Shown here: piece by piece, positions 1 to 64,000 of the stretch | How the letters are laid out: each line of letters begins with the position of its first letter | How positions within the stretch are numbered: the first letter of the stretch is position 1 | NCBI RefSeq assembly: GCF_040438885.1 | Contig: NZ_CP159218.1 | Span: forward strand, 496,001-560,000 | Length of the DNA: 64,000 bases | Direction: 5' to 3' | Source: Nakamurella sp. A5-74 | GTDB taxonomy: Bacteria > Actinomycetota > Actinomycetes > Mycobacteriales > Nakamurellaceae | Program-made: the position numbers and the translations under genes | Notes under the pieces: generated by a model | What the model was told of the DNA's origin: nothing | Databases searched by the model: none | What the model saw: the letters and a program-made list of their open reading frames with translations, nothing else

Positions 1-2
1 AC

Positions 3-1553
3 ACCCGGCTGCCCGGGCGTGAACTGCCGCCGGGTGGATCCGTCGCCGTGTACGACCTCGGCGGCGGCACCCTCGACATCGCGGTCGTCGGACGATCGCA
101 CCAGCAGTTCCACGTCCTGGCCGAGGCCGGACTGTCCGACCTGGGTGGTCTCGACTTCGACCAGGCGGTGCTGGATCAGGTCGGTCGCACGGCGAGTGCA
201 ACGGATCCCGGCCGCTGGCAACAGATCCTGCGGCCGGCGGACTCCTCGGCCCGCCGTGCAGCACGCGCCCTCGCGGACGATGTCCGGGCCGCGAAGGAGA
301 CACTGTCGGGGTATCCGCAGACCGACGTGGCACTGCCGGATCCCTTCGACGACGTGCACCTGACGCGCTCCGAGTTCGAGGGTCTGATCCGGCCGAACCT
401 GATGCGCTCCATCGAGGTCCTGCAGTCGACGCTGCGGTCGGCGGGAGTCGGGGCCGAGCGGGTGACGGGAATCTTCCTGGTCGGCGGGTCCAGCCGGATT
501 CCGTTGGTGGCCACCCTGATCGCCGACCAGTTGGGAGTCGTCCCGGTAGCCCTCGACCAGCCGGAGACCGCCGTCGCGCTCGGCGCCCTGCTGGTACCGG
601 TACAGCGCGAGGGCAATCGGACAACGGCGGTCGGCGGACCGAGCTCCGGCGCGTTCCCCGTCGGACCGCCCAGCCGTCCGAACCCGTCGCACACCGGGCC
701 GGTGCGCCCGGCCAGCGGGGCTCACCAGCCCTCCGGTGCACAGCCTCCTCCCGGTGCGGTCACCGGCTCGTCGTACCCCGGCCAGTTCGGGTCCGGCCCG
801 CCGGCGCAGGGCAAACGCCGATCCCCCCTGCTGATCGGCGGGGTGGTGGTGGCCGTCGTTGCCGTCCTGGTCGCTGCGTTCCTGGTGATCAAGCCCTTCG
901 GCGGTGGCACTGCTGATCCGACGCCGACCGACCCACCGACGACCGGCGTCTCGACGACCGGCGTCTCGAACACCGGCGCCCCGAGCACCGGGTCCTCCGC
1001 GTCGACCGGCAGGCCGACCCCGGCCGATCCGTCGCAGACCGGTTTCGGACCCGGGAAGCTGTTGTCCAAGACGGAGTTCGACTTCCTCGGGCCGAGTTCG
1101 GACAAGTTGGAGAACTGCGGCGACAACACCGCGTCTTTCAACAAGCTGAATCCGCCGCAGCCGTACCAGGCCCCCCGGATCATCCGGTGCGAGATTCCCG
1201 AGGACGACACCAACGGCCTGTACGGACGGACGTTGCTGTTCCTGTTCAGTACTCCGGATCCGGCCGCCGCCCAGACACTGCTGGCGCAGATCACCACCGA
1301 CCGCAAACGCGACGGCACCTTCAGCGTGCAGACCAAGGGTGGTCAGATCCCCAGTGCCGCAGGCACGCTGAACGTGGTGGTGGCCGATCACCTCGCGGTG
1401 TTCGGTACCGACTCGAGCGGCAGCGGCGACGGCGTGCCCGCCATCGCCTGGGGCGTGGACAGCGGTCAGTACGTGGGCGTCATCATCGGCGTGCAGTCGT
1501 CCTCGGCCAATGATCTGCTCGACTTCTTCGACCTGTCCTACCGTCCGCGCTAG
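3..1553 (+). CDS. Hsp70-like (DnaK-family) membrane protein, 5' truncated by window edge
   Basis: The frame is already open at base 3, so the start lies upstream of the window. Visible early on is the Hsp70 ATPase phosphate-2 motif (YDLGGGTLDIAVV, from base 48), and later the adenosine-pocket motif (FLVGGSSRIP, about base 475). The canonical Hsp70 substrate-binding domain is absent. Instead there is a Pro/Gly/Ser-rich stretch, a single hydrophobic segment at about bases 828-893 (LLIGGVVVAVVAVLVAAF) preceded by KRR, a Thr/Ser-rich spacer, and a C-terminal domain of about 160 residues with two Cys that is probably outside the membrane. By topology this is a cytoplasmic actin-fold ATPase tethered to the membrane. 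It sits 17 bp upstream of a dynamin-like GTPase with a GrpE-like gene nearby, which suggests a dedicated chaperone set. Not a classical DnaK; the exact role is unknown. Confidence 0.82.
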   Translation, partial: TRLPGRELPPGGSVAVYDLGGGTLDIAVVGRSHQQFHVLAEAGLSDLGGLDFDQAVLDQVGRTASATDPGRWQQILRPADSSARRAARALADDVRAAKETLSGYPQTDVALPDPFDDVHLTRSEFEGLIRPNLMRSIEVLQSTLRSAGVGAERVTGIFLVGGSSRIPLVATLIADQLGVVPVALDQPETAVALGALLVPVQREGNRTTAVGGPSSGAFPVGPPSRPNPSHTGPVRPASGAHQPSGAQPPPGAVTGSSYPGQFGSGPPAQGKRRSPLLIGGVVVAVVAVLVAAFLVIKPFGGGTADPTPTDPPTTGVSTTGVSNTGAPSTGSSASTGRPTPADPSQTGFGPGKLLSKTEFDFLGPSSDKLENCGDNTASFNKLNPPQPYQAPRIIRCEIPEDDTNGLYGRTLLFLFSTPDPAAAQTLLAQITTDRKRDGTFSVQTKGGQIPSAAGTLNVVVADHLAVFGTDSSGSGDGVPAIAWGVDSGQYVGVIIGVQSSSANDLLDFFDLSYRPR

Positions 1554-1570
1554 AGCCAGGAGGACGTACC

Positions 1571-3208
1571 GTGCAAGGCCCGTTGTCCCAGTCGGTGGCC
1601 GCGCTGTGCCGGGCGCTGCTGCCGCAGGTGTCGCCGCGCACCGCCGGCGGGATCGGTGAGATCCTGCGGCGGCTCGACACCCCGCTGCAGCTGGCCGTCG
1701 CCGGACGGATCAAGTCGGGCAAGTCGACCCTGGTCAATGCGCTCATCGGCCGCCGGGTCGCGCCGACGGACATCGGTGAGTGCACCAGGCTGGTCACCCG
1801 CTTCCAGTACGGCACCGTCGACCGGATCGAGGTGGTGCACCGTGACGGCCGCCGGACAACCGTGCCGTTCGCGCCCGACGGTGGCATCCCGCCAGACCTC
1901 ACGTCCGCTGCGGGGATCTCGATCGACGAGGTCTCGCACCTGGAGGCCTACCTGACCAGCGCGTTGCTGGCGGACGTCACGGTGATCGACACACCGGGGC
2001 TCGGCTCGATGGACACGGCGTCGGTCTCGCGGACGGAAGCGTTGCTGGGCACGGCGAACCAGCAGGGCGCCGCCGGGGACGCGGAGGCCGGCACCGGCGC
2101 GGAGTCCGACAGCCTCGACCGGGTGTCGGAGTTCGCCGTCGCCGGCGCCGAGGCCGTCGTCTACGTGTTCACCCAATCCGTGCGCTCCGACGACACCCAG
2201 GTGCTCGCGGCCTTCACTGCGGCCACTGCCTCCCGTGATGCCGGACCGGTCAACGCCCTCGGGGTGCTCAACAAGGCGGACACCATCCCGGCCGACAGCG
2301 TCGAAGGATCCGGTGGTGACGCGTGGACGGCAGCTCGGCTGGTGGCACAGAGCCAGGCGGCGTTGTTGCGCCCACGGGTTGCCGACGTGCTGCCGATGAA
2401 CGGTCTGCTCGCCGAGACGTCCGAGACCGGCGCGTTCACCGGCGCGGATGCGGAGGCTCTGCGCACCCTGGCCGGCGTCGACCCAGCACTGTTCGACGCG
2501 ATGATGATGGCTGCCGATCTGTTCACCACGCTGGAGCTTGGGGTGCCGGGCGAGGTGGCGACCGCCGTCCGGATGCGGCTGCTGCAACTGCTGGACCTGT
2601 ACGGGATCAACATTGCGGTGCAACAGATCCGCGCTGAGCCGGCGATCTCCGCAGGTGAACTCCGCCGTCGACTCTCGGCCAGGTCGGGCCTCGAGGAGTT
2701 GCGTCGTCGGCTGGGCGAGGTGTTCCGTCTCCGGGCCGACGGGATCAAGGCATCGGCCGCACTGGCCTCCATCGGGCTGCTGGCGTCCGTCACCGACGAT
2801 GTGCACGAACGTCAACGGATCACCGACGGCATCGAGATGTTGCTGCAACGTCCCGCAGCACACCAACTCCGGCTGATGGAGGCGCTCACCCTGGTGTCGG
2901 GCGGCTCGGTGCGGTTCGACACCGACCTGACCGGGGAGATTCTCCGGCTGGGATCCTCGACGCACCCCGAGGAGATGCTGGGTCTGCCGCAGGCGTCCTC
3001 GGCGCAGCTGCAGACGGCTGCGCTGGAGCGGGCAGGCTGGTGGCGCTCCTTCGCCTCCTTCGGTGCCACCCCCGCCCAGGCCCGGATCGCGCACGTGGTG
3101 CACCGCGCCTATTTCCTGCTGTGGCAACAGCTCTCGGGCCATCGGCCGACGACACCCCAGGGGCTCGCGGGCGGTCGCTCGCCGGGACCGGCCGGCGGTC
3201 GGCCATGA
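1571..3208 (+). CDS. Dynamin-like GTPase (first of two)
   Basis: Predicted 545-residue GTPase. The P-loop is GRIKSGKST (about residues 45-53), followed by a switch-I-like Thr region, the G3 motif DTPG (VIDTPGLGS) and the G4 motif NKAD, which is the order of dynamin-family (bacterial dynamin-like, IniA/DynA-type) G domains. The rest is helical and rich in Leu, Arg and Glu. GTG at 1571 is chosen because AGGAGG lies 5-10 bp upstream, just after the stop of the Hsp70-like gene, implying one transcript. Bacterial dynamin-like proteins bind and remodel membranes. With a second such GTPase downstream this could form a heteromeric pair, as paired bacterial dynamins do; that pairing is inferred from context only. 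Confidence 0.85.
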   Translation: MQGPLSQSVAALCRALLPQVSPRTAGGIGEILRRLDTPLQLAVAGRIKSGKSTLVNALIGRRVAPTDIGECTRLVTRFQYGTVDRIEVVHRDGRRTTVPFAPDGGIPPDLTSAAGISIDEVSHLEAYLTSALLADVTVIDTPGLGSMDTASVSRTEALLGTANQQGAAGDAEAGTGAESDSLDRVSEFAVAGAEAVVYVFTQSVRSDDTQVLAAFTAATASRDAGPVNALGVLNKADTIPADSVEGSGGDAWTAARLVAQSQAALLRPRVADVLPMNGLLAETSETGAFTGADAEALRTLAGVDPALFDAMMMAADLFTTLELGVPGEVATAVRMRLLQLLDLYGINIAVQQIRAEPAISAGELRRRLSARSGLEELRRRLGEVFRLRADGIKASAALASIGLLASVTDDVHERQRITDGIEMLLQRPAAHQLRLMEALTLVSGGSVRFDTDLTGEILRLGSSTHPEEMLGLPQASSAQLQTAALERAGWWRSFASFGATPAQARIAHVVHRAYFLLWQQLSGHRPTTPQGLAGGRSPGPAGGRP

Positions 3209-3245
3209 CTACCGCCGTCACCGGACTGAATCGAGGGAGGCTCGG

Positions 3246-3665
3246 ATGAGCCCGCAGGAGCACCCGGTGGACGCAGCCGGTGAGGGATCCGGTGACGATG
3301 CGCCGAGCGGTCTGATCGAGGCTGCGGACGTCCCGGGTGCTGGGGACGAGCCACCGGTGCAGCGGCCGGACTTCGACGATGCCGCAGAGCGTCGGGCGCT
3401 CCTCGAGTTGTTGATCTATGCCTGGGACCGGGCCCGGAGCCCGGGTGTGTGGGAACGGCTCACCGCTGGACTCGCTGCCATCGGCGTGAGTGTCGAGCGA
3501 CCGGACGGGGCGCCGTTCGATCCGGCGCGGCACGAGGTGGGGGGTGTGCAGAGCACCGATGACCCTGCGCTGGTCGACACCGTCGCGGAGACCGAGGTGG
3601 TCGGGTTCACCGATCGCGGAACCGTGCTGCGGGAACCGATCGTGGTCGTCTACCGACGCGGCTGA
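3246..3665 (+). CDS. Short GrpE-like nucleotide exchange factor
   Basis: Predicted 139 residues from ATG 3246, which is preceded by GGGAGG at 3234-3239. The N-terminal 45 residues are acidic and low in complexity. The C-terminal half resembles the GrpE beta-domain: FDPARHEVGG followed by VAETEVVGFTDRGTVLR and a terminal IVVVYRRG, matching GrpE FDP..HEA and G(Y/F)...RVLRPA.V.V. The long GrpE coiled coil is missing, so the protein is shorter than normal GrpE (about 180-220 residues). Located between two dynamin-like GTPases and downstream of the divergent Hsp70-like gene, it probably serves as that protein's exchange factor (inference). Confidence 0.7.
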   Translation: MSPQEHPVDAAGEGSGDDAPSGLIEAADVPGAGDEPPVQRPDFDDAAERRALLELLIYAWDRARSPGVWERLTAGLAAIGVSVERPDGAPFDPARHEVGGVQSTDDPALVDTVAETEVVGFTDRGTVLREPIVVVYRRG

Positions 3666-3745
3666 CGCACGGCGCGGCCGTGGGGCTGAGCGGTGCGGCC
3701 ACCGTTCTCCCGGCCGCGGCGGTGCGGGCCAGTAGCGTGATCGCC

Positions 3746-6037
3746 ATGACATCTCCGCCGCCGGCGCTCCCGCAGGCGATCCGCCAGTGGCGGGAGCAGG
3801 CTGTTGCCTGGGTGCGTCCCAGGGATGCGGAGACGGCGGCCGTGCTGGCCAGTGCCCGTCGCCCCGCCGGGATCCCCAGGGTCGTGGTGGTGGGCGAGAC
3901 CAACCGCGGCAAGTCCTCCCTGGTCAACGCTCTGCTGGGAGTGCCTAACCTGTCGCCGGTGGATGCGGGTCTGGCGACCTCGACCTATCTGCAGATCAGC
4001 CGCGCGGCGGACGGTGCGCCACCGGCGCGGGCGATCGCACACTTCGGCCCCGGGATGGCCGACATCTCGTTCCCCATCGCGGAGTTGCACGGCTGGGCCA
4101 CCATGGGCGCCTCCGTCGAGGCGGACCGCGACCTGCCGCCGCCGCGGTGGATCGAGCTCGCGGTACCGTCCGCCCTGCTCGACGCGGTGGTCCTGCTGGA
4201 CACTCCGGGCGTGGGCGGACTGGTGCCCGGTCATGCCGACCTGGCTGCGGAGGCGGCGGCCGGCGCGACCGCGTTGCTGTTCGTCGTCGATGCCTCTGCG
4301 CCCTTCTCGCAAGGGGAGATCGGGTTCCTGCAGTCGGTGACCGACCGGGTGGACGCCGTCCACTTCGTCGTCACCAAGACGGACTCCTACCGGGGCTGGC
4401 GGGAGATCGTCGCCGCCGACCAGCAATTGCTGGCCCGCTACGTCCCGCGGTTCACGGATGCCCCGTTCCATCCGGTGTCCAGCACCCTCGCGGTGGCGGC
4501 GGATGCGCAGCCGGACGCCCGGATCGCCCAGGTGGTCCGGGCCCAGTCCGGCATCGAGGAACTGCGGTCCGTCCTGACCCAGGAGGTGTCCGGCCGGGCC
4601 GCACTGTTGGCGGATGCCAACCTGATCCGGACAGCCGTGACCGTGCTGGCCGGCGAGCTCGTCCGCCTGGAGACGGAACGTCGCACCCTCACCTCGGGGG
4701 CCGAACAGGTGGAGCACCTGCGGCTGCGGAAGGAGGAGCTGCTGGAGCGGCGCCGGACCGGCGGCGGTCGATCGTGGCAGGTGATCCTGCGGGCCCAGAT
4801 CCAACGGGCCAGGGTGGACCTGACGCACGAGACGGCCAGGGAGGTCCGCGAAGCACTCAACCTGTTCCGCGGCGCCATCGACGCCGCGGACGCAGACCAG
4901 TTGCGGCAGTTGCCGTTCCACATCGATGCCTATGCGCAGTCGATGACGGCGCGCGCGCACCGCCGACTGCTCGAGGCGATGAACCAGATCGTCAACTCGG
5001 TGCTGGCGGACCTGTTCACCCCGACGGAGTTGGCCACCCTCGCAGGGCATCTCGCGACCAGGCCGTACGAGCCGCTGGTGACGCGCGGGCCAGAACGGAC
5101 GAAGAACGCCGACGACACGATCATGTCGTTCGCCGGCGGCGGGATCGGTCTGACCCTCGGCAGTCTGGTGCGGATGGGCGCAGGGGCAGTGCTCCCGGCG
5201 GCTTTCGGCGTCGTGCTGCTGCCGGTGTCACTGGCTCTGGGCGGCGCGGCCGCGTTCTTCATGGTGCGATCGAGGCGTCGGGTCCAGGACAAGGCCCATC
5301 TCAAGCAGTGGCTGATGGAGGTGCTGTCGGAGGCCAAGGCGCAGATCGACCAGAACATCGCCGAACAGTTCATCGAGGCCGACGAGCAGCTCACCCTGGC
5401 ATTGGATGACGTGCTCACGAAACAGGTCTCGGCGATCGACACCGAGATCCGTGACGTCGACAGCGCCCTTAAGCTGGACGCGACGGAGCGGGCCGCGCGC
5501 ACTCGGGCACTGGTCGACCGCGGGAAGTCGGGGGCAACGCTGGTCGGCGCCGGGGAGGAGCTGATCCGGCGAGTACAGCGGACTCCGGGGGTGGGCGCCG
5601 TGATGTTGGGCGCCGGCGCACTGGGAGCGGTGGGCACGCAGCCGGTGCCCCAGCCGGCGGCAGGGCCGAACCCCGGTGTCCGGACGTCGCCGCGGAGCAG
5701 CGCACCACCGGAGCCCGATCCCGCCGTCACCCAACCGACACCGATCCGCAGTACCCCGGCCCCGGTACGGCCGGTGCCGGGAAGCATGCCGCGGGCACCG
5801 TTCCCGACCGGGCCGACCGTGACCCGGACGCCGATCATCCCCACCGGCTCCACGCTGGCCGCGATCGCCGGGCGAGGCCGTTCGCGGCCGGATGCCGATC
5901 CATCCGCACCCTCTTCGCCGGTGCAGACCGGTCCGGTTGCCGAACGCGACGTGGACCGCACCGGTCGGATCCCCGAGGTGGCAGCCGACGATTCACCCAC
6001 CGGGCCGCGATCGCTGTGGGTGCCTCCGGGTCCTTGA
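3746..6037 (+). CDS. Dynamin-like GTPase with C-terminal proline-rich tail (second of two)
   Basis: Predicted 763 residues from ATG 3746; a longer in-frame GTG at 3680 lies too close to the previous stop and adds no conserved sequence. The P-loop is GETNRGKSS (about residues 49-57), G3 is DTPG (LLDTPGVGG) and G4 is TKTD. A helical middle contains Glu/Arg-rich coiled-coil-like stretches. About residues 468-515 form a hydrophobic hairpin, a plausible membrane-insertion paddle (GAGAVLPAAFGVVLLPVSLA). The last 130 residues are disordered and Pro/Thr/Arg-rich. It is 80 bp downstream of the GrpE-like gene and co-oriented. Its size and two-part hydrophobic segment fit bacterial dynamin-like proteins; the partner is presumably the first GTPase. 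Confidence 0.83.
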   Translation: MTSPPPALPQAIRQWREQAVAWVRPRDAETAAVLASARRPAGIPRVVVVGETNRGKSSLVNALLGVPNLSPVDAGLATSTYLQISRAADGAPPARAIAHFGPGMADISFPIAELHGWATMGASVEADRDLPPPRWIELAVPSALLDAVVLLDTPGVGGLVPGHADLAAEAAAGATALLFVVDASAPFSQGEIGFLQSVTDRVDAVHFVVTKTDSYRGWREIVAADQQLLARYVPRFTDAPFHPVSSTLAVAADAQPDARIAQVVRAQSGIEELRSVLTQEVSGRAALLADANLIRTAVTVLAGELVRLETERRTLTSGAEQVEHLRLRKEELLERRRTGGGRSWQVILRAQIQRARVDLTHETAREVREALNLFRGAIDAADADQLRQLPFHIDAYAQSMTARAHRRLLEAMNQIVNSVLADLFTPTELATLAGHLATRPYEPLVTRGPERTKNADDTIMSFAGGGIGLTLGSLVRMGAGAVLPAAFGVVLLPVSLALGGAAAFFMVRSRRRVQDKAHLKQWLMEVLSEAKAQIDQNIAEQFIEADEQLTLALDDVLTKQVSAIDTEIRDVDSALKLDATERAARTRALVDRGKSGATLVGAGEELIRRVQRTPGVGAVMLGAGALGAVGTQPVPQPAAGPNPGVRTSPRSSAPPEPDPAVTQPTPIRSTPAPVRPVPGSMPRAPFPTGPTVTRTPIIPTGSTLAAIAGRGRSRPDADPSAPSSPVQTGPVAERDVDRTGRIPEVAADDSPTGPRSLWVPPGP

Positions 6038-6130
6038 GCAGCGGGATGTCGATCGATCCCCGCCGCCGCGATCGGATGGGCCACACTGGAGCTGAGACGA
6101 CCGGGCGCCCGCCCGGGCGAGGAGGACACC

Positions 6131-6382
6131 ATGCCGGCTCGAGCGTTCGTCCCACCAGTTCCGCCGACGACCCCGCGCCGCCCGGAGCAACGGTCCGGAT
6201 TCCGGATGCAGTTGCCGCGAGCCGTGCAGCAGGCGGTCGCCGATGCCGACAGCGCCCGACGCCGTCGTCGGGCGGCGTCCCGGCCGGATCTGCGGCCGCA
6301 CACTGCCGGCACCGTGCCGATCATCCCGGTTGACCTCGGCCGACTCTTCGGCCGCTCGGCACCGGACGCGGCACCGGACTGA
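6131..6382 (+). CDS. Small basic proline/arginine-rich hypothetical protein
   Basis: 83 residues. The best argument that it is real is a near-perfect Shine-Dalgarno sequence (GAGGAGG at 6118-6124) placed 6 bp before ATG 6131. The product is rich in Arg, Pro and Ala with a central RRRRR cluster, and has no signal peptide or membrane segment. No family recognised. It follows the second dynamin-like gene by about 90 bp in the same direction and may belong to that locus. Confidence 0.45.
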   Translation: MPARAFVPPVPPTTPRRPEQRSGFRMQLPRAVQQAVADADSARRRRRAASRPDLRPHTAGTVPIIPVDLGRLFGRSAPDAAPD

Positions 6383-6495
6383 TCACCTAGCCACGGCGGT
6401 TTCGTGGTCGCAGCGCCGACCATCCGGGAACCGATCCAGCGGGCCCGGAGTCACACCCCCAACCATCGGCCATCACCGCCCAGAAGGAGAGCACC

Positions 6496-7611
6496 ATGGA
6501 GTACAGCGACGGTCCGGACCAGGTGGAGCCGGGCGACGAGCTGGTCATGGACCACGAGAGCCTCGGGGCGGCCTCCTACGATTCCGACCACGACGGCGTT
6601 GCCGATTCGGTGATCATCGGCATCGACGACCACACGGTGATGTTCACGGACACCGACGGTGACGGTGAGGTCGACTCCCGCACCACGTTCGGCGCCGACG
6701 GTGAGGTACTCGAGGAGAAGAACGTCTCGGGAGAGGACGCCACCACCAGCTCGTCCGACAGCACCGACAGCAGTGGGAACACCGGCAGCGACACGACCGG
6801 CGGCGACACGACCGGCGGCGACACGACCGGTAGAGATACCACCGGCAGCGACACGACCGGTGACGATTCCAGCGAGACTTCCAGCACCGTGATCTCGGTG
6901 GTGGACGACCAGGGGCGATCCGTCGACGTGGGGCCGCCGACGGTCGACATGGACGGCGACGGAACCGCCGACACGGCCGTCGTGCAGGGTGACGGCGGAT
7001 CCACCATCGGCTACACCGACCGCAACGGCGACGGCGAGGCCGACCAGATCACCGAGATCACCGCCGACCGACACGTCACCATCTCGGTCGTCAACTCCTC
7101 CGGCGACTGGGAGGTCGCTCAGACCGGCACCCTCGATCCGGATGGTCATTTCGTTCCGTCGGAAGGAACCGGTACCACCACGGACGATCTCCGCCAGGAC
7201 GGCCCGGCCGCCGAGAGCGTTGCCTGGGGGCTGCTGCCCGCCGGCACCGCCGATGCCTCGGAGGCAGCCGATCCCGCCGTCGGACAGAGCGAAGCGTCCG
7301 AGTCCACCGCACCCGACGACACGGCGGGCAGCGTTCCGATCGTCTACACCGACCCGGAGGGAATCACCTACGAGCTGGGTGTACCTACGGAGGATTTCGA
7401 CGGCGACGGGCGGGCTGACACCGTGATCACCACCCTCGCCGACGGCACCGTCGTCGGCTACTCCGACGTCGACGGCGATGGTCTCACCGATCAGGTGACC
7501 CAGATCAACACCGACGGCACCGTCACCATCGGAGTACCGGATGGCGTCGGCGGCTGGGAGGAAGCAGCCACCGGCACGCTCGGGGAAAACGGCGAGTTCG
7601 TCCCCGCCTGA
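6496..7611 (+). CDS. Acidic protein with DxDGDG calcium-loop-like repeats
   Basis: Predicted 371 residues, strongly acidic. ATG 6496 follows AGAAGGAG. Short Asp/Gly loops recur throughout (DSDHDGVADS, DTDGDGEVDS, DMDGDGTADT, DRNGDGEADQ, DFDGDGRADT, DVDGDGLTDQ). Each is followed by a Val/Thr-rich strand such as TVMFTD or TVVGYSD, which resembles EF-hand/thrombospondin-3-like calcium-binding loops. A Thr/Ser/Gly/Asp-rich linker built from five 15-bp units separates the first two loops from the rest. No signal peptide or anchor is visible, so export would need a non-classical route. Function unknown; calcium binding is inferred from the loop pattern only. Confidence 0.75.
   Translation: MEYSDGPDQVEPGDELVMDHESLGAASYDSDHDGVADSVIIGIDDHTVMFTDTDGDGEVDSRTTFGADGEVLEEKNVSGEDATTSSSDSTDSSGNTGSDTTGGDTTGGDTTGRDTTGSDTTGDDSSETSSTVISVVDDQGRSVDVGPPTVDMDGDGTADTAVVQGDGGSTIGYTDRNGDGEADQITEITADRHVTISVVNSSGDWEVAQTGTLDPDGHFVPSEGTGTTTDDLRQDGPAAESVAWGLLPAGTADASEAADPAVGQSEASESTAPDDTAGSVPIVYTDPEGITYELGVPTEDFDGDGRADTVITTLADGTVVGYSDVDGDGLTDQVTQINTDGTVTIGVPDGVGGWEEAATGTLGENGEFVPA
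6784..6858 (+). repeat. Five 15-bp in-frame tandem repeats (GGDTT units)
   Basis: Units start at 6784, 6799, 6814, 6829 and 6844. The core is GGCGGCGACACGACC; the fourth copy is the most diverged. They encode G(S/G)DTT-type pentapeptides in the linker of the acidic repeat protein. Copy number could vary between strains without breaking the frame. Confidence 0.9.
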
Positions 7612-7659
7612 GGCTCCCCCTGCCCGGCAGTCGTGTGCGGCTCCGGGTAGGAATGACGC

Positions 7660-9624
7660 ATGACTGCGGACTCCACCCCGACCAGCAGCTCCACTGTTCC
7701 CCACGGCGCCTGGCCCTCACCGATCGACCTCGACATGATCACCGCCGGGTCGGTGGGCCTGTCCGGGGTCCAGTGCGACCACGCCGACGGATCCGTCTAC
7801 TGGCTCGAATCGCGCGCCTCCGAGGCCGGACGTTCCGTCCTGGTGCGATGGCGCGATGGACGTCGCGAGGACGTCACCCCCGCGCCTTTCAACGTCCGCA
7901 ACGGGGTGCACGAGTACGGCGGCACCAGCTATCGCGTCCAGGACGGGGTGCTGGTCTTCTCCGACTTCGCCGACGGGCGACTGTACGTGCAGCGGGTGGA
8001 CTCCACCGACGAGCCCCGGCCGCTCACCCCTGACCTGCCGGGTCGGGTACTGCGGTACGCGGATCCGGTGCTGGATGAGTCGCGACGGCGGGTGCTCGCC
8101 GTCCGCGAGGACCACCGCCGGGTGGGTGAGGCCGGCGGGCCCCTGGAATGCGTGAACACGATCGTCGCGGTGAGTCTGGACGCCGAGGGCGACGACGAGG
8201 GTGAGTTGTTGGTGGACGGACACGATTTCGTGTCGTCGCCGAGGATCTCACCGGACGGACACCGGCTGCTGTGGCTCAGTTGGGAACACCCCGACATGCC
8301 TTGGGATGCAACCACTCTGTGGTCCGGCGACCAGGACGGGGCCGGAGCACACCGGCTCGCGGGAGGACCGGGCGTCTCGATCGCCGAACCTGGCTGGACC
8401 CCGGATTCCCGAGAAGTCTGGTGCACGGACGAGAGTGGTTTCTGGAACCTGGTGATCGACGGTGCGCCGGCCTACCCGGTGCGGGCCGATTGTGCGGACC
8501 CCGCGTGGGTGTTCAGCGATCCGGGGTGGGCCGCACCCGACGCTTCCTCGCTCGTGCTGCGGCGACATGACAGAGGCGGGGTCACGCTGGTCCGCGTCCC
8601 CGCAGGGAGGCCGGCAGCGGTCTCGACCCTTGCCTCGTTCGCCGGGTGCAGCGAGCTGGTCTCCGACCCGGACGGCGGGATCGTGCTGGTGGCCTCGTTC
8701 CCGGACCGCCCGGCCGCGGTGGTACGAGTCGCGCCCGACGGGCACCAACAGATCCTGCGGCGGAGCGTCGAGATCGATCTCGATCCCGAGCTGCTGTCGA
8801 TCGCAGAGCCCATTCAGTGGGACACCCCTGACGGGGCAACGAGTTTCGGTTACCTGTACCTCCCGAAGAACCCTGTTGCCCACGCTCCCGCCGGTTCGTT
8901 GCCCCCGCTGCTCGTGCTCAGCCATGGGGGCCCGACCGCCGCGGCGAGGTCCGGCCTGTCACTGGGCACGCAGTTCTGGACCAGCCGCGGTTTCGCCGTA
9001 CTGGACGTCGACTACGGCGGCAGCACCGGTTACGGGCGCGCCTATCGGGATCGGCTGCAGGGCACCTGGGGCATCGTGGACGTGGACGATTGCTGTTCCG
9101 GCGCACAGCATCTCGTCGATTCCGGGGTGGTCGATCCGAGCAAGCTGGTGATCAAGGGCGGCAGTGCAGGTGGGTACACGACGCTCGCAGCGCTGGCCTT
9201 CCGCGACACCTTCGCCGTCGGGGTGAGTCGGTACGGCATCGGTGATCTGGAGACCTTGGCGACCGACACCCACAAGTTCGAATCGCGGTACCTCGACGGA
9301 CTGGTCGGCCCGTACCCGCAGGAGAAGGCCCGCTACGAGGAGCGTTCACCGATCCACCACGTCGACGGGTTCGACTGTGCCCTGCTCGTGCTGCAGGGCG
9401 AGGACGACAAGGTCGTTCCGCCTGCCCAGGCGACCAGCATCGCCGATGCCGTCCGCGCCAAGGGGCGTCCGGTCGCCCTGCGCATGTACGCCGGTGAGGG
9501 GCACGGGTTCCGCACGTCCGAGTCGGTACGGGACGCGACACTCAGCGAGCTGGCCTTCTACGGCCGGATCTTCGGCTTCCAGCCCGCGGACGCGGTGCCG
9601 GACCTGCAGATCGACAACCTCTGA
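7660..9624 (+). CDS. S9-family serine peptidase (prolyl oligopeptidase/acylaminoacyl-peptidase type)
   Basis: Predicted 654 residues. The N-terminal ~400 residues are beta-rich with repeated DG/PDG motifs, consistent with a beta-propeller. The C-terminal alpha/beta-hydrolase domain carries the S9 signature GGSAGG with nucleophile Ser502, the acid in GEDDKV (Asp583 most likely) and the His in GEGHGF (His615). The oxyanion-region sequence LSHGGPT precedes them. No signal peptide, so it is probably a cytoplasmic peptidase that clips short peptides. It starts 48 bp after the acidic repeat gene on the same strand, but no functional link is evident. Confidence 0.92.
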   Translation: MTADSTPTSSSTVPHGAWPSPIDLDMITAGSVGLSGVQCDHADGSVYWLESRASEAGRSVLVRWRDGRREDVTPAPFNVRNGVHEYGGTSYRVQDGVLVFSDFADGRLYVQRVDSTDEPRPLTPDLPGRVLRYADPVLDESRRRVLAVREDHRRVGEAGGPLECVNTIVAVSLDAEGDDEGELLVDGHDFVSSPRISPDGHRLLWLSWEHPDMPWDATTLWSGDQDGAGAHRLAGGPGVSIAEPGWTPDSREVWCTDESGFWNLVIDGAPAYPVRADCADPAWVFSDPGWAAPDASSLVLRRHDRGGVTLVRVPAGRPAAVSTLASFAGCSELVSDPDGGIVLVASFPDRPAAVVRVAPDGHQQILRRSVEIDLDPELLSIAEPIQWDTPDGATSFGYLYLPKNPVAHAPAGSLPPLLVLSHGGPTAAARSGLSLGTQFWTSRGFAVLDVDYGGSTGYGRAYRDRLQGTWGIVDVDDCCSGAQHLVDSGVVDPSKLVIKGGSAGGYTTLAALAFRDTFAVGVSRYGIGDLETLATDTHKFESRYLDGLVGPYPQEKARYEERSPIHHVDGFDCALLVLQGEDDKVVPPAQATSIADAVRAKGRPVALRMYAGEGHGFRTSESVRDATLSELAFYGRIFGFQPADAVPDLQIDNL

Positions 9625-10173
9625 TCCGGATCACCCGCCGGCCAGCGCCGACCTCGGATCGGCCGCCGGTCAGCCTGAGCAGGCAGCGAACCCCGACAGC
9701 CTGACACCGATCGCCAGCCGACGGACCCGCTGCTGACGTGCCCGGCACCGCTGACGTACCGGAGACCCTTGGTGCGCCCGTTTGGCCAGTGGTGGTGCTG
9801 GGGCCAGGTCGGTCTGCGTCGAACTCTTCGAACCGACTCCGGACGGGACCCCAACGGTGACTGCTCCAGCGCACCCGGTCGCGAGCAGCAGTGCAGGCAG
9901 CACGATCAGAGCCTGACGGCTGCAGGCGGGCTTGGTGTTCATGACCGAAGGACGGGCAGCCCGAGGTGGGGTTGCACGCCGTCACAGCAGAAGCACCGGA
10001 TGACCGGCGACCAACTGGACAGTGACGCGTCGGCCGTCGCGACCTTTCGTGTCCGGGGTGTCAGCTTGCAATGCAGGCGACCTGACGCCGTCCGCCGGCT
10101 ACCGGCGACGCGACCGGATGACCGCCGGTGCCGGTCCGAACCGGCTGCACGGCATCCCTGCCGCGCAGCGGGT
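9625..10173. other. 549-bp stretch without a convincing gene
   Basis: Lies between the peptidase stop and the hsdM stop (convergent ends). A 12-bp palindrome TGATCCGGATCA at 9622-9633 overlaps the peptidase stop codon. The only coding candidate is a weak lipoprotein-like reading frame on the minus strand, listed separately. No terminator with a T tract was found. Confidence 0.6.
9670..9942 (-). CDS. Possible small lipoprotein (doubtful)
   Basis: 90 residues from ATG 9942. The first 25 residues look like a lipoprotein signal: a short charged start, a hydrophobic core ALIVLPALLLA, then ATGC as a lipobox with Cys24. The remainder is basic and low in complexity and matches nothing recognised. 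No Shine-Dalgarno sequence precedes the start. It may be the 5' remnant of a decayed lipoprotein gene or a chance frame. Confidence 0.22.
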   Translation of the reverse strand: MNTKPACSRQALIVLPALLLATGCAGAVTVGVPSGVGSKSSTQTDLAPAPPLAKRAHQGSPVRQRCRARQQRVRRLAIGVRLSGFAACSG

Positions 10174-11652
10174 CTAGGGTGCGAGTTGCTGCTCCAGACC
10201 TGCTGCTACGGCCTCGAATTCGGCCAGCGCTGCAGTCAGATCCTCGACGATCTCACGGGCGATGATGTCCGGCGAGGGCAGGTTGTCCAGATCATCGAGC
10301 GAGTCGTCCTTGAGCCAGGTGATGTCCAGATTCGCTTTGTCGCGGGCGACGATCTCCGCGTAGGTGAATGACTTCCACCGTTCGGATTCGGTCCTGGCAG
10401 CGTGGTCTCCTGGGAGGTATCCGTCGACGAACTCATCGAGGTTGTTGCGGCGCAACGGGTTCTGCTTGAGGGTGAAGTGCTTGTTGGTGCGCAAGTCGTA
10501 CACCCAGAGGCGCTGCGTCCACGGATCTCCCGGCCGCGCGACCTTCTTGTCGAAGAACAGCACATTGGCCTTGACGCCCTGGGCATAAAAGATGCCGGTC
10601 GGCAGACGCAACATCGTGTGCAGGTCGAAGTCGGCGAGCAGCTTTCGCCGGATGGTCTCTCCCGCGCCGCCCTCGAAGAGCACGTTGTCCGGCAGGACGA
10701 CCGCGGCGCGGCCGTTCGTGTTCAGGATGGTGGCGATGTGTTGGACGAAGTTGAGCTGCTTGTTGCTGGTGGTGGCGGCGAAGTCCTGGCGCTCGATCTC
10801 TCGATCTTCCCGAACCTGCCGACCGTCGGCGCCGACCATCGTCACGGACGACTTGCGACCGAACGGTGGATTCGACAGGACCACGGACCAACGGTGCCCA
10901 GGGTCGGCGATCAGCGAGTCGCGCACCTCGATCAGCGAGTTTCCGTTGGAGGTGCCCATGCCGTGCAGGAGCAGGTTCATCGCCGCGAGCCGGGCGGTAC
11001 CGTCGACGAGTTCGTAACCGGCGACGAAGCGATCTCGCAGATGAATTCGTTGGACGGGCGTCATCGACTCAGCACCCCGGGACGCGTGCTCGTGGGCGAC
11101 GAGGAGGAAACCGCCGGTACCGCAGGCAGGATCGACGATCGTGTCGTCGACGCTGGGACGAATGACGTCGACGATCGCCTGGATCAGCGCCCGCGGAGTG
11201 AAGTACTGGCCCGCACCAGATCCCTTGTCGGACGCGCCTTTCGAGAGTAGTTCCTCGTACGCATCACCCTTGATGTCCGTCCCGGCCTGCGACCACTGTT
11301 CCTTGTCGATCAGGTCGTGGATCAGGCGCCGTAGTTTCGCCGGATCCTGGATCCGGTTCTGCGCCTTGCGGAAGATCGTTCCGATCACTCCGGGCTCGCG
11401 GGCCAGACCGTTCAGCATTCGGGTGTACGCCGACTCGAGCGCATCGCCCTGGGCGTCAAGCAGTTTCTGCCACGAGTATGCCGTCGGGACCACCTGCTCG
11501 GGGGCCAGCTTCCGGTGTGCGCGCTCGTGCGCCATCTTGAGGAACAGCAGGTACGTCAGCTGTTCGGTGTACTCGATGACGCCAACACCGTCGTCGCGCA
11601 ACACATCGCAGTACGACCAGAGTTTCTCGACCAGTCGTCGTGAGTCAGCCAT
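10174..11652 (-). CDS. hsdM: Type I restriction-modification DNA methyltransferase subunit HsdM
   Basis: 492 residues, normal length for HsdM. It has the N-terminal helical HsdM domain, the SAM-binding motif DPACGTGG (residues 174-181) and the catalytic N6-adenine motif NPPFG (261-265), preceded by GQYFTPR, a hallmark of type I and related methyltransferases. It modifies adenine in the bipartite site read by HsdS. The start overlaps the PIN-toxin gene by 8 bp (11645-11652), with AAAGG just upstream of ATG, so translation is coupled to the toxin. It is the last gene of an hsdR-hsdS-mrr-antitoxin-toxin-hsdM series, unlike the usual order in which M and S are adjacent. Confidence 0.96.
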   Translation of the reverse strand: MADSRRLVEKLWSYCDVLRDDGVGVIEYTEQLTYLLFLKMAHERAHRKLAPEQVVPTAYSWQKLLDAQGDALESAYTRMLNGLAREPGVIGTIFRKAQNRIQDPAKLRRLIHDLIDKEQWSQAGTDIKGDAYEELLSKGASDKGSGAGQYFTPRALIQAIVDVIRPSVDDTIVDPACGTGGFLLVAHEHASRGAESMTPVQRIHLRDRFVAGYELVDGTARLAAMNLLLHGMGTSNGNSLIEVRDSLIADPGHRWSVVLSNPPFGRKSSVTMVGADGRQVREDREIERQDFAATTSNKQLNFVQHIATILNTNGRAAVVLPDNVLFEGGAGETIRRKLLADFDLHTMLRLPTGIFYAQGVKANVLFFDKKVARPGDPWTQRLWVYDLRTNKHFTLKQNPLRRNNLDEFVDGYLPGDHAARTESERWKSFTYAEIVARDKANLDITWLKDDSLDDLDNLPSPDIIAREIVEDLTAALAEFEAVAAGLEQQLAP

Positions 11653-12073
11653 CGGAACCTTTCAGGAATTGCAAGTCTGGAACACCGTCGAAGATCTCAT
11701 CGCCGCTGAGCAACGGGAGGTCGTAGGCGAGCGCCGTTGCCGCGATCCAGGCGTCGCCCATGTGAATCTTTTCCGCCAACGGATGCCCCGACAGTTTGCA
11801 GGCCGCGCGCACTGCGGCGAACGACAGCACCACCGGGCTGGTGACGGGCAGGGTGGCTGTCGCACCGAGTGTTGCCTCCAACGCCGAGATCCGCGTGTCA
11901 CCCCACTTGCGCACGAGTGCGCCGAAGCGCACTTCGCCCTCGGTCTGGGCGGCGATGGCGATGTCCTTGCCCAGGAGCAGCAGTCGCCATTGCGCGACCC
12001 GCGGGTCTCGATCACGCGCGGCGAGAATGACACAACTCCACACGTCGGTGTCGAGAAGGACGACGTCAGCCAC
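11645..12073 (-). CDS. PIN-domain ribonuclease toxin (VapC-like)
   Basis: 142 residues from GTG 12073. PIN-domain acidic residues are in place: Asp8 and Asp10 in LLDTDVWS, Glu45/Glu47, Asp107 in MGDAWIAATA and Asp125 in LLSGDEIF. VapC-type toxins are Mg2+-dependent RNases that block translation by cutting tRNA or rRNA. It overlaps the upstream gene by 8 bp and hsdM by 8 bp, so it is translationally locked between a probable antitoxin and the methyltransferase. The target is not predictable from sequence. Confidence 0.85.
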   Translation of the reverse strand: MADVVLLDTDVWSCVILAARDRDPRVAQWRLLLLGKDIAIAAQTEGEVRFGALVRKWGDTRISALEATLGATATLPVTSPVVLSFAAVRAACKLSGHPLAEKIHMGDAWIAATALAYDLPLLSGDEIFDGVPDLQFLKGSDG

Positions 12074-12926
12074 GGATCGCGGCCAAGAACTCGTTCATCT
12101 CCTCGTCGGAGATCTCGAGCGGGATCGGCTCAGGCAGCGCGTGCGCGTGCGCGTGCGCGTGCGCGACGAGGCTCTCCAGCGACGGCGGCGATTCAATGCC
12201 GAGTCGGGTCGCTACGGGCTCGGCCCGCTCGATCTGCGGCGTGTCCACCCGGTGGTGCTGGGTTCCGGAGCCGACTCCGAGCAGACCAGAGACCCGGACG
12301 TGGTGTCCGACCAACGCTGCCGCGGTCTCGGCCTCCATCACGTCGTGCAGGTCGACGGTGTTGCCTGCAGTGTCTCGGAGACGGAACCGCCTGGTGTGCA
12401 GGTCGACCATCTCGAGAATCCCGTAGAGCGTCGCCGGACCGGCGCTTTCCTGGTCCCCCCGCTTCCACGGGCCCCGCCGGATGGCATCGGTCTCGACCAG
12501 ACGCGGGGCGTGACCGGGCACCGTGATCTCGGCCCGCGGGGCTGCCTTCTTCAGCGCGACCACCAAGCCGTCGACCGATTCGGCGATGCTGTCTGAAACA
12601 TCAGCCGGCCGACGGTTGGTCTCGAGGGCTTCGACGATCGACCAGAAGATGGCATCCACGCCATCCGCCAACGGATCCAGCAGTGCAGAGCTGTCGCCGA
12701 CGACGAAGACCAGCCTGGTACTTCCCGGCCTGAGTGCGACGCGGACGGTCGCGAGACTCTCCAGCGATGCAGCTGTGCGACCCAATCCGGGTCGATCTGC
12801 CACGGACCGGGTGAGGCGGTACGTGACGTCCTTGAACGCTTGGATCAAACCGACCGCGTCCGCAGCCAGCAACTCGCCGGCTGCGCTGGGGTGGTCGAGC
12901 AGTCGGAACTCGATTTCTCGGGTCAT
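12066..12926 (-). CDS. Hypothetical protein, probable cognate antitoxin of the PIN toxin
   Basis: 286 residues from ATG 12926, preceded by GGAGGTGAAGAC, an excellent Shine-Dalgarno sequence; a longer start would lack one. No recognised family. The middle (about residues 165-215) alternates beta-type residues (LYGILEMVDLHTRRFRL, VRVSGLLGVG) and could be an OB-like barrel. Residues 255-263 are an AHAHAHAHA run. The acidic C-terminus (EISDEEMNEFLAAIRG) is the kind of short helix that antitoxins insert into PIN toxins. Its position directly before the toxin with an 8-bp overlap, and its own upstream palindrome, support an antitoxin role. It is far longer than classical VapB (about 80 residues), so this is inference. 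Confidence 0.6.
   Translation of the reverse strand: MTREIEFRLLDHPSAAGELLAADAVGLIQAFKDVTYRLTRSVADRPGLGRTAASLESLATVRVALRPGSTRLVFVVGDSSALLDPLADGVDAIFWSIVEALETNRRPADVSDSIAESVDGLVVALKKAAPRAEITVPGHAPRLVETDAIRRGPWKRGDQESAGPATLYGILEMVDLHTRRFRLRDTAGNTVDLHDVMEAETAAALVGHHVRVSGLLGVGSGTQHHRVDTPQIERAEPVATRLGIESPPSLESLVAHAHAHAHALPEPIPLEISDEEMNEFLAAIRG
12137..12165. repeat. 29-bp alternating purine-pyrimidine tract, (GTGCGC)4 core
   Basis: Strict G/C/T alternation from 12137 to 12165 with four GTGCGC units at 12141-12164. On the minus strand it encodes the His-Ala run of the antitoxin candidate. Such tracts can adopt Z-DNA and slip in 6-bp steps, which keeps the frame. Confidence 0.9.
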
Positions 12927-12948
12927 GTCTTCACCTCCGTGATCGGTG

Positions 12949-12968
12949 ACTGTAGATCGATCCACAGT
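12949..12968. promoter_or_regulatory. 20-bp near-perfect palindrome upstream of the antitoxin candidate
   Basis: ACTGTAGATCGATCCACAGT: the two 10-bp arms match at 9 of 10 positions. It lies 22-42 bp upstream of the antitoxin-candidate ATG in the 109-bp gap after mrr, the only sizeable gap inside the defence locus. It is a good candidate autoregulatory operator for the toxin-antitoxin pair, implying an internal promoter that also drives hsdM. Confidence 0.6.
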
Positions 12969-13035
12969 ATGCGCACGCGCACTGACATCGAGTGTTCGCA
13001 GCGGAGCTCCGTCACGTCGCACTGACGCACGCTTC

Positions 13036-13944
13036 TCACAGACCCTCGAAGAAGTCTTCGTCGAGGCGGTAGAGCGTCACTGTCTGCTCTGACTGGACTC
13101 CGACTTCGTAGCTCACGAGCAGCTCTGCCAGTCTGCGTCCGTCGATCAACTCGATTCGCGCGTTGATCCGCTCGGCTTCCAGGATGGCGCCGGTGGAGAA
13201 GCGCGAGGTGGTGATGAAGACGCCCCGATCTCCCTGCTTGCCGAGTAGCGCGCCGGCGAACTCGTGGATCTTCGGCCGATCGATGGTGCGGTCCTCCCGA
13301 TAGCGCTTGGCCTGCACGTAGATGCGGTCGAGCCCGAGCGGATCCTGGCTGATGATGCCGTCGACCCCCGCATCGCCGGCGGCGCTGGTCCGCTCGATCG
13401 CACCCGCTCTGCCGTATCCCATCTGCTCGAGCAGGTGGATGACCAGGTCCTCGAAACCGGTGGGGGTCAGGGCGAGAGCCTTCCGCAGCACCTCACCTTC
13501 GACGGCGGCGCGATTGGTGGCCACTCCCTTCTCGATCAGGTCGCTGGGGCTGGCATCTCTGCCCTCGTCGGCCGGTGTGTCCGGGTTCGTCGCCTTGTCC
13601 CGGGTGCGTTCCCGGAACTCGAGATAGGCGGGGTACTGCTCGAGAATCTTCATGTCGATCCGGGTGGGGTTCTTCGCCAGCGCATCTCTGCCCTCGTCGG
13701 TGATCGACACCTGCCCACGGCTCGGGCGCGCGATGAGCCCGGCCTGGAACAGATAGGTCAGTGCCCAGCCGACGCGGTTGTCGATGGTCCGTTGCCGTCC
13801 GCTCGGCAGCATCTCCGCGCGTTCGACGTCGGTCAGGTCGAACTGATCAACCACCGCATCCTTGACCTCGCGAGATTTGCGCAGCGAGCCATCGCCCAAG
13901 AACGCGAGCGCCGGACGCATCACCGTCTGGAAATCGGGAATCAT
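13036..13944 (-). CDS. mrr: Mrr-type restriction endonuclease (type IV-like, methyl-directed)
   Basis: 302 residues. The N-terminal winged-helix Mrr_N-like region (about 1-95, with RQRTIDNRVGWALTYL and ITDEGRDAL) is followed by a linker and a C-terminal Mrr nuclease fold: Glu165 in TPTGFEDLV, Asp195 in GDAGVDGII and the QAK motif at 211-213 (YVQAKRY), the PD-(D/E)xK-like core. Mrr enzymes cut DNA carrying foreign methylation. The start overlaps the hsdS stop by 4 bp (ATGA), so it is translated with the type I system. A modification-dependent nuclease co-expressed with a methyltransferase must tolerate that system's own methylation mark. Confidence 0.92.
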   Translation of the reverse strand: MIPDFQTVMRPALAFLGDGSLRKSREVKDAVVDQFDLTDVERAEMLPSGRQRTIDNRVGWALTYLFQAGLIARPSRGQVSITDEGRDALAKNPTRIDMKILEQYPAYLEFRERTRDKATNPDTPADEGRDASPSDLIEKGVATNRAAVEGEVLRKALALTPTGFEDLVIHLLEQMGYGRAGAIERTSAAGDAGVDGIISQDPLGLDRIYVQAKRYREDRTIDRPKIHEFAGALLGKQGDRGVFITTSRFSTGAILEAERINARIELIDGRRLAELLVSYEVGVQSEQTVTLYRLDEDFFEGL

Positions 13945-15239
13945 TGGGCCAATTCCTCGATCACTTCGGCATCCGTGCTCTGGCCCGTGAGCGTGCCACT
14001 GAAAGCAGCCGCGAGGACTGCCCGACGTAATGAAACACCGCGGGCCACAATGCGGGCTCGATCCCTATCAAGCCGATTGAGCGCTTCCCGAATCACAAAG
14101 AATCGGACGAGGTCAGCTTGTTGTGACTTTAACGGAGGAACAGGGATCGGGAAGGCACGAAGCTTCGTGCCGTTGACATTTGCTTGCCCTACCTGTTGTG
14201 AAAGGACTGAACGAATATAGCTTCTCCCGTAGGGACTGTTGATGACGATGTTGGCCCAGTCAGCGAGCAATCGTTCATCGAATCGGACCCTGATCAAGTA
14301 AGAAGCGAGCGCCGCACTGCGCTCGCCATGAAATACAGCGCTCTTGCCCACGAGTTCGGCGCTGTTCGTTCGATTGAACAGCAAGTCACCATCAACCAGC
14401 GATGCTTTGTTGATATCTGGATGTTCTGCTGCAAGATATTTGAGTGATTTCCAATCCAGCTCGCCTTCACGGATGTTTCCCATCCTGAGGACTGGTACAT
14501 CGGTCTCCGCAGCAAGCGACCCAGTCTTTGCGCTGGTCCCGTACGACACCGAGTAGGCATGGTCTCCCAGAAGATGGTCAACGGAACTTCGCCGAGCCTG
14601 ATTAACAATATCGGTCGAAAGTGATGCGGTCACCGCTGCAAATTTGTTTCTACTGTCGTCGAGCAAAGTTGCGCTGGTATCGAGTCGGGAGAGGTGGTCT
14701 TCGAGGATCTCGACAATCTTATGCTGTTCTGTCCGAGGGGGCACCGGCACGGGGAGTTCAAGGAAACGATCCTGGGTGAGATTCAGACCGCTGTCGCTGA
14801 TGCCGGTCTTCATCGCATCGATGCGGACCTGGGCCTCTTGCGAAAGGAGCCAAAATTCGAGGAAACTAGCGTCCAAATCTGCAATCGGTCTGAATCGATA
14901 CATCTTGCCGGACATCATGAGTTTGGGTCTGGTGGACCGAACGAGAGCCGGAATACCGCACCTCGAACGAGGCCCTGCACACGTCATCAACAGGTCACCG
15001 GATCTGACCTCGATCAGCGGCCTGGCCCTGAGGTCAGTTGGTAGCTCCTTGTTTTGTCTGGGATCGAACCAACCCGGCTGAATCGCAGTCGTCTTGAGGA
15101 CTGCCCAAGTGTTGTCGTCCTCAGCAGGATGGGGAACGCACTTGGGGCTCCATCCTTGCTGCAGAAGCCGGTTGTTATCCTGCTTCTCCAGCAGGTCGCC
15201 CAGTCGCACGACTGACCAGGCGTCAGGGACAATGATCAC
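13941..15239 (-). CDS. hsdS: Type I restriction-modification specificity subunit HsdS
   Basis: 432 residues with the two target-recognition-domain layout: each half contains a conserved-region helix pair and a P.P....Q motif (LPVPVPPRTEQHKIVEILE near residue 180; IPVPPLKSQQADLV near 390). HsdS chooses the bipartite target for HsdM and HsdR. It overlaps hsdR by 4 bp (ATGA at 15236-15239) and mrr by 4 bp. Base composition is visibly poorer in G+C, with more AT-rich codons, than the flanking genes, as expected for a horizontally shuffled specificity subunit. Confidence 0.95.
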   Translation of the reverse strand: MIIVPDAWSVVRLGDLLEKQDNNRLLQQGWSPKCVPHPAEDDNTWAVLKTTAIQPGWFDPRQNKELPTDLRARPLIEVRSGDLLMTCAGPRSRCGIPALVRSTRPKLMMSGKMYRFRPIADLDASFLEFWLLSQEAQVRIDAMKTGISDSGLNLTQDRFLELPVPVPPRTEQHKIVEILEDHLSRLDTSATLLDDSRNKFAAVTASLSTDIVNQARRSSVDHLLGDHAYSVSYGTSAKTGSLAAETDVPVLRMGNIREGELDWKSLKYLAAEHPDINKASLVDGDLLFNRTNSAELVGKSAVFHGERSAALASYLIRVRFDERLLADWANIVINSPYGRSYIRSVLSQQVGQANVNGTKLRAFPIPVPPLKSQQADLVRFFVIREALNRLDRDRARIVARGVSLRRAVLAAAFSGTLTGQSTDAEVIEELAQ

Positions 15240-17998
15240 GCTGTCAGCTCCGCATTCAGGCTGTCGACCAGGGCCTCTGCCTGGTCGCCGAGGTCGCGGA
15301 GCGCGCCGTCGACGCCACCGCGCTCGCTGAACGGTGCTTCGTCGAGGTCTGCGGTGGTGATTCCCGCCGAGTTAGCGATCACTTCGACCATCCGGTCCAG
15401 CCACCAGTGCTGGCCGACGGTGAACGTCGTCCCCGCTTGGCCCTGCTGCGCCAGCCAAGCGGCATAGCGTTCGCGGACCCTGTCGGCGTACGGCACGAGT
15501 TCGTCATCGACACCGACGGTATAACGCAACAAGCTGACCAGATCTGTCAGGGTGCGTCGATCGCTGCGCCGTACGTGCTCGACCTCCAGGGTCGCGTAGG
15601 CGGTCCAAACGATGTCGGTGGTCCAGTTGTGCGGGGGCCGGCTGATCCGGTCGGCGAGTTCCTGGATGTCGGCGAAGTTGATCCGTCGGACGCGAGCCTC
15701 ACCGAGCAGCTGGATCGCGGTGATCTCGTCGCGGTGCTCGTCGAGATACGCCTTCCACGATTCGACGATCGAGCGGGCGCGACTGGTGTCGACCACACCA
15801 CCCGCCGAGATCAACGCATCCGCATTGACTTCGTCGATCACCCGATCATGGACCGCGCGCAGCTCCAGGATGCGGGCGCGCAACTCCGGATTGGCCGCCA
15901 GTGGAGTGATGGCCGCGGTCAAAAGCTCCTCGAGGGCGAGTTCCGGATCTTGATGTCCATCAACAGCTTTCGCCTGGACGTCGGGGTCGACCGCGTCGAC
16001 CAGTCCGCGCACGATCTCGCTCACCGGAACCCCGGCGACGCCATCCAACTCGGCGCGCTCGGCGGGTGTCAGATCCAGTTCCAATTTGGCCAGACGCGCA
16101 GCGAGGGTGGCCGTTTCGTTCTCGCTGAGCGAGAGCGCTGCGGCCTTGTCGAGCAACTTCTTGAGCGTGATGCTCTTGTCACGGTTGAGCGGCGGCTCGA
16201 CGAAATCGTGCTCGGTGACGCCTACCGCGTCGACGATCACGAACCGATCCTTGATCGCGGCATCCGGGGTCACCGACTGGAAATCGGCCGAGTCGATGGT
16301 GCGGGCACCGCGGCCCTTCATCTGCTCGAAGTACTGGGCCGAACGCACGTCACGCATGAAGAACACGCACTCCAGGGGCTTGACATCGGTCCCGGTGGCG
16401 ATCATGTCGACGGTCACCGCAACACGGAGGCTCGGGGAGGTGCGGAACGCCTGCAGCTGCACCTTGGCGTCCTTGGTGGTGTAGGTGATCTTGGCGGCGA
16501 AGTCGTTGCCCTGGCCGAACACCTCGCGCACCGTCGTCACGATCTCTTCGGCGTGGGCGTCATCCTTGGCGAAGATCAGCGTCTTCGGGACGGTCGACCG
16601 ACCGGGGAAGATCTCGGAGAAGACGCGGTCGCGGAACGTCTCCAGCACCAACCTGATCTGGGACTTGGCGGTGACTGCCCGATCCAGTTGCCTTTGGGTG
16701 TAGGTGATGTCGTCATCGAGCTGCTCCAGGCGCTGCTGGCGCGTCCGCCGGTCGATCTTCGGCACCACGGTGCCGGCCTCGATCAGGCCGCCTTGCTCGG
16801 AGATCTCGGTGCGGATCCGGTAGATGTCGAAATCGACGTTCACCCGGTCGGCAACGGACTGCGGATAGGTGTACTCGGAGACCAGGTTCTGCCGGAAGAA
16901 GGCGAACGTCTGCTTGCCCGGTGTGGCGGTGAGCCCGACCACGTGTGCGTCGAAGTACTCCAGTACGCCTCGCCACACCCCGTAGATCGAGCGGTGGGCC
17001 TCGTCGACGACGATCAGGTCGAAGGTTTCCGGCGGGAACTGCGGGCTGTAGCTGACCGTGACAGGTGCATCCGGCACGAAGCCGTCCAGCCCTGGATCGT
17101 CATCGGCAGTCACCTCTTCGCCCTGCAGAGCGCGGAACACTCGCTGGATGGTAGAGATGACGACATTGCTGCTGCCGAGCATGCCGGCGCTGGTGAGCTT
17201 GTCGACGTTGTAGATCTCCGTGAACCTGCGACCGTCACCCGGGGTGCGGTAGTTCTGGAACTCGGCGATGGTCTGGTCCGCCAGGTTGTTGCGATCGACC
17301 AGGAACAGGATGCGGTGGAAGCCTCCGAAACGTAGCAGCCGGTGCGCGAGAGTGACTGCTGTGTAGGTCTTTCCGGCGCCGGTAGCCATCTGGATCAGTG
17401 AGCGATCGAAATGCTGGGCGGCCAAGGACTTCTCGACACCCGTGACGGCGGTGATCTGGGCTGGTCGCAGAGCGCTGGTCTGCAACTCCGGAAGCGCCAG
17501 CACCTTCGCCCGCCACGTGGGTGCTTCGGGAGCGTCCGCGGCATCGCGGATGATGCGGGCCAGGGTGCCGGGCTGCGGGATGCCGAAGATCTGCCGCGCT
17601 CGTGGGTGCGGGTCGTAGCCATTGGTGAAGTGGATCTCGCTACTGCTGGCCTCGAAGATGAACGGGAGCCTGCCGTCCCGAGTCAGCGCCTTGAGACGAA
17701 TCTCGGCGGGCAGACCTTCTGCATACTTCGACGATTGCCACTCGACCCCGCTGAGCGTTGTGCCCTGCGGTTTGGCCTCGATCACTCCGACGACGCTCTT
17801 GTCGACGTAGAGCAGATAGTCCGCGCGACCGTGGCCCAGCTTCATGGTGACCTCACGACACGCAATACCCTGTGCCGCAAAAAGATTCAGAGCCTTCTTG
17901 TCCTGCACCACCCAGCCTGCCGCGGTGAGTTGACGGTCGATGAGCACCCGCGCGCGCGCCTCTCCGGCGAGTCGGTCGGAGTCCCCCTGCGTGCTCAT
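15236..17998 (-). CDS. hsdR: Type I restriction endonuclease subunit HsdR
   Basis: 920 residues. The N-terminal endonuclease domain has Asp60 (GRADYLLY) and Glu74-x-Lys76 (GVIEAK). A superfamily-2 translocase follows, with Walker A MATGAGKT (204-211), DEAH (332-335) and downstream helicase motifs including TGTDVKPLECVFFMRDV. The C-terminal helical domain binds the methyltransferase. HsdR translocates DNA using ATP and cuts at a distance from unmethylated sites. It is the first gene of the locus. No clear Shine-Dalgarno sequence precedes ATG 17998, and a TATCGT hexamer ending 9 bp upstream could serve a leaderless transcript. Confidence 0.96.
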   Translation of the reverse strand: MSTQGDSDRLAGEARARVLIDRQLTAAGWVVQDKKALNLFAAQGIACREVTMKLGHGRADYLLYVDKSVVGVIEAKPQGTTLSGVEWQSSKYAEGLPAEIRLKALTRDGRLPFIFEASSSEIHFTNGYDPHPRARQIFGIPQPGTLARIIRDAADAPEAPTWRAKVLALPELQTSALRPAQITAVTGVEKSLAAQHFDRSLIQMATGAGKTYTAVTLAHRLLRFGGFHRILFLVDRNNLADQTIAEFQNYRTPGDGRRFTEIYNVDKLTSAGMLGSSNVVISTIQRVFRALQGEEVTADDDPGLDGFVPDAPVTVSYSPQFPPETFDLIVVDEAHRSIYGVWRGVLEYFDAHVVGLTATPGKQTFAFFRQNLVSEYTYPQSVADRVNVDFDIYRIRTEISEQGGLIEAGTVVPKIDRRTRQQRLEQLDDDITYTQRQLDRAVTAKSQIRLVLETFRDRVFSEIFPGRSTVPKTLIFAKDDAHAEEIVTTVREVFGQGNDFAAKITYTTKDAKVQLQAFRTSPSLRVAVTVDMIATGTDVKPLECVFFMRDVRSAQYFEQMKGRGARTIDSADFQSVTPDAAIKDRFVIVDAVGVTEHDFVEPPLNRDKSITLKKLLDKAAALSLSENETATLAARLAKLELDLTPAERAELDGVAGVPVSEIVRGLVDAVDPDVQAKAVDGHQDPELALEELLTAAITPLAANPELRARILELRAVHDRVIDEVNADALISAGGVVDTSRARSIVESWKAYLDEHRDEITAIQLLGEARVRRINFADIQELADRISRPPHNWTTDIVWTAYATLEVEHVRRSDRRTLTDLVSLLRYTVGVDDELVPYADRVRERYAAWLAQQGQAGTTFTVGQHWWLDRMVEVIANSAGITTADLDEAPFSERGGVDGALRDLGDQAEALVDSLNAELTA

Positions 17999-18004
17999 GG
18001 TCTG

Positions 18005-18018
18005 TGCACGATAGTGCA
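18005..18018. promoter_or_regulatory. Palindrome TGCAC-GATA-GTGCA at the hsdR start
   Basis: Perfect 5-bp arms (18005-18009 and 18014-18018) around 4 bp, lying 7-20 bp upstream of the hsdR ATG and covering the candidate -10 hexamer. It could be an operator limiting restriction-gene expression. Short, so modest confidence. Confidence 0.35.
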
Positions 18019-18127
18019 GAAAGCTCCCACCTGCGAGGTTGCATCCCCCGGTGGGACGCGGTCGAGCAGGGCAGCACTGCCGTCGAACGGCAGCAGACTG
18101 GTGGCCGAATCCCCGTGCCGAATCTGG

Positions 18128-18889
18128 TCATCCGCCGGCCAGCGCCGTCGTCACTCCGTCCTCGTGCGGGCCCAGGTGCCGCGGATCGGGCTGCCAGATG
18201 GCATCCCAGGCGGCCTTGACCGCGGCGGGGACCTCGCGGACCTCTGGCGAGTTCGTGACCAACGGGTGCGGGTCGGCGACCCCGTCGGTGTCGATCCCGA
18301 CCTGCCGGCAGAGGAAGACCGCCCTGGCGAGGTGGAACTGCTGGGTGACCACCAACAGTCGGGTGACGCCGAAGATCTCCTTCGCACGTACGCAGGAGTC
18401 GTAGGTGTCCTGGCCGGCGAAGTCGCGCACCACCCTTTCGACCGGAACCCCCTGTGCCACCAGGTAATCGCGCATCGCGGTCGGCTCGTCGTGCACGACC
18501 GTGCGGTTGTCGCCGGACACCAGCAGCACCTTCACCTTGCCGGCCTTGAACAGCGCGGCCGCGTCGTCCAAGCGGTATCGCAGGTACTCCGATGGTGTTC
18601 CGTCGGCCCGGAGCCCGGCGCCAAGGACGAGCGCGACCTCGGCCGACGGCGCCTGCGCCACGGTGAACTCGTGGTCACCGGCGTCGATGCGTACCCAGGC
18701 ATAGGAGGCGCCGACCACCACGAGTGCGGCCGTTGCCAGTACCGCCACGGCGACGACCGCCCGACGGAGCAGACGTCGGCGGGGGGACCGTGTCGGCGAT
18801 GAGGCACTGCTGTCGGTGCTGTCGGTGCTGGGGACCCCGCCGACTTCGGCCGGAAACGCGGTGTCGCCCGGATCCGGCTCCTGCGTCAT
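18128..18889 (-). CDS. YdcF/SanA/ElyC-family (DUF218) membrane protein
   Basis: 253 residues. Short cytoplasmic N-terminus with RSPRRRLLRR, one membrane helix (about residues 42-63, VVAVAVLATAALVVVGASYAWV), then a DUF218 domain: ALVLGAGL, a YLRYRLDDAAALF helix, VLLVSGDNR, an EP..M..YL segment, TYDSCVRAK and LLVVTQQFHLARA, the order seen in SanA/YdcF. SanA-like proteins affect cell-envelope barrier function in enterobacteria; the biochemical activity is poorly defined. AAGGA lies 8 bp before ATG 18889. Divergent from tldD. Confidence 0.88.
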   Translation of the reverse strand: MTQEPDPGDTAFPAEVGGVPSTDSTDSSASSPTRSPRRRLLRRAVVAVAVLATAALVVVGASYAWVRIDAGDHEFTVAQAPSAEVALVLGAGLRADGTPSEYLRYRLDDAAALFKAGKVKVLLVSGDNRTVVHDEPTAMRDYLVAQGVPVERVVRDFAGQDTYDSCVRAKEIFGVTRLLVVTQQFHLARAVFLCRQVGIDTDGVADPHPLVTNSPEVREVPAAVKAAWDAIWQPDPRHLGPHEDGVTTALAGG

Positions 18890-19064
18890 CTGACGTCCTT
18901 CACTCTCGGCTCTTCCGGCTCGCGTCGCTGCTGCCCGATGGGGGAAACGTGCGGGTCAGGAATGTCCATCATGACCGATCCGCCCGCGCAGCGGGGACGA
19001 ATGCACCGGGGGAGGGGCGGGGAACCCGATGGTGATCGGCTGAGCGCGTGCATAGGGTGATCGG

Positions 19065-20615
19065 GTGCCAGACATCGATGCCAGGAACGCGTCCGAGATC
19101 CACGCTGTCCACCAGATCGATCCGCAGTTCCTCGCGTTGCCGTTGGGTCGGCTCGCCGACGCGGCCCTCGCAGCCGCCACCGCAGCAGGTGCCGGCTTCG
19201 CGGACTTCCGGTGTGAGCGACTGCTGACCGGCTCCTTCGGTGTCAAGGACACCGCAGTTGCGGACGCAGGCGAGGCCACGTCCATCGGCTATGCGGTCCG
19301 CGTGCTGGTCGACGGTGTCTGGGGCTTCGCCGCCGGCTTCGTGTTCACGCCCGAGGCGGTACGCGAGGTCGCCGAGCAGGCCGTCACCGTCTCCAGGGCG
19401 CTCGCCCCGATCGTCGGCGAGCGGGTGGAACGCGCCGACGAGCCGGTGTACACGGATGCCAGCTGGATCTCCGACTACCGCATCGACCCGTTCGCCGTGC
19501 CGGTCTCCGACCGGCTGGCGCTGCTGGTGAACGCCTCCGAGCGGCTGCTGGCCCACGACGGCATCAACCACACCAACGTGGCGTTGCTGCAGGTCAAGGA
19601 GAACAAGTTCTACGCCGACACGGCCGGGACCCGGACCACCCAGCAGCGGGTGCGACTGCATGCCGAGGTGACCGGGATCGGTGTGGATGCCGACACGGGT
19701 GGCTTCGAGTCGATGCGCAGCATCGCCCCGCCCGTAGGACGCGGATGGGAGTATCTGACGGACGCGGCGTTGTGGGACCTGGACGCCGAGATCGTCACCA
19801 TCGCCGAGACGCTCGCCGAGAAACGGAAGTCGCCGTCCGTCGTCGCCGGGCCCACCGACCTGGTGATCGACCCGTCGAACCTCTGGTTGACGATCCACGA
19901 GTCCATCGGCCATGCCACCGAGTACGACCGCGCGATCGGTTACGAGGCGGCCTATGCCGGGACCTCCTTCGCCACTCCCGATCATCTGGGCACCCTGCAG
20001 TACGGTTCGACGCTGATGAACGTCACCGGCGACCGAACGGTGACTCACGGACTCGCCACCGTCGGATACGACGACGATGGGGTCGCCGGACAGCAGTGGG
20101 ACCTGATCTCCTCCGGGTTGCTCGTCGGCTACCAGCTGGACCGGGTGTTCGCCCGCAAGCTGGGCCTGCCGCGTTCGAACGGCTGCGCCTACGCCGACTC
20201 ACCCGCACACATCCCGATCCAACGGATGGCGAACGTCTCGCTGCAGCCCGACCCGGAGGGTGGCAGCACCGAAGACCTCATCGCCGGAGTGGAGAACGGC
20301 ATCTACGTGGTGGGTGACAAGTCGTGGTCGATCGACCAGCAGCGCTACAACTTCCAGTTCACCGGACAGCGGTTCTACAAGATCGAGAACGGCGCGCTCG
20401 CCGGGCAGCTTCGTGACGTGGCCTACCAGGCGACCACCACCGACTTCTGGGGCGCGATGGACGCGGTCGGTGGTCCGGAGACCTTCGTCCTCGGCGGCGC
20501 CTTCAACTGCGGCAAGGGCCAACCCGGTCAGGTCGCCGCTGTCTCGCACGGCTGCCCGGCCGCCCGGTTCCGCGGGATCAACGTGCTCAACACCGCCGAG
20601 GAAGGTGCCGCGTGA
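19065..20615 (+). CDS. tldD: Metalloprotease TldD
   Basis: 516 residues from GTG 19065. The TldD zinc motif HExxxH is present (IHESIGHATEYDRA), with the conserved C-terminal half including a Cys/His-containing segment (AFNCGKGQPGQ). TldD pairs with TldE to form a heterodimeric protease that digests unfolded or peptide substrates; in E. coli it matures microcin B17. The stop overlaps the tldE GTG start (GTGA, 20612-20615), so the two subunits are coupled. Confidence 0.95.
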   Translation: MPDIDARNASEIHAVHQIDPQFLALPLGRLADAALAAATAAGAGFADFRCERLLTGSFGVKDTAVADAGEATSIGYAVRVLVDGVWGFAAGFVFTPEAVREVAEQAVTVSRALAPIVGERVERADEPVYTDASWISDYRIDPFAVPVSDRLALLVNASERLLAHDGINHTNVALLQVKENKFYADTAGTRTTQQRVRLHAEVTGIGVDADTGGFESMRSIAPPVGRGWEYLTDAALWDLDAEIVTIAETLAEKRKSPSVVAGPTDLVIDPSNLWLTIHESIGHATEYDRAIGYEAAYAGTSFATPDHLGTLQYGSTLMNVTGDRTVTHGLATVGYDDDGVAGQQWDLISSGLLVGYQLDRVFARKLGLPRSNGCAYADSPAHIPIQRMANVSLQPDPEGGSTEDLIAGVENGIYVVGDKSWSIDQQRYNFQFTGQRFYKIENGALAGQLRDVAYQATTTDFWGAMDAVGGPETFVLGGAFNCGKGQPGQVAAVSHGCPAARFRGINVLNTAEEGAA

Positions 20616-22048
20616 GCGACCACTCCGATCAGGCCACCTCCGTCCTGACCCCGCAGCAGATCATCGAGGCCGCACTCGCTGCCTCCCGCACCGACGGGTG
20701 CGTGGTGGTCGTCCGCTCCATCGGCGAGGCCAACGTCCGCTGGGCCAACAACACCGTGACCACCTCCGGCCTCGCAGCGTCGTTGAGCTGGTTCGTGGTG
20801 GCCGTGGACGGCAGGACGGCCGGCACCCACGCCGGTTCGGCCGTCGACGCGGCATCGGCTGCCGCGGTCGCCGGGGTCGTGGCCGCCGCCGAGGGTGCGG
20901 CGCGATCCGCCGCCGCCTCCGGACCGGCGCGGGATGCCCAGCCGTTGATCGAACCCGGCTCCGGCTCGGGCGTCGATGCCGACTTCGGCGATGCACCTGC
21001 CGCCGAGTCGTTCGGGGTCTACGACGCGCTGCTGCCCGGCCTGAGCGCGGCGTTCGACGGCGCGCGCGGAGGAGAGCGGATCCTCTACGGCTTCGCCCGG
21101 CACGAACTGGCCACGACGTACCTCGGCTCCTCCACCGGTCTGCGCCGACGGTGGGTCCAGCCCACCGGCACTCTCGAAGTGAATGCGAAATCGTCCGACC
21201 TGACGCGTTCGTCCTGGGCCGGGGCCTCCACCGCGGACTTCAGGGACGTGGACGTCGAGTCGATGGCCGACGACCTGACCCGTCGGCTCGGCTGGGCAGA
21301 TCGGACCGTCCAGCTCGAGGCGGGTCGCTACGACACCGTGCTGCCACCGACATCCGTCGCCGATTTCCTGATCCACCTCGCGTGGTCGGCCGGAGCCCGC
21401 GCGTCCTACGAGGGCCGGTCGGCGTTCTCCGCTCCCGGTGGCGGAGTGAAACTCGGCGAACGGGTGTCCGATCGTCCGCTGGAGCTCTACTGCGATCCGG
21501 CAGAACCGGGGATCGAGAGCGTGCCGTTCGTCGCCGTCGATTCCTCCGGCTACGAGGAGCAGTTCTCGGTGTTCGACAACGGCGCGCCGATCGGTCGGTC
21601 GTCCTTGGTGCGTGACGGCAAGCTCGACGGGTTGGTCCACACCCGGGCGACGGCGGCCGAATACGCCACTGCCGCAACGATTCCCGCGGACAACCTGGTG
21701 CTGCGCGGTGGTGACGGGAGTCGCAGCATCGACGACCTGGTCGCCGGCGTCGACCGCGGCCTGCTCATCACCTCGCAGTGGTACCTGCGCGAGGTCGACC
21801 CGATGACGATGCTGCTCACCGGACTGACCAGGGACGGCGTCTACCTCATCGAGCGCGGTGAGGTGACGGCCGCGGTCAACAACTTCCGCTTCAACATGTC
21901 ACCGTTCGACGTGCTGCGCCGGGCCTCCGACGTCGGCGGCACGCAGCGCTGCCTGTCCAGGGAGTGGAGCGACTGGTTCACCCGAACCGCCATGCCGCCG
22001 ATGCGCGTCGACGGGTTCCACATGTCGTCGGTGAGCAAGGCGCAGTAG
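20612..22048 (+). CDS. tldE: TldE/PmbA subunit of the TldD/E protease
   Basis: 478 residues, homologous in layout to TldD but without the HExxxH zinc motif, as expected for TldE/PmbA. A C-terminal segment typical of the family is visible (YLREVDPMTMLLTGLTRDG). It is the non-catalytic partner that shapes the substrate tunnel of the TldD/E dimer. A perfect 8-bp stem follows the stop, ending the two-gene operon. Confidence 0.93.
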   Translation: MSDHSDQATSVLTPQQIIEAALAASRTDGCVVVVRSIGEANVRWANNTVTTSGLAASLSWFVVAVDGRTAGTHAGSAVDAASAAAVAGVVAAAEGAARSAAASGPARDAQPLIEPGSGSGVDADFGDAPAAESFGVYDALLPGLSAAFDGARGGERILYGFARHELATTYLGSSTGLRRRWVQPTGTLEVNAKSSDLTRSSWAGASTADFRDVDVESMADDLTRRLGWADRTVQLEAGRYDTVLPPTSVADFLIHLAWSAGARASYEGRSAFSAPGGGVKLGERVSDRPLELYCDPAEPGIESVPFVAVDSSGYEEQFSVFDNGAPIGRSSLVRDGKLDGLVHTRATAAEYATAATIPADNLVLRGGDGSRSIDDLVAGVDRGLLITSQWYLREVDPMTMLLTGLTRDGVYLIERGEVTAAVNNFRFNMSPFDVLRRASDVGGTQRCLSREWSDWFTRTAMPPMRVDGFHMSSVSKAQ

Positions 22049-22049
22049 C

Positions 22050-22082
22050 AGATCCCGGACCGGTTGCGGCGCATCGGGATCT
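22050..22082. terminator. Stem-loop between tldE and terD (convergent)
   Basis: AGATCCCG (22050-22057) pairs perfectly with CGGGATCT (22075-22082) around a 17-bp loop. It sits in the 70-bp gap between the convergent ends of tldE and terD, so it can act for both. No T tract, which is common in high-GC actinobacteria. Confidence 0.55.
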
Positions 22083-22118
22083 CGTCTCGTTCGTTCCTCA
22101 CTCGATCGCCGGACCAGC

Positions 22119-22697
22119 TCAGAGCTGGACGCCGAAGTCGTTGGCGATGCCGGTCAGGCCGGAGGCGTAACCCTGGCCGACCGCGCGGAACTTCCACTCG
22201 TCGTTGTTCCGGTACACCTCGCCGAAGAGCATGGCGGTCTCACCGGCGGCGTCCTCGGTCAGGTCGTAGCGGGCGACCTCCGAACCGTTCGCCGCATCGA
22301 CCACTCGGACGTAGGCGTTGCGCACCTGACCGAAGCTCTGACCTCGGCTGTCCGCCTCATAGATCGACGCGATCACCGCGACCTTGTCCACCTCCGGCGG
22401 CAACGCCGAGACGTTGACGGTGATCGACTCGTCGTCACCGGCGCCCTCACCGGTGAGGTTGTCGCCGGAGTGCTCGACAGATCCGTCCGGCGTCCGCTTG
22501 TTGTTGAAGAAGACGAAGTGCGCGTTGGACAGCACCTTGCCGTCGGCACCCAGGACGAGAGCGCTGGCGTCGAGGTCGAAGTCGGCGCCCGTGGTGGTGC
22601 GCAGATCCCAGCCGAGGCCGAGCACCAGGCTCGTGAGCGTCGGTGCCGCCTTGGTGAGGGAGATGTTGCCGCCCTTGTTCAGGCTGATGCCGGTCAT
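22119..22697 (-). CDS. terD: TerD-family tellurium/stress-response protein
   Basis: 192 residues, the usual TerD length. It begins with the family signature (MTGISLNKGGNISLTK) and contains the two acidic calcium-binding regions: DFDLDASALVLG, and GDNLTGEGAGDDE followed by VDKVAVIASIYEAD. TerD-domain proteins bind Ca2+ and are linked to tellurite resistance, colicin/phage tolerance and differentiation in actinobacteria. AGCGAGGAG precedes ATG 22697. It is a single gene here; the rest of a ter operon is not in view. Confidence 0.95.
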   Translation of the reverse strand: MTGISLNKGGNISLTKAAPTLTSLVLGLGWDLRTTTGADFDLDASALVLGADGKVLSNAHFVFFNNKRTPDGSVEHSGDNLTGEGAGDDESITVNVSALPPEVDKVAVIASIYEADSRGQSFGQVRNAYVRVVDAANGSEVARYDLTEDAAGETAMLFGEVYRNNDEWKFRAVGQGYASGLTGIANDFGVQL

Positions 22698-22880
22698 CGG
22701 TGTGTACTCCTCGCTGAGGTGCAGCTGCGCTGCAGTGGTGTCAGGGCCACGCGTTCCGGGTCCACCAGCATCATGCCCGCTCGTCGTCCGTCAGGTGCCC
22801 CGATCCCGTCGATCTGCAGGCCCCCGTGCAGCGATCGACGCGCAGCGGCGCTAGCGTCGGGCCCGACGAAGGAGAGGTAC

Positions 22881-23459
22881 ATGGGTTTCACCGCTGCGCA
22901 GTTGCAGGAAGCTGCAGGCAAGCAGGTCGACGATCTGCTGGGTCCTGGCCTGCGGCTGCTGTTCGTGGGGATCAATCCGGGGCTCTGGACGGCGGCGGCC
23001 GATGCGCATTTCGCCCGGCCCGGCAACAGGTTCTTCCCGGCGCTGTTCCGGTGCGGGCTGACCGACCATCTGATCAATCCTTCCGCCGGGATGAGCGACG
23101 CCGACCGGGCGCACCTCATCGAGCGCGGGATCGGCATCACCAACCTGGTGCGGCGGGCCTCGGCCCGGGCGGCTGATCTGACCAGGGACGAGTTGACCGA
23201 CGGGGGCGAACGGATCGCCCGGCTGGTGGCGGCCCACCGGCCCCAGGTGGTCGCCATCGCCGGCATCACGGCCTATCGCACCGCCTACCACCGCGCCGGG
23301 GCGACCGCTGGTGAGCAGGAGGACCTGCTGGCGGGCGCCAAGCTGTGGGTGGTCCCGAACCCGTCCGGGCTCAATGCCCACGAGACGCTCGACTCGCTGG
23401 CCGCCGCCTACGGCGCGGTGGGTCGGGCGGCCGGGCTGCTTCCCGGACAGACCTCCTGA
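22881..23459 (+). CDS. mug: Mismatch-specific uracil/thymine-DNA glycosylase (Mug/TDG family)
   Basis: 192 residues from ATG 22881 with GAAGGAGAG upstream. The Mug/TDG signature GINPGLWTAAADAHFARPGNRF (about residues 29-50) is read in overlapping pieces: the GINPG motif contributes the catalytic Asn in the usual position, and PNPSGLNAH (about 163-171) is the second active-site loop. The enzyme removes U or T mispaired with G in base-excision repair. Longer upstream starts are rejected because they run antisense to terD. Confidence 0.92.
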   Translation: MGFTAAQLQEAAGKQVDDLLGPGLRLLFVGINPGLWTAAADAHFARPGNRFFPALFRCGLTDHLINPSAGMSDADRAHLIERGIGITNLVRRASARAADLTRDELTDGGERIARLVAAHRPQVVAIAGITAYRTAYHRAGATAGEQEDLLAGAKLWVVPNPSGLNAHETLDSLAAAYGAVGRAAGLLPGQTS

Positions 23460-23472
23460 CCGACGCGGTCTG

Positions 23473-23549
23473 CCGGATGGTCGTATCCGAGCCTCGCGGG
23501 GGTGTTCCCGACCATCCGGAATGAGGGGGCCGGCTCTCGCGACCGGCCC
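23473..23549 (+). terminator. Two consecutive hairpins after mug
   Basis: First hairpin: CCGGATGGTCG (23473-23483) with CGACCATCCGG (23509-23519), 11 bp perfect, 25-bp loop. Second: GGGCCGG (23527-23533) with CCGGCCC (23543-23549), 7 bp perfect, 9-bp loop. Both follow the mug stop at 23459 and precede the importer operon, fitting a tandem terminator without a T tract. Confidence 0.6.
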
Positions 23550-23790
23550 GTCCGCGCTTCGAACACAACGCCGGATCGCCGACTGAGCGTTGCGCCATAC
23601 GTGTCGTTTCTTGGGTTCGGGCCAGCGACTACCTGGTCAGTTCTGCGCGACATCGCCGAGTTGCGGACCGTAACTCTCTGGTGGATTGTCGTAACAAGTG
23701 TGTTGCGCAATCGCCTCGACCCCGCTCCGGCGTGGCAAGATCGGCGCCACCCAGGATCTGTGACGAACGAACCGCCTCAGGAGGCAACCG
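23550..23790 (+). promoter_or_regulatory. Leader/promoter region of the peptide-importer operon
   Basis: About 240 bp without a gene, clearly richer in A+T than its surroundings from about 23620 to 23710. It contains the palindrome TTGCGCAA at 23703-23710. AGGAGG at 23780-23785 is the ribosome-binding site of the GTG-initiated binding-protein gene. No unambiguous -35/-10 pair could be chosen by eye. Confidence 0.4.
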
Positions 23791-25530
23791 GTGAGAAATA
23801 AACTCATCCCAGGTGCAGCGATCGCGCTGTGTCTGACACTTGCAGCATGTGGCGGAGGGTCGGGTGACACCGGCACCTCGTCCCAGAACGCAGCAACGAA
23901 CAACGGCGTTGCGACGACGGCAGGTTCCGCGACCGGCAGTGCCGCGACCGGCAGTTCCAGCAGCGGATCTCCGAGCAGTTCGGCCGCACCGCAGCCGCAG
24001 AGCGACGGGATCCTGCAGGACGTGCTCGGCCAGGACGTCGACACCCTGCTGCCCGCCGACTCGAACGTCGGCGACAACATCGCCGTGCTGGATGTCGTCT
24101 ACGACGGGCTGGTCCGCTACGACCCGAGCACCAAGAAGCCCTACAACTACGTCGCCGACGACATCAGCACCAAGGACAACACGGTCTGGACGATCAAGAT
24201 CAAGTCCGGTCTGAAGTTCCAGAACGGTGAGGCCGTGGACGCCGATTCCTTCGTCCGGGCCTGGAACTACGCCGCCTACGGTGGCGACAAGGCGAACAGC
24301 TACTTCTTCGAGCGCGTCACGGGCTACGACGAGATGCAGCCCGAAACCGACGCTGACGGCAAGATCACCAAGCAACCGACCGCCAAGGAGCTGTCCGGGC
24401 TCAAGGCCGTGGACGCGACCACACTCCAGGTGACGTTGAAGGCGCCGTTCGCCGGTTTCTCCACGATGCTCGGCTACACGGGGTTCTTCCCGATGGCCAA
24501 GGCCTGCCTGGCCGACGTCAAGGCCTGCGCAGTCAAGCCGATCGGCAACGGCCCGTTCAAGGTCGACCAGTGGGACCAGGGTTCCAAGCTGACGCTTTCC
24601 AAGTGGACCGACTACACGCTGCCCGAGACGCCGAACTACGCGGGCATCGTGTTCACCGAGTACAAGGGTGAGTCGTCGTGGGCCGACTTCCAGGCCGGCA
24701 CCATCGACTTCGGTACTCCGCCCACAGCCCAGGTCCAAGCGGCTGCCGACGATCCCGACATCTCCTCCCGCAAGGTCTCCGGCCCGGGAGCTGCGCTGAC
24801 CTACATCGGCTTCCCGACGTACAAGGGCGCGCCGTGGAACGACATCGAGTTCCGCAAGGCGATCTCGCTGGCGATCGATCGGCAGGCCGTGATCGACGCG
24901 GTGATCCCCGGCCAGGCAGTCCCGGCCACCAGCTGGGTGGTCCCGGACGGGGTGCCCGGTGGTGTCGCCGGTACCTGTGAGTTCTGCAAGCTGGACGTCG
25001 CTGCGGCGAAGGATGCGCTGGCGAAGTCGAGCTGGAAGGCAGGCACCGTCCTGAGCATCACGACCGGCAAGGACCAGACGCAGAACGACTACTTCAAGGC
25101 GATCGGCGACCAGCTGAAGGCGAACCTCGGCATCGACTACACCCTCGATCCGTCGCCCGACTTCTTCGCCAAGCGTTCTGGGCGACAGATGACCGGCGTC
25201 TTCCGCAACAACTGGTTCCCGGACTACCCGCTGAACGAGAACTACCTGGCCCCGGTGTACGCCAGCGGCGATGCGAAGAAGGGCAACACGAACTTCGGGT
25301 ACTACGACGCCGACTTCGAGAAGCTGATCAAGGCCGGCGACCAGTCCAAGGACATCGACGCCGCGGTGGTGCAGTACCAGGCGGCCGAGAAGGTGCTGGC
25401 CAAGGACTTCCCGACCGTGCCGGTGAGCTTCGCGCAGAATCTCGTCTACTACTCCGCCAACGTGGAGAACGTCGTCCTCGACCCGTTCTCGGGCACGCCG
25501 AAGTTGCGGCTGCTGAAGTTCAAGGGCTGA
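23791..25530 (+). CDS. ABC importer substrate-binding lipoprotein (family 5, oligopeptide type)
   Basis: 579 residues from GTG 23791 with AGGAGG upstream. Lipoprotein signal: hydrophobic core AAIALCLTLAAC with the lipobox Cys at about residue 21, followed by a Gly/Ser/Thr-rich tether. The mature part has the DppA/OppA-type layout, including LDVVYDGLVRYDPSTKKP, a WTIKIKSGLKFQNGE motif, and VRAWNYAAY. Such proteins capture peptides outside the membrane and hand them to the DppBC/OppBC channel. It is the first gene of the importer operon; a 195-bp structured gap separates it from the permeases, which would let the binding protein be made in excess. Confidence 0.93.
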   Translation: MRNKLIPGAAIALCLTLAACGGGSGDTGTSSQNAATNNGVATTAGSATGSAATGSSSSGSPSSSAAPQPQSDGILQDVLGQDVDTLLPADSNVGDNIAVLDVVYDGLVRYDPSTKKPYNYVADDISTKDNTVWTIKIKSGLKFQNGEAVDADSFVRAWNYAAYGGDKANSYFFERVTGYDEMQPETDADGKITKQPTAKELSGLKAVDATTLQVTLKAPFAGFSTMLGYTGFFPMAKACLADVKACAVKPIGNGPFKVDQWDQGSKLTLSKWTDYTLPETPNYAGIVFTEYKGESSWADFQAGTIDFGTPPTAQVQAAADDPDISSRKVSGPGAALTYIGFPTYKGAPWNDIEFRKAISLAIDRQAVIDAVIPGQAVPATSWVVPDGVPGGVAGTCEFCKLDVAAAKDALAKSSWKAGTVLSITTGKDQTQNDYFKAIGDQLKANLGIDYTLDPSPDFFAKRSGRQMTGVFRNNWFPDYPLNENYLAPVYASGDAKKGNTNFGYYDADFEKLIKAGDQSKDIDAAVVQYQAAEKVLAKDFPTVPVSFAQNLVYYSANVENVVLDPFSGTPKLRLLKFKG

Positions 25531-25580
25531 CATCCGCTGATCCGCGCCGCGTGTCCTGATCGGGCACGCGGTGCGGGTTG

Positions 25581-25678
25581 CGGTGGTCCGCGGGGTGATC
25601 CCGATCGTGATCGACGGGGTCTCGTCTCCTTCGTCTGCTCCCTGTGCTGAGCGACGCAGGAGACGAAGGGGACCACCG
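25581..25678 (+). ncRNA. Candidate three-stem structured element between binding protein and permeases
   Basis: Outer stem CGGTGGTCC (25581-25589) with GGACCACCG (25670-25678), 9 bp perfect. Inside it, GATCCCG (25597-25603) pairs with CGGGGTC (25615-25621) with one G-U pair. CCTTCGTCT (25628-25636) pairs perfectly with AGACGAAGG (25661-25669), and that stem can continue as CCTG/CAGG after a 4-nt bulge. The third stem abuts the outer stem with no gap, giving a three-way junction. It lies in the operon mRNA leader of the permease genes, so it may stabilise the upstream message, attenuate read-through or sense a ligand. Confidence 0.5.
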
Positions 25679-25725
25679 GAGAAGCCGCTCGATCACCGAA
25701 TTCTCGACCACCGCAGTGAGGAGAG

Positions 25726-26742
25726 GTGCGCGCCACCGTGGCCGGTTACATCCTGCGCAGGGTGCTGCAGGGAATCCTCACGCTGTTCCTGGTGATGATC
25801 CTGCTGCACTGGCTCACCACGCTCGTCATCCAGCTCAACGGCAACCCCGCGCTGGCGTTCTTCGGCGACCGCATCCCGACCGCGGCACAGCTCGCGGCTG
25901 TCACCGCACGCTTCGGTCTGGACAACCCGTGCTACAGCCAGACCGGAAACCCCTGCATCGGCCCGTTCTTCGAGCGGCTCGGCCAGTACCTGCGCGGTGA
26001 CTTCGGCACCAACTTCCGTGGTCGCGAGGTCACGGACATCGTCGGCTCCGCAGCGCCGAACACCCTGAAGCTCTTCGTCGTGGTCACCATCGTCTGGTCG
26101 ATCGTCGGGCTCACGCTCGGCTCCGTCGCCGCCCGCACCCGTGGCCGCGCGCCCGACACCAGCATCCGGGTCGTGTCGATCCTGATCGACGCGCTGCCGA
26201 TCTTCGTGCTGCTGCTGATCTACAAGTACGTGGTCACGGTGCCGGTGAACAAGTGGGCCAGCAGCAACTTCGGCTCGGACTCGTTCCTGGCGCTGCTGTT
26301 CCGGCCCTCGTTCTCCGCCGACCACAGTTGGGCGACGCTGATCATCCCCGGTCTGCTGCTCGGGCTTGCCGGGACCGCCTCGTTCATCCGGCTGGTGCGT
26401 GCCGCCCAGCTGGAGAACTACAACGCCGACCACGTCCGTACCGCCCGCTCGAAGGGGCTGGGCGAGGGACGCGTCACCACCCGGCACATCGTCCGCAACT
26501 CGGCGATCCCGGTGGTCACCGCGGTCGGTTTCGTTTTCACCGACGCGCTGGGCGGCGCGGTGGTGACCGAGGGGCTGATGAACATCAACGGGATGGGTGG
26601 CGTGTTGTGGAATGCGGTGCGGGACAGCGAGACCGCTGTGGTGATCGCCGTCGTCACGATGCTGACCGTACTGACCATCGTCGTGATGATCGGAGTCGAC
26701 ATCGTCTACGCACTGCTCGATCCGAGGATCCGCTATGACTGA
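25726..26742 (+). CDS. Peptide ABC importer permease, DppB/OppB type
   Basis: 338 residues with six or so membrane segments, starting YILRRVLQGILTLFLVMILL. The binding-protein-dependent permease EAA loop is present (RTARSKGLGEGRVTTRHIVRN). It forms half of the transmembrane channel. GTG 25726 is used here; GTG 25738 (giving MAGYILRR) is an equally plausible start. The end overlaps the next permease gene by 8 bp. Confidence 0.93.
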   Translation: MRATVAGYILRRVLQGILTLFLVMILLHWLTTLVIQLNGNPALAFFGDRIPTAAQLAAVTARFGLDNPCYSQTGNPCIGPFFERLGQYLRGDFGTNFRGREVTDIVGSAAPNTLKLFVVVTIVWSIVGLTLGSVAARTRGRAPDTSIRVVSILIDALPIFVLLLIYKYVVTVPVNKWASSNFGSDSFLALLFRPSFSADHSWATLIIPGLLLGLAGTASFIRLVRAAQLENYNADHVRTARSKGLGEGRVTTRHIVRNSAIPVVTAVGFVFTDALGGAVVTEGLMNINGMGGVLWNAVRDSETAVVIAVVTMLTVLTIVVMIGVDIVYALLDPRIRYD

Positions 26743-27706
26743 CCCGGGCTCCGCCGCGAACATCGCGGTCACCACCGATCACCCGCAGAACACGCCGCCG
26801 GGGTCCGACCCGGTGGGTGCCGACACCCATTCCCTCTGGTCGGACGCGGTCCGGCAGCTGCGGCGCAAGCCGTCCGTCATCATCGCCTCCGTCATCGCCG
26901 TGTTCTTCGTCGTGGTGGCCGTGTTCCCGTCGCTGTTCACCTCGGTGGATCCGGGGGCCTGCAATGTCAGCCAGGCCAAGATCCGTCCGCAGTGGTTCAG
27001 CGGTCCACACCCGTTCGGCACCGACCAGTTCGGCTGCGACCTGATGGCGCAGTTGGTGAACGGGGCGCGACCCTCGCTCTTGCTGGCGTTCGTCGTGGTG
27101 TTCTTCTCGGTGATCATCGGTGTCACGCTGGGCACGTTTGCGGGGTTCTACCTCGGCTGGGTCGACGCGATCGTCTCCCGGGTCATCGAGGTCTTCCTGG
27201 TGATCCCACTTCTGCTGGCGGCTCTGCTGCTGCTGTCGCTGTTCCGGCAGGACGTGTCGTCAGGTGGCGGAACCTTCGCCACGATCCTGCAGCCGGCCAT
27301 CGTGCTGACCGGGTTCGGGTGGATGAGCTATGCCAGGTACGTCCGGGCCAGCGTGCTGGAGACCAAGCACCTCGACTACGTCACTGCGGCCCGGGTGCTC
27401 GGGGCCGGCGACTTCCGGATCATGTTCCGGCACATCCTGCCGAACGCCATCTCGTCGGTGACCGCATTGATTCCTACTGCCATCGCGGGGGTCATCAGTG
27501 CCGAGGCAGTGCTGTCGTTCCTGGGGATCGGCGTCCGGCCCCCGTCCATCAGCTGGGGCATCATGCTGAACAGCGGCGCCGAATGGTTCTCCGGCGGCTA
27601 CCCGCACATGCTGCTGTTCCCGCTGGTCTGCCTGATGCTGACCATCCTCGCGTTCGTGGTGATCGGCGACAACCTGCGCGACGCCCTCGATCCGAAGCTG
27701 AAGTGA
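26735..27706 (+). CDS. Peptide ABC importer permease, DppC/OppC type
   Basis: 323 residues with the DppC layout: a cytoplasmic N-terminus, a first membrane helix (SVIIASVIAVFFVVVAVFP), the periplasmic HPFGTDQFGCDL segment typical of OppC/DppC, and the EAA loop (AARVLGAGDFRIMFRHILPN). It is the second half of the channel. Overlaps the previous gene by 8 bp and precedes the ATPase gene by 27 bp. Confidence 0.94.
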   Translation: MTDPGSAANIAVTTDHPQNTPPGSDPVGADTHSLWSDAVRQLRRKPSVIIASVIAVFFVVVAVFPSLFTSVDPGACNVSQAKIRPQWFSGPHPFGTDQFGCDLMAQLVNGARPSLLLAFVVVFFSVIIGVTLGTFAGFYLGWVDAIVSRVIEVFLVIPLLLAALLLLSLFRQDVSSGGGTFATILQPAIVLTGFGWMSYARYVRASVLETKHLDYVTAARVLGAGDFRIMFRHILPNAISSVTALIPTAIAGVISAEAVLSFLGIGVRPPSISWGIMLNSGAEWFSGGYPHMLLFPLVCLMLTILAFVVIGDNLRDALDPKLK

Positions 27707-27733
27707 GGCAGTGCAGATGAAGAGACAGCGCAG

Positions 27734-28795
27734 ATGAAGCTGACGAAGACGCGTGAGACACCTTCTCCCGTGGGACGAGCGCCCGTGGACGGCGTCCCGC
27801 TGCTCGAGGTGACCGACCTGATCGTCGAGTTCCACACCCCGCGCGGCGTGGTGCGGGCTGTCAACGGGCTCTCCTACACAGTGGAGGCCGGTCGCACGCT
27901 GGCCATCGTCGGTGAGTCCGGCTCGGGCAAGAGCGTGTCGTCCCAGGCGGTGATGGGCCTGCTGCAGACACCGCCGGCCAAGATCGCCGGCGGATCGATC
28001 GTGTTCCAGGGAACGAACCTGTTGTCGTTGTCGCGCAAGCAGCATCGGGCGTTCTGCGGCGAGAACATCGCCATGGTCTTCCAGGACGCGCTGGCCGCAC
28101 TGAACCCGGTGTACACCGTCGGATGGCAGCTCACGGAGGCGCTGCGGGTGCGCCGCGGGCTGTCGAAGGGCGATGCGCGGCGCCGGGCCGTCGAATTGCT
28201 GGATCTGGTCAGGGTGCCGGCTGCGGCGGAACGGGTGAAGGAGTATCCGCACCAGTTCTCCGGCGGCATGCGGCAGCGGGTGATGATCGCGATGGCGCTG
28301 GCGCTCGATCCGCAGCTGTTGATCGCGGACGAGCCGACCACGGCCCTGGACGTCACCGTCCAGGCGCAGATCATGCGGCTGCTGGCCGACATCCAGCAGG
28401 AGCGGCAGATGGGGCTCATCCTCATCACCCACGATCTCGGGGTCGTCGCCGACGTGGCCGACGACGTGACCGTGATGTACGCCGGCAGATCGGTGGAGGC
28501 CGCCGACGTGATGGACACCTACGCCCGACCCGCGCATCCCTACACGGAGGCCCTGTTGCGATCGATCCCGCGACTGGACTCCAAGGGCAAGGAACTGCCG
28601 GTGATCCCGGGCCGGCCGCCGGAACTGCTCGCGCTGCCACCGGGCTGCGCCTTCGCGCCGCGGTGCGACTACGCGCAGGACGTCTGTCGCACCGATCCTC
28701 CGCCGCCGGACGTGGAACCGGCCCCCGGCCGCACAGCGGCCTGTCACTTCGCCGCGGAGGTGATGGACCATGTCGCACCCCGCACCCGAGCCTGA
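27734..28795 (+). CDS. Peptide ABC importer ATPase, DppD/OppD type
   Basis: 353 residues. Walker A GESGSGKS, ABC signature FSGGMRQRV, Walker B LLIADEPTTALD, and a His-switch in LITHDLG are all present. The C-terminal OppD-type extension contains a Cys-rich region (PPGCAFAPRCDYAQDVC, plus a later ACHF), which binds an iron-sulfur cluster in some family members. It energises peptide uptake with the second ATPase, whose start overlaps its 3' end by 26 bp. Confidence 0.94.
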   Translation: MKLTKTRETPSPVGRAPVDGVPLLEVTDLIVEFHTPRGVVRAVNGLSYTVEAGRTLAIVGESGSGKSVSSQAVMGLLQTPPAKIAGGSIVFQGTNLLSLSRKQHRAFCGENIAMVFQDALAALNPVYTVGWQLTEALRVRRGLSKGDARRRAVELLDLVRVPAAAERVKEYPHQFSGGMRQRVMIAMALALDPQLLIADEPTTALDVTVQAQIMRLLADIQQERQMGLILITHDLGVVADVADDVTVMYAGRSVEAADVMDTYARPAHPYTEALLRSIPRLDSKGKELPVIPGRPPELLALPPGCAFAPRCDYAQDVCRTDPPPPDVEPAPGRTAACHFAAEVMDHVAPRTRA

Positions 28796-29960
28796 GGCCC
28801 GCGCAGCACAGGACCCGATCGACGGGGATCTCGTACAGGCCCTCACCGTGCCCGAGAGTGCTTCGGGCACACCGGTTCTCGAGCTGCGAGACCTCGCAGT
28901 CCACTACCCCGTCCGGCGCGGGGCCGTGCTGCGTCGCACCGTCGGGCAGGTGAAGGCGGTCGACGGTGTCTCGCTGTCGCTGCACCGCGGCCGCACCCTC
29001 GGGCTGGTCGGTGAGTCCGGCTCGGGCAAGTCGACGTTGGCCAAGGCACTGGTCGGAGTGGAGACACCGACAACCGGGCAGATCCTGATCGACGGGGTCG
29101 ACGTCACGAGTGTCGGAAAGCGCGATCGCAAGCGGCTCCGCCGCGAGGTGCAGATGGTCTTCCAGGATCCGTACACCTCGCTCAACCCGCGGATGTCGGT
29201 GGGGGAGATCGTTGGCGAGGCCTACCGGATCCACCCGGATGCTGCACCGCAGGGGAGTGTGGACCGGGCGGTGGCCGACCTGCTCGACCTGGTCGGGCTC
29301 AACCCCGAACACGCAGGTCGGTATCCACACCAGTTCTCCGGCGGTCAACGTCAGCGGGTCGGGATCGCCAGAGCGCTGGCGCTGAAGCCGAAGCTACTGA
29401 TCTGCGACGAGCCGGTGTCCGCGCTGGACGTCTCGATCCAGGGTCAGGTGATCAACCTGCTCGAGCGGCTGCAGGACGATCTGGGCCTTGCCTACCTGTT
29501 CATCGCCCACGACCTCTCGGTGGTGCGGCACATCGCCGACGACGTCGCCGTGATGTACCTCGGGCGATTGGTCGAGGACGGCGACGACACCCAGGTCTAC
29601 GAGCATGCCAGGCATCCCTATACGCAGGCCCTGCTGTCGGCAGTGCCGCTGCCGGATCCCAGCAGGCGCGGTAGCCGTCCCGAGATCCTGCTCGAGGGTG
29701 ACGTTCCCTCGCCGATCTCACCGCCGCCAGGATGCAACTTCCACACCCGCTGCCCGCTTGCGCCGACCCTGCCGGAGGCCGGAGGTCAGGCCGTTCCGAC
29801 CATCTGCCGGACCGAGGTGCCGCAGATGACGCTCCAGGACGGGACGGCCGACGGCTCCGGTACGCACCTGGCGGCCTGTCACTTCGCACGCGAACTCCGG
29901 ACGCAGCCGGACGTACCGGGCGGCGCCATCGGCCCCGGTGCCGGACAGGAGGGACGCTGA
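28770..29960 (+). CDS. Peptide ABC importer ATPase, DppF/OppF type
   Basis: 396 residues. Walker A GESGSGKST, signature FSGGQRQRV, Walker B LLICDEPVSALD and LFIAHDLSVV as the His-switch region. The C-terminal Cys motif (PPGCNFHTRCPLA) matches the OppF/DppF extension. Partner of the preceding ATPase. The stop overlaps the next start as TGATG at 29958-29962. Confidence 0.94.
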   Translation: MSHPAPEPEARAAQDPIDGDLVQALTVPESASGTPVLELRDLAVHYPVRRGAVLRRTVGQVKAVDGVSLSLHRGRTLGLVGESGSGKSTLAKALVGVETPTTGQILIDGVDVTSVGKRDRKRLRREVQMVFQDPYTSLNPRMSVGEIVGEAYRIHPDAAPQGSVDRAVADLLDLVGLNPEHAGRYPHQFSGGQRQRVGIARALALKPKLLICDEPVSALDVSIQGQVINLLERLQDDLGLAYLFIAHDLSVVRHIADDVAVMYLGRLVEDGDDTQVYEHARHPYTQALLSAVPLPDPSRRGSRPEILLEGDVPSPISPPPGCNFHTRCPLAPTLPEAGGQAVPTICRTEVPQMTLQDGTADGSGTHLAACHFARELRTQPDVPGGAIGPGAGQEGR

Positions 29961-30610
29961 TGGCCGCGCCACGGATCACCAGCAGAGCCCCGCGGTCGGC
30001 GTCGGTGCTCAAGTCCAGGTTGATCGCCGCCAACCGTGCCGAGCTCGAGGCCGGTCTTGCCTGGGCCGGATCCGATCCGTCGATCGAGGCCGCAGCGGCC
30101 CGGATCACCGGCGCGCGGCGACGGTTCGTGCTCGGAGCCGGTATCGGATTCACCTACGCGTCGCTGCTGGCCGGCAAGCTGAACGCCTCGCTCGCCCAGG
30201 TCACGGTCGTCGACGGCACCATCGTGCGACCGCTCGACATCCTGTCCGACGTCCGGGAAACGGACGTGCTCATCGCCATCTCGTTGCGGCGATTCCGTGG
30301 GTACACGATCGACAACGCACTGCCGTTCGCCCAGGCGGGTGGCTCGCTGGTGGTGATCACCGACTCCCGGACCAACCCGCTGATCCCGCACTGCACCGAG
30401 GCGGTGGTGATCGACACCGACGCGCACCGGACGGGCTCGATCCACGCCGACCTGGCCATGCACCCGGAAACGCCGGGAGTGTCGCCCGCCGTCGTCTCCC
30501 TGGTGATCGACCTGATCGCCACCTTGTCGACCGCCAGCGCGAAAGGGGCCGGCCGCCGCTTCGCCGAACGGGAACGGCTGGGCTCGGAGCTGGGCCTGTA
30601 CCGCGACTGA
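29960..30610 (+). CDS. SIS-domain (sugar isomerase/phosphosugar-binding) protein
   Basis: 216 residues from ATG 29960, coupled to the ATPase stop. One SIS domain: a long N-terminal helix, FVLGAGIGFTYASLLAGKL, then DVLIAISLRRFRGYTIDNAL and a strand SLVVITDSRTNPL, resembling the ligand-binding half of MurR/RpiR regulators. The helix-turn-helix half is missing, so it is not an obvious DNA-binding protein. As the last gene of a peptide-importer operon it might sense or isomerise an aminosugar phosphate released from imported muropeptides; this is speculation from context. Confidence 0.8.
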   Translation: MAAPRITSRAPRSASVLKSRLIAANRAELEAGLAWAGSDPSIEAAAARITGARRRFVLGAGIGFTYASLLAGKLNASLAQVTVVDGTIVRPLDILSDVRETDVLIAISLRRFRGYTIDNALPFAQAGGSLVVITDSRTNPLIPHCTEAVVIDTDAHRTGSIHADLAMHPETPGVSPAVVSLVIDLIATLSTASAKGAGRRFAERERLGSELGLYRD

Positions 30611-30620
30611 GTCGGAGGTC

Positions 30621-30647
30621 GCCGGCACCCTGTGTCGGGGCGCCGGC
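30621..30647. terminator. Hairpin after the importer operon
   Basis: GCCGGCACCC (30621-30630) folds with GGGCGCCGGC (30638-30647): nine pairs with one A-C mismatch and a 7-nt loop, 11 bp after the SIS-gene stop. It lies between convergent genes (the MarR gene ends at 30742). Confidence 0.6.
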
Positions 30648-30741
30648 TGTTCAACCATGAGCGGGATGGGAACGACGTCAGCCCAGCAGACCGCGTTCGA
30701 CGGCACCGGACTTCGGTGCGGTACTGATCATGGAGGGGACC

Positions 30742-31251
30742 TCAGGGCTCCACAGTCCGTTCGGCTGCAGCCACCTTGCGCAGCAACGACTCCAGCAGGG
30801 TGCGCTCGTGCTCGTCGAGCACCTGGAACAGATCGCCGGCGGTGCGGCGGTTGGTCTGCTCCATCGCCGCGCGCATCCGCCTGCGCAACTCGACACCTGC
30901 CGGACTGAGAGTGACGACGATCGCTCGACGGTCCTGCTCGCTCGGTCGGCGCTCGACGAATCCCTTGTCCTGCAGAGCATCCACCAGCTCGGTCGCCGAT
31001 CGGGGGGCGATCTGTAGGAGCTCGGCCAGCGTGGACAGCCTCAGTTCCGCTGCCGTCTCGGGTTCCTGGGCTCGGCGCGGCCACCGTGCGACGGTGGCGA
31101 ACGCCCTGGCCTGCGAGGGTGTCAGGTCGAACGGCGCCAGCTCGCGGGAATGCCGGGACCGCAACGAGCGGGACAGGTGGACCATCAGCTCGGGGAGATC
31201 CATCAGTGCCGGATCGATCGGGGGCGCGTCAGCGCGGTCTTGGTGTCGCAC
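30742..31251 (-). CDS. MarR-family transcriptional regulator
   Basis: 169 residues from GTG 31251, chosen because GGTGAG lies just upstream and the protein then has normal MarR length; ATG 31203 is an alternative. The winged helix-turn-helix is clear: PFDLTPSQARAF, LSTLAELLQIAPRSATELVD and the wing VERRPSEQDRRAIVVTLSPAG. It is divergent from an ABC exporter gene 188 bp away, with overlapping palindromes 32 bp upstream of its own start, the standard arrangement for a MarR repressor of a drug exporter that also represses itself. Confidence 0.88.
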   Translation of the reverse strand: MRHQDRADAPPIDPALMDLPELMVHLSRSLRSRHSRELAPFDLTPSQARAFATVARWPRRAQEPETAAELRLSTLAELLQIAPRSATELVDALQDKGFVERRPSEQDRRAIVVTLSPAGVELRRRMRAAMEQTNRRTAGDLFQVLDEHERTLLESLLRKVAAAERTVEP

Positions 31252-31282
31252 GGCGCTCACCCTACCCGAATGTTGCGGGGCA

Positions 31283-31304
31283 ACCTCATCATGAGGTAAC
31301 CTCA
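31283..31304. promoter_or_regulatory. Overlapping palindromes, probable MarR operator
   Basis: ACCTCAT-C-ATGAGGT (31283-31297) is a perfect 7-bp-arm palindrome. It shares its right arm with TGAGGT-A-ACCTCA (31292-31304), a second perfect 6-bp-arm palindrome. The three half-sites alternate in direction. They lie in the divergent promoter region of the MarR gene and the exporter, so binding could block both. Confidence 0.7.
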
Positions 31305-31439
31305 GCAATAGCGGAGCCCGCAGGTCGCATCCTGCGCCCGGATCCGCACGGTCCGAGACATTCCCGTCCCGGACCAGGCAGGCCCGACCAGGTCGCCCAT
31401 CCACTTCCGAGCCCATCCACGTCCGAGAGGCCGCACCCC

Positions 31440-33299
31440 ATGGCACAACCCATCATCTCCCGCCGTCCGCCTGATGCTCCTGCCGAACACGGCGGGCCAC
31501 GAGGTCGCTCCGGCGCCCAGCGCAGCCCGGTCGACCTGCAGCAACTGCAGGAGCACCCGGTCCGACTCGGGCGCATAACACAGCTCTTCGCCCCGCACCG
31601 CGCGCCGTTGTCGATCGTCACCCTGCTGATCATCGCGACCTCGATCGTCGGCCTCGCCTCCCCGTTCCTGGTCAAACACCTCATCGACGACGCGATCCCG
31701 CGGAAGGACGTCCGCCTGGTGCTGCTGCTGGTCGCAGCCATGGTGTCGATCGCGATCGTCACCGCGGTCTTCGGCGTCATCCAGACGTGGCTGTCGACCA
31801 AGGTCGGCCAGCAGGTCATGCACGGCCTGCGTACCGGCCTGTTCTCCCACCTGCAGCGGATGCCGTTGTCGTTCTTCACCCGGACCAGGGGTGGTGAACT
31901 GCAGTCGCGGCTCACGAACGACATCGCGGCCATGCAATCGGTGGTCACCAACACCGCGACCTCGATCGCGTCCAATCTGACCACCGTCGTCGGCACCGCG
32001 ATCGCCATGGTGGCGCTGTCGTGGCGACTGGCGCTGCTCAGCCTGATCGTGCTCCCACCCGCAGTCCTGCTGACCAGGGCGGTGGCCCGGATGCGCCGGA
32101 GCGTCACCACGAAGGCCCAGCGCACCCTCGCCGACATGCAGTCCCAGATCGAGGAATCGCTGTCGGTCAGCGGAGCGCACCTGTCGAAGATCCTCGGCTC
32201 CGGCGATCAGCTCGCGGCGAAGTTCACCGCGTCCTCCTCGTCCCTCACCGCGCTCGAGGTCGCCTCGCAGCTTGCCGGGCGCTGGCGGATGGCAACCATG
32301 AGCGTCGTCTTCGCAGTGATTCCTGCGCTCATCTATCTGTTCGCCGGGATGCCGGCGACATCCGGGGGGATGACGATCGGCACCCTCGTCGCGTTCACCG
32401 CCTTGCAGGGGCAACTGTTCCGGCCGCTGATGGGCGTGCTGTCGGTGGGGGTCGAGGTGACCGCATCGATGGCCCTGTTCTCCCGGATCTTCGAGTACCT
32501 GGATCTCCCTGCGACCATCACCGACCCGGACCGCCCGGTCCCGCTCACCGACGTCCGGGGTTCGATCTCGCTGCGTGACGTGACGTTCCGGTACGAGGGA
32601 TCCGACCGGGATGCGTTGCGCAACATCACCATCGACGTCCCCGCCGGCTCGACGCTGGCATTGGTGGGCGCCACCGGGTCCGGCAAGTCCACGCTCGCGG
32701 GACTCCTCTCGCGGCTGCACGATCCGTCGTCCGGGTCGGTCACGATCGACGGCATCGACCTGCGTGATCTGACCCTGCAGACCATCTCGTCGGTGGTCGG
32801 AGTGGTGTCGCAGGAATCGTATCTGTTGCACGCCAGCATCTCCGACAACCTGCGTCAGGCGAAGCCCGAGGCCACGGACGAGCAGATCGAGGCCGCAGCG
32901 GCGGCCGCGCAGATCCACGAGCTGATCGTCTCGCTGCCGGACGGCTACGACACCCTGGTCGGTGCCCGTGGGCACCGGTTCTCCGGCGGCGAGCAGCAAC
33001 GCCTGGCCCTGGCGCGGATCATCCTGCGGGACCCGAAGATCCTGGTCCTGGATGAAGCCACCAGCGCGCTGGACAACAGCACCGAGCGGGCCGTCCAGCA
33101 GGCGCTGGACGCCGCCCGGCGCGGTCGGACGACGGTCGCCATCGCGCACCGGCTCTCCACCATCCAGGACGCCGACCGGATCGTGGTTCTCGACCACGGC
33201 CGGGTGCGCGAGACGGGGACGCACGACGAGCTGGTCACCGCCGGCGGCGCCTATGCCGCCCTGGTCGACGCGCAGCGTACGACCGTCGCGGCCGCCTGA
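31440..33299 (+). CDS. ABC exporter (fused membrane and ATPase domains)
   Basis: 619 residues from ATG 31440. The N-terminal membrane domain (about residues 50-335) has six hydrophobic segments and the exporter coupling motif LSFFTRTRGGELQSRLTND. The ATPase domain carries Walker A GATGSGKST, signature FSGGEQQRL, Walker B ILVLDEATSALD and the His-switch AHRLSTI. This is a half-transporter that would act as a homodimer, exporting drugs, lipids or peptides. Probable control by the divergent MarR repressor. A role in self-resistance to the product of the adjacent NRPS-PKS cluster is possible but unproven; the two are convergent. Confidence 0.92.
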   Translation: MAQPIISRRPPDAPAEHGGPRGRSGAQRSPVDLQQLQEHPVRLGRITQLFAPHRAPLSIVTLLIIATSIVGLASPFLVKHLIDDAIPRKDVRLVLLLVAAMVSIAIVTAVFGVIQTWLSTKVGQQVMHGLRTGLFSHLQRMPLSFFTRTRGGELQSRLTNDIAAMQSVVTNTATSIASNLTTVVGTAIAMVALSWRLALLSLIVLPPAVLLTRAVARMRRSVTTKAQRTLADMQSQIEESLSVSGAHLSKILGSGDQLAAKFTASSSSLTALEVASQLAGRWRMATMSVVFAVIPALIYLFAGMPATSGGMTIGTLVAFTALQGQLFRPLMGVLSVGVEVTASMALFSRIFEYLDLPATITDPDRPVPLTDVRGSISLRDVTFRYEGSDRDALRNITIDVPAGSTLALVGATGSGKSTLAGLLSRLHDPSSGSVTIDGIDLRDLTLQTISSVVGVVSQESYLLHASISDNLRQAKPEATDEQIEAAAAAAQIHELIVSLPDGYDTLVGARGHRFSGGEQQRLALARIILRDPKILVLDEATSALDNSTERAVQQALDAARRGRTTVAIAHRLSTIQDADRIVVLDHGRVRETGTHDELVTAGGAYAALVDAQRTTVAAA

Positions 33300-33665
33300 C
33301 GTCGGCGTACAGCGGTCCCACGCCCGCGCCGGCCGCCGGCACCCGCAAGATGGAGGGCTGCCGTTCAGGATGGGGGCACGGACAATCCCCGGACCTGCTG
33401 CACACCTGAGGCGTGCAGCGTGTCGTCCTGGACGAGGGGACGACGGTCCGGGGATCGGGTGACTGTCCGGTGTTGGCCAGGCCGTTCCGCAGCTGCTGCT
33501 GCGCGATCCTCCCGGATCGACCGGTTCCTGGCGGGCGGTGGACGGGCCTAGCGGCCAGTCACCTCACGTGTCCGTCGGGTATTCAACTGCGGACCACCTC
33601 CTCTCCTGTGTACTACCGAAAGTACGAGCCGATCCGCAGTTCCGCAACGGTGAATTGCCGGCGGC
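33300..33665. other. 366-bp convergent gap between the exporter and the NRPS-PKS operon
   Basis: No gene seen on either strand. It contains the folded element at 33385-33455 (listed separately). It also holds a weaker long-range repeat GTGACTG (33459-33465) / CAGTCAC (33556-33562) and a small GTACT/AGTAC repeat near 33609-33624. The gap presumably terminates both transcripts. Confidence 0.6.
33385..33455. ncRNA. Candidate three-way-junction RNA or structured DNA element, 71 bp
   Basis: Three perfect helices nest without conflict. P1: ATCCCCGGACC (33385-33395) with GGTCCGGGGAT (33445-33455), 11 bp. P2: GCTGCAC (33397-33403) with GTGCAGC (33413-33419), 7 bp, 9-nt loop. P3: GTCGTCC (33422-33428) with GGACGAC (33438-33444), 7 bp, 9-nt loop. 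Junction linkers are 1, 2 and 0 nt. Either strand can fold. It could be an untranslated structured RNA, an unusual bidirectional terminator or a palindromic repeat element; no known family recognised. Confidence 0.5.
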
Positions 33666-34655
33666 TCAGCCGATGTGTCCACCGGGAGCGGACAACGACC
33701 GTGGATCGGCCGCGCGGACCGAGAACGTCTCGCACGGAGCCACCGCCATCGTGCGGGTGCCGGCGTGCGGTCGACGCCCGTGGGCGGTACGGATGTTGTC
33801 GACGATCAGCAGATCGCTGGGCGTCCACTCCACCGTGCGGGACGACGGCTCGTACGCCGCCAACACCGCCTCGAACTCCGCCTGCGTCAGGGGTGTGCCG
33901 TCACCCCGGGACGTGTTGAACGGCAATGCATCCACGCCGAACGAGGAGATCAGCAGTTCCCGTTCCGCCTCGTCCAGCGCCCACTGGTTGAAGAAGGTCA
34001 GCTGCCCCCACCACGATTCCTGCCCGGTTCGCGGATGGCGCAGCACGGCGGGTCGGCGGCCGGCGGTCCGGAGCGCACCGTCCCGCCTCCACTCGGCCTC
34101 CCAGCCGAGCTCGGCGAGCAGGTCCTCCACCGCGACCGGATCATCGGTGCCGAACATCTGCGGCCAGTTGACCCCGAAGAACGGCCGGTAGGTACGCACC
34201 GACAACCACCCGGTCTCGGTGAGCGTCTCCCGCACCCCGTCCGGGATGCGCCGCAACACATCCTGGGTGTCCGCGAGCACCGTCTGCCCACCTGTCGGTG
34301 CGACCTGCAGTGCCGAGAGGAGCATGATCGACGGTGCGGTGACGCTGTGCCCGCGTTCGTGGTGCGGGCACATCTCCCGGTCGCCCGGCCAGTGCGGCGC
34401 GCCGAGCACTCCGTTGCCCAGCTCCTCCCGCGGGGCGAAGTCGTCAGCGGTCGGCAGTGCGCTCAGTCCCAACAGATCGCAGGCTCTCGCCACCCCCTCG
34501 GCGCCCAGCGGTGCGTCACCGCGCAGCAGCAGCGCTCCCGCACCGTCGAGCGCGGCGAAGACCTCGTCTCGGGCATCCTCCCGCTCCAGCCAGCCGCCGA
34601 TGGCGCCGACCCGGAGCGCTTCAACGGTGTCGCCGCCTGCCGATGAGGCGCTCAC
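33666..34655 (-). CDS. TauD/TfdA-family Fe(II)/2-oxoglutarate-dependent oxygenase
   Basis: 329 residues from GTG 34655, overlapping the previous stop as GTGA. The metal triad is visible as His98-x-Glu100 (CPHHERGH) and a distal His292 in the conserved NIRTAHGRRPHAG motif, whose following Arg would bind 2-oxoglutarate. The HxE variant and the size resemble SyrP/clavaminate-synthase-like enzymes, which hydroxylate amino acids free or bound to carrier proteins. As the last gene of the operon it probably tailors a building block or the peptide; the substrate is unknown. Confidence 0.85.
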   Translation of the reverse strand: MSASSAGGDTVEALRVGAIGGWLEREDARDEVFAALDGAGALLLRGDAPLGAEGVARACDLLGLSALPTADDFAPREELGNGVLGAPHWPGDREMCPHHERGHSVTAPSIMLLSALQVAPTGGQTVLADTQDVLRRIPDGVRETLTETGWLSVRTYRPFFGVNWPQMFGTDDPVAVEDLLAELGWEAEWRRDGALRTAGRRPAVLRHPRTGQESWWGQLTFFNQWALDEAERELLISSFGVDALPFNTSRGDGTPLTQAEFEAVLAAYEPSSRTVEWTPSDLLIVDNIRTAHGRRPHAGTRTMAVAPCETFSVRAADPRSLSAPGGHIG

Positions 34656-35791
34656 CGCAGTACTTCCTGCAGCACGGCCGCCGCGATCTCGATGTCGTCG
34701 TCGGTGACGTCGAGATGAGTGGTCGCCCGGATCCGGCCCCGACCGAAGTCCAGCAGCCGGACACCCCGCTCGGCTGCCGCGGCGATCACCGCCGGTGCCC
34801 GGTCGGCACCGTCCAGGGCGAACAGCACCACGTTCGTCTGCGGGGTCGCGACCAGCGAGATCCCCGGTAGCTCCGCCACGGTGTCGCCGAGCCACGCCGC
34901 GCGACGATGGTCGTCGGCCAGGCGATCGACCATCTCGGTGATCGCCAGCAGGCCGGCCGCCGCCACGATCCCAGCCTGACGCATACTGCCCCCCAACACC
35001 TTCCGCCACCGACGGGCCGCAGTGATGAACTCCACGGAACCCGCGAGCATCGAGCCGACCGGCGCCCCGAGACCCTTGGACAGGCAGAACTGCACCGAGT
35101 CGCAGTCGGCGGCCAGGTCGGCGACACTGCGGCCGGTGGCGACCGCGGCATTGAAGATCCTGGCCCCGTCCAGGTGGACGGCCATCCCGTGCGTGCGGGC
35201 GAAGCTGATGGCCGCACCGACGCGGTGCGGCGGGGTGATCACTCCGCCGGCGCGATTGTGCGGGTTCTCCAGACACAGCAGTGACGGCCGGGAGAACTGC
35301 GGATCGTCCCAGTCCTCGGGGAGGACCGCTGCAAGCGCGTCGGCATCGAAGCCGCCGTCCGTTGCATGCGGGACCGCCTGGTAGGCAACCCCTCCCAGGG
35401 TGGCTGCGCCGCGCCCCTCGTAGAGGTGGATGTCGGACTCGATGCCGGCGATCAGAGAGCTGCCGCGCGGGCAGTGCACCAGGATCGCGGTCAGGTTGGC
35501 CATCGTGCCGCTGGGCATCAGACAGGCAGCCCGCTTGCCCAGCAGGGCTGCCGCCGTCTCCTCGAGACCGGTGACCGTCGGATCCTCGCCGTAGTCGTCG
35601 TTGCCGACCTCGGCGGCGCCCATCACTGCGCGCATCCGCTCGGTGGGAAGGGTGAAGGTGTCCGACCGCAGCTCGACGATCCGGGACCGGGTCGTGCCCG
35701 GAAACGCCGGCGCCGCAGCGGGTTCGGCAGGACGTGAGGACTTGCTGGTGGTGGACAGGACTGTCTCCTCAGGCGCCGGCGACCGGGACAC
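34652..35791 (-). CDS. L-threonine-aldolase-like PLP enzyme
   Basis: 379 residues from GTG 35791. Fold-type I PLP enzyme of the low-specificity L-threonine aldolase/beta-eliminating lyase family: family start ELRSDTFTLPT, MPSGTMAN, LDGARIFNAAV with the PLP Asp, and Lys239 in FCLSKGLGAPVGS. Such enzymes interconvert beta-hydroxy-alpha-amino acids with glycine plus an aldehyde. In this operon it could supply a beta-hydroxy amino acid or recycle threonine. It overlaps the upstream gene by 23 bp. An internal GAGGAG suggests the first ten residues may not be translated. Confidence 0.85.
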   Translation of the reverse strand: MSRSPAPEETVLSTTSKSSRPAEPAAAPAFPGTTRSRIVELRSDTFTLPTERMRAVMGAAEVGNDDYGEDPTVTGLEETAAALLGKRAACLMPSGTMANLTAILVHCPRGSSLIAGIESDIHLYEGRGAATLGGVAYQAVPHATDGGFDADALAAVLPEDWDDPQFSRPSLLCLENPHNRAGGVITPPHRVGAAISFARTHGMAVHLDGARIFNAAVATGRSVADLAADCDSVQFCLSKGLGAPVGSMLAGSVEFITAARRWRKVLGGSMRQAGIVAAAGLLAITEMVDRLADDHRRAAWLGDTVAELPGISLVATPQTNVVLFALDGADRAPAVIAAAAERGVRLLDFGRGRIRATTHLDVTDDDIEIAAAVLQEVLR

Positions 35792-38117
35792 CGGTGTGGT
35801 GGGTGGGTTGTTCGTCCGTCAGTGCGGGGGCCGGCCCGGCTTCGGCCGTCGGTCGGGCGGCGACCCGGACGGTGATCCGCCGCACCGCCTCGTGGAGGGT
35901 GTCCGTCACCTCGTCGGCGTCGGCACCCAGGGCGATGACGAACCCCAGTCGGTCGGCGAAGTTCGTCGGGGTACGTACCGCGGATCCGACGGCGGCCGTC
36001 ACGGTCACCCGGTCCACCCCCGGGACGGCGAGTGCTCCCTCGGCGCCACCGATTCCGTCGATCCCGGTCAGGACCCCGTCCTGCTGCGCCAGCAGGAAGG
36101 CGATCCCGGCCGAGCGGTCGCGGGTGGGGGAGGCGTCGACGGGCAGGCTCGCGACGACGCGCAGTTGCTGCTCGATCAGGTCGACGCCGGTGGCGAGGCG
36201 CACCAGGTCGGGGATCATCCCGCCCGCCGCGCGGCCGTTCACCTCGACCAGCCGCGGGCCGTCCGTCGTCAATCTGAGCTCCAGATGTGCTGCCCCACCG
36301 GTGATCCCGAGCGCCCTGATGATCCTGGTGGCGTACTCGACGATCCGGGAACGGGTGTCGTCGTCCACCGGCGCGGGGAACAGATGCCCGGTCTCGACGA
36401 AGTGCGGCGGCGCGGACACCGTCTTGGCGGTCACCCCGAGCACGTCGAGTCGATCGCCGCTGCCGAGGGTCTCCACGGAGAACTCGGGTCCGACCAAGTA
36501 CTCCTCGACCAGCACGGTCGACGGTGTCAGCAGGCCGCGGGCGTTGTGGCTGACGGCCTGGATCAGTGCGACCTGCGCTGCCACCTGGTCGGCATCGGCG
36601 CACAGCCGGACATGGGTGGATCCGGAGTCCTGCGTCGGTTTGACCACGCACGGCAGGCCGACGGCGCTGACGGCATCCTCGATCGCCGCCCGACCGACGG
36701 TGCGCAGCGGTCCGCCGTCGAGGACCGCCCAGCGCGGTTGCTCGATCCCCGCGTGTGCCAGGAAGTTCCGCACCGCGACCTTGTCGCGACAGCGCCGGAC
36801 AGCGTCGACCTGACCGCCGGCCAGGTCGAGCTCCCCGGCGACCGCGGCGGCCACCGGGAGGAAGTACTCGCTGGTCGTGCTGACCCCCGCAACTGTCCGG
36901 CCCGATGCGCGGAGCGCTGTGAGGACGGCCTGCGGGTCGGCGGTGTCGGCCACGACGACGACCGCCCTGCTGTGCTGCAGACCGGTGTACCGGCCGGGGT
37001 CGGCGGTCACCAACAGGGGCTGCACACCCAGGCGGTGGGTGGTCGTGAGCGCCGTCATGCCGGTACCGGTCGTGTTGGACTCGACGAACGCCAGGAACGG
37101 CCGCTCCCGGGGCAGCAACGCCCGCGACCAGCCCGCGACCGCCGTCCCGTAGTCGACCTCCTGCGGCGAGGCAGGTCCGACTCGCAGCGGGGCCGACTCC
37201 TGCGACGTTCTCTGCGCCGGATGGACCGAGGGCACGTACCGGTCGCCCCGGTCGGGGAAGATCCCGAGGATCCTGGTCCCGGCAGGCCGGGTGGCCGCCA
37301 GGTGCTCGAGCACCTGGTACACCGAGCCGGAGGAGTTGCCGGCGAACAGTTGTTGGTGGGCGGCCAGCCGGCGGGTGGCGGCGAAGGCCTCGTCGTCGGA
37401 GAGCCAGTGCACCTCGTCGATCACCGCGTAGTCGACGTTGGGGGCCTGCATGCTGTTGCCGAGCCCGCTCTGCTTGCGCTGCGGCTGGTCCGGCTGGCCG
37501 AAGATCATGCTGCCGACGCAATCGACGGCCACCACGTGCAGGTCGGGCAGCACGGCGCGCAGCGCGCGGGCGGTACCGCACAGCGATCCGCCGCTGCCGA
37601 CCGCGCCGACCAGCACGTCGACGGTCCCGAGATCGTCGATCACCTCGGCGGCGAGCGAGCGGTAGGCCCCCGGGTTGTCCGGGTTGGCGTACTGCTGCGG
37701 CCAGAATGCCCCCGGCAGGTCGTCGAGCAGCCGGGCGAGCAGCTCCAGCCGGGCGCTCTGCCAGCCCGCCCCGGACATCGCCGTCACCACGTGGACCGAG
37801 CAGCCGAGTGCCAGCAGCTTGCCGTGGGTGACCTGGTCGATCCGCGGGTCGGTGACGATGTGCACGGCATGTCCGAGGCTGCGACCGACGAGCGCGAGAC
37901 CGAGCGCCATCGTTCCCGAGGAGCTCTCGATGATGGGGTCGCCCGGCCGCAGGACGCCGCTGGCCAGGGCAGAGGTGATCACCTCACGGGCCACCCTGTC
38001 CTTCATCGCGAACAGGTTCTGCAGCTCCAGCTTCGCGTAGGCGATCGCCGGACCGGGAAGATCCAGCCGCACGATCGGAGTGTGGCCGACCGCGGCCACC
38101 ACGCTGTCGAACACCAT
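35769..38117 (-). CDS. Cysteine-synthase-like PLP enzyme fused to an ATP-grasp ligase
   Basis: 782 residues from ATG 38117, coupled to the upstream stop as TGATG. Residues 1-300 are a fold-type II PLP domain: PLP lysine Lys39 (FAMKDR), an ESSSGTM loop (64-70, SbnA-like rather than the TSGNTG of cysteine synthase) and the phosphate-binding GSGGSL (174-179). Residues about 340-760 form an ATP-grasp domain (CVVKPTQDSGSTHV, VLVEEYLVGPEFSVE, LVEVNGRAAGG). The PLP domain would replace the O-phosphate of phospho-Ser/Thr by an amine nucleophile; the ATP-grasp domain would form an amide with a carboxylate. Neighbouring kinase and lyase genes suggest diamino acid synthesis. Confidence 0.87.
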   Translation of the reverse strand: MVFDSVVAAVGHTPIVRLDLPGPAIAYAKLELQNLFAMKDRVAREVITSALASGVLRPGDPIIESSSGTMALGLALVGRSLGHAVHIVTDPRIDQVTHGKLLALGCSVHVVTAMSGAGWQSARLELLARLLDDLPGAFWPQQYANPDNPGAYRSLAAEVIDDLGTVDVLVGAVGSGGSLCGTARALRAVLPDLHVVAVDCVGSMIFGQPDQPQRKQSGLGNSMQAPNVDYAVIDEVHWLSDDEAFAATRRLAAHQQLFAGNSSGSVYQVLEHLAATRPAGTRILGIFPDRGDRYVPSVHPAQRTSQESAPLRVGPASPQEVDYGTAVAGWSRALLPRERPFLAFVESNTTGTGMTALTTTHRLGVQPLLVTADPGRYTGLQHSRAVVVVADTADPQAVLTALRASGRTVAGVSTTSEYFLPVAAAVAGELDLAGGQVDAVRRCRDKVAVRNFLAHAGIEQPRWAVLDGGPLRTVGRAAIEDAVSAVGLPCVVKPTQDSGSTHVRLCADADQVAAQVALIQAVSHNARGLLTPSTVLVEEYLVGPEFSVETLGSGDRLDVLGVTAKTVSAPPHFVETGHLFPAPVDDDTRSRIVEYATRIIRALGITGGAAHLELRLTTDGPRLVEVNGRAAGGMIPDLVRLATGVDLIEQQLRVVASLPVDASPTRDRSAGIAFLLAQQDGVLTGIDGIGGAEGALAVPGVDRVTVTAAVGSAVRTPTNFADRLGFVIALGADADEVTDTLHEAVRRITVRVAARPTAEAGPAPALTDEQPTHHTGVPVAGA

Positions 38118-39115
38118 CAGGCTTCGCTCCCAGGATCGGTGTCGGTGCGGAAGACCGTGACGCGTCGGGAGATCGCCGTTGGCGGGCCGACGTCCGCTCG
38201 TGCCGCAGGGTCGCTTCGAGCAGGGTCGGTTCGAGCAGGGTCGTCGTCGCCGCGACAGATCGCTGCACACGCTTCTCGAGCGGCGATCAGGGTGAGTGCA
38301 TGATCGGGGGCAGCAGCATCGAGCAACAACCCGTGCATGGTGCCGCTGTGGGTGGTGACGACCCCCAGTGCGCCGGTACGGGCAGCCGCGTCGCGCAGCG
38401 CCGGCCAGGTCCGTTTGGGGTTGGCCAACTCGGCGAGTTCGGCGCTGCGGGTGCTGATCTCCCCGACGCGCGCCAGGTCGCCCCGGTGCAGCGCGGCGGT
38501 GAGGTGCTGGAGCAGCTCGGCGTACTCGCCGCGTTGGTCCGCGGTGTACGGCTTGCGCATCCGGTTGAACGACACCGTGTCGAGCCGGCCGCCCTCATCG
38601 ATGGCGACGACGGCGAGCGGTGGAATGTGGGAGATCTCGTGACGCAGCCGGACCGAGCAGTGGTCGAACGCCACGATCCCCTCGTGCATCACACCGTCGG
38701 TCGGCTCCACGCCGCGGATCCAGTTCTCGATCGACGCCGGATCGATGGCCAGACCGAGACATCGACCGACCGCGCGCACGGTCGCCACCAGGTCGGCGGA
38801 CGAACTGGCCAGCCCCTTGCCGGTCGGGATCGCCGAGTCGATCACCAGCGTGCCTCCGCCGTGATGGCCTGCGGCGTCGAGCATCCGCCGCGCGACGGCC
38901 TCTGCCTTCCGCTTGTGGGACGGGTAGATCACCAGCTCCTCGCCATGTCCGAGCCGGAAGGTGGCATGGGAACGCAGGGCGATCGGAAGCGTCACCAGGA
39001 AGTCCGTCCCGTCGGGCAGCACCCCCTGCAACAGTTCGCCGAAGGTGCCGGCCGCGGATGCGGTCGCTCCGCGGACGTCGACGCCCTGCCGACCGGTGAT
39101 CACCCCCCGGGTCAT
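38117..39115 (-). CDS. GHMP-family kinase, PduX (L-threonine kinase)-like
   Basis: 332 residues from ATG 39115, overlapping the upstream stop (ATGA). Motif 1 GTFGELLQGVLPDG and motif 2 IPTGKGLASSSADL (residues 96-109, the ATP-binding loop) define a GHMP kinase; the GELLQG variant is typical of PduX-like kinases that phosphorylate L-threonine in cobamide synthesis. No cobamide genes are nearby. Next to a beta-replacement PLP enzyme and an argininosuccinate-lyase-like enzyme, it most likely makes O-phospho-L-threonine (or O-phospho-L-serine) for diamino acid formation. Confidence 0.85.
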   Translation of the reverse strand: MTRGVITGRQGVDVRGATASAAGTFGELLQGVLPDGTDFLVTLPIALRSHATFRLGHGEELVIYPSHKRKAEAVARRMLDAAGHHGGGTLVIDSAIPTGKGLASSSADLVATVRAVGRCLGLAIDPASIENWIRGVEPTDGVMHEGIVAFDHCSVRLRHEISHIPPLAVVAIDEGGRLDTVSFNRMRKPYTADQRGEYAELLQHLTAALHRGDLARVGEISTRSAELAELANPKRTWPALRDAAARTGALGVVTTHSGTMHGLLLDAAAPDHALTLIAAREACAAICRGDDDPARTDPARSDPAARADVGPPTAISRRVTVFRTDTDPGSEA

Positions 39116-40551
39116 GACGGACCACCGCGGGGAGCCGTGCGGTCGGCAAGATCCCGGCGGATCAACTGGATCAGCTCGAGCACCCTGACGGGTGACGTGC
39201 CGCCCTCGGTGACCTTGGCCGCCAATGCGGCCACCGGGTCGAAAGCGTTGTCCAGCAGCGATTCCAGGATGCGGTGCGGCAGTGGATGGCCGGCGCCCGT
39301 GAGTGCGTCGGAGAGCAGGGTCACCCCTGCCCGGCCGGGGGCAACCCCCTGCTCGAGTGCCGCGACGACGTACCGGCCACTGATCACCTGGGCCTCCCGC
39401 CAGCCGATCCCGTGATCCAGGGTGAGCCGGTTCGCCAATGAGAACGCTCCGAGGAACTCGGCGCCGGCGTCGGCAGCGGCCCGCTCGGTGTCGAGCCGGA
39501 AGGACGAGATGACCGTCGTGGCAAGTGCGAGCACGGACCCGGCCGCATCGAGGGCGGTCGGCAGCAGCGCTGAGGCCTCCTTGGAGACCTCGACCAGGTT
39601 CGTGTAGGTGGTGTTCCGCTGGCCCAGCGCGGCATCGAGATAGCAGGCCGTGAGGTGCGCCGTTCGGCCGCGGATGCGTTCCAGCACCGGGTAGTTCCGC
39701 TTCTGCGGCATGGCCGACGAGATGCCGGCCAGGTCGTCGGGCAGCCACAGGTAGCCGACCGGACCGGAACCCCAGCCCATCAGGTCGGTGGTGAAGCGGG
39801 ACAGTGTCACACCGAAGTTCGACAGCGCAGCGGTGAGCGCCAGCACCCAGTGGCGGGAAGCCACCGCGCCGAGCGCATGCCGGGCGGGACGGGCGAAACC
39901 CAGTGCTGTGGCGAGCTTCCGGCGGTCCCAGGGCAGGTCGCCGCCGGCCATCGCGCCGGCGCCGAGCGGACAGCGGTCCACGAGGTCTCGGGCCGCTGCC
40001 AGTGTGTCCAGTGTGTCCAGCAGTTCCTCGGCCAGCGCACTGAGGAAGAAAGCGGGGGATATCACCTGTGCCGCCTGCAGGTGCGTCTGCCCGGGCAGCG
40101 GATCGGTGAGGTACTCCTGCGCCCGGTCGAGGGTGACGGCAGCCAACCCCGCCACCGATGCGCTGATCGCGTCGATGCGCTCCCGGGCATACATCCGTTG
40201 GGCGGTGGCCTGCAGATCGTTCCGACTGCGGTCGACATGCCATCCCGCGACCGTCCGACCGAGTCGGCTGTTCACTCCGGTCTCGATCGCGAAGGCGACG
40301 TCGGAGAAGTTGGCCGCTGCGTCCGGGGAGATTCCCGCGGCGCCGAGGGCGACGAGCGCGGCGTGCAGGTCGGCGCAGTCGGTCTCCGACAGGACGCCCA
40401 TCCGGTGGTACTCGTCGACCAGGGCCCGTTCTGCAGCGATGTAGTGCGGCAGCAGTCGGGCGGCCTCGTGGGCGAACTGCGGGCGCAGGATCTGCTCGTC
40501 GAGCACGGCCCGCGGAGAGCCGTCGATCCGACCGGTGAGGGGTGTGTTCAT
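39112..40551 (-). CDS. Argininosuccinate-lyase-like fumarate-releasing lyase
   Basis: 479 residues from ATG 40551. Superfamily signatures: WHVDRSRNDLQAT (residues 104-116, matching HT.RSRND), PGQTHLQAAQ (153-162) and ISSAMPQKRNYP (277-288, the catalytic Ser loop). Variations from true ArgH (HVD for HTG, RNY for KNP) suggest a different substrate. No other arginine genes occur here. In this operon it would cleave an N-succinyl adduct, formed from aspartate and a phospho-amino acid, to fumarate plus a 2,3-diamino acid. Start overlaps the upstream stop by 4 bp. Confidence 0.88.
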   Translation of the reverse strand: MNTPLTGRIDGSPRAVLDEQILRPQFAHEAARLLPHYIAAERALVDEYHRMGVLSETDCADLHAALVALGAAGISPDAAANFSDVAFAIETGVNSRLGRTVAGWHVDRSRNDLQATAQRMYARERIDAISASVAGLAAVTLDRAQEYLTDPLPGQTHLQAAQVISPAFFLSALAEELLDTLDTLAAARDLVDRCPLGAGAMAGGDLPWDRRKLATALGFARPARHALGAVASRHWVLALTAALSNFGVTLSRFTTDLMGWGSGPVGYLWLPDDLAGISSAMPQKRNYPVLERIRGRTAHLTACYLDAALGQRNTTYTNLVEVSKEASALLPTALDAAGSVLALATTVISSFRLDTERAAADAGAEFLGAFSLANRLTLDHGIGWREAQVISGRYVVAALEQGVAPGRAGVTLLSDALTGAGHPLPHRILESLLDNAFDPVAALAAKVTEGGTSPVRVLELIQLIRRDLADRTAPRGGPS

Positions 40552-43500
40552 CGGCGCGCCACCGCAGTCAGTCGGGCTGCCACGACAGCGGCGGCGAGTT
40601 CGGGGCGGGTCCGGCAGAACAGCGGACCGCCCTCGGTGACGGTGAGCTCCGTTGCTCCCGGCCAGTCGGCAGCCGTCGCCACCGCAGACCCGTCGTCCGA
40701 CGCCCGGACGAGCACGAGCGGTACCGGCAGCGCGGTGGCGCCGGTGTCGGCCACGCCGAGTCCGTCGTCGAGCAGGTCGAGCTGGGACTGCATCAGCTCG
40801 TGCCGGTAGACCCGCGCCAACCGCTGCCCGTCCTGCGCCGAGAGGGCACCGAGATCGACGTCCAGCGCGTCGGCGGCCTGCTCCGCGAGCTGGACATCGG
40901 CAGTTGCGGCGAGCACCGCGTTGCCGCGGAGGATGCCGCGCCGATCCCTGGCCGGTTGCGAAGCAAGGAACACCCCGTCGATCCGGAGTTCCGGGCGACG
41001 CGCCAGAGCGATTGCCGTGGCTGCCCCACTTCCCTGACCCCACAGCACGATCGGTAGCACACCGTCGGCCGCGGGAGCCGCCCCGAGTTCGGTGGCGACC
41101 GCGTCGACGAGGTCGGCTCCGGTGGGCAGCATGGCGTCCGCGGGCAGGCTCTGGCCAGGATGCTCCAGCGCCGACACCCGCACCCGTGGGTGCGCTGCCG
41201 CGACGGCACCGGCGAACTGCCGCGCGAGGAGTGCACTCGCGCCGGCCGGTGGCAGGAACACCAGGTGTGCCGACGGGTCCGCGGGAGTGATGAGTGGCAG
41301 CAGCAGCGCCGGGACTGCGCCGAGTGCCTTCGTCCGCGATTCCCCGCGCTCGGTGCCACTCGGCCTGCCTCGCTCCTGCACCAGCGCCAGCAGGTCGCCG
41401 AGCACCGGTCGGGAGAACAGGTCGGCGATGCCGAACAGGCGATCCGCCGCAGCAACGGCACGCAAGGCGCGGATCGACGTCCCGCCGAGCGCGAAGAAGT
41501 CGCTGTCCCGGCGGAGGGCCCCTGCCGGGATCTCCAGCGCACCGGCCCAGGCAGCCAGGACCCGCGCTGTCGGCGTAGCCGACTCGCCGACCCGGTGCTG
41601 CCCGGGACGCTCGGTGCTCTGCCGGTCGAGATGCTCGGTGGCAATCCGGGTCAGGGCCTTCTTGTCGACCTTGCCGTTCCCGTTGAGCGGCAATGCCTCC
41701 AGCTGCACCAGTGTGGTCGGAACGGCGGCCGCCGGCAGCGAGAGTCGCAGCTGCGCGTCGGCGGCGGCCAGATCGATCGGCCTGCTGCCGGTGACGAAGC
41801 CGGCCAGTTCCTTGCCGTCCCCGGACGCGATGGTGATCACCGCGGCCTCGCCGACACCGGCGAGCGAGCGCAGCCGGAACTCGATCTCGCCGAGCTCCAG
41901 TCGGATCCCGGCGATCTTCACCTGCTCGTCGCGGCGTCCGTGGAACTGCAGCGTGCCGGTGGGCAACCACCGGCCGTAGTCACCGGAGCGGTACAGGCGC
42001 GCGCCGGGGATCACGGGGTCGGGGCCGAAGGCGGCGGCGGTCCGCTCCGGGTCGTTCAGGTACCCGAGTCCGACCATGATCCCGGAGAAGGTGATCTCGC
42101 CGATCGATCCGGGCGGTACCGGGCGGTCGTGGTCGTCGAGCACGTGGACGACGACGTTGATGTTGGGGCGCCCCACCGGCACGCTCGGGCCGTCGGGAGC
42201 GCGGTCCATGATCTCGTGGGTGGTGTCGTCTGAGGCCTCGGTCGCGCCGTAGGCGTTGATCAAGGTGATCCCGGGAAGCGTCTCGAACAGGCGACGGGCG
42301 ATCGGCAGGCTGATCGCCTCACCGGTCACCGAGAGGCAACGCAGTGTCCGCAGGGCTGCCACATCGTTCGGAGCCTGCAGGTGGTCCAGCAGGATTGCCA
42401 GGTAGCTGGGAACCACCTGGGCGATCGACACCCGGTGCTCGGCGAGGAGCTGCAGCGTCGTCGGAACGTCCAGCAGCGCAGCATGATCGGCGATCAACAC
42501 GCTCGCCCCGACCATCAGCGGCGCCGCGAACTGCCACAGCGAGATGTCGAAGGTGGTCTGTGCGGACTGCAGGACCACGTCGGTGTCGGTGAGCCCGAAG
42601 TCCCGGATCTTGGCCCACAGGTGGTTGTCCATCCCGCCGTGCCCGCACAGCGCACCCTTGGGCTCGCCGGTTGAACCCGAGGTGAAGTACACGTAGGCGG
42701 GATCGAACGGACCTGGTTCACGGACAGCCGGCCCTGCTGCTGCGGAATCCTGCGGGCTGCGCGGGACCACGATCCGGTCCGGTGACGCGACCAGCCCGAG
42801 GCTCTCCGGTCCGTCGATGACCAGGCGCGCACCGGAACGACGGACGAGGGTCTCCCGCCGCTCGGCCGGGTCGTGCGGATCCAGCGGCAGGTACACCGCG
42901 CCGGCCCGCATGATGCCCAGCACCACCGCGATCCACAGCGGGCTGCGCTCCAGCGCCACGGCGACGACCTGTCCGGGACGAATCCCGGCAGCCTCGACCG
43001 CGCGGTGCACGGTGTGCACCGCGGTGAGCAGAGTGCGGTAACTGGCGGCAGTCTCGCGGTGCACGACAGCCGTCCGGTCCGGGTGCCTGAGCGCGCGGTG
43101 CTCGAGGGCATCGAAAAGACTGTGCGGCAACTTCTCCACGATCTCGCCGGTGCCCAGCCGGGTGTTCAGACCACGTTCGTCCTCGGTGAGCAGGTCGACG
43201 GCCGACACCGTCGCTGCCGGATCTTCGGTGGCCGCGGCAATCGCGGTCCGGATGTGCTCCAGATGTGCGGTCACCCCGGCCGGATCACGCAGCGACGACG
43301 CCATCGTCACGGTGAGCCGGGCTCCGTCGACGTCGAGCTGGATACCCTCGCTGCGCACCAGGACCCGGTCGCTGCCCGTGCTGCCGGCGCCGGTCGCTGC
43401 CGCGGTGTCGGCGATCAGGGCTGCCCAGTTGCCCGAGAGTCCGAAGTCGATCGGTGCCGGGTCTGCTCCGTCGAGAACGCCGCCGATCTGGACGGACACC

Positions 43501-43784
43501 TCGTTCTCCGAGGCGAGCAGTCCGAGAGCGCGCAGATGGGCGGCGACCGCGACAGCAGCAGACCCGGTACCGAGCCGTATCCCGAGAGCGCCTGCCGCCG
43601 AGGGGATCTCCGCCGACGCGACGACGAACGGTGCGGTGGTCCCCGCCGGGGCAGCGCAGGTGCCGGTGCCGTTGACGAACGGGAGGACGACGGTCGTCCC
43701 GGTGAGACCGGTGGGCACACCGGGGTCCCCAATCCCATCCTGCCGCGGGGGATGTCGTGCCGGGACCCGCACTCCTGAGCTCAT
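40548..43784 (-). CDS. NRPS: partial C - A - T - degenerate thioesterase
   Basis: 1078 residues from ATG 43784. Residues 1-220 resemble only the C-terminal part of a condensation domain and lack HHxxxDG. The A domain (about 225-720) has YFTSGSTGEPKG and INAYGATEAS; the ten specificity residues read D413 I414 W417 Q456 S485 T487 A511 D519 D520 K705. This is close to a diamino-acid signature I recall (DIWELTxDDK), unchecked. The carrier Ser is 770 (ALGGTSIRA). Residues 838-1078 look like a type II thioesterase, but the nucleophile motif reads WGQGSG (Gly918 where Ser is expected) and the catalytic-His position reads GGPLF. It is probably the terminal line protein. Confidence 0.88.
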   Translation of the reverse strand: MSSGVRVPARHPPRQDGIGDPGVPTGLTGTTVVLPFVNGTGTCAAPAGTTAPFVVASAEIPSAAGALGIRLGTGSAAVAVAAHLRALGLLASENEVSVQIGGVLDGADPAPIDFGLSGNWAALIADTAAATGAGSTGSDRVLVRSEGIQLDVDGARLTVTMASSLRDPAGVTAHLEHIRTAIAAATEDPAATVSAVDLLTEDERGLNTRLGTGEIVEKLPHSLFDALEHRALRHPDRTAVVHRETAASYRTLLTAVHTVHRAVEAAGIRPGQVVAVALERSPLWIAVVLGIMRAGAVYLPLDPHDPAERRETLVRRSGARLVIDGPESLGLVASPDRIVVPRSPQDSAAAGPAVREPGPFDPAYVYFTSGSTGEPKGALCGHGGMDNHLWAKIRDFGLTDTDVVLQSAQTTFDISLWQFAAPLMVGASVLIADHAALLDVPTTLQLLAEHRVSIAQVVPSYLAILLDHLQAPNDVAALRTLRCLSVTGEAISLPIARRLFETLPGITLINAYGATEASDDTTHEIMDRAPDGPSVPVGRPNINVVVHVLDDHDRPVPPGSIGEITFSGIMVGLGYLNDPERTAAAFGPDPVIPGARLYRSGDYGRWLPTGTLQFHGRRDEQVKIAGIRLELGEIEFRLRSLAGVGEAAVITIASGDGKELAGFVTGSRPIDLAAADAQLRLSLPAAAVPTTLVQLEALPLNGNGKVDKKALTRIATEHLDRQSTERPGQHRVGESATPTARVLAAWAGALEIPAGALRRDSDFFALGGTSIRALRAVAAADRLFGIADLFSRPVLGDLLALVQERGRPSGTERGESRTKALGAVPALLLPLITPADPSAHLVFLPPAGASALLARQFAGAVAAAHPRVRVSALEHPGQSLPADAMLPTGADLVDAVATELGAAPAADGVLPIVLWGQGSGAATAIALARRPELRIDGVFLASQPARDRRGILRGNAVLAATADVQLAEQAADALDVDLGALSAQDGQRLARVYRHELMQSQLDLLDDGLGVADTGATALPVPLVLVRASDDGSAVATAADWPGATELTVTEGGPLFCRTRPELAAAVVAARLTAVARR

Positions 43785-46700
43785 CCGCGCGCACCGCTGA
43801 GGGCATCGGGCTCGCGCGCGGCGTCGGTGCCGCGTCCGGCGCCACGGGTGCGCTCCAGTTCCTCGAGGCCGATGAGGTCGTCCGGCAGCGAGTCCGGGAC
43901 CTCCAGGTCGAGGTCGCGCAGTGCTCGGATGCACAGGCCGGCGACAGCGTTCAGCGTCATCAGCGCACCGAAGATGACGAACGCCAGCGCGGTTCCGCGG
44001 CCGCCTCCCGTGCCGATCACCGCACCGACGGAACCGGCCAGCGATCCGGTGGGCTCCATCCACGGCTGGAACCAGTGCTGCACCATGAACGGCACCACCA
44101 GGAAACCGATCGGGAACGTCGACCAGGCGAGCGTCTGGCCGACCGCGAACACCCGACCGTGGTACCGCTGCGGCACCTTGGTCTGGATGATGGTGACGTA
44201 GATCCCGTTGGCCAGGCCCAGCGAGAACGTGGTGCCCAGCACCCCGGCGGCGATCGGAGCCATCGACGGCGCGAGACCGGTCAACATCACGAACAGCCCG
44301 GAGATGCCGATCAGGAACAGGTTGAACCGCATCCGGCGCCGGACGGGGCCGCCCCAGGCTGCCATCGCAGCGCCACCGAGCAGGCTGCCCGCGGCCTCCC
44401 AGGCGGCGATCACGGCGACGTTCTGGAGCGATCCGAAGCCGAGCACCAGTGGCGGAGTGAGCAGCAGCGCCGGCGCGTACAGCAGGTTGCCGACGGCGAA
44501 GAAGATGTTCATCAGGCGGAAGTGCCGGTTGTTCCAGACCAGCCGGAAGCCGCCGAACACCTGCTCGCCGAAGGACTCCTTGCGGATGCGTCCCAACCTG
44601 TTCGGGAAGCGCACGACGGCCAGCACACCGAGTGCGATCACGTAGCTGGCGACGTCCAGCAGCAGCATCCCCTCCAGGCCGATGAGCGCATACAGCCCGG
44701 CAGCAGCGATCGGGACGAAGAGCTGACCGGCACCGTTGATGATCCCCAGCACCCCGTTGGCGTGCCCGATGAACCGCTTGGGGACCAATTGGGGGACGGC
44801 TGCGGTGAACGCGATCCGCTGGACCGTGCCGAACGCACCGAGGAACATGATGAGAACGAACAACGCTGCGACGGAAGGATTCTCGGCGATCACGACCGTC
44901 GTGATCACCACCTCGGCGACGGTCGCACCGATGCAGGCGGTGACGATCACCCTGCGTCGGTCGAAGCGGTCGGCCAGGGCGCCCGCGATGGGGCTGGTGA
45001 GGATCACCGGCAGGAACGCGATCACCGCTGTCAGCCCGAACAGTCCCAGCGAGCCGGTCCGTTGCAGGATCCAGATCGGGATCGCCCACCCGGCCAGCTG
45101 GGAACCGATGGTGGAGGTCAGTTGGCCGGCCGCGATCGCCAGGAACCGGCCCATGCTTGGCTCCTCCGTTCCGGGGCCACGCGGTACCGGTCTGGCCGGG
45201 GTACGGGGCGGAGTTGCTCCCTGGGCCGCCGGTGCGTCACCGGCCACCGGCACCGGGTCCTCGCGCCGGGGGTCGTCGGATCGCGCCGCAGCAGCGGGCG
45301 TGGCACCCGACAGAGCCTGGATGGTGACGGCCTGCGGTGCGGACACCGGCTCCCCGACGACGTGGTCGTCGGCCAGCCACCAGGTCGCCTGCGGATCGTC
45401 CTCGGACGGCAGCGCAGCGGCCGGATCCGGTTGCCGCAGCGCCGCATCCGTCCTGGTGATGATCTGCACCAGCTCGGCGGCGCGATACTTGAGGAAGAAG
45501 TGGCCCGCCTCCGCCAGCACCACCACCGCGCTGCGGTCGGTGAGGAACTCCCACTCCCGGTAGCGCTCGAGGTAGTAGTCGGTGATCGGATCCCGCTCAC
45601 CGACCACGGTGATGATCGGCGCGCTGAGCTTCACCGGGTCGGAGGCGAGGAGTGCGGTGAAGTGCTCCTCCGCATGGTCGCCGTCCCGGCGCATGTTCGA
45701 GATGATCCGGTCGGCCTGGCCGGGCTCCAGATCGGCCAGGTCGACGCCCATCGACTTGAGCCAGTTGCTGTGGTTGCGGTTGCTGGCGCGGTCGGAGAAC
45801 CAGTGGGCGACCCTTGCGAACGTGCCGTGTGCGCGGGCGAACGGGAAGATGCCGCCGACATAGACCGCCTCCACGTCCCGTCCGGAAGCCTCGATCCGCC
45901 GGGCGATCTCGATGATGAGCGCGCCACCGACGCCGCAGTGGCCGTAGAGCACCACCGGCCCGGTGACCTTCTCGAGAATCTCGGCCGTGCAGCGCTCCGC
46001 GAGCTCGTCGAAGGGCAGGCCCGCTTCCTCGAGCCCGACGTCGTGACCGGGAATGGCGACCGAGTACAACCGGTGGTTCTTCGGAAGGGCGTCCGCCAGC
46101 GGTTGGTAGACGACGGCCGAGCCCCCGCCGTAGGGAACGCAGACCAGTGACCGCTGCGTACCGGCGACCGTCCGGCCGGATGTCAGCTCGTAGAGCAGCG
46201 CCCGCACGTGTGGCTGGTCGGATTCCACCAGAGCCGCCAGCCCGGCCACCGTCGGATGCTGGAACAGATCCATCACGCTGATGGAGGTGCCCTCCGGGAG
46301 CACCGGACGCAGCTTGGCGACCACCTGGGTGGCCAGCAGCGAGTGGCCCCCGAGGGCGAAGAAGTCGTCGGCGGCGCCGACCTTGTCCACCCCGAGCACC
46401 TGTTGCCAGACCTCGGCGATCGCCTGCTGGGCGCCGGGAGTCGGCGGCACGAACTCACCGGTGCTGACCCCGATCTCGGGCATCGGCAGCGCGCCGCGGT
46501 CGAGCTTTCCGTTGGGGGACAACGGCAGCAAGTCGATCACGACCAGGTGCGCCGGCACCATGTACGTCGGCAGGGCGGCCACGGCGCGGCTGCGCACCGC
46601 GTCCAGATCGATCGGTACGGCGACGCCGTCCGCGTCCAGTTCCGGGACCAGGTAGCCGACCAGACGAACGTCTCCCGCGGTGGGCTCCTTGACAGCAGCT

Positions 46701-49588
46701 GCGGTGAAACGGATCCCGGGTCCCTCACCGAGCAGATGCTCGATCTCGCCGAGTTCGATCCGTTGGCCGCGCAGCTTGACCTGCCCGTCCAACCGCCCGT
46801 GGAACTCGAGGGTTCCGTCCGGACGCCATCGCGCCTGATCGCCGGTGGCGTAGGCGCGGCGGGACGCGGGCGCGGTGCCGCCGGTCCAGGCGGATTCCGG
46901 GAGGACGACGAACCGCTCCGCAGTGAGCTCCGCGCGGTTGAGGTAGCCGCGGGCCACCTGCACCCCGGAGATGTACAACTGCCCGGTCGCGCCGACCGGA
47001 ACCGGGCGCTGCGCCTCGTCCAGGACGTGCAGTCCGGTGCCCGGCACCGGGCCGCCGATCGAGACCCGGCCGGTGCGCCGGATGGTCTCGGCATCGCAGC
47101 GCCCTGCGCTGACGTCGATCGCTGCCTCGGTCGGTCCGTACAGGTTGTGCAGCTCGGCCTGCGGAAGGGCATCGAGGCAGAGCAGCGCCGTGGGTGCGGA
47201 CAGTTCTTCGCCGCTGCACACGACAGCGCGGATGGGGAGCGCTGCACCGTCACCCGGCGGGAGCTCGGCCAGGAAGATGTCGAGCATCGACGGCACGAAA
47301 TGGGCGATGCTGACGGCGTTCTCGGCGATCAGCGTGCGTAGATGTGCGGGATCCCGGTGCCCGCCCGGCGCTGCGAGCACCAGGTTGGCACCGGTCACCA
47401 GCGGCCAGAAGAACTCCCACACCGAGACGTCGAACCCGGCCGGCGTCTTCTGCAGGACGCCTTCGCCCGGCCCGATGCCGAACCGTTCCTGCATCCACAT
47501 CAGCCGGGCGACGATCCCCCGGTGTTCGTTGACGACGCCCTTCGGTCGACCGGTGGAACCGGAGGTGTAGATGACGTAGGCAGCTGCGGTGTCGGCCGCG
47601 GACCCGTCGTGGTGCTGTGTTCGCTTTCCTGACAGGGCTGTCGGGCTGGGCGCTGCGCCGTCCCGGAGCAGTGGCAGGCCGTCGGCGTCGGCGGGCGCCA
47701 CGGGAACCGTCACGGACGACAGGATCGCGGCGGCGCCAGGATCGGCGAGTACCGCGAGCGCGCCGGAGTCCTGCACCATGAACGTCAGCCGGTCGACCGG
47801 GTACTCCGGGTCGAGGGGGAGGTAGGCGGCGCCGGAGCGCAGCACACCGACGAGCGCGGTGATCAGCTCGATCGACCGGGCGATGGAGACGCCGACGATG
47901 TCCCCGGCCCCGATTCCGGCCCGGCGGAGCCGATCGGCGACCAGATCGGCCGCCGCGGACAGCTCCGCGTAGCTGCAGACACTGCCGTCCGCCGCCCTGA
48001 CCTGGGCTGTCGGGTGCTCGCCGAGGCCGGCGTCGATGAGCTCGGTGAGCGTCCGCCCGGCGCGGGTCTGCTGCGCGAGAGTCGACTCGCCTTCGTTGAA
48101 GTGCGCAAGGGCCGCCTGCTGGACCTCGTCCAGGATCTCGATCTCGTCGATGCGGACGGCGCCGCTGCTGGGCAACCGCCCGAGCAGTGCGGTGAAGGAG
48201 TCCAGGATCGCCCGGGTGAACTCCGAGGAGAACAGCGCGGTTCCCGACACCAGCCGTCCGCCGAGGTCGCCGTCGGGTCGCAGGTGGGTGTGCAACTCAA
48301 GTTCGAAGCGGGTGGCGGGAAGATCGATCGGCGACCAGTCGACCGCCGGGGCCGCCGGCGTGGCAGCGGGCCCGGATGCCGCTGCGGCGTCGGGGTTCTC
48401 GCCGAAGCTGGCGTAGTTCTGCAGGACCAGCATGGCCTGGAACAGGGGCGGGCGTGACGGGTCGCGGACGAGGCCGAGCTGCTGCACGACCCGCTCGAAG
48501 GGAACCTGCTCGTGCGAGAGCGCTTCCAGAACCCGGGTCCTGGTGGCCGCCAGCGCCTCGTCGACGGTCATCTCCGGCGTGAGGTCGGCGCGGATCGGCA
48601 GCATGTTGACGAACATGCCGACCGCCTCGTCGAGCTCCGGCAGGCTGCGCCCGGCCACCGGTGCGCCGACCGCGAAGTCCCACTGCCCGGCGAAGCGGGC
48701 CAGCACGATCTGGTAGGCGGTCATCAGCGCCATGAACTGGGTGGCGCGGTGGCCGCGGGCCCAACCCTCGAGTGCCTCGACGTCTGCCCGGGGGATCCGG
48801 AACGTGATGGCCTGCCCGGTGTACTGCTGGGTGGCCGGGCGGGGACGGTCCGTCGGCAGTGCCAGTGGCGGGACCGCCGCGAGCCGCTGCACCCAGTGAT
48901 CGATGTGCGTCGCCGTCTCCGGCCGCTCGCACCAGCGGCGCTGGTGGGCAGCGAAGTCGCCGTACTGGACGGGACGCCGGTCGATCCACGGGATCTCCCG
49001 GCCCGACTCGAGAGCGCTGCAGGCAGCGCTCAGCTCGCGGAGCAGCACGTCGTTGGACCAGCCGTCGGTGACGATGTGGTGCATCCCGCAGACCAACCGG
49101 AAACCGGTCCCTGCGACATCCAGCAGGACGGCGCGGAACAGTGGGCCGGTCGACAGCTCGAACAGCTCGGTCGCGATCTCGTCCGTACGCGCAGCGGCGA
49201 CTTCCTCGGACTCGAGCCGCTCCAGCTGCAGCGGAACGAGCTTGTCGACAGACAACACCCGCACCGTCGGTCGGCCGTCGGCGTCGGCAGGGAACACCAT
49301 CCGCAGCGACTCGTGGCGCGCCAGCACCGCCTGCCAAGCGGCGATGATGGTCGCCGGCCGCAGGGTCGCAGCGAAATGGAACACCTGCGGGGTGAGGTAA
49401 GCGGCGGTCCCCGGAGCGAGCTGCTCCATGAACCACACCCGCTCCTGGGCGAACGACAGCGGGGCAGGTTCACCGTCCCCGCGAGGCTCGATCTGTTGAC
49501 GGACAGCAGGTTTCAGCGCTCCGAGACGGCGCCGCAGCAGCTCTTGCTGGCCTTGGGAGAGGGCCGTGCGGTCCTGTGTGGTGCTCAT
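43781..49588 (-). CDS. NRPS (C-A-T-TE) fused in frame to an MFS exporter
   Basis: 1935 residues from ATG 49588. C domain 40-470 with HHIVTDG (170-176). A domain about 520-1035 with YTSGSTGRPKG; specificity residues D720 V721 W724 H763 V790 S792 L816 I824 D825 K1028 read DVWHVSLIDK, the L-serine code. Carrier Ser1083 (ALGGHSLLA). The TE (about 1145-1380) has GHCGVG with Cys1218 as nucleophile, Asp1333 and His1363. A 100-residue Ala/Pro linker leads to an MFS transporter from Met1479, with about 12 membrane segments and the RFDRRR loop. A strong internal ribosome-binding site precedes Met1479, so a free exporter may also be made. Confidence 0.92.
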   Translation of the reverse strand: MSTTQDRTALSQGQQELLRRRLGALKPAVRQQIEPRGDGEPAPLSFAQERVWFMEQLAPGTAAYLTPQVFHFAATLRPATIIAAWQAVLARHESLRMVFPADADGRPTVRVLSVDKLVPLQLERLESEEVAAARTDEIATELFELSTGPLFRAVLLDVAGTGFRLVCGMHHIVTDGWSNDVLLRELSAACSALESGREIPWIDRRPVQYGDFAAHQRRWCERPETATHIDHWVQRLAAVPPLALPTDRPRPATQQYTGQAITFRIPRADVEALEGWARGHRATQFMALMTAYQIVLARFAGQWDFAVGAPVAGRSLPELDEAVGMFVNMLPIRADLTPEMTVDEALAATRTRVLEALSHEQVPFERVVQQLGLVRDPSRPPLFQAMLVLQNYASFGENPDAAAASGPAATPAAPAVDWSPIDLPATRFELELHTHLRPDGDLGGRLVSGTALFSSEFTRAILDSFTALLGRLPSSGAVRIDEIEILDEVQQAALAHFNEGESTLAQQTRAGRTLTELIDAGLGEHPTAQVRAADGSVCSYAELSAAADLVADRLRRAGIGAGDIVGVSIARSIELITALVGVLRSGAAYLPLDPEYPVDRLTFMVQDSGALAVLADPGAAAILSSVTVPVAPADADGLPLLRDGAAPSPTALSGKRTQHHDGSAADTAAAYVIYTSGSTGRPKGVVNEHRGIVARLMWMQERFGIGPGEGVLQKTPAGFDVSVWEFFWPLVTGANLVLAAPGGHRDPAHLRTLIAENAVSIAHFVPSMLDIFLAELPPGDGAALPIRAVVCSGEELSAPTALLCLDALPQAELHNLYGPTEAAIDVSAGRCDAETIRRTGRVSIGGPVPGTGLHVLDEAQRPVPVGATGQLYISGVQVARGYLNRAELTAERFVVLPESAWTGGTAPASRRAYATGDQARWRPDGTLEFHGRLDGQVKLRGQRIELGEIEHLLGEGPGIRFTAAAVKEPTAGDVRLVGYLVPELDADGVAVPIDLDAVRSRAVAALPTYMVPAHLVVIDLLPLSPNGKLDRGALPMPEIGVSTGEFVPPTPGAQQAIAEVWQQVLGVDKVGAADDFFALGGHSLLATQVVAKLRPVLPEGTSISVMDLFQHPTVAGLAALVESDQPHVRALLYELTSGRTVAGTQRSLVCVPYGGGSAVVYQPLADALPKNHRLYSVAIPGHDVGLEEAGLPFDELAERCTAEILEKVTGPVVLYGHCGVGGALIIEIARRIEASGRDVEAVYVGGIFPFARAHGTFARVAHWFSDRASNRNHSNWLKSMGVDLADLEPGQADRIISNMRRDGDHAEEHFTALLASDPVKLSAPIITVVGERDPITDYYLERYREWEFLTDRSAVVVLAEAGHFFLKYRAAELVQIITRTDAALRQPDPAAALPSEDDPQATWWLADDHVVGEPVSAPQAVTIQALSGATPAAAARSDDPRREDPVPVAGDAPAAQGATPPRTPARPVPRGPGTEEPSMGRFLAIAAGQLTSTIGSQLAGWAIPIWILQRTGSLGLFGLTAVIAFLPVILTSPIAGALADRFDRRRVIVTACIGATVAEVVITTVVIAENPSVAALFVLIMFLGAFGTVQRIAFTAAVPQLVPKRFIGHANGVLGIINGAGQLFVPIAAAGLYALIGLEGMLLLDVASYVIALGVLAVVRFPNRLGRIRKESFGEQVFGGFRLVWNNRHFRLMNIFFAVGNLLYAPALLLTPPLVLGFGSLQNVAVIAAWEAAGSLLGGAAMAAWGGPVRRRMRFNLFLIGISGLFVMLTGLAPSMAPIAAGVLGTTFSLGLANGIYVTIIQTKVPQRYHGRVFAVGQTLAWSTFPIGFLVVPFMVQHWFQPWMEPTGSLAGSVGAVIGTGGGRGTALAFVIFGALMTLNAVAGLCIRALRDLDLEVPDSLPDDLIGLEELERTRGAGRGTDAAREPDALSGARG
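45152..45170 (-). promoter_or_regulatory. Internal Shine-Dalgarno and ATG inside the NRPS-MFS gene
   Basis: On the minus strand ACGGAGGAG is followed after 6 nt (CCAAGC) by ATG 45154-45152, exactly at the first residue of the MFS domain. The spacing is ideal. Initiation here would give a separate exporter of about 457 residues (bases 43781-45154). Confidence 0.65.
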
Positions 49589-51477
49589 CGATCGCTCCCT
49601 GGTGCGGTTGCCGCTTCGACGGACAGACGTTGCCCGGTCTCTTCGTCGGACAATGCGGCGATCTCGGCGATCAGCGCCCGCTCCAGTACGGCGCCGACGC
49701 CGCGGACCGTCGTGTCGGCGAAGAACTCGGCGATCGACAGATCGACCCCCGCGGCTTCCCGGATCCTGGCGATCACCCGGAGAGCGAGCAGGGAATGGCC
49801 GCCACAGGCGAAGAACTCGTCATCCGCGCCCAGATCCCGCCCCTGCTCGGGCAACACTTCGCGCCACGTCGCTGCGACCAGCTCCTCGGTGGGCGACAAC
49901 ACTGCCGCACCGTCCGGCGCGTCGAAGGCCGCCGGCGCGTCCGATCCGGCGGGTGTCCCGCCGGGCGACAGTGCCGTGGGTGACGGTGCTGTGGGTGACG
50001 GTGGCGTGGGCGACGGTGCCTTGGGCGACGGGGTCGCCGACGACCCAGCGGCAGTGGCGCCCGTGATCCGACGCCGCAAGGGCAACTGGGACAGCCGGAT
50101 CGACGGATCCGCGCACACGGCTGCCAGGGTGTCGGTCAGATCATCGGCGAGTTGCACGGCGGTCTCCTCGCGGAACAGCGCCGTGTTGTACTCGATCCGC
50201 AGACCGAGCCGACCGAACCCGTCGAGGCCCACCTCGCACCCGATGTCGTCCTCGGCGGAGGTGACGGTGGCCCGCTGCGCCATCGCCAGATGGTTGAAGC
50301 CGATCTGGTACAGCGGCGGAACCGCCTGGCCCGCGCGGGCGGCGTGACGCCGGACCAGGCGCTGGAACGGCATCTGTTGGTGCTCCAGCACTTCCAGGAT
50401 GTTCCCCCTGGCCAGCTCGAGCAGTTCGGTGAAGGTGGGATCGCCCGCGATCGGCACCCGCAGCACGACCATGTTCACGAACATCCCGATCACCCTGTCG
50501 AGCTCGGGCCGGTTGCGACCGGTGACCGGTAACCCGACGACGAGATCGGTGCTGCCCGACCATCCGTGCAGAACGGCCAGGAACGCCGAGCAGAGCACCA
50601 TGAAGTCGCTGCTGCGGTGTTCGGCCGCGAACTGCGAGAAGGTACTGCTCAACTCGGCGTCGAGTCGTCGGTAGACGTCGGCGGCGGCGAAGGTCCGCTC
50701 GTCCGGCCGAGGGAAGTCGGTCGGGATGTTGTGGACTGCAGGCAGTCCGTCGAGCGTCGCGTCCCAGAAGTCGTCGAGTGCGGCGAGCTCGGTGGCCATC
50801 CCCGTGCGCTGCCATTCCGAGTAGTCGACGTACTGCAGCGGGGATGCCGGCAGCTGCGGTGCGCGGGCGGTGGTGGCCGCGGCGATCAATTCGGTCAGCT
50901 CGCCGCGGATGATCAACAGCGAGGCGCCGTCAGCCACGGCGTGGTGGATGGACAGGATCATCCGCCAGTCGTCGTCGGAGACCCGCGCGATGGCCAGCCG
51001 CCACGGTGGTGGGGTGTCCAGCTCGAGCGGCGCATCCAACAAGCCGTGGGCCAGGATCCGCAGGCCGTCCATCCGACGGTCGTCCGGAAGTGCGCCGAGA
51101 TCCCATACCGGGATCTCCACGCCGATCTCGGTGTGCACGTGCTGGAGGAGTTCCTGCTCGCGCCGATGGACGGTGGTGCGGAGCGACTCGTGCCGCTCGA
51201 CGATCGTCGTCCACGCTGCGGTCAGGGTGTCGATCGCGCTCGCCGTCCCCGCGGCCGGCGACTCGGTGGCAGTGCCCACCGGTCCCCAGAGCAGCTCGTC
51301 GTAGATGTGGTACAGCGCCCGGTCGGCCGAGACATGGCTGGCGAACCACATCCGTTCCTGGGCCGCGGATGCCGGCACCTCGAAGTCCTCGCCGGCCGCG
51401 CGCACACGGATCGGCACCGTCGGCGCGGTGCGAACGATTCCGGCGGTGGTCGGACCGATGTCGGTATCGGTGCTCAT
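49585..51477 (-). CDS. NRPS condensation-carrier didomain without A domain
   Basis: 630 residues from ATG 51477, with GGGGA upstream; a longer frame from 51636 would run into the PKS gene. C domain (about 30-465) with active-site HHAVADG (178-184) and a complete C-terminal lobe. A low-complexity Ser/Pro/Thr linker (about 479-505) leads to a carrier domain with Ser562 (ACGGHSLLA). No adenylation domain is present, so the carrier must be charged in trans. It lies 103 bp after the PKS stop, the only real gap in the operon, and overlaps the next gene by 4 bp. Confidence 0.9.
   Translation of the reverse strand: MSTDTDIGPTTAGIVRTAPTVPIRVRAAGEDFEVPASAAQERMWFASHVSADRALYHIYDELLWGPVGTATESPAAGTASAIDTLTAAWTTIVERHESLRTTVHRREQELLQHVHTEIGVEIPVWDLGALPDDRRMDGLRILAHGLLDAPLELDTPPPWRLAIARVSDDDWRMILSIHHAVADGASLLIIRGELTELIAAATTARAPQLPASPLQYVDYSEWQRTGMATELAALDDFWDATLDGLPAVHNIPTDFPRPDERTFAAADVYRRLDAELSSTFSQFAAEHRSSDFMVLCSAFLAVLHGWSGSTDLVVGLPVTGRNRPELDRVIGMFVNMVVLRVPIAGDPTFTELLELARGNILEVLEHQQMPFQRLVRRHAARAGQAVPPLYQIGFNHLAMAQRATVTSAEDDIGCEVGLDGFGRLGLRIEYNTALFREETAVQLADDLTDTLAAVCADPSIRLSQLPLRRRITGATAAGSSATPSPKAPSPTPPSPTAPSPTALSPGGTPAGSDAPAAFDAPDGAAVLSPTEELVAATWREVLPEQGRDLGADDEFFACGGHSLLALRVIARIREAAGVDLSIAEFFADTTVRGVGAVLERALIAEIAALSDEETGQRLSVEAATAPGSDR
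49964..50038 (-). repeat. Five degenerate 15-bp repeats (SPTAP-type linker)
   Basis: Units start at 49964, 49979, 49994, 50009 and 50024 with a core of GGTGACGGTGCTGTG. They encode Ser-Pro-Thr/Lys-Ala/Pro-Pro pentapeptides between the C and carrier domains. Confidence 0.85.
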
Positions 51478-51580
51478 GCTGTGTCCCCGATCTGTGACCG
51501 GTCCACGACTGGCGTGGTGGTCGATGCTGGTGCCGGCGGTGCGGAGCCGGACGGGCGGGCGCGGTCTGCAGGGCTGCGAC

Positions 51581-54500
51581 TCATCTGCCGGGTCGGACGA
51601 GTCGCGGGATGCTGCCGTCTTCCGGGCCTGCCCCATCGGTCGACAGGGTCGGCTGCTCGGCGTTCTCGACCTCTGCCGCCTCCGCGGCAGGAAGTGCGGA
51701 TACCGCCGATGCTTCCGGCGACCCCGACGCTGCAGGCGATCCGGTGGCCTCGGCGGCGGCGCGCATCGCGTCCACCTGGTCGGCCATCTCCTGCACCGTA
51801 GGGGCGTCGAAGATGATCCGCATGGGCAGTCGGACCCCGACGGCCTTGCGGATCTGGCCGATCAACTGCACCGCGACGAGGGAGTTGCCCCCCAACGCGA
51901 AGAAGTCGTCCTCCGCTGCGACGTCGGGGACGCCGAGCACCGCCGACCAGACGGCCGCGATGGTGGCCACCGTTCCACTGCCGGACGGCACCGGACCGTC
52001 GCCGGTCTGGACGACCTCCTCCGGATCGGTCCCGCCGGAACGGACCCGGTCCAGGAGTTCCGCCACGCTCATGGGGTTGATCACCACCTGCGGCCCGAGT
52101 CCGGAGGACGCCAGCAACCGGAAAGCGGTCACCCCGTCGGCCGTGGCGATCCGGATCCCGGCGGCGCCCGAGCTGACCCGATGGGGTGCGGTGTCGGACA
52201 CCGGTTCTGCGGCCGGCAGCTGCCCGTCCGATGGCCGGTCGCCGGCCGTGACGGCTTCCGGGTCGATGCGCCGCAGCGCGAAGTCCCTGATGCGCACCAG
52301 GATCCGGCCGTCCGGATCGATCAGCTCCAGATCGGCGGCGACCACTTCGCCGGGCTCTCCGCTGTAGCGCAGGACCGACAGGAACTCGGCCGGCAGGGGC
52401 GCGAACACGGTCACCTCGCCGTACCCGATCGGCAGGTAGGCACCATCGCCCCGCTCGCTGAAGGCGGTGGCGACGTCCAGCAGCGCCGGGTGCAGGTGCC
52501 AGCCCTCGCTGCTCGCCCCAGGACCAGGGACGGTGACCTCAGGGACGGTGACCTCAGGGACGGTGACATCTGAAACGGTGACATCAGCGGCAGTCACATC
52601 AGGAACGGCAACCAGTTCCGCCACTTCCATCCCCGGTCCCATCCAGTGCCGGCGCAACACATCCCAGCGCGGTCCGAAGCTCACGACGCTCGTCCTCGAC
52701 TGGCCGCGGAACAGCCCGCTGGCGGCCGCGTCCTTCTCCAGGACGCCGGCCAGCAGGGCCTCCGGATCCAGTGCGCCGGCAGCTTCGGTCGTCGCGGTCA
52801 CCGACGCCTGCGCATGCCGGGTGGTGACGCCGTCCAGCGTGCGAAGCACGGTCACCGCGCGTTCCCCGGTCGCGGTGTCGGCACCCGGCTCGGCGACGAA
52901 CTCGACGCGCAGCGTTGCCGCGGCTCCGTCGGGCACCCGCAGCGGGGCCAGGAATGCCAGATCGGCGATCGAGACGCCCGGCGCGTCCGGGAAGCAGGCC
53001 CGATGGGCAGCGACGATCGCCTCGATCATCCCGGTTCCCGGGAGCACCGGCACGCCGCCGATCCGGTGCTGGTCGAGCACCCAGTGGGTCTCCGCCGAGA
53101 TCTCGCCCTCGGCGGACACGCCGTCGCAGCGGGTCAGGAGCGGGTGCTCCATCGGCTGGAGAGCGGTTGCGGCAGAGGCTGTTCCGGGAACCAGCGGATC
53201 GCCGCTGACGGCACCGCCCGGCACCGAGACCGTCTCGACGGCCATTCCGATCTCCGACCAGCCGCCCCAGTTGACGCTGACCACGGGCCCCGACCACCCG
53301 GGGGCGGCGGCCACCGCGTCCAGGAACGCGTTGCCCGAGCAGTAGTCGACCTGCCCGATGTCACCGGCCAACGCCGTGATCGACGAACACAACACCACCA
53401 GCTCGACCGGCACCTCGGCGAACGCGGTCCGCAGGGCCAGCGCGCCGGCCACCTTGGGCGCCAGCACCGAGTCGGCCACCGCCGGCTCCTTGACCTCGAG
53501 CATGCCGCCACCCGCCACACCGGCGGCGTGCACGATGCCGTCCAGCCCGCCCCAGGCCTCGTTGAGTTCGGCCGCAACCGCGGCCAGCGCGGCGGGATCG
53601 GTGACGTCGGCAGCGATGACCCTTACCTCGGCGCCGGCTCCCTCCATCGCCCGAACAGCAGCGATGGTGCGTGCAGTGCGATCCCCGCCGAGGCTCTCGG
53701 CTCCCGGTGCCGGCCAGCTCTCCCGCGGCGGGAGTGGGGTACGGGCCAGCAGCGCCAACCGACCGCGGTACCGGTTCGCCAGCTCGGTCGCCACACTCAC
53801 CCCGATGCCGCCTGTCCCGCCGGTGATCAGGTAGCGGCCTCCCTCGCGGAACCCTGGTTGCTGCGCCGTCGGACGGGTCTGGGTGAAGTCCTTGACCCAC
53901 CGCCGGTCCGATCGCAGCGAGACCTCACGCGGTTCGCCGGTGGCCAACAACTCGCGGACGACCGCCGAATCGCGGCTGCGGTCGTCGACATCGATCCACC
54001 TGGTCCGCAGGAACGGCAACTCCAACGCGCCCACCCGGACGGGACCGGCGACCAGCGCTGCCTGGGCCACGACATCCTCGCCGCCGGTGACCGGGGCGAC
54101 CGGTGGGGTCAGCACCGTCAACGCCACCGTGGGCGGCTCCGGCAGCTCGGCGAGTGCCTGCAGGACGCCGAGCAGGTCGTGGAAACCATTCTGCAGCAAC
54201 TCATCCGGGGCACTGTCCAGGGCGCGCACGTGTACCAACCTGATTGCCTCCGGCGCCCGGTCGGTGACGCCGGAATGCGCTGCCGGCCCTGCTGCAAGTC
54301 CTGCGGCTGAGACCGCAGCGGCGACCCCGGCAGCGTCGGTGTCCAGCGGGAGCACCTCGGTCCCACCGGCCCGCAGTGCTGCCGCGATGCGATCGGCGCG
54401 GGCGCCGCTGCCGATGACGAGCACCGGCGCGGCCACGGTCGTGGCAGACAGGGGAGGCAGCTCGCGGAACGTCGGAACGGCGAACCAGTCCTCGATCACC

Positions 54501-57412
54501 TCGGCCGGTCCGCGATGCACCGCGGGTGCGGCGCCCGGGCCGGCAGATCCTGCGACCAGGGGTGACGGGTCGATCCAGTGCCGACGGCGTTCGTACGGGT
54601 AGGTGGGCAGGGCGACCCGGCGACCCGCGGGTGCGGTGGTCAGCTCGAGATCGTTGCCGTCGACCCACAGCCGCGCCCATGAGCGGCCGATGATGTCCAG
54701 GTCGGTCTCGGTGTCGCCGGGACCGGCGAGCGAGTACTGCGGGGCGGGACCGCGGCCCGTCTGCATGCGGGCGAGGCCGGCCAATTGACGACCCGGTCCG
54801 CACTCCAGGAACTGGACGTCACCGGCTGCCAGGGCAGTGGCCACCGCGGCACCGAACAGCACCGGCTCGCGCAACTGACGTGCCCAGTACCGCGGATCGG
54901 TGGCCTGCTCGGCGGTGAGCAGCTCGCCGGTCAGACCGGAGATGATGTCCAGCTGGGGGGCCACCGGTCCCGCCGCGGCGACCGCCGCGGCGAACTCGTC
55001 GAGGATCGGGTCCATCGCTGCCGTGTGGAACGCGTGCGAGGTGCGCAGTCGTGCGCCGGATGCCTTGGTGGGCAACGTGTCCGCGAACGCGTCGATGGCT
55101 TCGGCGGTGCCGCCGACGACCGTCATCCTGGGGCCGTTGACCCCGGCGATCTCGACGCCGTCGGTGAGCCGTGGCCGGACCTCGGCGGCCGGCAACTGGA
55201 CGGCCATCATGACGCCGCGCGGCATGCTGTGCATCAGGCGGCCGCGGGTCGCGACGAGCTCGAGCGCTGCGTGCAGGGGGAAGATCCCGGCGGTCACCGC
55301 GGCCGCGTACTCGCCGATCGAGTGACCGATCAGGACGGCGGGTCGGGCTCCTGCTGCGGTCCAGAACCGGGCCAGCGCGTATTCGACGGTGAACAGCGCC
55401 GGCTGGGTGATGAAGGTCTGGGTCAGCGCCTGCGCGGCGGGTGCAGCGGCCTCGGTGTCGGCCGGATCGACGAGCATCAGCTCCCGCAGATCCAGGCCGA
55501 GGATCGGTCCCAGCACGTCGCTGCACTCGTCGACGGCCGCCGCGTATTCGGCGGACCGGTGGTACAGCGCACGACCCATTCCGGGGAACTGGGATCCCTG
55601 ACCGGAGAACAGGATTCCCAGTCGTGGGGTGCCCGCGCTGCCGATCAGCTTCGGGCCGGCGGTGAGCTGGGCGATGGCATCGCCCGAGTCGGCGGCGATC
55701 ACGGCCGACCGCCGCGAGTAGGCGATCCGCCCGGTGCGCAGGGTTCTGGCCACATCGGCCAGGTCCAGCTCGGGATGGGTGCGCAGGTGAGCGGCGAGTC
55801 GCGTCGCCGTTGCGGCGAGAGCGGTGTCGGTGTTGGCCGAGAGCGGCAGCACCTGGGTGCGCGACGATGCCGGCCCCTCCTGCGGCGCGGAGGCTGCGCG
55901 GGCCGGATCGGGGGCCTGCTCGAGGATGACGTGCGCGTTGGTCCCGCCGATGCCGAACGAGGACACGGCGGCCCGGCGTGGACCGTCGACCGCCGGGAAG
56001 GCCCCCAACGAAGCGGCCGGATAGAACGGTCCCGACTCGAAATCGATGGCCGGATTGGGCTTCTCGAAGTGCAGGGTCGGCGGCACGGTGGCTGTCCGGA
56101 GCACCAGTGCCGCCTTGATCAGCGAGATCACCCCCGCCGCTTGGGAGAGGTGGCCGAGGTTCGACTTCACCGAACCGATCGCACACCACTGCCGGTCCTG
56201 CGGTGCGAACGTGGTGTCGGTCGAGGCACTCGGGTCCTTCGCTGTTCGCTCGGCCGCGAGCTCCTCGCCGTAGGCGGTGGTCAGGCTCTGCACCTCGATC
56301 GGATCGCCCAGCGACGTTCCGGTGCCGTGCGCCTCGACGTAGCCGATGCTGCGCGGCGAGATCCCGGCCACCTGCAACGCCTGACGGATCACCGAGACCT
56401 GGCCCTGCACGCTGGGTGCGGAGAAGCCGACCTTGGTGGCGCCGTCGTTGTTGACGGCGTTGCCCAGGATCACGGCGTGCACCGTGTCGCCGTCGCGCAG
56501 CGCGTCCGAGAGTCGACGCAGCACCACGGCGCCGCCGCCGGAACCCCACACGGTGCCCGCCGCGCCGGCATCGAAGGCGCGCACCTGCCCGGTGGGCGAG
56601 GTGAAGTCGTGCTCGGAGATGTAACCGGCACCCTGGGGGAGCTCGATCGACACCCCTCCGGTGATCACGGCATCGCACTCGTGGTTCCGCAGTGCCTCAC
56701 AGGCCAGGTGGGTGGTGACCAGCGACGTGGAGCACGCGGTGACCACCGTCATGCTCGGGCCGGTGAGGCCGAGCTTGTAGGAGATGTTGGTGGACAGGTA
56801 GTCCTGGCCGTTCCCGATGGCGGCCCCCAGCTCGCCGGCGCCGGCCAGCACCGAGGCATTGGCCTTGACGTTGCGCCACAGGTACTGGGTCCCCGCACCG
56901 CCGCAGTAGACGCCGATGTCGCCGTCGAAGTGTGCGGGGTCGATCCCGGCGTGGTGCAGGGCGGTGTGCGCCAGCTCGAGCATGAGGCGCTGCCCCGGGT
57001 CGGCCATCGAAGCCTCGCGGGGGGTCATCCCGAACAGTGCTGCGTCCAGCTCGTCGTGGTGCTGCAGGACGAAGGCTTCCGGGACGAACTCCTCGTCGTC
57101 GACGTCGTCGTCGCTCATGCCGAGGGCTCGCTGCTCGTCGAGGCTGAATCGTGTCTTTGCCTCGACCCCGTCCAACAGGTTGGACCAGAGCGTCTCCACG
57201 TCGGAGGCTCCCGGAACGCGGGCAGCCATCCCGACGATCGCGATGGGTTCGAGACCGGGACCGAGGTCGTCGGTGGCGTTGCCGTCGTCCGGGTGTTCGT
57301 GCGGTGTCGGATCCTGCTGCGGCGCAGCGTGTTCGGCGGCCGACACTCGCAGATCCGGATCGTCCGGGTCGGGATGCGTCGAGAGGTCCAGCTGGTCGGG
57401 GACGGCAGTCAT
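51581..57412 (-). CDS. Type I polyketide synthase module KS-AT-KR-DH-ACP
   Basis: 1943 residues from ATG 57412. KS with Cys227 (TACSTS), His362 (EAHGTG) and His421. AT with Ser698 in GHSIGEYAA and HAFH (793-796), the malonyl-CoA signature. KR with the nucleotide-binding GGTGGIG (1198-1204), SS in LCSSITAL and Tyr1357. DH placed after KR: His1449 in HRIGGVPVLP and Asp1646 in HPALLD. Carrier Ser1844 (ALGGNSLVA). The order KR-DH is reversed from the usual DH-KR. A VTVPE repeat (about 1607-1631) is inserted in the DH domain. One malonate extension with reduction and dehydration would add an enoyl unit between NRPS modules. Confidence 0.93.
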   Translation of the reverse strand: MTAVPDQLDLSTHPDPDDPDLRVSAAEHAAPQQDPTPHEHPDDGNATDDLGPGLEPIAIVGMAARVPGASDVETLWSNLLDGVEAKTRFSLDEQRALGMSDDDVDDEEFVPEAFVLQHHDELDAALFGMTPREASMADPGQRLMLELAHTALHHAGIDPAHFDGDIGVYCGGAGTQYLWRNVKANASVLAGAGELGAAIGNGQDYLSTNISYKLGLTGPSMTVVTACSTSLVTTHLACEALRNHECDAVITGGVSIELPQGAGYISEHDFTSPTGQVRAFDAGAAGTVWGSGGGAVVLRRLSDALRDGDTVHAVILGNAVNNDGATKVGFSAPSVQGQVSVIRQALQVAGISPRSIGYVEAHGTGTSLGDPIEVQSLTTAYGEELAAERTAKDPSASTDTTFAPQDRQWCAIGSVKSNLGHLSQAAGVISLIKAALVLRTATVPPTLHFEKPNPAIDFESGPFYPAASLGAFPAVDGPRRAAVSSFGIGGTNAHVILEQAPDPARAASAPQEGPASSRTQVLPLSANTDTALAATATRLAAHLRTHPELDLADVARTLRTGRIAYSRRSAVIAADSGDAIAQLTAGPKLIGSAGTPRLGILFSGQGSQFPGMGRALYHRSAEYAAAVDECSDVLGPILGLDLRELMLVDPADTEAAAPAAQALTQTFITQPALFTVEYALARFWTAAGARPAVLIGHSIGEYAAAVTAGIFPLHAALELVATRGRLMHSMPRGVMMAVQLPAAEVRPRLTDGVEIAGVNGPRMTVVGGTAEAIDAFADTLPTKASGARLRTSHAFHTAAMDPILDEFAAAVAAAGPVAPQLDIISGLTGELLTAEQATDPRYWARQLREPVLFGAAVATALAAGDVQFLECGPGRQLAGLARMQTGRGPAPQYSLAGPGDTETDLDIIGRSWARLWVDGNDLELTTAPAGRRVALPTYPYERRRHWIDPSPLVAGSAGPGAAPAVHRGPAEVIEDWFAVPTFRELPPLSATTVAAPVLVIGSGARADRIAAALRAGGTEVLPLDTDAAGVAAAVSAAGLAAGPAAHSGVTDRAPEAIRLVHVRALDSAPDELLQNGFHDLLGVLQALAELPEPPTVALTVLTPPVAPVTGGEDVVAQAALVAGPVRVGALELPFLRTRWIDVDDRSRDSAVVRELLATGEPREVSLRSDRRWVKDFTQTRPTAQQPGFREGGRYLITGGTGGIGVSVATELANRYRGRLALLARTPLPPRESWPAPGAESLGGDRTARTIAAVRAMEGAGAEVRVIAADVTDPAALAAVAAELNEAWGGLDGIVHAAGVAGGGMLEVKEPAVADSVLAPKVAGALALRTAFAEVPVELVVLCSSITALAGDIGQVDYCSGNAFLDAVAAAPGWSGPVVSVNWGGWSEIGMAVETVSVPGGAVSGDPLVPGTASAATALQPMEHPLLTRCDGVSAEGEISAETHWVLDQHRIGGVPVLPGTGMIEAIVAAHRACFPDAPGVSIADLAFLAPLRVPDGAAATLRVEFVAEPGADTATGERAVTVLRTLDGVTTRHAQASVTATTEAAGALDPEALLAGVLEKDAAASGLFRGQSRTSVVSFGPRWDVLRRHWMGPGMEVAELVAVPDVTAADVTVSDVTVPEVTVPEVTVPGPGASSEGWHLHPALLDVATAFSERGDGAYLPIGYGEVTVFAPLPAEFLSVLRYSGEPGEVVAADLELIDPDGRILVRIRDFALRRIDPEAVTAGDRPSDGQLPAAEPVSDTAPHRVSSGAAGIRIATADGVTAFRLLASSGLGPQVVINPMSVAELLDRVRSGGTDPEEVVQTGDGPVPSGSGTVATIAAVWSAVLGVPDVAAEDDFFALGGNSLVAVQLIGQIRKAVGVRLPMRIIFDAPTVQEMADQVDAMRAAAEATGSPAASGSPEASAVSALPAAEAAEVENAEQPTLSTDGAGPEDGSIPRLVRPGR
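52527..52601 (-). repeat. Five 15-bp repeats inserted in the PKS dehydratase domain
   Basis: Units start at 52527, 52542, 52557, 52572 and 52587 with a core of GGGACGGTGACCTCA, the first two identical. On the coding strand they give VTVPE, VTVSD or VTAAD pentapeptides between the two catalytic motifs of the DH fold. Confidence 0.88.
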
Positions 57413-60400
57413 GAGCGTTCTCTTCTCTGCGGTGCGGTGCGGGGTGAACGTCGGGCGGCGGCGCGGCGGGCCGCCCCGCGGTCGACGGGGGCAGCGACAT
57501 GCGTCATGGGTCTGTCGCCGGCGGTGTCGGTCGGCGCGGCGGAGCGGGCGACGGCGGCATCGAGTTGGTCGGCGATCTCCCGGACGGTCGGCCAGGTGAA
57601 CAGGTCGACCATCGAGACTTCACGGCCCAACTGGGTGGCGATCCCGGCACGCACTTCGGCGACCGCGAGCGAGTGCCCGCCCACGTCGAAGAAATTGTCG
57701 GTGACGCCGGTGATCTCGGACTGCAGGACGTCCGTCCAGATCGCCACGAGCGCCCGCTCGGTGGGCGTCGCGGGCGGGACGGAGGCGCTCGCGCGACGAC
57801 CGTGTCCGGTGTCGTGGAAGGCGGAGCCTGCGGGAGCGTCGTGGAAGGCGGAGCCTGCGGGAGCGTCGTGGAAGGCGGAGCCTGCGGGCACGTCGTCCGG
57901 GTGTGGTGCGGCGGCGGCCTCGGTGAGTGAGGCGGGGACCGCAATCTGCAGTGGGGCAACAGGATCGGCGAGCAGCGCAGCGAGCAACGTGCTGAACTCC
58001 TGCGGTACCTGGTCGCCGCGCGCGACGAGTCCTGGCCGCAGCACGGCACGGCTGATCATCGCTGCGGTGGCGCCGTCGTGCTCGGCGGACGACGGGTCCG
58101 GCTGCACGTAGAGCGTGAGGTCGAAGGGGGATCCGGAGGCGGGGACCTCGACAGCCGTGACCACCGGCCCGCCGAGATCGGGGATCGGCAACGGGAAGTT
58201 GTACAGGTTGAACAGGACCTGGACCAGGGTGCCCCGACCGTCGACCCGGCGGGCTCGTGCGACGCGGATGATCTCCTGCAGGGAGACGGCAGCGTGGTCG
58301 GCGGTGTCTGCGATCTCCTGTTCGGCGGCGAGCACGGCTGCGCGGAAGGTCGGCGACGCCCCTGGGCGCAGGACGACCGGGACGATGTCACTGAACATGC
58401 CGACCGTGGCCACCGACTCCGGATGGTCCCTACCGGCCACCACCAGCCCGACGACGACCTCGTCGCAGCCCGTCCGGCGCCGGAGCAGTACTCCCAACGT
58501 TGCCAACAGGACGGCGGCGGTCGATGCGTTCAGGGACCTCGCTGCCTCGTCGAGCGCGGCCCGATCGCGAAGCAGCGACGCGGAGTACTCGCCGATCGCC
58601 CGCTCGGCACCGACCGACGTGGCAGCGGTCGGTGCGGGGTCCGCGAGCTCGATCATGTCGGGCACGCCGGCCAGGTGCTCCGCCCACCAGAGCGCATCGG
58701 CGGGTCCGCCGTTGCGGTGGCGCTCGTGTTCCCACTCGATGTGCGCGGCGAACGAGCCGGCGGAGGAGGCGTCGGGCGGGTTGCCGGCGGTCGCGCGTCG
58801 GTAGCCGGCTGCCAGATCGTCCACCAACGGACCGACGGACCAGCCGTCGCAGACGAGGTGGTGGAAGGTGAGGACGAGCAGGTGCTCGTCGTCGCCGTGG
58901 TCGACCTCGTGCAGCAGGGTGGCGTTCCACAGCGGTCCAGCAGCGATGTCGAAGTGTTGCCGGACGAGGTCCCGGACGACGGTCGCGGTGGCACCCGCGG
59001 GCACCTCGTGCACCTCGAGCAGCCGGGCCGGCGGCGCGGACATGCGGATCACCCCGCGGCCGGCCACTTCCGGGAAAGACCAGCGCAGCACCGGATGACG
59101 GTCCAGGAGCGAGGTCAGCGCCGACCGCAGGGCATCCGGGTCCAGCGGTCCGACCAGGGAGTAGGCAACAGCGATGTTCGACTCGTGGCTGGAGCGGCTG
59201 ACCAGCTCGGTCAGCCAGAGCCGCTGCTGGGCGGCCGAGAGCCGGCCCGGCGGCTCAGCATCCGCGCCGGCATCCTCGCCTGCCCGGGTGTCGACGTGGG
59301 TATGAGGAGTGAACCGGGCGGGGAGGGTGGCGGTGCTGTGCGTCTCGACGCCCGGATCGGGGGCTCGGGCCGCGACCAGCCGTGCCAACGATCTGGCGTC
59401 TGCAGCGCGCAGCACCTCGACGGTGCGCACCGTGCGGCTCGTGCGCCGCCGGATCCCGTCCACCATGGCCATGGCCGAGACCGACGACCCACCGCAGGCG
59501 TACAGCCCGGCGCCCTCGACCACCGGCCCGACGTGTTCGGTCCACAGCCCCAGCACGGTTTCCACGACATCGGTTGTCGGGACGTCTGTGGTGGGGAGGT
59601 CGGCGGCTGTCGGCGCGATCTGAGAGCCATCGGGCGGCGGGACGATCCGCGCTGCCTCGGCAGCGCCCCTGGCAGCTCGGCGGGCGGCCAACGCGGACAG
59701 GTCGATCTTGTCGGAAGCGTTGCGGTGCAGCGCATCCTCGTGATGGATCGCCGAGGGGATCATCGCAGACGGCAGTCGGTCGGCCAGCCAGTCGACGAGG
59801 TCGGCGGCGGCGACCTCGCCGGTGTGGTGGGCGACCAACCGGCGGCTGCCGTCGGCTGCCCGATCGATGTCGGCGACCGCGAGGACGACAGCGGGATGCG
59901 CGGTCAGCGCTGCCTCCACCTCGCCGAGCTCGACCCGGTGGCCCCGGATCTTCACCTGCCGATCGGCGCGGCCCAGGAACTGCACGGTGTGATCGGCATT
60001 CCACCGGCACCGGTCTCCGGTGCGGTAGTAGCGGACACCGTCGAGGACGACGAATCGATGTGCCGTCAGCTCCGGATCGTCCAGGTAGCCGAGTGCGAGC
60101 CCAGGACCCGCGATCAGCAGCTCCCCTTCGTCCTGGAACGGCACGGGCAGCAGGGAGTCCGGATCGGCGACGACCAGGTGGTGCCCACCGTGCGGCCGCC
60201 CGATCGGCAGTGCGGACGTCCAACTGCCGGAGGCGTCGAGCGAGCAGACGGCAACGGTGCTCTCGGTCGGCCCGTAGGAGTTGATGAACCGCCGATCGCT
60301 GCCGGTTGTCCAGCGCTCGACCTGTTCGGGGCCGGGCGCCTCCGCGCCGGTGTGCAACACACGCAGTGTCGGCAACGCCGCCGGGTGCAGCAGCGGCAGC

Positions 60401-61293
60401 ACAGCAACTGGGAAGAAGCCGTAGCTGATCCGATGGTGTGCGCAGAACTCCTGCAGCAGAACGGGATCCATCCGCTCCGCTGCGCCGGCGACGAACAGCG
60501 GTGCGCCGTGCACCAGGGCGCAGAACATCTCCATGACCGACGGATCGAAGGTGGTGGCCGTCAGGGCCAACACCCGATCGGCGTCGGTGATGCCCAGGTA
60601 GCGGCCCATCGACCAGGCGAACTCCACCAGCGCACGGTGCGGGATGCGCACGCCCTTGGGGACACCCGTCGAGCCGGAGGTGAACAGCAGGTAGGCCTCG
60701 TCCTCGGGTGCCGCTACCGGCCGCGCCGCGGTCGCGGACCCGTGCTCCCGGGCCGGGCGGTGACGCAGCGGGTCGATGGCCAGCCTGACCACCGCCGCAC
60801 CGGGAGTGTCTGCAGGCGCCGTTCCGGCGGTGCTGGCAGGTGCCGTTCCGGCGGTGCGGGCAGGGGCCGTTGCGGCGGCTCCGGAGGTCGCCGACTCGGG
60901 ACCGACCAGCACCGCGACTGGCGCGGCGGCCCTGACGATCTGTGCCATCCGTTGCGGCGCAGACGGATCCAATGGCACGGCCGAGCAGCCTGCCCGGAGC
61001 GCCGCGAGGAAACCGACGACGTGTCGCACGCCTCGACCGAGATCCAGCGCCACCCGGCGAGGCCCGTCGCGGCCGACCAGGCCCAGGATCTCTTCGGCGA
61101 CCGCAGCAGTCCACCGGTCCAGTTCGGCGGCGGTGAGCTCGCCCTCAGCATCGCGGACGACCATCGCATCGGGGGTGCGGCGCCACCGGTGAAGGACTGC
61201 CTCGACGACCGTCGGGAAGGGAGCTGTGGCGGTATCGGCATCCGGTTCGGAGCCGACGGCGGCGCGAACCGGGGAATCGACGGTGCTCGTCAT
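57409..61293 (-). CDS. NRPS A-T-C-T (probable initiation protein)
   Basis: 1294 residues from ATG 61293. There is no N-terminal C domain, so it can start a chain. A domain (about 25-545) with LLFTSGSTGVPKG; specificity residues D250 P251 M254 F293 L313 T315 S339 V347 A348 K529 match no code I recognise. First carrier Ser604 (ACGGSSVSA). C domain about 680-1120 with HHLVCDG (811-817). Second carrier Ser1208 (VGGHSLAVA), which has no A domain in cis. Two repeat linkers occur: TAGTAPA (about 142-163) and AFHDAPAGS (about 1136-1162). Overlaps both neighbours by 4 bp. Confidence 0.91.
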   Translation of the reverse strand: MTSTVDSPVRAAVGSEPDADTATAPFPTVVEAVLHRWRRTPDAMVVRDAEGELTAAELDRWTAAVAEEILGLVGRDGPRRVALDLGRGVRHVVGFLAALRAGCSAVPLDPSAPQRMAQIVRAAAPVAVLVGPESATSGAAATAPARTAGTAPASTAGTAPADTPGAAVVRLAIDPLRHRPAREHGSATAARPVAAPEDEAYLLFTSGSTGVPKGVRIPHRALVEFAWSMGRYLGITDADRVLALTATTFDPSVMEMFCALVHGAPLFVAGAAERMDPVLLQEFCAHHRISYGFFPVAVLPLLHPAALPTLRVLHTGAEAPGPEQVERWTTGSDRRFINSYGPTESTVAVCSLDASGSWTSALPIGRPHGGHHLVVADPDSLLPVPFQDEGELLIAGPGLALGYLDDPELTAHRFVVLDGVRYYRTGDRCRWNADHTVQFLGRADRQVKIRGHRVELGEVEAALTAHPAVVLAVADIDRAADGSRRLVAHHTGEVAAADLVDWLADRLPSAMIPSAIHHEDALHRNASDKIDLSALAARRAARGAAEAARIVPPPDGSQIAPTAADLPTTDVPTTDVVETVLGLWTEHVGPVVEGAGLYACGGSSVSAMAMVDGIRRRTSRTVRTVEVLRAADARSLARLVAARAPDPGVETHSTATLPARFTPHTHVDTRAGEDAGADAEPPGRLSAAQQRLWLTELVSRSSHESNIAVAYSLVGPLDPDALRSALTSLLDRHPVLRWSFPEVAGRGVIRMSAPPARLLEVHEVPAGATATVVRDLVRQHFDIAAGPLWNATLLHEVDHGDDEHLLVLTFHHLVCDGWSVGPLVDDLAAGYRRATAGNPPDASSAGSFAAHIEWEHERHRNGGPADALWWAEHLAGVPDMIELADPAPTAATSVGAERAIGEYSASLLRDRAALDEAARSLNASTAAVLLATLGVLLRRRTGCDEVVVGLVVAGRDHPESVATVGMFSDIVPVVLRPGASPTFRAAVLAAEQEIADTADHAAVSLQEIIRVARARRVDGRGTLVQVLFNLYNFPLPIPDLGGPVVTAVEVPASGSPFDLTLYVQPDPSSAEHDGATAAMISRAVLRPGLVARGDQVPQEFSTLLAALLADPVAPLQIAVPASLTEAAAAPHPDDVPAGSAFHDAPAGSAFHDAPAGSAFHDTGHGRRASASVPPATPTERALVAIWTDVLQSEITGVTDNFFDVGGHSLAVAEVRAGIATQLGREVSMVDLFTWPTVREIADQLDAAVARSAAPTDTAGDRPMTHVAAPVDRGAARRAAARRSPRTAPQRRERS
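57811..57891 (-). repeat. Three 27-bp in-frame tandem repeats before the second carrier domain
   Basis: Units 57811-57837, 57838-57864 and 57865-57891 differ only at the end of the last copy. Each encodes the nonapeptide APAGSAFHD (register arbitrary). The near identity implies recent expansion. Confidence 0.95.
60815..60886 (-). repeat. Three 24-bp in-frame repeats in the A-domain N-terminal part
   Basis: Units start at 60815, 60839 and 60863; the first two are nearly identical and the third is diverged. They encode a TAPA.TAG-type octapeptide in a loop of the A domain. Confidence 0.85.
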
Positions 61294-63752
61294 CGGCCGG
61301 CCACCGCCGGATCGGAGGTGCTGGTCCGGTCGCCGCCGGACAGGGCATTCACACTTGCTGCGACGGACGGCGGTGCCGGGGCGTCCGTCTTCGGCACGCC
61401 GGAAGCGTCGGTGACCGGGACGGCCTGGGGACCGGTCGAGAACTCGTCCCGCTCGACGCACTGCATCCGCAGTTCGCAGACATAGCGCCGGCCCTCGGCG
61501 TCGGGCAACCAGTTCTGCTCGAGGTCGGGCAGAGCTTCGCTGAGGGACAAGGTGACCTGCGGCCCCTCAGCCAACACGGCGGAGCGGACCATGCAGCCGA
61601 AGACGTCGGCGAGCACCGGGCTCGTCAGGTCGACGAAGAACGGCTTGATCTCGCTGCCGAGCTTGACGTAGCAACGATCCGGCAGGTGCAGCTCGGCGGC
61701 GAGCCGTCGGGCTTCGACGAAACGGTTCGGAGCGTCCGTGATCCGGCCGAAAGCTGTTTCCCCGCAGGTGATCCGCCAGGACCGGCGGTTGATCACCAAC
61801 CCGTCGATGCTGATCCGCGGGGTGTACCTGGCGGGGGTGACCATCTTGAACGCGTCGACGGTGTGGATCCACAGCAGATCGGCCAGCACGTCGATCAGCG
61901 ACCAGCGCAGGCCGCCGTGGAACACCCCGACACCCTGGTCGTCGCGGACGACCAACGCGTCCCCCGGAGGGAGGAAGTGGGGCTCGGCGATCCCCCGCAC
62001 CGGCTCCGGCGCGACCGGCAGGTACCTGTCCTGCGGGCCGTCGAAGACGGTCGACAGTCGGCCCAGCTGGCGGGGCCAGCTGTCGGCGTGCAGGACGTGG
62101 ACCCGGTGCGAGCCGATGTCCGCGGTCAGTGCCTCGGCCAACACGTCGGGATGCGGGTGGGCCAGCGTGGTGGCGGCCGAATCGAAGGTCCCACCGCCGG
62201 TGTGCAGCTCGCCCAGCACGGGCGTGAACTCGCCGGCGAGCAACGCATCCAGCCCGTTCGCGGCGATCTGCAGATCGGGCGAATGGATGTGGGCAGCGCG
62301 CCACCGCAGCGGTAGCCGGGGGAAGAGCCTGTCCATCTCCGGCGCGAGGTCGGCGCTGGACAGCTCGATCGAGCCGGTCAGCCCGTCCTGTGGCTCCGCC
62401 CCTGCGGTGCCCAGCAACTCCGCCCACCGGCCGGCGAACTCGTCCGTCTGGGACGCGACCAGGTTGTGCTCACCCCAGAGCAGACCCTGGGCCAGGAACA
62501 GCAGGTCGGACAACGGCATCGGACGACCGTCACCCATCTCGTCGACCAGGTCCCCGAACGCCGCGGTGAAGGTCGCCTCCAGATGGGCGCACCACCAGTG
62601 GGCAGCCTGCAGGAGCAGGCCCATCGGCGCCGCGATCCGCTCGACCAGCGCTGGACCGAAGCGGACGGCCAGGTCACGTGCGGTGTCCTCGTAGGCGAGC
62701 TTGCGGCCGGCATAGGTCTCGCCAGGGCGTCGCTCCGTCACCTCCGAGACCTGTTGCCGGAACACCTCTTTCAGTGCGTTGTCCGCGGCGAGCACCGCGG
62801 TCGGGTCGCCGGCGGCGGCGGCCAGGGCGGCCCGGGCGGTGTCCAGCGCGTCGAAGCGATGCAGTGCGGCTGCGCGGGCTGGTTCCGGCAGGGCCTGCAG
62901 ATCGGCCAGCAGACGGTCGGCCACGTCGTGCACGTGACGGACGTCGAAACCGACGCTGAGCAGGCCGCGTTCGGTGAGCCGGCGCAGGGTGAGATCGGCG
63001 TCACCCGCCGTTCGGGCGGCGCCCGCGGCGACCGCGTCGACGACGAGAGCGCTCCGGGCGCGGCCGTCGGCGGCCTGCAGCAGCCACTGCTCCTGGGAGC
63101 TGAGCTGCAGCGGCTTGCCGGTGGCAGCACGCGCGGTGGCGGGTGAACCGGCTACCGGCGGGGTGAGGATCACGGACGACGGGATCCGCACCGGCAGATG
63201 TGGAGCCACCGCCGGGTCGGCGGCGATGGCTGAGGCCAACGCGTCCAGTGCCCAGTCCTCCAGCTTCGTCCAGCGGCGCGCGAGCAACCCGGAACCCGGT
63301 CGAGCCTGCACGGTCGGGCCGTCGTCGTCGATCCGGGCCCAGGTGGCGGGGCCGAAGAAGCCGATGCTCTCGTTCTTGCTGCAATACCGCTGCCAGTACC
63401 GGCCGACCGTCCGTACTCCCTGGTAGTAGCGGGAGTTCCGTGGCCCGTCCGGAACCACCCGTCCCAGGGCGTGGAAGACGTTCGGGTTCTGCCAGGCGAT
63501 GGCTTCGCGCAGCAGCGGATCGGTGGCGATCCGCTCGACGGTCGGCAGCTGCCGGTGCAGCGCCTCCTCGGCCAGCGCCTTCAGCTGCTGCGGTGTCGCT
63601 GCGGCCGCCAGCGCTGAGTCAACGGCCGCCGCCGCCGGAGCATCCTGGAGCTGCTGCAACCCCTCGACCGGGAAGCCGGCGCTGCGGATGATCACGTCGC
63701 GCCAGATCTCCCAGCCGGTCGAGCCGAGTGCGACGGTGTGCGGCGAGGTCAT
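61290..63752 (-). CDS. Lantibiotic-dehydratase-like protein (LanB N-domain, tRNA-dependent family)
   Basis: 820 residues from ATG 63752, overlapping the upstream stop (ATGA). The N-terminal region carries YCSKNESIGFFGP (123-135), the counterpart of the conserved N-terminal motif of LanB-type dehydratases and peptide-aminoacyl-tRNA ligases (PEARLs). The length fits the aminoacyl-tRNA-using N-domain without the C-terminal elimination domain. LanB enzymes transfer glutamate from tRNA to Ser/Thr; PEARLs add amino acids to a peptide C-terminus. No precursor peptide gene is visible. Being the gene before the NRPS start protein, it may act on a carrier-bound or free substrate. Exact activity unknown. 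Confidence 0.8.
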   Translation of the reverse strand: MTSPHTVALGSTGWEIWRDVIIRSAGFPVEGLQQLQDAPAAAAVDSALAAAATPQQLKALAEEALHRQLPTVERIATDPLLREAIAWQNPNVFHALGRVVPDGPRNSRYYQGVRTVGRYWQRYCSKNESIGFFGPATWARIDDDGPTVQARPGSGLLARRWTKLEDWALDALASAIAADPAVAPHLPVRIPSSVILTPPVAGSPATARAATGKPLQLSSQEQWLLQAADGRARSALVVDAVAAGAARTAGDADLTLRRLTERGLLSVGFDVRHVHDVADRLLADLQALPEPARAAALHRFDALDTARAALAAAAGDPTAVLAADNALKEVFRQQVSEVTERRPGETYAGRKLAYEDTARDLAVRFGPALVERIAAPMGLLLQAAHWWCAHLEATFTAAFGDLVDEMGDGRPMPLSDLLFLAQGLLWGEHNLVASQTDEFAGRWAELLGTAGAEPQDGLTGSIELSSADLAPEMDRLFPRLPLRWRAAHIHSPDLQIAANGLDALLAGEFTPVLGELHTGGGTFDSAATTLAHPHPDVLAEALTADIGSHRVHVLHADSWPRQLGRLSTVFDGPQDRYLPVAPEPVRGIAEPHFLPPGDALVVRDDQGVGVFHGGLRWSLIDVLADLLWIHTVDAFKMVTPARYTPRISIDGLVINRRSWRITCGETAFGRITDAPNRFVEARRLAAELHLPDRCYVKLGSEIKPFFVDLTSPVLADVFGCMVRSAVLAEGPQVTLSLSEALPDLEQNWLPDAEGRRYVCELRMQCVERDEFSTGPQAVPVTDASGVPKTDAPAPPSVAASVNALSGGDRTSTSDPAVAGR

Positions 63753-64000
63753 CGGCGTTCTCCTGTTCGTTCGTCGGCTGACGCGGCCCACTCGTCGGCA
63801 GACCAGTCGTGGAACATGTGCTCGGTCGCCAGTGCGCCAGGACCCGTCCGGAGCTGCACCACGACCACCTCAGGAGCCGGAACCCGCAGTCCTGCAGGGA
63901 CACTCGTGACCTGCAGGACGGCCGGCTGTCGATGGTCGTCGGCGCCGATGATGCCGGCGTGCTGGTCCTGTTGTTGCAGGCCCAACGAGGTGGGCTCGAC
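63749..64000 (-). CDS. C-terminal part of an unrecognised protein, cut by the window edge
   Basis: The frame is open from base 64000 to the stop at 63749, giving at least 83 C-terminal residues; any start is outside the window. Visible are beta-type stretches (PAVLQVTSV, PEVVVVQLRTG) and an acidic/Trp tail (HMFHDWSADEWAA). No family recognised. It overlaps the LanB-like gene by 4 bp, so it belongs to the same operon and shows the cluster continues to the right. Confidence 0.6.
   Translation of the reverse strand, partial: VEPTSLGLQQQDQHAGIIGADDHRQPAVLQVTSVPAGLRVPAPEVVVVQLRTGPGALATEHMFHDWSADEWAASADERTGERR

What the first reader, a model, noticed from the sequence alone, without database searches (positions are those of the whole stretch)
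43781..49588. NRPS module covalently fused to its own MFS exporter, with an internal translation start for the exporter
One uninterrupted frame encodes C-A-T-TE, a 100-residue Ala/Pro linker and then a complete MFS transporter. Directly before the first MFS residue is GAGGAG, 6 nt from ATG (45154). Two products are therefore possible: a membrane-anchored synthetase and a free pump. The fusion would place product release at the membrane next to the export channel. I recall NRPS/MFS fusions being annotated in some actinobacteria, but not the dual-start arrangement.
Basis: partly seen in the sequence, partly recalled or inferred. Interest (0 to 1): 0.8.

Follow-up and report, generated by a model that had tools for sequence, protein, structure and literature searches.

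The report
Peptide synthetase fused to an exporter
A bacterial enzyme that finishes building a small molecule is one continuous protein with a membrane pump; relatives in many soil bacteria keep this fusion, but the proposed second start site for making the pump alone is probably a chance feature of this one genome.

Summary
Window 43781-49588(-) is one 1935-aa frame: condensation, adenylation, carrier, thioesterase, 100-aa linker, MFS transporter. GAGGAG lies 6 nt before an in-frame ATG (45154).

The fusion is a fixed architecture. Of 113 relatives of the MFS domain examined, 111 have a thioesterase upstream in the same frame, including 80 of 80 named loci (the best 80 of 404) from 19 genera. 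A sister Nakamurella has it in a syntenic cluster.

A 5-base ribosome-site core at this place occurs in 1 of 105 unique fusions, the background rate (16 of 1615 internal ATGs). Sixteen of 105 lack ATG there. A start private to this species is not excluded: its site is stronger than those of the cluster's own genes.

A search with the thioesterase alone finds the same fusions. I read it as a releasing module tethered to its exporter, so that a possibly reactive product leaves as it is made. Transport, substrate and ring chemistry are inferred.

The parts
43781..49588 (-). Whole fused gene, C-A-T-TE-linker-MFS, 1935 aa
   Evidence: open frame; Pfam
48107..49465 (-). Condensation domain, residues 42-494
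   Evidence: PF00668, 292 bits
46505..47992 (-). Adenylation domain, residues 533-1028; code DVWHVSLID, recalled as serine-like
   Evidence: PF00501 and a sub-threshold PF13193; code
46226..46426 (-). Carrier (T) domain, residues 1055-1121
   Evidence: PF00550
45455..46150 (-). Thioesterase, about residues 1147-1378; nucleophile Cys1218, Asp1333, His1363 (residue numbers counted by hand)
   Evidence: PF00975; motif YGHCGVG; triad columns; alignment to ObiF1
45155..45454 (-). Linker, 100 aa, mostly predicted disordered, with one Trp kept in 101 of 101 aligned rows
45161..45167 (-). GGAGGAG, ribosome-site-like; not conserved
43784..45154 (-). MFS transporter, residues 1479-1935; first codon is the proposed internal start
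   Evidence: PF07690, 101 bits; model and MdfA match
40548..43784 (-). Next NRPS gene (A-T and an unassigned tail); its ATG overlaps the fusion's stop
49585..51636 (-). C-T protein upstream
51581..57412 (-). PKS module (KS, AT, KR, DH, T) upstream

Best explanation
The gene makes one protein: a releasing NRPS module (C-A-T-TE) permanently tethered to its exporter. The carrier-bound chain passes to the cysteine of an ObiF-type thioesterase and is released by hydrolysis or ring closure. A flexible linker joins the cytosolic module to the cytosolic N-terminus of an MFS pump, which removes the product. Shown by sequence or prediction: the single frame, the domains, the conserved fusion, the Cys-Asp-His triad, the disordered linker. 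Inferred: serine as substrate, a strained or reactive product, actual transport, and the benefit (export at the point of release, self-protection). The internal GGAGGAG-ATG is most likely a by-product of coding Glu-Glu before a Met that is kept for the protein.
For: 111 of 113 relatives examined have the TE in frame before the MFS; 50 of 53 class-wide MFS matches lie in frames of 1000 aa or more; 21 of 30 loci found with the TE alone are followed in frame by the MFS; syntenic fused orthologue in N. aerolata. TE: Cys in 98 of 105 rows, Asp and His in 75 of 75 whole modules; best solved relative ObiF1 by sequence and fold. Linker pLDDT under 50 at model residues 369-423; helix 1 begins at the junction Met. 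Internal ribosome-site core in 1 of 105; junction as folded as the frame, the true start open.
Against: Transport, substrate and product were not tested. Six fused rows have a Ser nucleophile, and one Cys thioesterase is not fused (L158), so the tie between Cys and fusion is not strict. The presumed starts of the cluster's genes are weak ribosome sites themselves (-1.4 to -7.2 against -12.1 at the junction), so absence of a site in relatives is weak evidence against initiation. Junction ATGs as a set bind the anti-SD slightly better than internal ATGs (medians -3.6 and -3.2, p 0.005).
Confidence: 0.7

Rival explanations
1. Dual start private to this species: ribosomes also initiate at ATG 45154, giving a free pump beside the fusion.
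For: GGAGGAG 6 nt before ATG; best narrow anti-SD energy of 89 ATG rows, -9.5; only about 2.8% of 1615 control ATGs reach its wide energy of -12.1; the presumed true starts of the cluster are weaker.
Against: Not conserved: 1 of 105; sister species reads GGTGGAACCGAGC-ATG; local mRNA folding -18.3 against a frame mean of -17.3 and -7.9 at the true start. The 1-in-105 rate equals background.
Confidence: 0.15
2. The protein is made whole and cut in the linker, giving a soluble synthetase and a free pump.
For: Linker predicted disordered; length varies from 33 to 140 aa over 105 rows.
Against: I saw no obvious cleavage motif, but did not search for one systematically. A fusion kept in 19 genera would be hard to explain if always cut (inference).
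Confidence: 0.1
3. The MFS part is only a membrane anchor, or moves something other than the product of its own module.
For: No transport evidence; other transport genes lie near (ABC exporter 31086-33299).
Against: The MFS part is conserved over its whole length, with invariant charged residues such as D62, R63, D65, R66 and R67 (14 rows); an anchor alone would not need this (inference).
Confidence: 0.15

Closest known systems
ObiF1, obafluorin synthetase (PDB 6n8e; PMC6668435, passages read)
   Same: Terminal module with a Cys thioesterase, Asp on the later strand, Gly at the usual Asp place; best sequence and fold match
   Different: Its TE is followed by an MbtH-like domain, not by a transporter; it makes a beta-lactone, which is unproven here
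SulM thioesterase, sulfazecin (PDB 8w2c/8w2d; PMC11298585, passages read)
   Same: Cys nucleophile with the same Asp position; second-best fold match
   Different: SulM has a Gln-Cys-Asn motif; here it is His-Cys-Gly; no transporter term in that paper
Stand-alone NRPS-neighbour MFS genes of cyanobacteria (Trichormus variabilis, Nostoc sp. MS1)
   Same: Related MFS right after an NRPS gene ending in a thioesterase
   Different: Separate gene, 14 and 32 nt downstream; the thioesterase has Ser (GGWSMGG)
EntS enterobactin exporter and TIGR00900 H+ antiporter family
   Same: MFS part matches both (2e-16 and 6e-46)
   Different: Both matches are below the curated cut-offs; those are free pumps
Detoxin/rimosamide synthetases RmoH and MirG (PMC9503745, passages read)
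   Same: C-A-T-TE protein in an NRPS-PKS cluster with a TauD enzyme
   Different: Described as C-A-T-TE; that paper has no mention of MFS or transporter

Membership tests
ObiF-type Cys-thioesterase terminal NRPS module | GxCxG nucleophile | tested here: met
   YGHCGVG in the window; Cys in 98 of 105 rows, Ser 6, one unaligned
ObiF-type Cys-thioesterase terminal NRPS module | RifR-like triad: Asp on the later strand, no Asp at the usual place | tested here: met
   Asp and His in 75 of 75, Gly at the usual Asp place in 75 of 75 whole modules
ObiF-type Cys-thioesterase terminal NRPS module | Forms a beta-lactone | not testable with these tools
   needs enzyme assay
MFS transporter | Pfam MFS_1 over its cut-off | tested here: met
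   100.6 bits, cut-off 33.4
MFS transporter | Twelve transmembrane helices | tested here: inconclusive
   Model is all-helical and matches MdfA; hydropathy peaks were not countable
MFS transporter | Transport activity | not testable with these tools
   needs transport assay
Gene with a functional internal translation start | Ribosome site and start codon conserved in relatives | tested here: not met
   5-mer core 1 of 105, ATG 89 of 105
Gene with a functional internal translation start | Open mRNA at the start | tested here: not met
   -18.3 against a frame mean of -17.3; mean z -0.26 over 89 rows
Gene with a functional internal translation start | Second protein detected | not testable with these tools
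   needs proteomics
Detoxin/rimosamide C-A-T-TE protein | Protein ends after the TE | tested here: not met
   MFS follows in frame; MirG and RmoH are C-A-T-TE

The most novel reading that the evidence does not exclude
A clade of actinobacterial assembly lines uses a cysteine thioesterase to close a strained, self-toxic ring, and its dedicated pump is built into the same polypeptide, so that the reactive product passes straight out and never builds up in the cytosol: synthesis, release and self-protection in one molecule.
Probability: 0.3. Interest if true: 0.75.

Novelty: new variant of a known kind. Interest (0 to 1): 0.5.

Why it matters
Whether synthetases hand their products directly to exporters is usually argued from gene neighbourhood. 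Here the link is covalent and kept in at least 19 actinobacterial genera, tied to one thioesterase type, so handover can be tested by cutting or lengthening a linker. If the cysteine thioesterase works like ObiF or SulM, these clusters are also a genome-mining handle for strained-ring products.

Tried and rejected
Dual start as a conserved device: rejected. Nucleotide constraint at the junction: the Ser codon before Met is AGY in 90 of 92 rows, which looked special, but other conserved Ser columns are as fixed in one codon class, so descent explains it.

Detoxin/rimosamide membership: I first recalled an MFS tail there; passages of PMC9503745 give C-A-T-TE, and passages of PMC12828459, PMC8302735 and PMC9205934 did not help. 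PMC11520301 (passages) was unrelated.

Single origin of the fusion: in a tree of 54 rows (41 of the 105 fused rows chosen by hand, 9 unfused, 4 outgroup), 39 of 41 fused rows form one clade (99/100), but L032 and L035 fall outside it with support that leaves one origin neither shown nor excluded (59/25); the tool warned of long branches.

Literature: six searches of the open-access library for such fusions listed nothing that I recognised as this architecture; most subscription papers are not held. That RefSeq names such proteins NRPS/MFS is recalled, not checked.

Other dead ends: hydropathy counting of helices; PDB sequence search with the MFS part (no hit); first genome-contig scan with one protein (no relative).

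Rows left out before counts: own-genome general MFS loci L001-L008; L009 and L015 (copies of regions already counted); L014 (30% identity, stand-alone). 114 rows became 107 unique, 105 of them fused; 75 had a whole module. In one search, 7 of 53 rows list one stop inside the match; this was not followed up.

The dual-start rival is put at 0.15 because the weak sites of the cluster's own genes had been left out.

Full report
What is there. The frame 43781-49588(-) is intact and encodes 1935 aa. Pfam places Condensation, AMP-binding, PP-binding, Thioesterase and MFS_1 in that order, all over their cut-offs. The MFS part is 457 aa and starts at ATG 45154; GGAGGAG ends 6 nt before it. The stop codon overlaps the ATG of the next NRPS gene. 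The host is a 4.75-Mb genome in one contig. The genus is Nakamurella by inference: the congener G001 has its match on a contig of 117,071 bases, the length of the N. aerolata contig that holds L045.

Is the fusion special to this genome? No. Of 17 genomes of the family, 2 have a close MFS relative (this one and G001), both in frames over 2000 aa. Of 394 genomes of the class, 22 have matches at 1e-50; 50 of the 53 listed matches lie in frames of 1000 aa or more, the other three in frames of 344-518 aa. A profile scan of named genomes found 404 relatives and kept the best 80. I examined 113 loci: 111 have a thioesterase upstream in the same frame. The exceptions are L033, cut by a contig end, and L036, a stand-alone gene at 33% identity. 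All 80 named loci are fused; they come from 19 genera. This set leans towards close relatives, since only the best matches were kept.

Stand-alone relatives exist further off: beside a DnaE-like polymerase frame (read by eye) in two genomes of the phylum outside the class, in Nonomuraea gerenzanensis (L014), in G073, G438, G502 and G177, and as a separate gene 14 and 32 nt after an NRPS gene in two cyanobacteria.

From the other side. A class-wide search with the thioesterase alone listed 69 matches in 30 of 394 genomes; 30 of the 69 were given as loci, one per genome. Of these 30, 21 are followed in frame by the MFS (L133-L153, three of them with Ser as nucleophile), one is cut by a contig end (L154), one carries a second thioesterase-like stretch instead (L155, read by eye), and seven more distant ones end 8-15 aa after the TE. 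One of those seven has Cys (L158), so Cys alone does not predict fusion.

The internal start. Over 105 unique fusions, window included, a 5-mer of AGGAGGT at -16 to -5 is found only in the window; at internal in-frame ATGs of the same frames the rate is 16 of 1615 (Fisher p 1.0). With 4-mers it is 16 of 105 against 198 of 1615 (p 0.36). The residue is Met in 89, Asn 6, Thr 3, Leu 3, Phe 2, Gly 1, Val 1; two of the Leu codons are TTG. The sister Nakamurella reads GGTGGAACCGAGC-ATG (narrow anti-SD energy -6.0). The mRNA around the junction is as folded as the rest of the frame (-18.3 against a mean of -17.3, SD 4.4), while the gene's true start is open (-7.9); over 89 ATG rows the junction is slightly more folded than its surroundings (mean z -0.26).

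Results against this reading. The window has the best narrow energy of the 89 ATG rows (-9.5). Junction ATGs as a set are slightly better than internal ATGs (medians -3.6 and -3.2, p 0.005), and with a wider anti-SD 42 of 105 junctions reach -6 against 28% of 1615 controls. By eye this comes largely from GGTGG stretches in related Micromonospora, which are not independent. The presumed starts of five genes of this cluster score only -1.4 to -7.2, so this host does not depend on strong sites, and the test has limited power. I therefore leave a species-private start at 0.15.

The thioesterase. The nucleophile is Cys in 98 of 105 rows, Ser in 6, one row unaligned. In 75 rows with a whole module, Cys 72 and Ser 3; Asp at the later-strand place, His, and Gly at the usual Asp place are each 75 of 75. 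PMC6668435 (passages) describes this triad for ObiF1 and ties GxCxG to beta-lactone formation; PMC11298585 (passages) describes it for the beta-lactam-forming SulM. ObiF1 is the best solved relative by sequence (E 2e-28) and by fold, with SulM next. Adenylation code columns, chosen from recalled numbering, read DVWH[IV]SL[IV]D in 55 of 75, which I recall as serine; 13 read DFTK[VIL]GHVG; 7 others.

The model. AlphaFold2 on T-TE-linker-MFS (38 aligned rows) gives mean pLDDT 84; residues 369-423, in the linker, are under 50, and helix 1 begins at residue 430, the junction Met. Thioesterase structures lead the PDB matches; the first MFS matches are MdfA. Linkers run from 33 to 140 aa over 105 rows, yet one Trp is kept in 101 of 101 aligned rows, and Pro-Ser-Met at the junction in most (103, 92 and 89 of 105). 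A cytosolic N-terminus is usual for MFS proteins (established knowledge), so the module would sit in the cytosol against the pump.

The cluster. On the same strand lie a LanB-like protein, an A/C/T NRPS, a PKS module, a C-T protein, an A-T protein, a GHMP kinase, a PALP/ATP-grasp fusion, a beta-eliminating lyase and a TauD oxygenase. N. aerolata keeps PKS, C-T, fusion, A-T, GHMP kinase, PALP/ATP-grasp and TauD in the same order; the lyase has no match there, and the upstream part is outside the locus held. Of 85 loci scanned, 52 have a TauD match and 57 a PKS match (L015 and L045 are one region). I read the fusion as the releasing module of a hybrid line; the product is not predicted further.

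Verdict. The fusion is real, conserved and worth knowing; the dual start is not supported. The strongest new point is the tie between an ObiF-type cysteine thioesterase and a built-in exporter. Six searches of the open-access library listed no description that I recognised, which does not show that none exists.

Noticed in passing
window 61290-63791 (-): LanB-like protein (Lant_dehydr_N) at the head of an NRPS-PKS cluster; Micromonospora chalcea locus L117 has two matches to it beside its own fusion.
   Followed up: partly
window 33666-40243 (-): GHMP kinase, PALP/ATP-grasp fusion, beta-eliminating lyase and TauD beside the synthetases, perhaps a supply route for an unusual amino acid; all but the lyase are kept in order in N. 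aerolata.
   Followed up: partly
window 40548-43784 (-): Tail of the A-T protein looks like a thioesterase whose nucleophile motif reads GQGSG, without the usual Ser or Cys (read by eye; no Pfam hit).
   Followed up: no
L155: Cys thioesterase followed in frame by a second thioesterase-like stretch instead of the MFS.
   Followed up: partly
window 45379-45381 (-), linker: One Trp (residue 1403) in the disordered linker is kept in 101 of 101 aligned rows.
   Followed up: no
genomes G167, G231, G291, G315, G323, G385: Each of these genomes has four MFS matches at 1e-50, nearly all in frames over 1700 aa: several copies of the fusion per genome.
   Followed up: no
window 13036-17998 (-): Type I restriction genes (EcoEI-R-like, specificity subunit) with an Mrr-type nuclease gene.
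   Followed up: no
window 28770-33299 (+): ABC exporter and oligopeptide ABC ATPase beside the cluster on the other strand.
   Followed up: no
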